37,679 nt of DNA from a virus. This document shows, in pieces, positions 1 to 37,679 of this stretch. The stretch covers positions 1-37,679 of IMG/VR virus record IMGVR_UViG_3300021364_000069. One strand, written 5' to 3'. The first letter of the stretch is position 1; each line of letters opens with the position of its first letter. A program made the translations under genes and the position numbers. The notes below the pieces were generated by a model that worked only from the letters and a program-made list of their open reading frames with translations, had not been told where the DNA came from and made no database searches.

Positions 1-1
1 G

Positions 2-1261
2 GTAGATTGGTTTAGGATTGATACTGAAGTAAAATTAAAAGAATCGCAAGCTCAAGAACAGCTAGAAGGTAGTGATGCAAAAGAATTTATATTTAAAGTC
101 ATTCCTTATAAGGTGCATCACACAGTCATTGCAAAGCCAAGTGACGCAGGAAAGAGTTATGCTGCTCTTAGAGGTGCAGCCGTTAAAGAATACAATTACA
201 TTTATACAGGAGAAAATATAGATGTGCTTGATTTTCAAATAGATGTTAATGCAGGATTTTTTACATTAATTGGTGCTGATTACAATCAAAACAGCACTGA
301 AAGACAAACAGGTTATGCAGGACAAAATGCCGTTGAACAAGATCAAACTGAAACTAATATCAGTGACGAATCTGGAAATCAAGGGGAAGCTGGCAATCAT
401 TTGGTTAATGTAATTGATAGATTTAGCACAGGAGGCGGTGGCGGATCACGTGTTGATAACGCAAAAATTAGAGTTGCAAGACAATTTCACGATGCAGTAA
501 TAAATGGCGGCGTAGATTTAATCAATTTAGAACTTACCATTCACGGAGATCCGTATTTTATTGCTGACAGTGGTATGGGAAACTATACAGCAGGTATAAA
601 AAGTCTAAATGAAACCAGCGACGGCACAGTAAACTATCAAGGTAGCGAAGTAGATATTATTGTAAACTTTCAAACAGCAGTTGATTATTTAGAAGGCTCG
701 GGTGTAATGAAATTAGTGCCCGCATATAGTGGCTTGTATAGAGTAGTAAGAATAACTAATACGTGGGAAGGAAATAAATTCTCTCAAACTCTTAACTTGT
801 TAAGACGAAGAATGCAGGACGAAGAACCTGTTGGAGGTGGACAAGATAACAGTGTTAAAGACGCACCAAAACCAGAACAATCATATTTGGACAGAGATCC
901 TACCACATCCCCATGTGGAGGACCAGGTGGCGGCGGCGCCGGTGGCGGAGGCGGCGGAGGCGGCGGCGCTGGAGGTGCAGGAGAAAGTGGTCCTGCAGGC
1001 GGTCCTACTCCGAATAGTGCAACAGTGCCGGGTAGTTCTTCGCCATCAAGAGGTCCTGATGATGGGCTTAGAGGTGGACAAGAGCCTAACCGTCCTACAG
1101 CCCCTGCAAGCAGTAGATTTGGAACATTCAACGCTGATGGAACTGTTCAAGGACCTGGACAAGCAGCAAGACCTGGAAATTTCAGAGCAAATACAACTAG
1201 AGCAAGCAGAGCAACTCCTTCTGTAAATTCAGGTGCTCCTGGGTTTAGAGGCCCACAATAA
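2..1261 (+). CDS. Baseplate hub protein, gp27-like (5' end missing)
   Basis: The reading frame is open from base 2, with a GTG at 113 that is internal, so the true start lies outside the window. About 419 residues are visible. The part from roughly bases 470 to 815 has the look of the second half of gp27/VgrG-type hub proteins: a segment reading LELTIHGDPYFIADSG, followed by a strand-rich stretch ending GLYRVVRITNTWEGNKFSQT. In that family this is the torus-forming domain at the end of the tail tube that holds the spike. After about base 815 the protein changes to a low-complexity Pro/Gly/Ser tail with a nine-glycine run and one visible cysteine, in the motif PCGGP. The gene stops 9 bases before the gp5-like spike gene, its expected partner. 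The hub assignment rests on that segment and on position; the tail has no function I recognise. Confidence 0.62.
   Translation, partial: VDWFRIDTEVKLKESQAQEQLEGSDAKEFIFKVIPYKVHHTVIAKPSDAGKSYAALRGAAVKEYNYIYTGENIDVLDFQIDVNAGFFTLIGADYNQNSTERQTGYAGQNAVEQDQTETNISDESGNQGEAGNHLVNVIDRFSTGGGGGSRVDNAKIRVARQFHDAVINGGVDLINLELTIHGDPYFIADSGMGNYTAGIKSLNETSDGTVNYQGSEVDIIVNFQTAVDYLEGSGVMKLVPAYSGLYRVVRITNTWEGNKFSQTLNLLRRRMQDEEPVGGGQDNSVKDAPKPEQSYLDRDPTTSPCGGPGGGGAGGGGGGGGGAGGAGESGPAGGPTPNSATVPGSSSPSRGPDDGLRGGQEPNRPTAPASSRFGTFNADGTVQGPGQAARPGNFRANTTRASRATPSVNSGAPGFRGPQ
917..982 (+). repeat. GGN-rich tract coding poly-glycine in the hub gene tail
   Basis: A run of GGC/GGT/GGA codons encodes a Gly-rich stretch with an uninterrupted block of nine glycines, directly after a PC motif (Cys codon at 914-916). 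It is a sharply GC-rich island in AT-rich DNA and has many GG doublets, so two-tier G-quadruplex folding is conceivable. A similar nine-glycine tract lies in the gene two downstream (3352-3378). Confidence 0.8.
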
Positions 1262-1270
1262 GGAAAAAAC

Positions 1271-2953
1271 ATGGCAAATGAGAATATAAGCAAAAACACT
1301 CAGGAACGCTCCGTTGATAACGGTATTGATAAGTCAAATCCAGGGCCGTATTTGGCAAGAGTAATTGAGCATGGAGATCCTACATATGTAGGATCATTAA
1401 AAGTGCAACTTTTGAAAACAACAGAAGCAGGTAATACTCAATCTACAACAGGACAAATACTGGAAGCAAGATATGCAAGTCCATTCTACGGACTTACAAA
1501 TGCACAAAAAGGACCTGGTCCTAACGATACATATGATGATGCTCAAAAAAGTTATGGATTTTGGATGATTCCTCCAGATCCTGGCTCAACAGTTTTGGTA
1601 ACTTTTGTTGAGGGTAGTCGTGATTATGCATATTGGTTTGCATGTGTGCCAGAAAGAGGCATGACCTTTAGATTACCAAGCACCGACGCTGCTACAGATA
1701 TGACCAGTGGTCCTGTTCCTGGCGATTTAAAAGGAAAAAGGCTGCCTACAGCTGAATACAATAAAAAACTGAATAGACCAAATACCAACAATATCCTAAA
1801 ATATAAAAAACCAGTTAACAATGAATACATCGATATTCTTAGAGAGCAGGGAACAATTGAAGATGATATTAGAGGCATCTGCACAACCAGTGCGCAAAGA
1901 GAAGTTCCAAGCATGGTATTTGGATTTAGCAGTCCAGGACCTCTTGATAAACGTGGAGGTAAGCCATCTGCTCCAGTGGGAGTAAAAGAAAATAAAGTTG
2001 AAGTTCCTGTAAGTCGCTTGGGCAGTAGCAGCATCTTTATAGATGATGGCGACGATAAATTTTTAAGAACAGGAAAAGCCAAAGATACTCCATACGAATA
2101 TGTTGATGCACCGGGAGGTGATGTAACAATACCTCACAACGAAATGATTAGATTGAAAACTAGAACCGGCGCACAAATATTGATGCACACTAGTGAAGAT
2201 TTAATTTACATTAATAACAGCAGAGGCACTGCTTGGCTGGAAATGACTAGTAATGGTAAAATTGATATTTACGCAGACGATAGTATTAGTATACACAGCG
2301 AGCAAGATCTTAATATAGTTGCTGATAGAGATATTAATTTAGAAGCAGGTAGAAGTATTAATATTAATGCTGTAGAAAACCAATACAACACGGTTGGTAA
2401 AAATATGGAAAATCGTATAGGCGAAACATATAAAACAAGTTCTGGAAAAAACATTGAATTGTATGCAAATGAAAAACTCAATCTGTATGGCACAGGTGGG
2501 TGGGACGGTATTTCGGGAACCGGCGATATGAAATTACAAGTAGGCAAAAATATGGAAATACTTGTAGGTGAAACAACCAAAATTACCAGCGGTAGCAATT
2601 TTGAAACTCTTACTTCAAAAGATACAAAGATTACCAGCGGTGGAGACAGTCATTTCAACAGCAGTGCGCAATACGAGACTGCCAATCCAATACACCATAA
2701 TGGCCCTGTAGCATCAAAAGCATCAGCAGCAGGATCTGCAACCGAAGCAACTATTGCTATATCAGCAGCGTTCCCGCAGCGTGTTCCACAACACGAGCCG
2801 TGGAAAGGACACGAAAACTGGAATCCGCCAGAAGTTACTCCTGATAAAACCGAAGCAAAAGAAACCAGCCAAGATGTGCATTTTGCAGACCGCAAAGGTC
2901 CAGGAGATCGAACTCCTATTGATGGACCTGATATGCCAAAAATTGTGCCATAA
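1271..2953 (+). CDS. Baseplate central spike, gp5-like (OB fold + beta-helix, no lysozyme)
   Basis: 560 residues. Residues about 20-135 look like the N-terminal OB-fold domain of gp5/VgrG spikes: PYLARVIEHGDPTYVGSLKV, then FWMIPPDPGSTVLVTFVEGS, the usual strand pattern for binding the hub. Residues about 290-475 are the spike proper. They begin with an NEMIRLKTRTGAQILM segment and run into regularly spaced short strands (DIYADDSISIHS, DLNIVADRDINLEAG, KNIELYANEKLNLYG) typical of the triple-stranded beta-helix that pierces the outer membrane. The last ~60 residues are Pro/Lys/Asp-rich. T4 gp5 carries a lysozyme domain between OB fold and helix; the linker here is about 150 residues with no lysozyme-like sequence that I can recognise. 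The ATG has an AAGGA element at 1260-1264. The stop codon shares bases with the following late promoter. Confidence 0.85.
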   Translation: MANENISKNTQERSVDNGIDKSNPGPYLARVIEHGDPTYVGSLKVQLLKTTEAGNTQSTTGQILEARYASPFYGLTNAQKGPGPNDTYDDAQKSYGFWMIPPDPGSTVLVTFVEGSRDYAYWFACVPERGMTFRLPSTDAATDMTSGPVPGDLKGKRLPTAEYNKKLNRPNTNNILKYKKPVNNEYIDILREQGTIEDDIRGICTTSAQREVPSMVFGFSSPGPLDKRGGKPSAPVGVKENKVEVPVSRLGSSSIFIDDGDDKFLRTGKAKDTPYEYVDAPGGDVTIPHNEMIRLKTRTGAQILMHTSEDLIYINNSRGTAWLEMTSNGKIDIYADDSISIHSEQDLNIVADRDINLEAGRSININAVENQYNTVGKNMENRIGETYKTSSGKNIELYANEKLNLYGTGGWDGISGTGDMKLQVGKNMEILVGETTKITSGSNFETLTSKDTKITSGGDSHFNSSAQYETANPIHHNGPVASKASAAGSATEATIAISAAFPQRVPQHEPWKGHENWNPPEVTPDKTEAKETSQDVHFADRKGPGDRTPIDGPDMPKIVP

Positions 2954-2956
2954 ATA
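2949..2956 (+). promoter_or_regulatory. Late promoter, CATAAATA
   Basis: The octamer matches the T4/cyanophage late consensus NATAAATA. By analogy transcription would start near 2962, just before the AAGGAG ribosome site (2963-2968) of the gene at 2974. The TAA stop of the spike gene (2951-2953) lies inside the octamer. Confidence 0.7.
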
Positions 2957-2973
2957 TTGTATAAGGAGAACAT

Positions 2974-4134
2974 ATGCCATATCAAGACCTACGCAGAATT
3001 GACAACGGACAAACAGGTCCTGCAGGTGGCCCAGCGACTCCAGAAAGCAGAGGCTTTGGCAAAGGAGCAGTAGATCCAGCAGCACCAGGACCCGGTGAAG
3101 GTAGTTTAGACGCAGCAGCAGCTTCTGCCCAAAATCAACAAGCAGCACCAGGACCCGGTGAAGGTAGTTTAGACGCAGCAGCAGCTTCTGCCCAAAATCA
3201 ACAAGCCGCAGCAGATTCTCGCGGCGGTAACACAGAACCAGAACGCACCGAAATACTTGATCCAGCTTCATCGCCTGTAACTATTACCGTTGATACATTT
3301 GATGTTCCTGGCGCTACAGTAACACCTTGTGCTGGCCCGGCAGGTGCACCTGGTGGAGGCGGCGGTGGAGGCGGCGGCCTAGCAGGACAAGCACTGGGTC
3401 AACTATTAGGCGGTTTGCCAGAAGCAGCTCAACAAATGGTTAATGCTACTGGTGTAACAGGCGCATTAGCCGGTATAGCACAAGAAATTGATGGAGAAAT
3501 TGCAGGAGCATTAGGGCAAATAAGCAATACATTCAACCAAGCAGCTGGTGCATTGTTTACAGATGTAGCAAATACAATTACTAATATCCCAGGTTTAGGT
3601 CCTGCAATAGAAAATATTACAAAAAACATAAGTGCATTTAACAGTGATTTACAAGGTGCTTTTGCAACATTAGATCCTGGCCTACAGCAAGTTATAGGCA
3701 CAGCAGTAAATGCAGTGGGCGCAAATATAAACAATCCGTTGATACGCACCGGATTTACTACTCTTTTTACACCTGCACAAGCAAGAGGAATTATACAAGG
3801 TTTGCAATTACCCAATAATCCAGCAACGCAAATAGCACAAATAGCAAGAGCATCCGGTGTAGCTGCTCCGATTATGAACGAGTATTTTGGTAACACTGTG
3901 TTCTCTCAATTGCAATCAAGAGCACTAACAGCTTCTACACAATTGAATAGAGCTATTGTGCCAAACGGAACACAATTTCAAGTTAGGCTTCAGTTGCCCA
4001 CTATTAATCCTGCGGTAACTCAAGTAGTTAATGGAGTAATACAAAATCCAAACACTATGGTAAGTCAAGCACAAGCAAGAATTAATGAAACTATTGGTAG
4101 AATATCAACAGGTGGATTTTCGATAAGGGTTTAA
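2974..4134 (+). CDS. Ala/Gly-rich baseplate-region structural protein, function unknown
   Basis: 386 residues; I do not recognise the family. The ATG follows AAGGAG at 2963-2968. Three regions are visible. Residues 1-110 are disordered-looking Pro/Gly/Ala and contain a perfect 21-residue tandem duplication. Residues about 119-135 hold a TPCAGP motif and a nine-glycine run resembling the tail of the hub gene; the cysteine here is the only one in the protein. Residues about 136-386 are Ala/Asn/Gln/Ile-rich, probably mostly helical, with hydrophobic stretches that look amphipathic rather than membrane-spanning, ending in a short Gln/Val-rich part. There is no signal peptide. It sits between gp5-like and gp25-like genes, 1 base from the latter, so a baseplate hub or tape-measure-adjacent role is likely. 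In T4-like genomes this neighbourhood can carry gp53-like wedge or spike-tip genes, but I see no LysM or PAAR signature. Confidence 0.6.
   Translation: MPYQDLRRIDNGQTGPAGGPATPESRGFGKGAVDPAAPGPGEGSLDAAAASAQNQQAAPGPGEGSLDAAAASAQNQQAAADSRGGNTEPERTEILDPASSPVTITVDTFDVPGATVTPCAGPAGAPGGGGGGGGGLAGQALGQLLGGLPEAAQQMVNATGVTGALAGIAQEIDGEIAGALGQISNTFNQAAGALFTDVANTITNIPGLGPAIENITKNISAFNSDLQGAFATLDPGLQQVIGTAVNAVGANINNPLIRTGFTTLFTPAQARGIIQGLQLPNNPATQIAQIARASGVAAPIMNEYFGNTVFSQLQSRALTASTQLNRAIVPNGTQFQVRLQLPTINPAVTQVVNGVIQNPNTMVSQAQARINETIGRISTGGFSIRV
3078..3206 (+). repeat. Perfect 63-base tandem duplication, two copies
   Basis: Bases 3078-3143 are repeated at 3141-3206 with a period of 63 and no mismatch, including synonymous positions; the match breaks at 3077/3140 and 3144/3207. 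It is in frame and adds 21 residues (the unit begins APGPGEGSLD) to the disordered N-terminal part of the structural protein. Confidence 0.95.
3352..3378 (+). repeat. Nine-glycine codon run
   Basis: 27 bases of GGT/GGA/GGC codons encode nine consecutive glycines, 21 bases after the Cys codon (3328-3330) of a TPCAGP motif. The arrangement parallels the PCGGP plus poly-Gly arrangement in the hub gene near 914-982. Confidence 0.85.
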
Positions 4135-4135
4135 A

Positions 4136-4570
4136 ATGGCAACTACAGATAGACAACTTTACAAAACAACAAACATAAGCGGCGAAACAACAACTATCCC
4201 TGCATCTAAAAGATACAGAGGCATAAGCACAGTTACACCAAATAAAACAGCATCGCTATATGATTTGCAATTAATCAAACAAGATATTATAAATCACTTT
4301 CATATACGTCAAGGCGAAAAGCTAGAAAATCCTACTTTTGGCACAATTATTTGGGACATACTGTTTGAGCCTCTTACCGAAGGCCTAAAAGACGCAATTA
4401 TTCAAGATGTTACTAACATAATAAACTATGATCCTAGAGTAACTGCTAGCAATGTTCTTATTGATGAATATGAAACAGGATTGCAATTAACCTGTGAAAT
4501 AACTTACTTGCCATACAACATTAGCGAAACTTTACAGTTAAAATTTGACCAAAGTATTGGTTTAAATTAA
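4136..4570 (+). CDS. 25: Baseplate wedge subunit, gp25-like (GPW/gp25 family)
   Basis: 144 residues, the usual size for T4 gp25 and its relatives in contractile injection systems. After a ~40-residue N-terminal extension the family core is clear: a helix reading YDLQLIKQDIINHFHIRQ, then GEKLENPTFGTIIWDILFE (the conserved R.GE....P.FG element), then helices leading to YDPRV and two C-terminal strands. In the family this protein joins the sheath start to the gp6-gp7 wedge core. It begins 1 base after the preceding stop, with AAGGG at 4125-4129, and is followed by a late promoter and the gp6-like gene. Confidence 0.93.
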   Translation: MATTDRQLYKTTNISGETTTIPASKRYRGISTVTPNKTASLYDLQLIKQDIINHFHIRQGEKLENPTFGTIIWDILFEPLTEGLKDAIIQDVTNIINYDPRVTASNVLIDEYETGLQLTCEITYLPYNISETLQLKFDQSIGLN

Positions 4571-4592
4571 AACTACGCACTTTATTAACTCA

Positions 4593-4600
4593 GATAAATA
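4593..4600 (+). promoter_or_regulatory. Late promoter, GATAAATA
   Basis: Exact NATAAATA octamer in the 53-base gap between the gp25-like and gp6-like genes. Predicted start is near 4606, leaving a short leader with an AAGGA ribosome site at 4612-4616 before the ATG at 4624. Confidence 0.72.
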
Positions 4601-4623
4601 TCATATAAAGCAAGGATAAATCT

Positions 4624-7600
4624 ATGGCAAGCACCGAACGTCAAAATAGACTGCTATTAGCAGAAGACTGGAAAAGAGTCTATCAAAGTTTCAAATATGC
4701 AGATTTTCAAAGTTATGACTTTGACAACCTGCGTAGGACAATGATAAATTACATACGTCAAAATTACCCAGAAGATTTTAACGATTACATCGAAAGCAGC
4801 GAATACCTTGCTCTAATTGATTTGATTGCTTTCCTAGGACAAAACTTAGCGTTCCGTGCCGATCTCAATGCTAGAGAAAACTATCTAGAAACTGCTGATC
4901 GTAGAGAAAGTGTGCTTAGACTAGCAAGACTTATAAGTTACAACGTAAAGCGAAATCAGCCAGCTTCAGGACTGTTAAAAATTGAAAGTATTTCTACTAC
5001 AGAAAATATTATTGACAGCAACGGACTTAACCTTTCAACCCAGTCAGTTCTATGGAATGATAGCACTAACGGCGATTGGTTTGAACAATTTACTAGAATT
5101 ATGAACGCTGCATTGCCAGTGACTAATAAATTTGGACGTCCTATAAAAATTGCTACAATACAAGGTGTAACTACAGAACAATATAGATTTAATTCTAACA
5201 GTGCAAACTTGCCAGTTTTTGGTTTTAACAAGCCAATTGATAGCCAAGGAATTAATTTTGAAGTTGTAAGTGCAAATATCGACGACGAGTCAATATACGA
5301 AGAAGCACCGTTGCCTAGTAACAGATTAGGGTTTTTATACAGAGATGACGGCCAAGGTCCCGGCAGCAACAATACAGGATTTTTCTTCCATTTTAGACAA
5401 GGTAAATTAAAAAACAATACTTTTGAAATTGCTACGTCTGTGCCTAATACTACTATCAATATTGATAATGATAATATCAATAACAGTGATGTATGGCTTT
5501 ACAAATTAGATAGCAATGGTGCAGAAAGTGAACTTTGGGAAAAAGTAGATAATGTTGAAGGAAACAATATAATTTACAACAGTGTATCTAAAGGTATACG
5601 TAATATTTTCACAGTGTTAACTAGAATAAATGATCAAATCAGTTTAATATTCAGTGATGGAACATTTGGCGAAATTCCAAAGGGTAATTTTAGAGCTTAC
5701 TATAGAGAAAGTGCAAATATAGAATTTACTGCAACACCAAACGATCTTTTCGGTATAAACATCAAAATTCCTTATGTAAGTGCAACTGGAAAAACTGAAA
5801 CAGTTAGCATGACTCTTGCATTGCAAGAAACTATATCAAATGCAGCAACCAGCGAAAGCAGTGACAGTATAAAACAGAATGCACCAGCAACTTATTATAC
5901 TCAAAACAGATTAATAACAGGTGAAGATTATAACATTGGCGCACTTAATGTATTACAGGATATAATAAAAACAAAAGCAATCAATAGAACCAGTAGCGGT
6001 ATTAGTAGATACTATGATCTAAGAGATGCAACTGGAAAATACAGTAATACTTTGCTGTTTGGAAATGATGGCATTCTGTTTAAAGAAGTATTAGACAAAG
6101 ATCAAACATTTGACTTTATTACAAAAACAGATATCGAAGGGGTGATAGAAAATACTATCGAACCTATGTTAAGAAATACTAGATTAAAAAATTATTACTA
6201 TGATAATTTTCCTCGCAACGAACAGATTACAAATCTTAACATTGTATGGAACTTAACAACATTCGATACAAACAGAAGCACAGGGCTTTTTCTAGATTCA
6301 AATGATTTTGAAGTTCAAGTTTCTAGCTTTACTACAAGTATTTTAAAATTTGTAGAACCGGGCAGTCTAATTAAATTTACAGCACCTGATGGTTATCACT
6401 TTATGGAAGATAACACACTTATGTTAGGAGCAGCAGATCACTTGGGTGCCCGTGATTATATTTGGGTTAAAGTTATTAGTGTCGAAGAAGATGGCACTGT
6501 TATTAGTCCTGACACTGGACTAGGCCCTATTGTTTTAAATGATCGTGTGCCTACAGGATGTAAAATACAAGAAATTATTCCAATATTTAATGATGAAATT
6601 TCTGTAGATGTTTCAAGACAACTAGTGGATCAAATTTTTGCCTATAAAACATTTGGATTACGTTATGATGTATCACTGAGACAATGGCGTATTATTATAA
6701 ATGAAAACCTCAATGTTGCAGATGACTTTAGTTTAGGTAAACAAGGCGATGTCACAGGAGAAACTTTAGATAGCAGTTGGTTGTTATTGTTTGAAACAGA
6801 CGGTAGGAAATACAATGTCAAAAGCAGAGGAACACGATATGTGTTTGAAAGCGCCGACGACATAAGATTCTTCTATGACAGTAGCGATAGGATTTACGAC
6901 AGCAAAACTGGGCGTATTGTAAAAGACACAATAAAAGTTTTAAACATCAATAACCAACCAGATAGTTTAAGTCCTTTTACAGTAGACTGGACATGGAAGA
7001 TTGATAAAGAATTTAAAAATGTAGCAGGATATATCAATAGCAAAAAAATAGAATTAAGTTTCTTTGATTCAGATGACGACGGCGTTGTAGATGATCCAGA
7101 TGTATTTGAGCATTTGATTGCACCGTCTACAAATTCAGATACAAAATATATATTTGAGAAAAAAGCAATTATCAACAGGACAGAAACATACAATTACATT
7201 TCTGCAACAGAAGCAAATATAGCAGTAATTGCATCAGAATCTGTAGCCAATCCGTTAAGTCAATGGGCAGACGGAAAAGTGTTTTATATTCCTAATAGAG
7301 ATGTATTTTTAGTTTATAACCAAAGTGCAAACAAATTAGAATATACAAATCAATACAAAGCATTTGTAGGTAGAGATAATCTAAAATTTGAATATAGTCA
7401 TGCAGCAGATGAAAATGCTAGAATTGATCCTAGCAGCAGTAATTTAATTGATGTTTATTTACTGACACAAGGTTATGACACAAATTATAGAAATTGGTTA
7501 CAAGGCAAAGTTCAAAACATGCCACTGCCACCTAGTAATGATCAACTGTTCCTGCAATATGGACAGGATATTAATAAGATAAAAAGCATAAGCGATGATG

Positions 7601-8085
7601 TAATTTATCATCCAACAAAATACAAACCATTGTTTGGGAGCAAGGCTGACGTGGATTTACAAGCAAGTTTCAAAGTAGTTAAAAACAGTGGAAGGGTTGT
7701 AAATGATAATGATGTAAAGTCCAGAGTAATTGATGCAATTAACACTTATTTTGCATTAGAGAATTGGGACTTTGGAGAAACATTTTATTTCCAAGAACTA
7801 GCGGCATATATTACTAACCAATTAGCACCTGATATTGTAAGCATTGTAATTGTTCCAACAGCAGCAAATCAAGTTTTTGGTAGCTTGTTTGAAATAAAAA
7901 GCGAAAATGATGAAATTTTTGTAAGCGCAGCAACAGTAGATGATGTTGAAATTATCGATGCAATTACAGCAAGTAGATTACAAGCCAATGGTGAAGTAGT
8001 TACAAGTGACCAAAGTTTAAATACTGGAGTGCAGAGTGAATCTGCAGACAACGGCGTTATTATTACAAGCACAGGAAATTATTAA
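4624..8085 (+). CDS. 6: Baseplate wedge protein, gp6-like (enlarged)
   Basis: 1153 residues, against 660 for T4 gp6. The N-terminal ~110 residues carry the gp6/baseplate-J-like signature: DLRRTMINYIRQNYPEDF with an N in the second position here, then YLALIDLIAFLGQNLAFRAD, then ARENYLETADRRESVLRLA. Residues about 1030-1100 show the C-terminal element (SRVIDAINTYFALENWDFGE, then QELAAYITNQLAPDIVSIVI). In T4 two gp6 copies clamp gp7 in each wedge and dimerise between wedges to close the baseplate ring. The central ~800 residues are Asp/Asn/Ser-rich, apparently all-beta, and contain extra material relative to T4, including a DSDDDGVVDDPD acidic stretch near residue 820 that could bind calcium. 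The stop overlaps the start of the next gene by one base (TAATG), suggesting coupled translation. Confidence 0.88.
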   Translation: MASTERQNRLLLAEDWKRVYQSFKYADFQSYDFDNLRRTMINYIRQNYPEDFNDYIESSEYLALIDLIAFLGQNLAFRADLNARENYLETADRRESVLRLARLISYNVKRNQPASGLLKIESISTTENIIDSNGLNLSTQSVLWNDSTNGDWFEQFTRIMNAALPVTNKFGRPIKIATIQGVTTEQYRFNSNSANLPVFGFNKPIDSQGINFEVVSANIDDESIYEEAPLPSNRLGFLYRDDGQGPGSNNTGFFFHFRQGKLKNNTFEIATSVPNTTINIDNDNINNSDVWLYKLDSNGAESELWEKVDNVEGNNIIYNSVSKGIRNIFTVLTRINDQISLIFSDGTFGEIPKGNFRAYYRESANIEFTATPNDLFGINIKIPYVSATGKTETVSMTLALQETISNAATSESSDSIKQNAPATYYTQNRLITGEDYNIGALNVLQDIIKTKAINRTSSGISRYYDLRDATGKYSNTLLFGNDGILFKEVLDKDQTFDFITKTDIEGVIENTIEPMLRNTRLKNYYYDNFPRNEQITNLNIVWNLTTFDTNRSTGLFLDSNDFEVQVSSFTTSILKFVEPGSLIKFTAPDGYHFMEDNTLMLGAADHLGARDYIWVKVISVEEDGTVISPDTGLGPIVLNDRVPTGCKIQEIIPIFNDEISVDVSRQLVDQIFAYKTFGLRYDVSLRQWRIIINENLNVADDFSLGKQGDVTGETLDSSWLLLFETDGRKYNVKSRGTRYVFESADDIRFFYDSSDRIYDSKTGRIVKDTIKVLNINNQPDSLSPFTVDWTWKIDKEFKNVAGYINSKKIELSFFDSDDDGVVDDPDVFEHLIAPSTNSDTKYIFEKKAIINRTETYNYISATEANIAVIASESVANPLSQWADGKVFYIPNRDVFLVYNQSANKLEYTNQYKAFVGRDNLKFEYSHAADENARIDPSSSNLIDVYLLTQGYDTNYRNWLQGKVQNMPLPPSNDQLFLQYGQDINKIKSISDDVIYHPTKYKPLFGSKADVDLQASFKVVKNSGRVVNDNDVKSRVIDAINTYFALENWDFGETFYFQELAAYITNQLAPDIVSIVIVPTAANQVFGSLFEIKSENDEIFVSAATVDDVEIIDAITASRLQANGEVVTSDQSLNTGVQSESADNGVIITSTGNY

Positions 8086-11000
8086 TGGCTAAAGACGATA
8101 AAACAGTTCCGCAACCAGACGGCAAAAACTACAAAAGATCATCTGCAGAATTTCTACCGCAGTATTTTAGAACACCAACTAACAAAAAGTTTTTGCAAGC
8201 AACAATAGACCAATTTGTTTCAGACGGGGTTGTTGAAAAAATCAGTAGTTTTGTAGGGAAGAAAGAAGCTAAAGCAGTTTCTATTAATGATACTTACTTG
8301 CCAGAGGTAAGCACTGATCGTGAAAATTATCAGTTAGAGCCATATGCAGTATATAACGATGATCTAGGCAACACCGAATTTAGTGCGGACTATTTAGATT
8401 ACATTGGCCTTGTCAATACATTCAGAGGAAATACAGAAAATCATAGTAAATTAAATGAACAAGAATTTTATGCATGGAACCCGCATATTGATTTTGATAA
8501 GTTTACAAATTTCCGTGAATACTATTGGCTACCGAACGGTCCACAAGAAGTGCCTGTAAGAGGACAGAGTAAAGACGTAATAAGCACCTATACTTTAACA
8601 ACTGTTACTGATGACGACAATACAGCATTGTTGTTTACTCCGGATGGACGCACAAGAAATCCTGAACTTAAATTATATAGAGGACAAACCTATCGTTTTG
8701 AAATTAATGCAGATGGGTATCCTGTAACAATAGCAATTGATAGAAATTTTATTCCTTTTTTATCTAACGAAGATGTTGTAAACGAAGTAAGTGCCGAAAA
8801 CAATATTATAAATGAAATATTTGGACAAACTTTAACTGCATGGGTTGAAGGAATAGATTGGCAAAATGTTAGATTAGAAACAAATGAAATTAATGCTGGC
8901 AAGGGTAGTATTAATATATCTCAGTTTGCTAACCCTGATGTTGTAACCAGTATTGTTAATGTTGCATTTACCAGTTTCCAAGAACAGTGGAATGCTTTGG
9001 TAGATCCATTAATAGATAGTTCTGATTTACTTTGTAAAAACGATTTACAATTGACAAGCACATCTGGTAACGATACTATTATATCGGACCAAATAAGATA
9101 TGATAGGCAAGAATATATTGCAGATGCTAATTTTTCAAATTCTACACTTGCAATTAAAAATACAATTTTTTCTGATGTAGTAAATGAAGTGCTAAAAAAT
9201 TATACCGATCCTGACAGAGCTGAAGTTGAAAAAGCTCTTTACGATGCGGGGCAAATTTCATTAGATACACTGGACTTTAGCTATGCTATCAAATTATACA
9301 ATTTTACAGAACGCAGTGCTCAAGCAATAACACAAGGCGATGAAAATCAATCTTTTGTGTATAATGAAGGTGTTAAATTATTTCCTACACCCATTGAAGG
9401 CGACACAAACGAACTTAGCGATTTTGTAAATCCTGGCTATATTGAGAACGGAGTTTTAGAATTTACTGTTCCGGATAATGCACCTAACGAATTATACTTT
9501 GTAAGTCAAACAAATATTGATACAAGTTGCCGTTTGCGTGTTTACGATATAGAAGAAAATTCGGAGATTGATGTAGAACAGGAAATTATCGGAAAAAAGA
9601 CTTACACTACATCTGCAGGATGGGATTTTTCAAATGGTATGAAAGTTTACTTTATAGGAGACGTTACACCTGCAAAGTATGCTGAAGGATTTTATTATGT
9701 CGAAGGTGTTGGCACTAGTATTAACTTAATACCTGTTAATGAATTGAGTGTGCCTGCAATTTTCACACAAGATACTCAAGTTCCTTTTGATTCGAATGGA
9801 TTTGACAGAGTGCCGTTTAGTGATGCATTAAGTTTTGCTGGGACAAAAGATTATATTGTAATCAATCGCAGCAGTGCAGATAGAAACGGATGGACTAGAT
9901 ACAATCGCTGGTTCCATAAAGATGTTATTCTAAAAAGTGCTGAAATTAATTTACAAGAACAATATGCTTTTGACGAAGCAGCAAGAGCAAAAAGACCTAT
10001 TATAGAATTTGAATCAGGCTTGCGTTTATACAATCACGGAACCAAAGCTAAACAGATTGTTGACCTAGTTGACGATTATACAAAAGATGTTTTTAGCATT
10101 ATCGAAGGCACAATTGGTTATAACGTAGACGGAGTAGATTTAGCAGAAGGTCAGAGAATATTATTTACAGCCGACCCAGATCCGTTTGTATCTGGTAAAA
10201 TCTATGAAGTTAAATTTATTGATCATAATAATAAAAAGAACAGAATTAGCCTTGTAGAAACAGCTGACACTGATCCTGCTGTTGACGAAACTGTGCTTAT
10301 CAAAAATGGTAACAATTATGCTGGACGTATGTTCTACTATAATGGTGATACATGGACATTAGCTCAAGACAAAAATGCAATTAATCAATTTCCAAAATTT
10401 GATTTATACGACAAAGATGGTAACAGTTATGGCGATATAGACGTTTATCCATTAACAACATTCAAAGGTAACAACATATTCTCTTACCAAGTAGGCGAGG
10501 GTGTAAATGATACAGAGTTAGGCTTTCCTGTTGTTTATAAAAATCTTGTAAATTCAGGAGATATACTTTTTAACTTTGATATGCTGAAAGAATCTTACAC
10601 ATACGAAGTTGCAGGTGTTACAGTAAATTTAGAAGCAGATGTTGCTTATATCAAAAAATACAATATTGCTGGAGATGAATTTGCCTATGAAAATAGTTGG
10701 AAAAAAGCAAATACAAAAAGCAGTCAATATGTTGTTAGAAAATACACAGGACGTGAACAGGTAAATTCTTTCAAAATAGATTTCTTTAATAACAGTGCTA
10801 GAATACAAGATTTAAAATTAGTTGTATATCATAATAATAAATTAATGATTGAAAACGTTGATTATGAGCAAATCAACATCAATCGTTCGAGATTTGTAGT
10901 TTTTGAAAATGACATAGATTTTGATGATATAGTTATTATAAAAGGAAAAAGTAATCAACCTAAAAATGCAAATGGCTATTATGAAACACCTTATAACTTA

Positions 11001-14000
11001 GAACGCAATCCTCTAAATGATAATATAGAAGAATTTACATATGGACAAGTTGCAGACCATGTTGAAAACTTGATTGTAGAATTACAAGGATTTGAAGGTA
11101 TCCAACCTGGTAGAAATAATCTACGTGATTTAGGATCTGTATATCAATATGGTAGAAAATTTGTTAAACACAGTGGGCCATTGAATTTACCTTTGGTTAA
11201 TTTAGCCAACAAAGATAATAATGTAATCAATGCCATTAGGTTTGCAAAAAAAGAATACAGTAAATTTAAAAGAGATTTTATACAGGTAGCCGAAACACTA
11301 GGTGTTGATACATCAGTAAAACAACACGTCGATTTAATACTTGCAGAATTAAAGAAAAACAAAAGATCAAGTATGCCTTTTTATGATACGGACATGGCAG
11401 GATCTGGCGGATACAATAGATTAGAATATACAGTTTTAGATATTGATGTAAAATACTATGCTTTATCTGCTCCTTATTCTTTATCAATTGAAAATAGAAA
11501 GGCAGTATATGTATACGTAAACGATTTACAAATTTGTTACGGAGTGGATTACACTTTTACTAACGAAGGTTTTGTTTACATAACTAAAGATTTGGCTGTT
11601 GACGATACTATTGAAATTCGTGAATACGAAACCACAGAAGGCAGTTATATACCTCCTACTCCAAGTAAATTGGGTATGTATCCAGCATACAAGCCAGAAA
11701 TATTTGTTGATACAACTTATGTAGATCCTGTAACTGCAATAAGAGGACATGATGGCAGTATCACAATTGCTTATGAAGATTACAGAGATGATTTATTACT
11801 TGAATTAGAGCGCCGTATTTACAATAACATAAAAGTAACTTACGATACCGATATATTTGATATACACGATTATGTCGGTGGAGAACACAGAAATACAGGT
11901 ATATCTAAAGCAGATTTGGATAATGTGTTAATAACTGACTTTGTGTCATGGTTAAGAACAGCAGGTAATGTTGATTACACAGATAACAGTTTTATACAGC
12001 AGTTCTCTACACTAACATACAATTACGGTGCAAGTATAAGCCCAAAAGGAAATCAATTACCTGGATTTTGGAGAGGTGTGTATTTACAAGCATATGACAC
12101 AGATTCGCCTAATCTTCGTCCATGGGAGATGTTAGGATTTAGTGTTCAGCCATCATGGTGGGAGACAGTATATGGTCCAGCACCATATACAAAAGACAAT
12201 TTAATTTTATGGAAAGATCTTGAAAAAGGTATTGTTAGAGAACCAAACAAGCAACCTGTTGTAAGAAAAAAATATCTTAGACCAGGATTAACAAGTGCTA
12301 TTCCTGTAGACGAATCTGGAAGAATTCGTAGTCCGTTAGACAGTTCTTTTGCAAGAGAATTTAGTTTTGCAATATCAAGAAATTTGCTTTTCAAATTTGG
12401 AGATGTAGCACCTGCAGAAGCAGCATGGAGACGCAGCAGTGATTATGCTTTTGCAATCATTATTGCCGCTCTTGCAAATAGACCAGCAGCCGTAACAGGT
12501 TTGTTATATGATCGTAGCAGGGTATCAAGAAACAAAGTAGGAAATTTAATCTATTCAAATACTAATAAAATTATAAAATTAGATAGTTTGGTGTTTCCTA
12601 AAACACAACAAAATGATGTAATAAATTATACAGCCGGTTTAATTGATTATATTCAGGCATATATGCAATCAAGTGTAGATGCAAACTATACAAAATATAT
12701 GACTACTGTAAAAAATCTAGACACTAAAATAGGTTTTAAAGTAGGCGGCTTTGCAGATAAAAACAAACTCCGTATTGTATTAGACAGTAGGACACCTCTT
12801 AATAAAGGCAACGTATTTGTTCCACAAGAAAACTATGATATAGTTCTTAAAAAATCTAGCCCATTGCAGGTAATTTCTTATAGCGGAGTAATTATTGAAA
12901 AAGTTGCAGGTGGATATCGTGTATCTGGTTATGACCAAGAAGATCCGTATTTTTATATTAATCCTGTTCAAATATCAGACGGCGATCCAGCAGTTAATGT
13001 TGGCGGTATAAGCGAAAGTTTCTTAGAATGGGATGAAGGAAAAATATTCGACAAAGGACGAATTGTCGAATATCTAAATTCATACTATAGAGTAACTGAA
13101 ACTCATACCAGTAACGATACATTTGACCAAAGCAAATTTGCTCGTTTAGCTACTCTACCTGTAGTTGGTGGAGCAACTGCAATATTTAGAAAAAACTTCA
13201 GCACTAGTGTTACAAAAATAAACTATGGCACAGTGTATGCAGATATTCAACAAGTTGTGGATTTTCTTTTAGGGTATAATCAGTATTTAGAAAACGTTGG
13301 GTTTGTATTTGATTATAATAATCCGCAGTATGAAGCAGTTGAAAATTTCAATTTGCTTGCTCGTGAATTCTTGTTCTTTACAACTGAAAATTGGGCTGGA
13401 GGAACAGTATTAACTTTAAGTCCTGGAGCAAATCAAATTAAATTTAACACTGATTATTTTACTGTAGATGATATATTTGATAATTTCCTTGGTTACACAA
13501 TCAAGCAAATTGACGGAAGTGTATTGCGTTTTGAATTTACTAATACTGTTAGAGAAGATGGTAACAGTTTTAGTTTGTTTCCTATTAATACAACTGAAGG
13601 CATTTTCTTTTCCAAGCTAACATTGGTGCAAAAAGAACATGTTGTATTAATAGATAATAAAACAGTGTTCAATGATACTATATATGATCCTGCATCTGGC
13701 TATAGACAAGAGCGTATAAAGGTTACTGGATACAGAACAGACGAGTGGGATGGTAGTTTAAACATACCAGGATTTATTTACGACCAGGCTAAGTTTACAA
13801 TATGGGAACCTTGGCAAGATTATAGAGTAGCAGATGTTGTCAAATACAAAGAGTCATATTATTCTGCTAAGTCTAGTTTAAGCGGACAAGCAAATTTTGA
13901 CCCAGAAGAATGGACTTTGTTATCAGAAAAACCAACTGAAAGTGTAAAACCTAACTTTGATTATAGAACAAAACAGTTTAATGACTTTTATGATCTTGAT

Positions 14001-17000
14001 ACAGATAATTTTGATAGCGAACAACAGCGTCTTGCACAGCATTTGATAGGATATCAAAAAAGAGAATATCTATCAAATATAATTACAGACGATGTAAGTG
14101 CATACAAATTTTATCAAGGTTTTATTCAAGATAAAGGCACTCTAAACAGTTTGACTAAACTGTTTGATAAATTAGGCAGTGCTGAAAAAGATAGTTTAGA
14201 GTTTTTCGAAGAATGGGCATTTAGAACTGGACAATATGGTGCAACTGATGCATACAAAGAAGTTGAATATCAACTAGACGAATCTAAATTTAGAATTGAA
14301 CCTCAAACTATAGAATTAGTCCAAACAGTTGATGATACAAGAACAGACCTAGTATTCCAGTATCCTGTTAAGGATGTGTTTATTAAAGAACCTGATTATA
14401 ATCATGCACCATTTCCTACTACATGGACAACAGATCAAGTTACAAAGACAGGCGGATATGTAAGTTTAGACCAAATAGACTTTATTAGTAAAACTTTAGA
14501 AGATACTTTAAATTTAGATATTGATTTAATACAAATAGGAAGTATTATATGGGTTCCAGAATTTAAAAATACATGGGATGTATTTGAAGTTATAAATTCT
14601 CCAATTTACATTGAGTCGATTGAAAAAACAGCCAACGGATTTGATGCTATATTCAACACCAATGTAATATTCAGCGAAGGCGACATTGTTGGACTGAAAA
14701 ATATTAACGAAGAATTAGATGGCTTTAGACTTGTAAGAGCTATAAAAGGAAACCGTGCAGAATTTTATACTACACAGCCAATTGCCGACGAATCGCTCGA
14801 CTTAACGGATAGCACATTAGGATCAGTAATTCAATTGTTAAGCAAAAGGGTTGCCGATGTTGATGCTATGAATACAGTAATAACATCCTACGGATTATCA
14901 CCTAATAGCAAGTTTTGGATTGACAATGCAGGCAATGAAAGATATGCAGTTTATCAAAATAATGAAATATTCTTGTCACAGAATACATTTGCAAACAGGC
15001 AAGAAGGAATAACAGATTTTGGCAAATCCTTTGCAGTCAATGGTAGTAACACAATTTTAGCTATAAGCGATACAAATACAAGTGTTTATGTTTACAATAG
15101 ATTCAGTAGTGTTGTAGATTATAGATATGCACAAGAATTAAATCCTTTAACCGATCTATATGATGCAGATTCTAACTTCGGTCAGGAAATAGAAATTACT
15201 GCTGACGGAAATTGGTTGATTGTAGGTGCTCCTACAGCTACAAATGTTAAAACAAACTACAAAGGTGAAATACAACAAACTTCATATGTTGCTGGAGATA
15301 TTGTTAGCGACGGTGGGTTGTTCTTCAGAGCAATACAAGACATAAACTTTGATAGCAGCACTATAAACACACAATCTCAAGATTGGGAACAAGTCAACGC
15401 AATAGAAGCAATTGAAACAGGAACAGGTAGCGGACTTAACGATCAAGGCGCTATACATATCTACAGAAGACAAACAGATAATAGTTTTGCAATTCATCAA
15501 ACTATTGTTTCGCCTTATCCTCAAGCAGACGAAAAGTTTGGTATTGCTATAAAAACATCTTTTGATAAAAATACATTAAACACTAGACTGTATGTTAGAA
15601 GCGAGAAAAACAATGGTAGATTGTATTTCTTAGATTTACCTAGCATTAATAGCAATTTTGGTTACAGTAGAGATCCTTTATACAGAGGCAAGTTTGATGC
15701 TAATGTAAAATACATAGCGGGAGAGATTGTAGAAGATAATACTGTAATTTACACTGCTAAACAAACAGTGCCAGCAGGCAATCCTTTTAATCCTGATCAT
15801 TGGGATGTTACAAGTAGCAATATTGATAGACTTGGTTATGTTCCGATATTATCAGATGAAAATGTATTAGCTGGATTAGATGATAGCACAGCATTTGACA
15901 GTAATGTTAGAATTGCTGAAAACTTTGATGTTACTGACAACGGAGAAGTATTAGCAATAACAAGTCTTACTAGCACCAATGAATATAAGATAACAATTTA
16001 TAGAAAAATAGAAGACAGACTTGCAATACATCAAACTATAAATGCAAGCGAACTAAACATTGGCTTTGGACACTCAATAAGTTTAAACTATGACGGAAGT
16101 TTACTTGCAGTAGGTGCTATGGAAGCTGATGACCAAGGAACAGATATTGGTAAAGTATTTGTATTTAAATACAATACTGACACATTAGAGTTTGATTTAC
16201 ATCAAGAGCTGTTTACTCCAACACCAAACAGAAACGAAAAGTTTGGATGGCAGGTAGATTTTAGTGAAGACAAACTAGCAGTAACAGCAATAAATGGATT
16301 AAATGAAGAAACATATTTGTTTGATAGTAATCAAACAGTTTTTGACAGTGAATCTACAAAGTTTGTAGATAAAATACCTAATCGTTTAGAAATATACGTT
16401 TACGAAAATATAAACAATAAATTTGTTTATGCAGAAACAATAGATTATTATTATAGATATATTGATGTATCTGGACAGCAAGCGACAGCAAGATTAAATG
16501 ATGCATATGATCCAAGAATTATATTCAATAAAAATCATGTAATGCTAAGTCTGCCAACTGCATCTTTAGATGATACAGATACCTTATATGGTGCAGTATT
16601 TGATTTAGTAGGCACACAAAATGTAGATAGTTGGGAACTGTTAAGTTCACCTAAGGATTTTGTTGATTACGAAAAATTAAAAGGTGTGTTTTTGTATGAT
16701 AAAGACACTGGCGACCTTATTACATATCTTGATGTAATTGATCCAATTCAAGGTAAAATAGCAAATGTAGCAGAGCAAGAAATCAGTTACAAGTTATATT
16801 ATGATCCAGCAGTATACAATACAGGTAGCACTGATACTGGTATAAAAAATCCTTGGACAAATAATTATGTAGGAAAACTATGGTGGAATATTAGCACTGT
16901 TAAATGGTTTGATCCTTATAATGGTAATATTACCAGTCAAAACAACAAATGGAATAATCTAATTCCAAGTTTTGAAGTAGATGTTTATGAGTGGGTAGAA

Positions 17001-20000
17001 AGTCCATATATTCCTAGCGAATGGGACGATATAAGCGATACCAGTGCAGGATTAGCCGAAGGTATAAGTGGACTATCTGTATATGGTGATAGCAGATACA
17101 GTGTAGCGCAAACTTACAATGCTGTGTCTGGTAGATTTACTCCAAGATATTATTTCTGGGTAAGAAACAGTAAATTAATTCCTAACATTGCTAATAGAAA
17201 TGTAAGTTGTGAAACAGTAATTAATTTAATCAAAGATCCAGCTAATGCAGGTTATAGATTTATATCACTGTTTAACGATAGAGAGTTTGCAATCCACAAT
17301 TGCAAAAGTCTAATTAGAGGCAAAGACACTATTTTACATTTTGATTATGCTGCTGGCGAATTAAACACTGGTCCGGTTCATAGTCAGTATACTTTACTCA
17401 CAGAAGGCGTAGAAACAAGCGAACCAAATGATATATTAGTTGAAAAATGGTTTGATAGCTTGATAGGTTACGATAGCAAAAATAACAAACTGCCAGATTT
17501 ATCAGTAAGCCCAGCTAGACGTTATGGCATATTGAATGAGCCTCTACAAACGATGTTTGTGAATAAGACTGAAGCACTGAAGCAAGTTGTAGAAAGAGCA
17601 AACAGAGTTTTAAGTGAAAACTTAATTGTTGACGATTTTGATTTAACTCCGTTAAACGCAATTGATCCTTTGCCAACAGATGTTTCTGGACTATATGATG
17701 AAAAAGTTGACAATGAATCTCTGCTTAGATTTGTAGGCACAAGCAAAACAGAACAAGCTGAACTTTCTGTAACTTTGACCGATGGAAGACTAACAGGTGT
17801 TACTATTGTAAATCCTGGTCGCGGTTATAAAGATCCTGCTTATAACAGTTCTACTGATACTTTCCGTAGAGGACCTAAAGTTGAAATACTTGGTTCGGGT
17901 TCTGGTGCAGAAATCAAAACACGCATTAATAACTTGGGACAAATTATTTCAGCAACTGTTGAAAAATCAGGCGAAGGTTATACTAGCGATGTGACTGTAA
18001 TTGTAAGACCATTTACAGCCTTAGTAGCTAATGATAGCACAATTGGCGGTTTTTGGGCAACATATAATTGGAATAGAACAGCACAAGAATGGTTTAGAGT
18101 TGATATTCAATCGTTTGATACAACATTTTATTGGCAATACAAAGACTGGTTTAAAAGCGGTTATTCAATTGCAACTGCGATAGATCATTTGATTCCGGCT
18201 AGTTATGCATTAGATGGATTAAATGATAACATTGGCGATATTGTAAAAATTGAAAACATCGGTTCAGGCGGCTGGTTGCTACTTGAAAAAATAGACAATG
18301 TGCCCGAAGTTGATTATACAGTTAATTACCAAACAGTTGGCAGACAAAACGGAACAATTCAAATAAGCAAATTGCTTTACAACAATACTGATAGTGGGTT
18401 TGATAATCAAATTTACGATAGTGTTCTTTATGACAGAGAGCCTGTAACAGAAACAAGAAACATTCTTGCTGCGTTAAGAGATAATATATTTGTTGATCAA
18501 TTAAAAATAGAATGGAACAAATTATTCTTTAGCAGTATAAGATACGTGCTTGCAGAACAACCTGTTGTTGACTGGGTATTTAAAACAGCATTTATTAAGG
18601 CAAAGCACAATGTTGGCGAATTAGATCAAAGAATAACTTTCCGCAATGACAATTTAGAAAATTATCAAGATTATGTTGCCGAAGTAAAACCTTACAGCAG
18701 TAAAATAAGAGAATATATTAGCGGATATGAAAAAGTAGATCCTACACAAACCAGTGTAACAGATTTTGATTTGCAACCGAGATACAGCGATTCACAACGC
18801 AAAATTGTTGCAGAAAGTTTAAAAATTACAAACAATGTTGTAGGTCCAATAAATCGCTTTATCGAAACATATCCGCAAAAACATTGGCTTGATAATCTTG
18901 GATTTGAAATTACTGACATAGTAATAGCAGATGGCGGAACTGGATGGACAAGTGGTCCAGTGGTAACTATATCCGGCGGCGGAGGCCCTACAATAGAAGG
19001 ACGAGGTATTATTGCTAGAGGTGTTTTAATAGATATAGAAATCAACACATCGAACGCATTTTATACTAGTGCTCCTGTTGTAACATTTAATGGATCTCAA
19101 TCTGATGAAGGATTGCCTGCATCAGCTGTTGCTATATTAGGAAACAGCAAAGTTAGAAGCACACATATGGCTATTAGATTTGATAGAACATATGGCAAAG
19201 ATATAAACGATACATTATATGATAATATAGATAAACAAGAAACATTTACTGGTAACGCAGGAATCAACGAGTTTACTTTAGAATGGCCAATGGATTTAAA
19301 CATGGCTAATATTCTTGTAGAAGTTGAAGGGGTTGAAAGTTTATCTAGTGAATACACTGTTTATAACAAAGTTGATACATCAAAAGGATTTACAAGATAT
19401 CAAGGTGTAATACAGTTTAATGTAATTCCAGCAACTGGATCTACAATTGTTGTATCTTACAAAATTGCACCTCAATACTTACATGCCGCAGATAGAATCA
19501 GATATCATTACAATCCAACAACCGGTATGTTAGGTAAAGATTTGTCGCAGCTTATGGACGGGGTTGATTTCTCTGGTGTGGAAATTACTAGTATCGATCT
19601 TACTGGTAACCAAGGTTTTGAAACAACCTTATTTGGTGTTGATGCATTTGATACATTTGACACAACATTCAAAGATATTAAGTTTGTAGCAGATGGTAGC
19701 ACCCAAATTATATCACTAGACGAACCATTAGAGGCTGGAGTAACATATACATTATACAAAAATAACGTCAGATTAGATGATGAAAATTACAACCCTGCAT
19801 TGGCTCCAGACGCACAACCTGCTACTGTAACGAATCCTAATGCTGTATTAAGAAGTATTATTGGTGACGGTATTCAAACAGTAATTGATTTAGCAGGTTA
19901 CGATCCAGCTATAGAAACTGTAGCAGGCGATATCATTTATATAAGACGTATTGACAGCGATGGTAGCTTTACACCAGGTGATGCTGCGTTTGATACACAA

Positions 20001-22730
20001 CTTAACGGCGGCGATTTAACAGCCTTTGGCAATGCATACTTGACTGCAACTGGTCAACCTGCAGGTGAAATTGTTGTAGACGGCGATGGGTTTATAACAA
20101 TTAACAATCGCGGTCCTGAAGAACTTGTTCCAGGAACATTGTTTGATACACTTGATATACAAGTATATAATGCTGTAGAGTCAGGACAAGGATTGATTAC
20201 AGTAAATAATTTTGTTGCTGATGGTGTAACTACAAGTTGGCAAGTTTCTCAATTCCCACAGCAAAATTCAAGCATTATTGTAAAAATTGATAATATTGTT
20301 TTAGATAGTGCAGAATATGAGTTTGATTACAAAACAAAAACTGTAAGTATAGCAGATAGCTCACTTGTAGAAGCAAATAAAGTTGTGAGTATTTTAACCA
20401 TAGGTAATAACGGAAATAACATACTAGACAATGATACATTTACAGGCGACAACGAAACTACTACTTTTGAAACAGGAATTACCTATCAAACTCCTTTACA
20501 CTCGCTTGTAACAATCAACGGTGTTGTGGTAGACAACTACAATCTTATTGAGTCGGACAATGGCAAGATTGCAATTGATTTTGGTGGTGCACCAGCAACA
20601 GGCAGTATTATAACATACACAATTTATGCCGGAGATCCTCAACAATACAGTCAAATTATAGTTGATAAATCTTTTGATATAACTGGCGGTAATAGAAGTC
20701 ATAGCTTTAGCGAAATAGGATTTCCATTTTATGAAAAACCTGTAGCAGATAAAATCTTAGTTAAAAAAGGAGACACGTTCCTGAAAGCTCCTTACACAAT
20801 AAAATATGATGTAACCACATCTAGAAACTATGATTTACAAGAATGGGCAATTGACGATATTAACAGTGTTAGAAAAGAAGATATTGTGGTATATTTAAAT
20901 GGCGAAGTGCTGTCTAGAAGGTATTGGATTTACGATAGATTAAATTATAGAATTAATCTCCTACAATATAATATAGGTGTGCCGGGCGATACGTTACAAA
21001 TAAATGTTATTAAGGACGCTGAATATACATTTATTAATACACAATTAACAATCAAAAGTTCAGAAAATTTAAATGGTCCTGCATTTGAAATCACTCCAGG
21101 CGAATTTATAAACTTTGAATTTTCAGACAGTTCAAATGTTGCTGGCACAGTGGTTAGTAAAACTATAGGTGAAAACAACAAAGAAACAATTATTAAAATG
21201 CAAGGATATCAGAGAAACTTTATTTTCCATTATCCAGAACTAGATACTTTTGCTATTGATAATGTGTCAAATGCTAACCCTGCTGTTTTATCTACAATAG
21301 GTGAACATTCGTTACAAACAGGTGATAAAATAGTAATTGAAAATGTTGTAGGCATGACAGAATTAAATGAAAATACATATTATGTTAATGTTATTGATAC
21401 ACAAAATGTAGAACTGTATCTCGACGTTGCCTTAACAAACACTGTTAACAGCATAGGCTTTACACCTTATACACAGTTTGGTATTGCAAGTATCTTAACA
21501 TCAAATGATGTAAAAATAACAAGTTATGTAAATCAACAACTGATCGAATTTGATGGAGAGTTACAAAACATTGAATTTTTAAACGAAGATGTTTTAACTC
21601 TAAGAGACGAAATACTTGATCCTGTAGAGATTTTTGTATTCTCAAATCACGATGTAAATGACTTTACTAGAACCATCTACAGCTTAGATTATAATAGTAA
21701 TAGATTGCCAGAGGATAGCCAAGGATACTTAGATAGAAACTTGTTAACCAGAGGTTACATTAGACTTAACAAGCCGGCTGTAGATCAGCAATATGTTTGG
21801 GTAATCTTTAATGGTGTATTGCTAACACCAGAAGTTGATTACAAAGTTGTAAATGATAAAACAGGTGTCCAGCTAAATCAAACATTGCAAGATTCAGACC
21901 ATGTAGAAGTGTTGCAATTTGGAGGAAATGTTTCGGAACCAAAGTTTGCGTTTAGACAATTTAAAGATATGCTAAACAGAACACACTTCAAAAGAATTAA
22001 TGAAGACAAAGCATATAAATTAGCTCGTGATTTAAATTATTACGATCAGTTTATAGAATTAGAAAGCACTGAAGGTATAGACGAACCAAGTCCGGATAGA
22101 GGAAAGAATATTCCAGGCGTGCTTTGGGTGAAAGGCGAAAGAATAGAATATCTAGTTAAAGAAGGAAACTTCTTAAGACAGCTTCGTAGAGGAACGCTTG
22201 GCACAAGTATTAACAACACACTTACAAAAGGCGAAAAAATATACAGTCAAGGAATAGCAGAAACAATTCCTTACAAAGATGAAATCAGAAAAGACATGAA
22301 AATTGGCGATGGAACATCGTTTGAATTTGAATTAGATTTTGATTTATGGAGTATTGCACTTGATTATTATACAAAATTTGAAAGTGTATATAGAGATCCT
22401 TCGAGAACATTAGACGAGATTTTAGGAGATATTGCTGCTAATTTTGTTGATGTTTTTGTCGCAGGAAGAAAGTTACGTAAAAATTCTATTTCGGTGTTTG
22501 ACATAACAAGAGCACAAGATAGCACAGACGGTGATGTAATTGTTGATCCTGAATTTACAATTAGCAGTAACAACATTATTACTTTACAAAATATTCCAGC
22601 AGATTTGCAAACAATACAAATTGTAAGAAAATCTGGTAAAGTATGGAATGATCCAAACACTCCTTTAGGAGATAGTAATAATAGGATAGCTAATTTTATA
22701 ACAGGTGCAACAAGTAAGTTACCCCGATAA
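8085..22730 (+). CDS. Giant modular baseplate/tail structural protein, 4881 aa
   Basis: One uninterrupted frame of 14.6 kb. The start ATG overlaps the gp6-like stop. Residues 1-150 (LPQYFRTPTNKKFLQATIDQ, then FTNFREYYWLPNGP) and about 1980-2080 (QRLAQHLIGYQKREYLSN, KFYQGFIQDKGTLNSL) resemble segments I associate with large structural proteins of marine T4-like phages. The slot after gp6 is that of the gp7 wedge initiator (1032 aa in T4), but no clear gp7 alignment can be claimed. Visible modules: four chitin-binding CBM5/12-like segments (about 1646-1692, 1905-1949, 2398-2439, 2533-2579); an FG-GAP/beta-propeller-like region (about 2300-2850); two stretches of GxGYxxxPxV-type repeats (3229-3309, 3606-3686); repeated beta-sandwich units with FxGDGxTTxF and VNGxxxxxYxx patterns (about 3719-4316); an FCCH-like module (4388-4466); a GERIEYLVKEGNFLRQLRRG motif (about 4680-4705). 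No signal peptide or membrane span is seen. Probably a baseplate-anchored rod carrying glycan-binding modules; function inferred. Confidence 0.75.
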   Translation: MAKDDKTVPQPDGKNYKRSSAEFLPQYFRTPTNKKFLQATIDQFVSDGVVEKISSFVGKKEAKAVSINDTYLPEVSTDRENYQLEPYAVYNDDLGNTEFSADYLDYIGLVNTFRGNTENHSKLNEQEFYAWNPHIDFDKFTNFREYYWLPNGPQEVPVRGQSKDVISTYTLTTVTDDDNTALLFTPDGRTRNPELKLYRGQTYRFEINADGYPVTIAIDRNFIPFLSNEDVVNEVSAENNIINEIFGQTLTAWVEGIDWQNVRLETNEINAGKGSINISQFANPDVVTSIVNVAFTSFQEQWNALVDPLIDSSDLLCKNDLQLTSTSGNDTIISDQIRYDRQEYIADANFSNSTLAIKNTIFSDVVNEVLKNYTDPDRAEVEKALYDAGQISLDTLDFSYAIKLYNFTERSAQAITQGDENQSFVYNEGVKLFPTPIEGDTNELSDFVNPGYIENGVLEFTVPDNAPNELYFVSQTNIDTSCRLRVYDIEENSEIDVEQEIIGKKTYTTSAGWDFSNGMKVYFIGDVTPAKYAEGFYYVEGVGTSINLIPVNELSVPAIFTQDTQVPFDSNGFDRVPFSDALSFAGTKDYIVINRSSADRNGWTRYNRWFHKDVILKSAEINLQEQYAFDEAARAKRPIIEFESGLRLYNHGTKAKQIVDLVDDYTKDVFSIIEGTIGYNVDGVDLAEGQRILFTADPDPFVSGKIYEVKFIDHNNKKNRISLVETADTDPAVDETVLIKNGNNYAGRMFYYNGDTWTLAQDKNAINQFPKFDLYDKDGNSYGDIDVYPLTTFKGNNIFSYQVGEGVNDTELGFPVVYKNLVNSGDILFNFDMLKESYTYEVAGVTVNLEADVAYIKKYNIAGDEFAYENSWKKANTKSSQYVVRKYTGREQVNSFKIDFFNNSARIQDLKLVVYHNNKLMIENVDYEQININRSRFVVFENDIDFDDIVIIKGKSNQPKNANGYYETPYNLERNPLNDNIEEFTYGQVADHVENLIVELQGFEGIQPGRNNLRDLGSVYQYGRKFVKHSGPLNLPLVNLANKDNNVINAIRFAKKEYSKFKRDFIQVAETLGVDTSVKQHVDLILAELKKNKRSSMPFYDTDMAGSGGYNRLEYTVLDIDVKYYALSAPYSLSIENRKAVYVYVNDLQICYGVDYTFTNEGFVYITKDLAVDDTIEIREYETTEGSYIPPTPSKLGMYPAYKPEIFVDTTYVDPVTAIRGHDGSITIAYEDYRDDLLLELERRIYNNIKVTYDTDIFDIHDYVGGEHRNTGISKADLDNVLITDFVSWLRTAGNVDYTDNSFIQQFSTLTYNYGASISPKGNQLPGFWRGVYLQAYDTDSPNLRPWEMLGFSVQPSWWETVYGPAPYTKDNLILWKDLEKGIVREPNKQPVVRKKYLRPGLTSAIPVDESGRIRSPLDSSFAREFSFAISRNLLFKFGDVAPAEAAWRRSSDYAFAIIIAALANRPAAVTGLLYDRSRVSRNKVGNLIYSNTNKIIKLDSLVFPKTQQNDVINYTAGLIDYIQAYMQSSVDANYTKYMTTVKNLDTKIGFKVGGFADKNKLRIVLDSRTPLNKGNVFVPQENYDIVLKKSSPLQVISYSGVIIEKVAGGYRVSGYDQEDPYFYINPVQISDGDPAVNVGGISESFLEWDEGKIFDKGRIVEYLNSYYRVTETHTSNDTFDQSKFARLATLPVVGGATAIFRKNFSTSVTKINYGTVYADIQQVVDFLLGYNQYLENVGFVFDYNNPQYEAVENFNLLAREFLFFTTENWAGGTVLTLSPGANQIKFNTDYFTVDDIFDNFLGYTIKQIDGSVLRFEFTNTVREDGNSFSLFPINTTEGIFFSKLTLVQKEHVVLIDNKTVFNDTIYDPASGYRQERIKVTGYRTDEWDGSLNIPGFIYDQAKFTIWEPWQDYRVADVVKYKESYYSAKSSLSGQANFDPEEWTLLSEKPTESVKPNFDYRTKQFNDFYDLDTDNFDSEQQRLAQHLIGYQKREYLSNIITDDVSAYKFYQGFIQDKGTLNSLTKLFDKLGSAEKDSLEFFEEWAFRTGQYGATDAYKEVEYQLDESKFRIEPQTIELVQTVDDTRTDLVFQYPVKDVFIKEPDYNHAPFPTTWTTDQVTKTGGYVSLDQIDFISKTLEDTLNLDIDLIQIGSIIWVPEFKNTWDVFEVINSPIYIESIEKTANGFDAIFNTNVIFSEGDIVGLKNINEELDGFRLVRAIKGNRAEFYTTQPIADESLDLTDSTLGSVIQLLSKRVADVDAMNTVITSYGLSPNSKFWIDNAGNERYAVYQNNEIFLSQNTFANRQEGITDFGKSFAVNGSNTILAISDTNTSVYVYNRFSSVVDYRYAQELNPLTDLYDADSNFGQEIEITADGNWLIVGAPTATNVKTNYKGEIQQTSYVAGDIVSDGGLFFRAIQDINFDSSTINTQSQDWEQVNAIEAIETGTGSGLNDQGAIHIYRRQTDNSFAIHQTIVSPYPQADEKFGIAIKTSFDKNTLNTRLYVRSEKNNGRLYFLDLPSINSNFGYSRDPLYRGKFDANVKYIAGEIVEDNTVIYTAKQTVPAGNPFNPDHWDVTSSNIDRLGYVPILSDENVLAGLDDSTAFDSNVRIAENFDVTDNGEVLAITSLTSTNEYKITIYRKIEDRLAIHQTINASELNIGFGHSISLNYDGSLLAVGAMEADDQGTDIGKVFVFKYNTDTLEFDLHQELFTPTPNRNEKFGWQVDFSEDKLAVTAINGLNEETYLFDSNQTVFDSESTKFVDKIPNRLEIYVYENINNKFVYAETIDYYYRYIDVSGQQATARLNDAYDPRIIFNKNHVMLSLPTASLDDTDTLYGAVFDLVGTQNVDSWELLSSPKDFVDYEKLKGVFLYDKDTGDLITYLDVIDPIQGKIANVAEQEISYKLYYDPAVYNTGSTDTGIKNPWTNNYVGKLWWNISTVKWFDPYNGNITSQNNKWNNLIPSFEVDVYEWVESPYIPSEWDDISDTSAGLAEGISGLSVYGDSRYSVAQTYNAVSGRFTPRYYFWVRNSKLIPNIANRNVSCETVINLIKDPANAGYRFISLFNDREFAIHNCKSLIRGKDTILHFDYAAGELNTGPVHSQYTLLTEGVETSEPNDILVEKWFDSLIGYDSKNNKLPDLSVSPARRYGILNEPLQTMFVNKTEALKQVVERANRVLSENLIVDDFDLTPLNAIDPLPTDVSGLYDEKVDNESLLRFVGTSKTEQAELSVTLTDGRLTGVTIVNPGRGYKDPAYNSSTDTFRRGPKVEILGSGSGAEIKTRINNLGQIISATVEKSGEGYTSDVTVIVRPFTALVANDSTIGGFWATYNWNRTAQEWFRVDIQSFDTTFYWQYKDWFKSGYSIATAIDHLIPASYALDGLNDNIGDIVKIENIGSGGWLLLEKIDNVPEVDYTVNYQTVGRQNGTIQISKLLYNNTDSGFDNQIYDSVLYDREPVTETRNILAALRDNIFVDQLKIEWNKLFFSSIRYVLAEQPVVDWVFKTAFIKAKHNVGELDQRITFRNDNLENYQDYVAEVKPYSSKIREYISGYEKVDPTQTSVTDFDLQPRYSDSQRKIVAESLKITNNVVGPINRFIETYPQKHWLDNLGFEITDIVIADGGTGWTSGPVVTISGGGGPTIEGRGIIARGVLIDIEINTSNAFYTSAPVVTFNGSQSDEGLPASAVAILGNSKVRSTHMAIRFDRTYGKDINDTLYDNIDKQETFTGNAGINEFTLEWPMDLNMANILVEVEGVESLSSEYTVYNKVDTSKGFTRYQGVIQFNVIPATGSTIVVSYKIAPQYLHAADRIRYHYNPTTGMLGKDLSQLMDGVDFSGVEITSIDLTGNQGFETTLFGVDAFDTFDTTFKDIKFVADGSTQIISLDEPLEAGVTYTLYKNNVRLDDENYNPALAPDAQPATVTNPNAVLRSIIGDGIQTVIDLAGYDPAIETVAGDIIYIRRIDSDGSFTPGDAAFDTQLNGGDLTAFGNAYLTATGQPAGEIVVDGDGFITINNRGPEELVPGTLFDTLDIQVYNAVESGQGLITVNNFVADGVTTSWQVSQFPQQNSSIIVKIDNIVLDSAEYEFDYKTKTVSIADSSLVEANKVVSILTIGNNGNNILDNDTFTGDNETTTFETGITYQTPLHSLVTINGVVVDNYNLIESDNGKIAIDFGGAPATGSIITYTIYAGDPQQYSQIIVDKSFDITGGNRSHSFSEIGFPFYEKPVADKILVKKGDTFLKAPYTIKYDVTTSRNYDLQEWAIDDINSVRKEDIVVYLNGEVLSRRYWIYDRLNYRINLLQYNIGVPGDTLQINVIKDAEYTFINTQLTIKSSENLNGPAFEITPGEFINFEFSDSSNVAGTVVSKTIGENNKETIIKMQGYQRNFIFHYPELDTFAIDNVSNANPAVLSTIGEHSLQTGDKIVIENVVGMTELNENTYYVNVIDTQNVELYLDVALTNTVNSIGFTPYTQFGIASILTSNDVKITSYVNQQLIEFDGELQNIEFLNEDVLTLRDEILDPVEIFVFSNHDVNDFTRTIYSLDYNSNRLPEDSQGYLDRNLLTRGYIRLNKPAVDQQYVWVIFNGVLLTPEVDYKVVNDKTGVQLNQTLQDSDHVEVLQFGGNVSEPKFAFRQFKDMLNRTHFKRINEDKAYKLARDLNYYDQFIELESTEGIDEPSPDRGKNIPGVLWVKGERIEYLVKEGNFLRQLRRGTLGTSINNTLTKGEKIYSQGIAETIPYKDEIRKDMKIGDGTSFEFELDFDLWSIALDYYTKFESVYRDPSRTLDEILGDIAANFVDVFVAGRKLRKNSISVFDITRAQDSTDGDVIVDPEFTISSNNIITLQNIPADLQTIQIVRKSGKVWNDPNTPLGDSNNRIANFITGATSKLPR

Positions 22731-22733
22731 ATA
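22726..22733 (+). promoter_or_regulatory. Late promoter, GATAAATA
   Basis: Exact NATAAATA octamer. The TAA stop of the giant gene (22728-22730) lies inside it. A start near 22739 would place the GTG at 22742 almost at the 5' end of the message, which favours the ATG at 22757 as the start of the next gene. Confidence 0.72.
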
Positions 22734-22756
22734 CAGTATAGGTGAGACATAAAAAT

Positions 22757-23365
22757 ATGGAAAAAACAAAAGATATACAGGGTGTGCATGTAGAAGGACA
22801 CATAAAAATACACAACCCCGAAACAGGGTTTGTATTTGTGGACAAACGCAACGCAATCCATTATGAAAATATGAGTATAGCATTAGCTGAAAGCCTTGGC
22901 AATGCAGGGCAAGGATTTATATATGAAATGGCGTTTGGAAACGGCGGAACCAGTGTAGATCCTACAGGTATTATCACATATTTAACACCAAATAGCACAG
23001 GAACAAATGCAAGTTTATATAATCAAACATATACAAAAGTTGTAGATGATCGTAGCGTAAATAATGTTGATCCTACCAGAAACAAAATAGAAACAAGACA
23101 CCTAAGCGGAACAAACTACACAGACATATTAGTAACATGTTTGTTAGATTACGGCGAACCAGACGGGCAGGACGCCTTTGATACAGCAAGTGACACAGAT
23201 CAGCAATATGTGTTTGATGAACTAGGCCTTAAAAGTTACTCACCAACTGGAGAAGGCAGATTAATAACACATGTAATTTTCCATCCTGTGCAAAAATCGC
23301 TTAATAGATTAATTCAAATTGACTATACTGTCCGAGTTCAAAGTTTGAGCGGAGGAGTTGATTAA
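22757..23365 (+). CDS. Small virion structural protein, unknown family
   Basis: About 202 residues from the ATG at 22757. An in-frame GTG at 22742 would add five residues, but it overlaps the AGGTGAG element at 22740-22746 that serves the ATG, and it falls at the predicted transcript start. The protein begins with a short strand-rich segment (GVHVEGHIKIHNPETGFVFV) and then a Gly/Asn/Thr-rich body with a YEMAFGNGGTSVDPTG segment, ending in strands (FHPVQKSLNRLIQIDYTVRV). There is no signal peptide, transmembrane segment or cysteine-rich region. Placed between the giant baseplate protein and the tail fibres, it could be a baseplate wedge or fibre-adaptor protein, a slot occupied in T4 by gp8-gp11; I see no direct similarity to those. 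The stop overlaps the next start by one base. Confidence 0.68.
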   Translation: MEKTKDIQGVHVEGHIKIHNPETGFVFVDKRNAIHYENMSIALAESLGNAGQGFIYEMAFGNGGTSVDPTGIITYLTPNSTGTNASLYNQTYTKVVDDRSVNNVDPTRNKIETRHLSGTNYTDILVTCLLDYGEPDGQDAFDTASDTDQQYVFDELGLKSYSPTGEGRLITHVIFHPVQKSLNRLIQIDYTVRVQSLSGGVD

Positions 23366-25422
23366 TGTCATACAGCATTCTTTTCAGCGATAATTTAAAT
23401 AAGGGTGAAATTACCGTCGAAGATTCAGAAATTAACAAAGACACTAGTTTAGGTCTTATAGGAAGAAGTGTAGCAGATTATGGTATTCCACTAAACACAA
23501 ACTTTTTACACTTATTAGAAAATTTTGCAAATGCTACTCCGCCAGCAAATCCAGTAGAAGGACAACTTTGGTATGACACAAGAGAAGGTGTTGACCAACT
23601 CAAACTATACGATGGAACAGGTTGGGTCGCAGCAGGCGGCTTGAAGAAAAGCACAACAGAGCCTGACAGCACCAACAGTGTAAATGGCGATTTATGGGTA
23701 AACACATCAACTTCACAGCTATACCTTTACAGTGGTGGATCTTGGATATTAGTTGGACCACAAACCACAAGTAACACTGGAATAATTGCAACTGAAATAG
23801 TTGATACAAATAACACAGAACAAAACGTATTACAAATCTTAATTGATGGTGTAACTGTGGGTCTTCTAGCAGATGAAAACTTTACTCCAAAAAGTCCAAT
23901 TGCCGGATTTAATAAAGTTTGGGAAGACACGTCTACAGTATTACGTAAAGGATTGAATCTAAGCAGAAGTGTCGGCGGCGAACAAGCAAAAATATCTGGC
24001 ACAGCAGCTTATGCAGAACGCCTAATTTATGGTAACACAGAAATACTTGCAGAAAATGTATTACAAAGCAACGTTGAAAATCTTCTTACCAAAAAACTTA
24101 GAGTGCAAAACAATGGTGGCATTGATATTGGTAGTCCAGCCAACATGCGTATTATTGTTACTGGGACTGACAGTGTTATATCACATTTAGGCAGCGGCAC
24201 TTTTGATATTAGAAATACCGAATATGCTACTCCTGCACTGAGAGTAAAAGCAGGCGTGTCAGACAACAACATAGGTATAAACAATGCATCGCCAGATGCA
24301 AGTTTAGACGTTACCGGTAATATTAAAGTTTCTAGCACAGCAGATATAGGCGGTAATACAAATATAAATGGAAATTTGACAGTAACCAATGATTTAACAG
24401 TAGGAAATAATGCCGGAATACAAGGTAACATCACAGGTTACAGTTTATTTCCAGATCAAACAAATAGTTACAACATAGGTTCAAATGGGCTACGTTACAA
24501 TGGTGCATATATTGATGCTATTAGGACAAATCAAATCTTACCTCTAGACAGCGGCAGTGTTATTACAGTGCAAGCAGAACTGCAAGGTAATGCTGATACT
24601 GCAACCAAGTTAAAAACTCCTATACAATTACAAATAGCAGGTGATGTCCAAAGTAACATTGTGCAATTTGACGGAACTGGTGTTCAATTAAAAACAGTGA
24701 ATACAGCACTTACATCAGATGCAATCAATGCACAAACATCTGGAGGTGCTGCACTAGCAACAGATGAAGTATTAGCTTTTAGATCAGGCACAGGGTTAGT
24801 TAAAATTGCGCAAAATGATTTTATCGGAACTATACCGTTTTTTCCTTTAGGAACAATTTTGCCTTATGCAGGAGTTGACGAACCATTAACCTTGTGGAAA
24901 TGGTGTAACGGGCAAGCTCTACTATGGGCAGAGTTTAGACCTCTTGCAACTGCATTAGGTATGGTAGAAAGTGACGCAACAACATGGAAATATGATACTG
25001 ATGCTACAATCGTTGCGGCAGGGTATTTTAGACTACCTGATCTAAGAGGTAGAATGGCAACAGGTAACATGAGTATGACAGACGGCATAAGTGTGTTGGC
25101 AGCAGGCTCAACAAATAGAATAACCGCAGCAAATTCCGAAGGCTTTGTCAGTGGTGACGAAGATAAAACCATTACACAAGCCAACATGCCAGATCACACT
25201 CACGATTTAGAAAGTCAAAATGGCGAACAATTTTATGCATTTACTGAAGCAATAGCAGATGATACAGCAGTTGAAGTTTCATCAGGAGGGGGCATTGATA
25301 ACGCCACTGGATTTAAATTAGATAACACAGGCGGCGTATCATCGCTTACAAATGATCCGATGGATGTAACCAACCCATATTTGACTACAAATTACATTAT
25401 ATACGTTGGAGAGCCATCATGA
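23365..25422 (+). CDS. Tail fibre-like protein 1 with C-terminal tail-collar domain
   Basis: 685 residues. Residues 1-75 are the N-terminal module shared with the next two genes (N-x-NF--LLENF, then GQLWYD), probably the baseplate attachment part. A second unit at about 108-132 (GDLWVNTSTSQLYLYSGGSW) repeats the WYD-like strand pattern. The middle (~280-400) is Asn/Gly-rich with INGNLTVTNDLTVGNN-type short repeats typical of fibrous triple beta structures. The C-terminus (about 490-685) matches the phage tail-collar family (T4 gp12 type): PLGTILPYAG, WKWCNGQALL, FRLPDLRGRMATGNMS, MPDHTH, and a final NPYLTTNYIIYVG. In T4 gp12 this region binds lipopolysaccharide and holds a metal ion through histidines. 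The start overlaps the preceding stop (TAATG) and the stop overlaps the next start (ATGA), so the genes are probably co-translated. Confidence 0.85.
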   Translation: MSYSILFSDNLNKGEITVEDSEINKDTSLGLIGRSVADYGIPLNTNFLHLLENFANATPPANPVEGQLWYDTREGVDQLKLYDGTGWVAAGGLKKSTTEPDSTNSVNGDLWVNTSTSQLYLYSGGSWILVGPQTTSNTGIIATEIVDTNNTEQNVLQILIDGVTVGLLADENFTPKSPIAGFNKVWEDTSTVLRKGLNLSRSVGGEQAKISGTAAYAERLIYGNTEILAENVLQSNVENLLTKKLRVQNNGGIDIGSPANMRIIVTGTDSVISHLGSGTFDIRNTEYATPALRVKAGVSDNNIGINNASPDASLDVTGNIKVSSTADIGGNTNINGNLTVTNDLTVGNNAGIQGNITGYSLFPDQTNSYNIGSNGLRYNGAYIDAIRTNQILPLDSGSVITVQAELQGNADTATKLKTPIQLQIAGDVQSNIVQFDGTGVQLKTVNTALTSDAINAQTSGGAALATDEVLAFRSGTGLVKIAQNDFIGTIPFFPLGTILPYAGVDEPLTLWKWCNGQALLWAEFRPLATALGMVESDATTWKYDTDATIVAAGYFRLPDLRGRMATGNMSMTDGISVLAAGSTNRITAANSEGFVSGDEDKTITQANMPDHTHDLESQNGEQFYAFTEAIADDTAVEVSSGGGIDNATGFKLDNTGGVSSLTNDPMDVTNPYLTTNYIIYVGEPS

Positions 25423-27587
25423 GTTATAAACTAAATTTAACAGACGGATCGTTATTACTTGAACTTATTGACGGAAAAATTGATAACACTTCAACAGATT
25501 TAACATTTATAGGAAAAAACTATCAAGGATTTGGTGAAGTTCTTAACGAAAACTTTATCAAGTTGTTAGAAAATTTTAACAATACTGTAGCACCAACAGC
25601 TCCTATACAAGGGCAATTATGGTATGATAGAGTTACAGGTAGATTAAAAATATACGATGGTAGTGTATTTAGAAATACAGATAACACCGAATTTGAAAGC
25701 AGTCAGCCTTCAGAAAGATTAGCAGGTGATTTTTGGATCAATAGTCAAACAGACCAGTTGTATTTTTTCAATGGCGTAGACTACGTTTTAGTTGGACCTA
25801 AATTTACGAAAGTTGAAGGTAAAAATGGTTATTTTGCAGAAACTGTAATTTCAAAAGAAGATGGACAAAACAAAGTTGTAGCCAAATTGTTTGTTAATGG
25901 CGCAGTAGTTGCCATAGTAAGCAAAGATGAATTTACTCCTGTGCCTAGCATATTAGGATTTACAACAATTAAAGCAGGATTTAATATAAGTGCGCTATAT
26001 CCTAATTTCAACTTTAATGGCACAGCATCTACAGCATTAAATATACAAGATGCAGATGGAAATGTATTTGATACCGATAGTTTCCTAAAAACGACACCTC
26101 CAGGATTTAGCCAATCAACAGACGGCGTGTTACATATCAACAATGATAATGGTCTGATTATTGGCACAGGGCTGGAATTTAGACAGCGTGTAAATGCAAG
26201 CACAATGGTGCAAGAAACTACTACACAAAACTTAAATTATAAATTAGACTTGCGAGATGGTAACGGTGTAGTTAATGGTATCTTTATTGACAACAGTTCA
26301 GATACAAAAAAATTAATGGGTATTTTTACTGACGGTCCTCAAGACTTATCACCTACTAGTGGAGATGCAAATGTTGTAGATATTAATGCTGATGTTAGAA
26401 TTGCAGGTGATTTACGCATCCAAGGTGATCAACTATATGTTGATACGCAAAGTTTAAGAGTTCAAGATTATCAAATTGAATTGGGTGTAAGCGAAGACAG
26501 CACAATTCAAAATGATTCAGCAATTGACGAAGCAGGTATAGTTGTTAAAAGTTCAGACGGCGACAAAGATTGGGTTTGGGTAAACGCAACCACAAGCTGG
26601 ACATCAAGTGAACATATAAATCTAAAAACAAATGATCGTGTTTACAAAATTGCAGGTGCCGAAATACTTTCATCTACAGCATTAGGCGCAAGTGTGACAA
26701 GTGCTCCTGGTTTGACAGAACTAGGCAGTCTTACAGAATTACAAGTAGACCAGCTGAATTTTAACAATGATACTATTACTGCTAGCAACGATCTTAACAT
26801 TATTGTGCCAGGAAACTTAGTATTTTCACCGGCAAAAACAATTACTGGTGTGCTAGATCCTACGCAAGATAATCAGGCAGCTAACAAGGCATATGTAGAT
26901 GCACAATTATCCACATTGCCTGTGATACTTTCTGCTGATATTACAGGACTAGGTGTAGACTATGAAGTAGAAAGCGATGTTGCATCAGACACAGTTTTAA
27001 TTAACAATGTTATTACAATGTTAGAGCAAATAGCACCACCAGGTGACTATTTAGAAGGCACAATTGCAAGAGTCTTAGCAACACGCACAGAATACAGTGC
27101 ATACTCATTAGACCTTGTAGGAACAGTGGGCGCAACTAAAACTATAACAGCAGCAACACAGGCCAACCCTGTAGTTGTTACAACTTCGGCATCGCATGGT
27201 TATAACGATGGCGACGAAATTATTATATTCAATGTAGACGGCATGACTGCTCTTAATAATGAAAGATATTATGTAAGAGTTGTTGATGCAACAAACATTG
27301 AATTATACTTAGATTCAACACTTACAACTAGCGTAGATGGAACTGCATACTCTGCCTACATATCCGATGGTGAAATAGCACCAGCAAGTCCTGTATTTGA
27401 AGTTACAGTTGAAGCCTTTGATGCAGGCGGCACACTGAACAAAAATGCTGTTACTGCCGCTGGACACATTGCAGAAACAGAAGTTGAAATAACTACAACT
27501 ATTACGAGAAGCTTGATTTATTTTGAAGAAGCTGGATCGCAATGGGTTCATCAACCGTCGCTTTCAAGAAACGACATACTTGCCTAA
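25419..27587 (+). CDS. Tail fibre-like protein 2 with FCCH-like module
   Basis: 722 residues, starting inside the stop codon of fibre 1. Residues 1-70 carry the shared N-terminal module (TFIGKNYQGFGEVLNENF, LLENFNNT, GQLWYD), followed by a second unit with GDFWINSQTDQLYFFNGVDY. A third shared element (VNGAVVAIVSKDEFTPVPSI) is seen at about residues 155-180. The central part is Asn/Asp-rich beta fibre; a stretch near 330-380 (ADVRIAGDLRIQGDQLYVDT) resembles shaft repeats of other phage fibres. Residues about 570-645 (ITAATQANPVVVTTSASHGY, DGDEIIIFNVDGMTALNNER) match the FCCH-type beta module common in tail proteins and closely resemble one in the giant protein. There is no collar domain. A role as a fibre or fibre-connector in the same complex as fibre 1 is likely. 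Confidence 0.78.
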   Translation: MSYKLNLTDGSLLLELIDGKIDNTSTDLTFIGKNYQGFGEVLNENFIKLLENFNNTVAPTAPIQGQLWYDRVTGRLKIYDGSVFRNTDNTEFESSQPSERLAGDFWINSQTDQLYFFNGVDYVLVGPKFTKVEGKNGYFAETVISKEDGQNKVVAKLFVNGAVVAIVSKDEFTPVPSILGFTTIKAGFNISALYPNFNFNGTASTALNIQDADGNVFDTDSFLKTTPPGFSQSTDGVLHINNDNGLIIGTGLEFRQRVNASTMVQETTTQNLNYKLDLRDGNGVVNGIFIDNSSDTKKLMGIFTDGPQDLSPTSGDANVVDINADVRIAGDLRIQGDQLYVDTQSLRVQDYQIELGVSEDSTIQNDSAIDEAGIVVKSSDGDKDWVWVNATTSWTSSEHINLKTNDRVYKIAGAEILSSTALGASVTSAPGLTELGSLTELQVDQLNFNNDTITASNDLNIIVPGNLVFSPAKTITGVLDPTQDNQAANKAYVDAQLSTLPVILSADITGLGVDYEVESDVASDTVLINNVITMLEQIAPPGDYLEGTIARVLATRTEYSAYSLDLVGTVGATKTITAATQANPVVVTTSASHGYNDGDEIIIFNVDGMTALNNERYYVRVVDATNIELYLDSTLTTSVDGTAYSAYISDGEIAPASPVFEVTVEAFDAGGTLNKNAVTAAGHIAETEVEITTTITRSLIYFEEAGSQWVHQPSLSRNDILA

Positions 27588-27606
27588 TCGTATTATGCGG
27601 AAATGC

Positions 27607-27614
27607 GATAAATA
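27607..27614 (+). promoter_or_regulatory. Late promoter, GATAAATA
   Basis: Exact NATAAATA octamer in the 49-base gap before fibre 3. Predicted start is near 27620, followed by a GAGGA ribosome site (about 27626-27630) and the ATG at 27637. Confidence 0.72.
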
Positions 27615-27636
27615 ACTAAAAGCACGAGGAGCAAAA

Positions 27637-29172
27637 ATGGCATATATTATTAATAGGTTCGGCGGTGCTCAACTAACAGCAGTTGAAGACGGCACTATTG
27701 ATCAGACAACAGACTTAAAACTTGTAGGTAAAAACTATAGTGGTTACGGTGAAATACAAAACGAAAACTTTGTATTTTTGTTAGAAAACTTTAGCGGAAG
27801 CACACCGCCTACAAAAGCACTTGATGGTCAAGTATGGTATGACAGTGGCACAACTAAATTAAAGTTTTGGACAGGCACACAGTGGAAAAACGCTGGCGGC
27901 GCTGAAGTTGCTCCTACAGAACCGGCAGGATTAGACGAAGGTGATTTATGGTGGAACACACAAACAAATCAGCTTTATGGTAAAACAGAACAAAACGAAT
28001 TTGTCTTAATTGGACCTCAAGCAGCAGGCGATGGAACTACACAACTATTATCTACAATTGTTTTAGATGATTTAGGCAGTAACCATGCTGTTATTATTGC
28101 TATTATAAACGATGAACCTGTGTATATGATTTCAGACGATCACTTTACTCCTGCTGCCGACGGAGATCAAAGCGCAGATTTACAGCCATTTTTAATTAAA
28201 ACAAACTTTCCTTATGTAGCAAAAGGTTTGACATTGATCAAAACACCAGGCGACGAAGATGCCTTGGGCACTGGCACTGCTGGTATAACACAAACCGATA
28301 GCGATGCAGAAAACACATTCTATTGGGGCACAGCAAGTAATGCAAAACTATTTGATGGAAATCCAACAAGCAACTTTGTATTGAATACAGGATCTACATA
28401 CGACTTTCCAAAGGATGGCGGTATTAGAATAGGCGATAGTCTTCCATTAAAAATATACATTGAAAATATTGACAAGGGTGTGATTGAAAACAATCAAGGC
28501 GACGAAATACGTTTCAAAGCTACAAGCACAGCTACAAATGAAACTATTGCAAAAATTATGCACAACACTGTAAGCGGAAGTGGTTTCTTTCCAGCAGCAG
28601 ATGACACCTATGCGTTAGGTTCAACTACACTTAAATGGAACAATGTTCATGCAACAACATTTACAGGTCAAGCAACAGCAGCTAACACTGTAGCAGTGCC
28701 TGGTGTTGGAAATCGAGCAGCATCGGCTCCAAAAACATCAACAGCATACGCAATCGTTGCAAGAGACGAAAACGGAGATGTATGGGGACGTAAATTTCAA
28801 GGAACAGCTACAAGCGCACAATATGCCGATTTAGCAGAAAAATACACTACAGATAAAGAATACCCAGTTGGCACAGCTATGTGTGTAGGCGGAGACGCTG
28901 AAACTACAGCTTGTGGCTCTAGCTGTTTAGCAATAGGTGTTATATCAGATGCACCTGCATATTTGATGAACAGTGAATGCGACGGTCAAGCAATTGGCCT
29001 TAAAGGTCGGGTTCCTGTAAGAGTCAGCGGAGCAGTTAAAAAAGGTCAGGCAGTATATGCATGGCAAGATGGTATTTGTTCGACTGTTGCAACAACAGCT
29101 CTTGTTGGTGTTGCTCTTGAATCAAGCGATGACGAAGCCGAAAAACTTATTGAGTGTGTGCTAAAAGTATAA
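27637..29172 (+). CDS. Tail fibre-like protein 3 with Cys-rich C-terminal domain
   Basis: 511 residues. The N-terminal module is the same as in the two preceding genes (KLVGKNYSGYGEIQNENF, LLENFSGS, GQVWYD), then a second unit GDLWWNTQTNQLYGK and the third element PVYMISDDHFTPAADG. Residues about 320-345 (YALGSTTLKWNNVHATTFTG) form a shaft-to-tip transition widely seen in phage fibres. The C-terminal ~120 residues start with SAQYADLAEKYTTDKEYPVG and end LIECVLKV; this looks like a recurrent terminal domain of marine phage fibre proteins, possibly related to autoproteolytic or chaperone-like tips, but I see no catalytic residues I can name. It holds six cysteines (after AM, TA, SS, SE, GI, IE), unusual for a cytoplasm-assembled virion protein. 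Its own late promoter precedes it, so it may be made at a different level from fibres 1 and 2. Confidence 0.78.
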   Translation: MAYIINRFGGAQLTAVEDGTIDQTTDLKLVGKNYSGYGEIQNENFVFLLENFSGSTPPTKALDGQVWYDSGTTKLKFWTGTQWKNAGGAEVAPTEPAGLDEGDLWWNTQTNQLYGKTEQNEFVLIGPQAAGDGTTQLLSTIVLDDLGSNHAVIIAIINDEPVYMISDDHFTPAADGDQSADLQPFLIKTNFPYVAKGLTLIKTPGDEDALGTGTAGITQTDSDAENTFYWGTASNAKLFDGNPTSNFVLNTGSTYDFPKDGGIRIGDSLPLKIYIENIDKGVIENNQGDEIRFKATSTATNETIAKIMHNTVSGSGFFPAADDTYALGSTTLKWNNVHATTFTGQATAANTVAVPGVGNRAASAPKTSTAYAIVARDENGDVWGRKFQGTATSAQYADLAEKYTTDKEYPVGTAMCVGGDAETTACGSSCLAIGVISDAPAYLMNSECDGQAIGLKGRVPVRVSGAVKKGQAVYAWQDGICSTVATTALVGVALESSDDEAEKLIECVLKV

Positions 29173-29175
29173 ATA
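29168..29175 (+). promoter_or_regulatory. Late promoter, TATAAATA (perfect T4 consensus)
   Basis: TATAAATA is identical to the T4 late consensus. The TAA stop of fibre 3 (29170-29172) lies inside it. Transcription would start near 29181; the AAGGA ribosome site is at 29198-29202 and the next ATG at 29209. Confidence 0.78.
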
Positions 29176-29193
29176 CTACGAAATACACGTAGT
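29175..29193. repeat. Six-base inverted repeat next to the late promoter
   Basis: ACTACG (29175-29180), a 7-base spacer and CGTAGT (29188-29193) form a perfect inverted repeat that starts at the last base of the late promoter octamer and spans the predicted start site. It could be an operator or a short hairpin. There is no T run after it, so it is not a convincing terminator. Confidence 0.4.
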
Positions 29194-29208
29194 TAATAAG
29201 GAAGTGTC

Positions 29209-30639
29209 ATGGCAGTAGGAGATATAATATCCGCCGCACGATATAACGTGCTGCAAGGTAGAATACAAGCTATAATGGGAACACCGTCTTCAACAGGTGC
29301 CCTTGGTTATAATCAAAATGTTTTCGGAACATTCGCAAGCAGCCCGGTAGCACAAGAACAGGTTGTTACTGTTGCGCATATGAATAATTTGTATACTGAT
29401 GTTACAAATGCAAGATATCACCAATTAGGAAATCCTGGGTTTGATCCTGGTGCTGTAGGACTATTCCAAGTTACTACAAATGATGAAATTACAGATGCAT
29501 TACATAACGCATTTGAATCTGTAATGACTGATATCGAAACTGACAAATATTTACTTTCCACTAACCAAGCCGAAACTAGAGTGGCTGGTATTAACAGTGT
29601 AAGACCTGATTCGCAACCTTGGGGAGGCTCAGCAAGTCCTCAAGTTATCACACACGAATTTACAGTTGATTTCCAAAATGCCAATCATAGAAAAGCATTT
29701 TTTAATGCAGGTGGCGAAATACGTTTAGATTTTTCTATGTCAGGTTTACCTGCTCCTACTGATGCTAATTATGCAAAAAGTGCAGATTGGAAAAATCTAG
29801 TAGAAGAATTGGGAATTGTAAAATTTAAATATAATCAAACAATAAGTAGTGTAGCAGAATCAGATCCGTTGTCTACAAAAGCAGGAACTGGCACAGCTAT
29901 TGGTAATTTCCAGCTTACTGGAAGCTATCAAACAATATTTTCAAAAACTGGAGGAGGCGCTCCTGTATATTCATCAAACTTTATGAATGTAAAAGCAAAA
30001 CAAAACAATGATAAAACAATTAGTTTTAGAATCGATTTACAGGACGATGCCAACACATTAGCAGATGAGCAGGTTGTAGGAACAATAACTAGTGTGCCTA
30101 TTCAACACAGGGCTGTAGGAGTTCATGTAAATGTTCCAACTGCAAGCTATACAAATGTTCAAACGTTTGATCAAGCTACTGTTCCTATTCCTACAACCAG
30201 TGAAGCTGTTTGTATTGGTGTGTGTGACGAAAGTAGCGCTCAAAGTCAAAGCAGTATGGACAGCAAATGGACAAACTTTAGAAGTGCATGGCCAAACAGA
30301 CCTTTCTATCTGCTAGCACCTGGCGGAGCAAGTGCTAGTAAACTAAAAGTGCCTAGCGCATTTACAAGTGATCCTATTGCTAGCGGACCTATTACAGTAA
30401 ACAGAGATAATGGTAATTCTAGCCAAGCAAGCGATTGGTTTGTATTATGTGGATTAAACAGTTTAGCACCTGGTGCTACTGTTGCATACAGTATTGATAA
30501 TTCCGGTAGCATGAGAACAAGCACAGTTAGAGCTAGTATCACACTTTTGCAATCTCTATGTGCGCAGAATCAATTAAACTTAGTCGAAGTTGCAATGCGC
30601 AGCGAAGATTGGCTTTCTCCATTTGACAGAACATTATAA
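29209..30639 (+). CDS. Fibre/adhesin-like structural protein with DxSGS (vWA/MIDAS-like) C-terminus
   Basis: 476 residues. The N-terminus (MAVGDIISAARYNVLQGRIQ) and a central segment (THEFTVDFQNANHRKAFFNA followed by GGEIRLDFSMSG) are shared with the next gene, so the two are paralogues with a common virion-attachment part. The C-terminal ~135 residues are absent from the paralogue. They contain a GVCDESSAQS segment (Asp340), a WPNRPFYLLAPGG segment and, near the end, AYSIDNSGSMRTSTV. Here Asp430, Ser432 and Ser434 fit the DxSxS metal-ion site (MIDAS) of von Willebrand A domains, followed by a helix (ASITLLQSLCAQNQLNLVEV). vWA domains bind protein or glycan ligands through a divalent metal. 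The domain is short for a complete vWA, so the match is suggestive only. Own late promoter upstream; ribosome site AAGGA at 29198-29202. Confidence 0.65.
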   Translation: MAVGDIISAARYNVLQGRIQAIMGTPSSTGALGYNQNVFGTFASSPVAQEQVVTVAHMNNLYTDVTNARYHQLGNPGFDPGAVGLFQVTTNDEITDALHNAFESVMTDIETDKYLLSTNQAETRVAGINSVRPDSQPWGGSASPQVITHEFTVDFQNANHRKAFFNAGGEIRLDFSMSGLPAPTDANYAKSADWKNLVEELGIVKFKYNQTISSVAESDPLSTKAGTGTAIGNFQLTGSYQTIFSKTGGGAPVYSSNFMNVKAKQNNDKTISFRIDLQDDANTLADEQVVGTITSVPIQHRAVGVHVNVPTASYTNVQTFDQATVPIPTTSEAVCIGVCDESSAQSQSSMDSKWTNFRSAWPNRPFYLLAPGGASASKLKVPSAFTSDPIASGPITVNRDNGNSSQASDWFVLCGLNSLAPGATVAYSIDNSGSMRTSTVRASITLLQSLCAQNQLNLVEVAMRSEDWLSPFDRTL

Positions 30640-30651
30640 CAGTGTTATACT
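30623..30651 (+). promoter_or_regulatory. Sigma70-like promoter, TTGACA-N17-TATACT
   Basis: A perfect -35 hexamer (30623-30628, inside the last codons of the previous gene), a 17-base spacer and a 5/6 -10 hexamer (30646-30651). An inverted repeat ACAGT/ACTGT (30639-30643 and 30649-30653) overlaps the -10 and could bind a regulator. It lies just upstream of the AGGAAGG ribosome site (30661-30667) of the gene at 30672. No late octamer is present in this gap. Confidence 0.5.
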
Positions 30652-30671
30652 GTAGAAAATAGGAAGGTAAA

Positions 30672-31721
30672 ATGGCTCAAGGCGATCTAATCACTGCAAC
30701 AGAATATAATAATTTAAGAAGTGTGATTATCACTATAGTTGACAACTATGGAAGGACAGCATTAAGTTCTGATGTAGTTGGCGGCTCTACCCCCGGAGTT
30801 AGTGATACAGTTACTGAATTACAATATACAGATTTGTTCAAAGATGCTCAAGCGTGTTATGTGCATCAAACTAACACTGTTTCAACTGATGCAATTATTA
30901 CGCAGTTTGACGAAGGAACACCAATTGAATACAGCGATGTATCAGATTTAACTCTTATAGCTAATGATATTGTTGCATTTAGTCCTAATGTATCGCAAGA
31001 TTTTCCTACAGCCAGTTTTTCACAAGCAACTTTGCTTACAAGTCTAGGAGTTTCAACTGCTAGCACAAGAGATGGATCGACTAACCCTTGGAGCACACGT
31101 ATACGTCACAGGGTTACTTACGATTTTGGAAGCCCAGGCAACTTTAGAAATTTCTTTAGAGCAGGCGGAATGCTGAAATGGGATGGCAGTCTAACTGGCG
31201 GCACAACTGGAGATCCACTTACAAAAGATGGCGACTGGTCTAGAATTATTTCTCTTGCAGGTGAAATACAAATTGGTGTAAACTTCAATTTAACATTCCC
31301 AACTTTTAGAACTATAAGTGCTAATAGCAACGGAACAGGAAGCGAAGTTGCACTTACATCACTAAGCACTAATACTTCGCAAGACGGTGGAACATTAATT
31401 TATACAATTGCAGGTGGATATACCAGCGGTGGCGGACAAAGCATTTATGTTAACAACGAATTTGAATTAGGTTTAGCTTGTGATTCTACCACCAACCCAA
31501 GAGCATTAACTGTTGAAGCTAGATTTAACGACGACGATACAGGAACTGGATTCCAAATCGAACCTGGTGAAGCAGGCACTCCAGTTGATGAAAATGTCAC
31601 TGGATTATTAACCAGCACTTTTTATACATTCACGCCAGACAGTGAATTTACTATAGGTGCAACAACTTATCCTGCTATTCAGCAAACACCCCCAGTTGGA
31701 ACAGTAAACAGCAACCTATAA
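30672..31721 (+). CDS. Fibre/adhesin-like structural protein, paralogue of the preceding gene
   Basis: 349 residues. It shares with the preceding protein a start of the type GDLITATEYNNLRSVI and the central block IRHRVTYDFGSPGNFRNFFR followed by AGGMLKWDGSLTG. It then continues as a Thr/Ser/Gly/Asn-rich beta protein (TLIYTIAGGYTSGGGQSIYV) and ends with a DSEFTIGATTYPAIQQ segment. It lacks the DxSGS-bearing C-terminus. No signal peptide or membrane span. The composition and context fit a virion surface protein. It is preceded by a sigma70-like rather than a late promoter, which is odd for a structural gene unless read-through from the upstream late promoter supplies most of the message. Confidence 0.66.
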   Translation: MAQGDLITATEYNNLRSVIITIVDNYGRTALSSDVVGGSTPGVSDTVTELQYTDLFKDAQACYVHQTNTVSTDAIITQFDEGTPIEYSDVSDLTLIANDIVAFSPNVSQDFPTASFSQATLLTSLGVSTASTRDGSTNPWSTRIRHRVTYDFGSPGNFRNFFRAGGMLKWDGSLTGGTTGDPLTKDGDWSRIISLAGEIQIGVNFNLTFPTFRTISANSNGTGSEVALTSLSTNTSQDGGTLIYTIAGGYTSGGGQSIYVNNEFELGLACDSTTNPRALTVEARFNDDDTGTGFQIEPGEAGTPVDENVTGLLTSTFYTFTPDSEFTIGATTYPAIQQTPPVGTVNSNL

Positions 31722-31733
31722 GCCAAAACACGG

Positions 31734-31762
31734 TTGACAAAGCCTGTTTATCAATATATATT
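31734..31762 (+). promoter_or_regulatory. Sigma70-like promoter, TTGACA-N17-TATATT
   Basis: Perfect -35 hexamer (31734-31739), a 17-base spacer and a 5/6 -10 hexamer TATATT (31757-31762) in the only non-coding gap before the enzyme cassette. Predicted start is near 31769, leaving a leader of about 18 bases with GGAGGA (31777-31782) before the ATG at 31787. This would let host RNA polymerase express the cassette early. Confidence 0.68.
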
Positions 31763-31786
31763 ATTACTACATACTTGGAGGACTCT

Positions 31787-32134
31787 ATGGACGAACGTCT
31801 CGAAAAAGCACTTGATATTAGTAATTACATGGTAACGTTGAACAATCAAAAAAGATTGTTAAATGAGCAATACAAAGAAAATCTTGTATATTATCACGGT
31901 GGCGGACAATTTACTGTAACAAAAGAACTTATTAGTTTTTGTCAAACACTGATTAGCATGGATCAATTTATTGTAATCCTTATTGATGACAATAATATTC
32001 CAATTGAAATAAATGATTTAAAAGAATTCAAGCAAGCAATCGTATCGCAATACTTTGAAGCTTCTAATCAGTATCTAGCAGAATACTCAAAATTAAAAAG
32101 TCAAAGATCGGTTGAGAGTATCATAGATCTATGA
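31787..32134 (+). CDS. Small conserved phage protein, function unknown
   Basis: 115 residues from the ATG at 31787; an in-frame TTG at 31775 overlaps the GGAGGA ribosome site and is rejected. The sequence starts MDERLEKALDISNYMVTLNN and contains YHGGGQFTVTKELISFCQTL and an IDDNNIPIEINDLKEFKQAI segment. It is acidic, soluble and probably a helix / small beta sheet / helix fold with a coiled-coil-prone C-terminus. I recall similar small proteins of this start and layout in cyanophages, without an assigned function. It is the first gene of a six-gene run and overlaps the next by 4 bases (ATGA), so it is likely co-translated with the glycosyltransferases. Confidence 0.75.
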   Translation: MDERLEKALDISNYMVTLNNQKRLLNEQYKENLVYYHGGGQFTVTKELISFCQTLISMDQFIVILIDDNNIPIEINDLKEFKQAIVSQYFEASNQYLAEYSKLKSQRSVESIIDL

Positions 32135-32958
32135 GCAAAGGTGTTTTATTATTCGCATTTAACAACGAAAGTCTAAATTATGTAAAGCAAGCAGATTATC
32201 TTGCATCTCGTATACGCAAGTATATGGACTTGCCCACAAGCATTATTACAGACGTTGATGTAACAGAAGAATATGCCAACTTTGACAAGGTAATAAAACT
32301 AAATGGCGTATCTATGCAAAATAGCAGAAAATACAATGATGGTTCGTTACACAATCGGTTTTTGAATTTTAGGAATAGTGGTAGAGAAACTAGTTACGAT
32401 TTGACGCCTTACGAAGAAACCCTTGTTATGGACACTGACTTTATCATTTGTAATGATAAACTTGCAAATGCATTTACTAGCACTCATGATTTTCAGTGTT
32501 ATAAATCATCATCGCATGTAGGACATAGAAATTCAATACCAGAGTTTGATAATATCAGTGATACAAGCATTGACTTTTATTGGGCAACAGTTTTGTTTTT
32601 TAGAAAGACACCCCTTAACAAAATCTTTTTTGATTTAGTAAAACACATAAAAGAAAATTATCTGCATTACAGAAATGTATACCAATTTAAGAATACAATG
32701 TATAGAAACGATTTTGCATTTAGTATTGCTATACATATAATGAATGGATTTCAAAAAGGTGATTTTGCAACAGAATTACCAGGCAAGAATCTATTTGCCT
32801 TAGATAAGGACATCCTTGTAGATATAAAAGATGATGCATTGCAAATCTTGGTTGAAAAGCAAAATAGATTAGGCGAATATACAGGTGTAAAAGTATCAGG
32901 TAGCAATGTCCATATTATGAACAAATTTAGTTTGGAGCGTGTAATCAATGACAACTAA
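32131..32958 (+). CDS. Putative GT-A fold glycosyltransferase 1
   Basis: 275 residues. The first ~110 residues fit a nucleotide-sugar-binding Rossmann-like half. They end in PYEETLVMDTDFIICND, where Asp101 and Asp103 form the DxD motif that holds the metal and the sugar diphosphate in GT-A enzymes. A FYWATVLFFRKTPLNKIFFD segment follows at about 149-168, in the place of the acceptor-side loop, then an Asp/Phe-rich helical part. The layout resembles GT8-like transferases, but donor and acceptor cannot be read from sequence. The start sits inside the stop of the preceding gene (ATGA). It shares the PYEETxVMDTD element with the next gene, so the two are diverged paralogues. No signal peptide or membrane anchor, so it should act in the cytoplasm. 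Confidence 0.68.
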   Translation: MSKGVLLFAFNNESLNYVKQADYLASRIRKYMDLPTSIITDVDVTEEYANFDKVIKLNGVSMQNSRKYNDGSLHNRFLNFRNSGRETSYDLTPYEETLVMDTDFIICNDKLANAFTSTHDFQCYKSSSHVGHRNSIPEFDNISDTSIDFYWATVLFFRKTPLNKIFFDLVKHIKENYLHYRNVYQFKNTMYRNDFAFSIAIHIMNGFQKGDFATELPGKNLFALDKDILVDIKDDALQILVEKQNRLGEYTGVKVSGSNVHIMNKFSLERVINDN

Positions 32959-33796
32959 GAACTTTACAATGTTGGCCCAAAATAATGATAGTGATTATGT
33001 TTTACAAGCATGTCTTGCAGCCATGAGTATTCATGCTACAAATCATGATGTAAGCATATGTTTGATTACAAATGATGCAGTGCCTGACAAATACAAGCCT
33101 TTGTTTGACCACATAGTAGAAATACCGTGGGGCGATCATGCAGCAGATGAAGACTGGAAAATCAGCAATCGTTGGAAAATTTATCACGCCATTCCGTATG
33201 AAGAAACTGTAGTAATGGACACTGATATGTTGGTGTTACAAGATGTAAGCACATGGTTTGATTTTTTAAGAAACTATGATTTGTTTTACACCAGTAATGT
33301 TTACACATATCGAGGCGAAGTTGTTACAAGCAATGCTTTCAGAAAAGCATTTACAGCATTTCATTTGCCAAATATCTATTGCGGATTTCATTGGTTTAAA
33401 AAAGCAGATTTGCCGCATGAGTTTTATAAATGGCTTGAAATGATTACAAATAACTGGCAACAGTTTTACAAAGCTCATGCTGGCGGCAAGATATATCAAA
33501 AAGTTTGCAGTATGGATTTATCGTCCAGCATAGCAGCTAAGATATTAGGTGTTGAAAATGAAATAATAAATCCTAATGTCAAATACCCAAGTTTTACACA
33601 CATGAAAGCAAGATTGCAAAATTGGAACGAATCGGTATCAGAGCGCTGGCAAGATAGAGTAGAGCCATATTTAAGTGACGATCTTGTTTTAAAAGTAGGC
33701 AATTACACACAGTCTGGTATATTTCATTATACCGAAAATGACTTTGTAACAAAAGAAATTGTCGATACATACGAAAGACATTTAGGAATTGCATAA
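32948..33796 (+). CDS. Putative GT-A fold glycosyltransferase 2
   Basis: 282 residues; overlaps the previous gene by 11 bases, with GGAG at 32934-32937. An N-terminal alpha/beta part (NFTMLAQNNDSDYVLQACLA, then HDVSICLITND) leads to RWKIYHAIPYEETVVMDTDM, with the DxD motif at Asp91-Asp93. Downstream, YCGFHWFKKADLPHEFYKWL resembles the acceptor-side region of nucleotide-sugar transferases, and a FTHMKARLQNW segment near residue 217 may close the active site. It is clearly related to the preceding protein around the DxD motif but differs in the C-terminal half, suggesting a different acceptor. Cytoplasmic; specificity unknown. Confidence 0.72.
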   Translation: MTTKNFTMLAQNNDSDYVLQACLAAMSIHATNHDVSICLITNDAVPDKYKPLFDHIVEIPWGDHAADEDWKISNRWKIYHAIPYEETVVMDTDMLVLQDVSTWFDFLRNYDLFYTSNVYTYRGEVVTSNAFRKAFTAFHLPNIYCGFHWFKKADLPHEFYKWLEMITNNWQQFYKAHAGGKIYQKVCSMDLSSSIAAKILGVENEIINPNVKYPSFTHMKARLQNWNESVSERWQDRVEPYLSDDLVLKVGNYTQSGIFHYTENDFVTKEIVDTYERHLGIA

Positions 33797-34356
33797 TGGA
33801 AAAATTAAGTGTTGCAACAAAAAGATTTGTAGTATATGATGCTGATGGATATATTTTATCAATACAAAACAAAGAAGATGATAAGCAAAACAATTTAACT
33901 GTTGATTTGAAAGAAGTAGAAAAGTTTTTAAACGGTTCTGATAGTTTTACCAAATACAGAGTCGAATATGATTTTATTGACAAAGAATTTAAAATTGTAA
34001 ATGTTCAACAGTATCACGAAACATTTATGCGTGAATCCTTTTTGTATAAGATTCCAAATGACAATAATGATGTAGAAATAAAAATAATACAAGATAACAA
34101 AAATCTTTGTTGGAAATTAGAAATTGATCCGGAGTTACCAGCAGAGCTTAAAAGTAAATCTATTAACATTGATCCTACTAAACAGTTTTACAGTGTTACA
34201 AAGAAAAATGATCCAAATGTATTACTTACCATGCTGAAGTTTGATCATACACTAACAATACCTTTTGAGTCAAACTTTAAGTTTGACAAAAATCCTGTAA
34301 GTGTGTATACTATGCGTAAGTTTAATTCATACAAACATGAGGTAATAAATGCCTAA
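33796..34356 (+). CDS. Protein of unknown function within the glycosyltransferase run
   Basis: 186 residues; I do not recognise a family. It begins VATKRFVVYDADGYILSIQN, a two-strand hairpin-like start, then a short Glu/Lys-rich helix, then charged beta-type sequence (VEIKIIQDNKNLCWKLEIDP) and a C-terminal FDHTLTIPFESNFKFDKNPV segment. Acidic and basic residues are mixed; there is one cysteine, no signal peptide and no membrane span. It starts inside the stop of glycosyltransferase 2 (TAATG) and overlaps glycosyltransferase 3 by 8 bases. This fixed placement suggests it works with them, perhaps as an acceptor, adaptor or scaffold; that is inference only. Confidence 0.62.
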   Translation: MEKLSVATKRFVVYDADGYILSIQNKEDDKQNNLTVDLKEVEKFLNGSDSFTKYRVEYDFIDKEFKIVNVQQYHETFMRESFLYKIPNDNNDVEIKIIQDNKNLCWKLEIDPELPAELKSKSINIDPTKQFYSVTKKNDPNVLLTMLKFDHTLTIPFESNFKFDKNPVSVYTMRKFNSYKHEVINA

Positions 34357-35272
34357 CACTTTTCGGGTTATTGATTATGATATCATTTATTTGAGCTATG
34401 ACGAACCTAATGCAGAACAAAACTATGCAGATCTATGTCAAAAGGTTCCATGGGCTGAACGTGTTCATGGTGTAAAGGGCAGTGACAGTGCTCACAAAGC
34501 AGCAGCAGAAAAAGCAACCACAGACAGATTTATTACCATCGATGGTGATAATAGAATCAATGATGATTTCTTAACACAGGCAATCGACTTTGACGAAAAT
34601 ATTGATTTGAATAATAAAGTTATTAGCTGGACTGCTAGTAATATTATCAATGGATTGCAATACGGCAACGGTGGTATAAAATGCTGGCCTAAACAGCATG
34701 TGTTGAATATGAGAACGCATGAGAATGCTGATCCAGATAATCCACATGCACAAGTAGATTTCTGTTGGGATACTGAATATGTGCAAATGAATGGCACATT
34801 TAGTAAAATTTATAACAATGCTACACCACAGCAAGCATGGCGTGCTGGTTTCCGCGAAGGTGTTAAAATGGCACTCGACAGAGGCTTGCGTGTTTCTCCA
34901 GAAGACTTTTACAAAAATCATTGGAAGAATCTACACCGCTTGTATATCTGGTTAATGGTAGGTGCTGATGTAGAAAATGGACGTTGGGCCGTATATGGTG
35001 CTCGTGAAGGACTGTATAAGACAATGTGCAGTGATTGGGACTTTGTAAACGTCCGTGACTTTGACTGGCTAAATGATTATTGGAATAGCAAAGATATTAA
35101 CGAAGATCAAATGGAACAAGATACTGTTGATCTTGGTTACAAATTAATAGAAGAACTCGACTTGCCTATTGCTGCTGAGCCACTTGATGGTAATCAAAGT
35201 AGATTCTTTAAAACTGTATATCAAAATCCTGTAAGGGATAACAGCAAACAATTTTTAGATAGAGAAGTTTAA
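34349..35272 (+). CDS. Putative glycosyltransferase 3 (DGDN motif)
   Basis: 307 residues, ribosome site GAGG at 34339-34342. The N-terminal part reads YDIIYLSYDEPNAEQNYADL, then HKAAAEKATTDRFITIDGDN, where Asp65-Gly-Asp67 fits the DxD site of GT2-like transferases after a typical beta-alpha-beta unit. A YGNGGIKCWPKQHVLNMRTH segment (about 108-127) and WRAGFREGVKMALDRG (about 167-182) follow; the C-terminal 100 residues are Trp/Asp-rich (NGRWAVYGAREGLYKTMCSD). I associate this type of protein with marine T4-like phages, where it is annotated as a glycosyltransferase; substrate unknown. It is not obviously paralogous to the two DTD proteins upstream. Its stop overlaps the radical SAM start by one base (TAATG). 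Confidence 0.68.
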   Translation: MPNTFRVIDYDIIYLSYDEPNAEQNYADLCQKVPWAERVHGVKGSDSAHKAAAEKATTDRFITIDGDNRINDDFLTQAIDFDENIDLNNKVISWTASNIINGLQYGNGGIKCWPKQHVLNMRTHENADPDNPHAQVDFCWDTEYVQMNGTFSKIYNNATPQQAWRAGFREGVKMALDRGLRVSPEDFYKNHWKNLHRLYIWLMVGADVENGRWAVYGAREGLYKTMCSDWDFVNVRDFDWLNDYWNSKDINEDQMEQDTVDLGYKLIEELDLPIAAEPLDGNQSRFFKTVYQNPVRDNSKQFLDREV

Positions 35273-36645
35273 TGGAGCGTAGCGAAAGCGAAGAAATCAA
35301 ACGTATTGATACTATAACTAAAGAAATTTCTCCTACGTTTTGTTTTGCTAAATGGTATCATGCCAATATCTATTTTCAAACGGGCGAAACACACAGTTGC
35401 TATCATCCTGCTCCTCATAAAATAGACGTTGAAGCACTAAAAGACAATCCTAGTGCTATACACAATACAGCACAAAAGAAACAAGAACGTGCTGCAATGT
35501 TGCGTGGTGAACAGCCTGCGGGTTGTCAGTATTGCTGGAATATTGAAAATATGGGTCCTGACTATATCAGTGATCGTAAACAGCGTAATCAAACTATTTT
35601 CTTCAAGCATAGACTTAACGCTGTAAAAGAAGGTGGTAGCGAATTTAATGTTAATCCTGAATATTTAGAAGTCTCATTTGGCAATGAGTGTAATTTCCGT
35701 TGCGGTTATTGTCATCCAAAAGCCAGCAGCAGATACTACAATGAAATAAGACAGCACGGTCCGTATGATATGGTAAAAAATCATAGATGTGACATCGACT
35801 GGTTCAAAGTATATGAGGAAGAAAACAATCCGTATTTAGAAGCGTTTTGGCGTTGGTGGCCTGAGCTAAGTAAAGAGCTGCACATTCTGCGTATTACAGG
35901 CGGAGAACCTACAATACAACAAAGCACATACAAACTGTTTGATATGTTGGATGCAGATCCTAAGCCGGAACTAGAACTAAACTGTAACAGCAACTTAGGT
36001 GGCAAACCAAAGCAGTTAGAAAAGTTCACAAACCGTGTAAATGACTTGCTTACAAATAATAAAATTAGACGTTTTAAAATGTTCACTAGTATCGACACTT
36101 GGGGCAAACGTGCAGAATACATACGTGACGGATTAGATGTTGAAGTGTTTGAACGCAACCTTGATTATTTCATGCGTAATACAACAGCACCTATGACACT
36201 GATGATTACGTTTAACATCTTTAGTGTGACTACATTTCGCAGTTTGCTAGAAAAGATACTAGAATGGCGTGGAAAATACAATGATGTAGAAACTTACCGT
36301 TGGCAACGTTTGGGCTTTGATACACCTTATCTTAAAGAACCTCTGCAATACGATATCAATATATTGCCAAAGAGCTACATGTCATACATGCACGACCATT
36401 TGCAGTTTATAAAAGAAAACGTAGATGATAATCGCAAGGATGCATTTACAACTATTGAGTATGAAAAGTTTCGCCGTGTAGTTGATTACATGGATACCAC
36501 AGAATATCCATTGCATAAAATAATTCAAGGTAGAACAGATTTTTATAAATTTTTTACTGAACAAGACAAACGCCGTGGTAATAATTTTTCCACAGCGTTT
36601 CCTGAAATGTTTGAGTTTTTTAAACTTTGTAAAGAATATACCTAA
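35272..36645 (+). CDS. Radical SAM protein with N-terminal twitch-like domain
   Basis: 457 residues. The catalytic core has the CX3CX2C iron-sulfur motif CNFRCGYC (Cys140, Cys144, Cys147) in SFGNECNFRCGYCHPKASSR, and the SAM-binding ITGGEP motif at 208-213, followed by the strand LELNCNSNLGGKPKQLEKF and further TIM-barrel-like elements. Before the core, Cys24, Cys43 (GETHSCYHP), Cys85 and Cys88 (AGCQYCW) are spaced like an auxiliary-cluster SPASM/twitch domain, which is more often C-terminal; a class of radical SAM proteins with an N-terminal twitch is known. Such enzymes modify peptides or sugars through a 5'-deoxyadenosyl radical. The substrate here is unknown; neighbours suggest a glycan or a glycosylated protein. 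The last gene of the rightward run; its 3' end overlaps the convergent gene by 4 bases. Confidence 0.88.
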   Translation: MERSESEEIKRIDTITKEISPTFCFAKWYHANIYFQTGETHSCYHPAPHKIDVEALKDNPSAIHNTAQKKQERAAMLRGEQPAGCQYCWNIENMGPDYISDRKQRNQTIFFKHRLNAVKEGGSEFNVNPEYLEVSFGNECNFRCGYCHPKASSRYYNEIRQHGPYDMVKNHRCDIDWFKVYEEENNPYLEAFWRWWPELSKELHILRITGGEPTIQQSTYKLFDMLDADPKPELELNCNSNLGGKPKQLEKFTNRVNDLLTNNKIRRFKMFTSIDTWGKRAEYIRDGLDVEVFERNLDYFMRNTTAPMTLMITFNIFSVTTFRSLLEKILEWRGKYNDVETYRWQRLGFDTPYLKEPLQYDINILPKSYMSYMHDHLQFIKENVDDNRKDAFTTIEYEKFRRVVDYMDTTEYPLHKIIQGRTDFYKFFTEQDKRRGNNFSTAFPEMFEFFKLCKEYT

Positions 36646-37247
36646 AGATTTAATGGAAGTGCAGCTTCTGCTTCAGGCCAACGCTCGTCTTCCATTTCTT
36701 TGTAATATGCGTCAACTTTGAATTTCCAAAAACTTTGAAATGTTCCTCTGTATTCTAGTTCAATAGGATCTTCTAAAAAGCCCTGTTTGCGCCATTCGGG
36801 TGCCCAGCGTGTATGCACTGCTCTTTGTTTAGCTATAGGACTTGCATGAGTGCTTATGTATAGTGGATTATCTCTGCCACAGTGCTCTATACATGCAGGA
36901 ATTAAAAATTGAGCACTAGGATGATCGTGCGGTCTAGGAGCGTTCCTAAGATTGCGCATTGAGGTGTGTAAGCGATCACCTTGCACAAGATGTGATAACA
37001 CACAGATTCTTGCGCCTATACGGTAAGAATTTTTTCCTAATATTTCCAACCCTTTTAATCTATGACTCACCACTGTGCCTATGATATTGTCATTGTTGTA
37101 TAGCAAGAAAAGTGTTGCTTCGTCTTCGTTTTTTAAAGACGAAAGCAGCATGTTAGGATCACTATTATTGTAGTATCTTTTCTTTTCTGCTTCTGCCATG
37201 AAGTTTGTTAAATCTTGCGAACCGTCATAGGTTTCAATTTTCCACAT
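36642..37247 (-). CDS. Unknown protein, possibly GNAT-like acetyltransferase
   Basis: 201 residues on the minus strand, starting at 37247 and overlapping the oxygenase gene upstream by 14 bases. The segment ATLFLLYNNDNIIGTVVSHR followed by NSYRIGARICVLSHLVQGDR is laid out like beta strands 2-4 of the GNAT fold. However, the acetyl-CoA signature Q/RxxGxG/A is not obvious, so this is tentative. The middle is His-rich (RPHDHPSAQFLIPACIEHCG) and the C-terminus ends YRGTFQSFWKFKVDAYYKEM. No signal peptide or membrane span. Its stop overlaps the last codon of the radical SAM gene on the other strand, so there is no room for an intergenic terminator. It belongs to a leftward unit with the TauD-like oxygenase. 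Confidence 0.6.
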   Translation of the reverse strand: MWKIETYDGSQDLTNFMAEAEKKRYYNNSDPNMLLSSLKNEDEATLFLLYNNDNIIGTVVSHRLKGLEILGKNSYRIGARICVLSHLVQGDRLHTSMRNLRNAPRPHDHPSAQFLIPACIEHCGRDNPLYISTHASPIAKQRAVHTRWAPEWRKQGFLEDPIELEYRGTFQSFWKFKVDAYYKEMEDERWPEAEAALPLNL

Positions 37248-37679
37248 AATTTTCCTTTAGGGGTAGTTTAAATTCTTTGTTTTGCATTGCATTTACAACA
37301 AATGTAATACGGTCTATATAGCTGTCAATAAAAGGCTGTTGCAAATAAGGCATCCAAGGATCCTCTTGCAAATGTGTGTAATCGTATTGGTAACGTAAAC
37401 ACAATCTATTATCGGTGCTGCCTAAGCGTCTATGCTGTGTAATGCTATTATCAAACAAGCACAAATCGCCATCTTGTTGATACCAATGGTCGTAAATGTA
37501 TTCATCTACTTCTAGTTCTGATTTAATTTTTTCTAAAACTTTTCGAGCTTCATTGTCGCTCATGCCTTTAATACCTGTAACAGTATTAAAACTATAATGC
37601 AATCCTTTGTGTCCACCTGGACTGCGTATTACCATAGGTATTTCTGCATCAGGATCCGGAGCCATATTTTTATACATAA
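37234..37679 (-). CDS. TauD-like 2-oxoglutarate/Fe(II) dioxygenase, C-terminal half (runs off window)
   Basis: About 147 residues visible; an ATG at 37677 is available, but TauD-type enzymes are usually about 250-300 residues, so the gene probably starts beyond the window. What is seen matches the second half of the family: GGHKGLHYSFNTVTGIKGMS, then a helix, then QQDGDLCLFDNSITQHRR. There His82 is in the position of the distal iron ligand, and Arg91 or Arg95 (NRLCLR) in that of the arginine holding the 2-oxoglutarate carboxylate. The proximal HxD ligands are not in the visible part, as expected if the N-terminal half is off the edge. Members hydroxylate small molecules, amino acids or sugar derivatives. 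It lies upstream of, and overlaps, the possible GNAT gene, forming a leftward pair convergent with the radical SAM operon. Confidence 0.78.
   Translation of the reverse strand, partial: MYKNMAPDPDAEIPMVIRSPGGHKGLHYSFNTVTGIKGMSDNEARKVLEKIKSELEVDEYIYDHWYQQDGDLCLFDNSITQHRRLGSTDNRLCLRYQYDYTHLQEDPWMPYLQQPFIDSYIDRITFVVNAMQNKEFKLPLKENYVEN

Follow-up and report, generated by a model that had tools for sequence, protein, structure and literature searches.

The contractile baseplates whose structures have been solved contain a heterotrimer of the (gp6)2-gp7 type (PMC10457771, PMC6300606) and therefore an equivalent of gp7 is expected. T4 gp7, P2 gpI, XM1 gp17 and TssG, the partners of gp6 in the wedge, all occupy the position after gp6. 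The XM1 gp7 orthologue, gp17, has 242 residues; the spikes of this phage attach to its C-terminus and to a loop within its core domain. In the Kyanoviridae, the protein following gp6 is a giant (phrog_4406, phrog_701, phrog_2885), with 3,045 aa in S-CAM3 and 6,817 aa in ACG-2014d. Another set of giants is found in PHROG 10938, which includes Atu_ph07 gp180, AP-J-162 gp58, PA5oct gp355, CBB gp236, 121Q gp582 and RaK2 ORF070. In AP-J-162, a wedge protein of 1,198 aa is followed by this structural protein, of 4,455 aa (PMC11242549). Among the protein families of aquatic tailed phages, PHROG 10938 is one of the largest, and its annotation goes no further than 'structural protein'.

Here we analysed a 37.7-kb genome fragment, the IMG/VR record IMGVR_UViG_3300021364_000069 (positions 1 to 37,679; hereafter the window), in which a giant gene is preceded by genes for a hub/lysozyme-type protein, a Gly-rich protein, gp25 and gp6, in this order. 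The gp25-like wedge/sheath-initiator gene (4136-4570) matches Pfam GPW_gp25 above the cut-off (E=7e-7) as well as phrog_261 and phrog_43, while the gp6-like baseplate wedge gene (4624-8085, 1153 aa) matches phrog_10646 (E=1e-295) and phrog_219 (E=2e-24). These two genes and all the features of the giant given below are on the plus strand. The Gly/Ala-rich protein encoded between the hub and gp25 genes contains a 63-bp tandem repeat (3078-3214, 2.2 copies, 97%).

The giant ORF (8085-22730) encodes a virion structural protein of the phrog_10938 family, with 4881 aa and a computed mass of 551 kDa and pI of 4.5. The gp6 stop codon, TAA (8083-8085), overlaps the giant ATG (8085-8087) in the sequence TAATG, with an AGGA about 9 bases upstream of the ATG. 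The 4,881 codons contain no internal stop, and the chance of so long an open run at the local base composition is about e^-341. Thus, the continuous 14.6-kb frame reported in the earlier note, its overlap with gp6 and its occupation of the slot after gp6 are all upheld, the last in the relatives too. The frame might be an assembly artefact, or a fusion confined to this contig, a reading favoured by two relatives (L069 and L018) that carry the giant region as two overlapping frames. We rejected this reading, whose probability is negligible, because another IMG/VR contig (L013), from a different sample, carries a copy that is 99.97% identical over 3,637 aa, and because dozens of full-length single ORFs exist in relatives, including cultured phages. 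The giant ORF is real. Note that L069 is split at the propeller (frames 7634-14617 and 14455-22398), and that the two frames of L018 are 5407-8952 and 8937-11540; each may be a real split or a sequencing error.

The giant adds a further member to a family of giant tail-baseplate proteins that is large and has already been catalogued. Its match to PHROG 10938 ('virion structural protein') has E=0 (1120 bits) and consists of four stretches over the conserved core, and tblastn located homologues in about 60 jumbo-phage records, such as those of RaK2, CBB, 121Q, PA5oct and Atu_ph07. In the ten loci examined, the homologues have 3,313-4,555 aa and their gene lies directly 3' of gp6, in the order gp25-gp6-giant, in all the records except that of SCTP-2 (9/10), where gp6 is about 92 kb from the giant gene. 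In SCTP-2 (L007, 8530-29321) an uncharacterised protein of 3,096 aa precedes the giant, in place of gp6.

Using the core alignment A1, we also retrieved at least 596 related IMG/VR contigs or stretches. Among the best 80 of these, together with loci from other scans, we found 37 intact single ORFs, whose lengths between stop codons are 3,942-5,060 aa, and one more that is truncated at 2,328; gp6 adjoins the giant in nearly all the IMG/VR loci of this census with gp6 in view. In many jumbo and aquatic phages, a member of the family comes after gp6. A length of 4,881 aa is typical among the relatives, which have single ORFs of over 3,300 aa (3313-5060), and proteins longer than this one follow gp6 elsewhere, as the one with 6,817 aa in ACG-2014d. 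Hence, the description of a single polypeptide holds, as there is one ORF, but not as a peculiarity of the phage analysed, since hundreds of relatives usually share it. Besides the slot and the single giant ORF, the PHROG 10938 members share with our protein the conserved blocks 1-210, 450-2080, 2846-3186 and 3338-3604; in contrast, the helical insert at 229-415, the E1_FCCH-like module and the long C-terminal half, which is variable, are its own.

Published virion proteomics of the homologues supports a structural role for the giant, by analogy, and gives neither its position nor its copy number. CBB_236, which by inspection of the record is a 3,340-aa gene directly after gp6, was detected in purified virions with 21 peptides (PMC5259590). 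The phAPEC6 gp245 protein (381.9 kDa), which adjoins the wedge gene gp244, was present in virions with 17 peptides (PMC7247149); we took gp245 as a homologue from its size and neighbour gene. In addition, the database record of PA5oct gp355 carries an ESI-MS/MS note.

The modular build proposed for the giant was confirmed, with CBM_5_12 and FG-GAP_2 above the Pfam cut-offs and cupredoxin-like, E1_FCCH-like and GxGY modules also detected. The protein starts with a conserved block, residues 1-210 (8085-8714), which contains an LP-helix at residues 24-50, has 94% coverage in close relatives and is 26-35% identical to the cultured phages. Overlapping its end, residues 155-475 (8547-9509) form a domain of cupredoxin-like (YHYH) type, which an insert divides in two. 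It has weak Foldseek matches to rusticyanin and laccases, and also matches 'YHYH domain' proteins in BFVD. The insert (residues 229-415, 8769-9329) is all-helical in the AF2 secondary structure. This helical insert of about 190 residues is nearly specific to the phage analysed, the coverage of residues 201-400 in the relatives being only 9-23%.

The family core defined by alignment A1 spans residues 450-2080 (9432-14324); in the relatives, most of it is covered at 96-100%, with identities of 40-60%. It carries a CBM_5_12 (chitin-binding type 3-like, Pfam PF02839) module (13026-13118) and a second, CBM_5_12-like one (residues 1904-1940, 13794-13904), for which PF02839 is found in the same slice of 30 out of 75 relatives and which matches modules of chitin deacetylases, and 7b5h_AE and 2rts by fold. 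Towards the end of the core there is a near-invariant helical segment, residues 1990-2045 (14052-14219), identified in the alignment of 75 relatives. A third CBM_5_12-like module (15693-15773, PF02839 E=3e-4) lies within the FG-GAP repeats, which cover approximately residues 2440-2840 (15402-16604; PF14312 in 3 stretches, E=5e-11). These repeats, variable in far relatives, probably form a beta-propeller.

Residues 2846-3186 (16620-17642) constitute a second conserved block, 27-30% identical to Atu_ph07, PA5oct and SCTP-2 and with coverage of up to 0.95 in the cultured relatives. This is followed by a GxGY-type beta module (17757-17987), which matches residues 187-252 of phrog_438 (E=9.5e-9) and, by blastp, ACG-2014d, and which is common to the cyanophage giants and gp8 inserts. 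After a third conserved block (residues 3338-3604, 18096-18896; blastp to PA5oct, RaK2 and GAP32) comes a second, weak GxGY-type module (18909-19160), with E=0.14 to ACG-2014d; the equivalent region of the relative L017 reaches E=3e-9. The E1_FCCH-like module (21246-21482, PF16190) has 6% coverage in the relatives. An enzymatic function was rejected: the Foldseek hits of the models to E1 enzymes seem to reflect a small FCCH-like barrel. Finally, residues 4598-4859 (21876-22661) are a conserved C-terminal block, 41.6% identical to PA5oct over 89 aa; part of it aligns with cyanophage residues 63-122 at an HHalign probability of 92%, and in the cyanophage giants this similar module adjoins the first helix. 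The regions that vary among the relatives are residues 210-450, much of 2100-2850 and 4290-4560. Support for a putative receptor-binding role of the outer parts of the protein comes from its modules, among them the chitin-binding-like, FG-GAP and cupredoxin-like ones.

Does the giant correspond to gp7? In favour of its filling the gp7 slot, a possibility raised in the earlier note, are the position after gp6 and the fact that neither the gp7 profile (phrog_964) nor, above its cut-off, Tail_P2_I had a match in ten cultured jumbo-phage records (nine complete; that of Vibrio 2.275.O partial); thus, no separate gp7 homologue came up by profile in these records. However, the profile and fold comparisons did not support it. 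When the whole protein was cut into 350-aa slices and compared with T4 gp7 by HHalign, nothing rose above the reversed control; Pfam Tail_P2_I had no match in the giant, and phmmer and hmmsearch against the PDB sequences returned no wedge match. The AlphaFold models of residues 1-960 and 1690-2340 (pLDDT of 77 and 75, respectively) produced no wedge fold among the PDB Foldseek matches. In these models, the relevant helices (20-45 and 1958-2033), modelled without their partners, have low pLDDT, which is expected for pieces that fold only within a complex. There is thus no significant profile or fold match to T4 gp7, P2 gpI, XM1 gp17 or TssG, and the giant, with an insert and a C-terminal extension, is 5-28 times longer than these proteins.

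The segment that is near-invariant in the 75 relatives, 'QDKGTLNSLTKLFDKLG', has a KGT motif at residues 2017-2019, and HHalign places the KGT slice in register with the KG(T/I) motifs of the cyanophage giants, P2 gpI and T4 gp7. Among 192 slices it ranked 1 against the cyanophage giants, 1 against gpI and 4 against gp7. Note that in the decoy control the same slice ranked 1-2 in 3 of the 16 decoy segments (and in none of 3 reversed profiles); therefore rank alone is weak and the support from the motif is suggestive only. Regarding the scores, only that of the cyanophage (22.3) was clearly above all the decoys, which reached at most 16.8; gpI (17.6) was marginal and gp7 (16.3) not above them. 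Residues 1-210 ranked 4-6 of 241 slices against cyanophage giant residues 11-40, and residues 1053-1081 scored higher. When HMMs of the KGT segment and the N-terminal block were run against the six-frame DNA of T4, P2, Mu, Det7 and cyanophages, hmmsearch was too insensitive: even the S-CAM3 KGT site was only a second-ranked, sub-threshold match. Residues 1990-2045 are thus a candidate for the start of the gp7/gpI trifurcation domain, and residues 1-210, with the LP-helix, an ambiguous candidate for half of the gp7/gpI core bundle.

The likeness to marine T4-like phages that had been noticed proved correct, as the giant shares modules with the cyanophage giants, which also follow gp6. Together with this slot, both have GxGY modules and the in-register KGT, although the conserved core of the Kyanoviridae giants is not alignable with ours by blastp and their KGT lies near residue 195-710, versus 2017 here. 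In ACG-2014d, the gp7 profile matches the giant after gp6, only at the KGT motif.

Based on the gp7 slot, the ten cultured records that give no match to the gp7 profile and the in-register KGT, we propose that the protein probably fulfils the function of T4 gp7 and in addition carries many surface-binding modules, the link to gp7 being suggestive, not proven. On balance, we think it likely that this baseplate giant of a jumbo/T4-superfamily aquatic phage takes the gp7 place in each wedge, with a core bound to two gp6 and a modular periphery. Short helical pieces of its core, from the N-terminal block, the KGT segment (~1960-2080) or both, would pair with two gp6 and start the wedge. The other ~4,500 residues would make up the outer part of the wedge, with exchangeable modules for binding to surfaces and sugars, and these outer parts would form the periphery of the baseplate, in contact with the cell surface. 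In XM1, the small gp7 orthologue attaches tail spikes at the same two kinds of place as the insertion and the C-terminal extension of the giant, a precedent for the proposed layout; by analogy, these two parts of the giant may replace separate spikes. The binding to gp6, the initiation of the wedge and the binding to receptors are what we infer for the giant. A more specific version, which we hold as a tentative possibility, is that it is a true gp7/gpI homologue whose wedge fold is split, with the N-terminal core helices separated by about 1,950 residues from the KGT segment and the receptor-binding mass placed in the insertion and the C-terminal extension.

Another possibility, unlikely in our judgement, is that the giant is a peripheral protein of the baseplate or fibre network that binds gp6, while a small protein that went unrecognised acts as the wedge initiator. 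The absence of fold or profile matches to gp7 would fit this, as would the many uncharacterised virion proteins of relatives such as Atu_ph07 (PMC6102473) and the unlinking of the giant from gp6 in SCTP-2. Yet outside SCTP-2 the synteny is strict, no other gp7 candidate emerged by profile in the ten cultured records, the gp7 profile does match cyanophage giants of the same slot and the KGT match is in register. If the giant is the gp7 equivalent, the missing gp7 of the jumbo phages would be explained, and one wedge protein could take up hundreds of kilodaltons of receptor-binding modules. The gp7-like model also provides a precise, testable basis for structural work on the cultured relatives.

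The earlier note had gone further, suggesting that one polypeptide could combine what T4 splits over gp7 to gp11. A T4 wedge contains one gp7, two gp8, three gp10 and three gp11, which add up to 465 kDa, close to the 551 kDa of one copy of the giant, and gp8 was undetected elsewhere in the jumbo relatives. The profiles of gp8, gp9, gp10 and gp11, however, gave no match in the giant apart from the GxGY module that cyanophage gp8 carries as an insert (gp11, phrog_963, was looked for by the PHROG scan of the protein only), and no gp8, gp10 or gp11 segment was recognisable by these searches. Moreover, PA5oct retains a separate gp10-like gene, gp358; in ACG-2014d separate gp8 and gp9 genes follow the giant; and gp10 and gp11 are trimeric in T4, so a single chain would need internal repeats. 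The replacement of gp7, gp8, gp10 and gp11 by one polypeptide is thus highly improbable, and we rejected the fusion of gp8-gp11; the likeness to these proteins is limited to a role in the outer wedge, proposed by analogy.

Downstream of the giant there are three consecutive genes (23365-29172; 685, 722 and 511 aa) whose N-terminal regions are 32-39% identical over 176-269 aa and whose C-termini differ (Collar-like, E1_FCCH-like and weakly Peptidase_G2-like). From their sequences, they are probably paralogous fibre proteins with a shared attachment domain. The E1_FCCH-like module of the second (27135-27371, in gene 25419-27587) is 44% identical to that of the giant (blastp E=1e-14). The module is present in both proteins, yet in few relatives of the giant, and a module exchange is therefore probable. 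Two adjacent paralogous genes, of 476 and 349 aa with 25% identity, follow at 29209-31721. Beyond the fibres, the region 32131-37677 contains radical SAM, TauD-like oxygenase and uncharacterised genes; several radical SAM genes likewise lie downstream of the giant in Atu_ph07 and Phosso.
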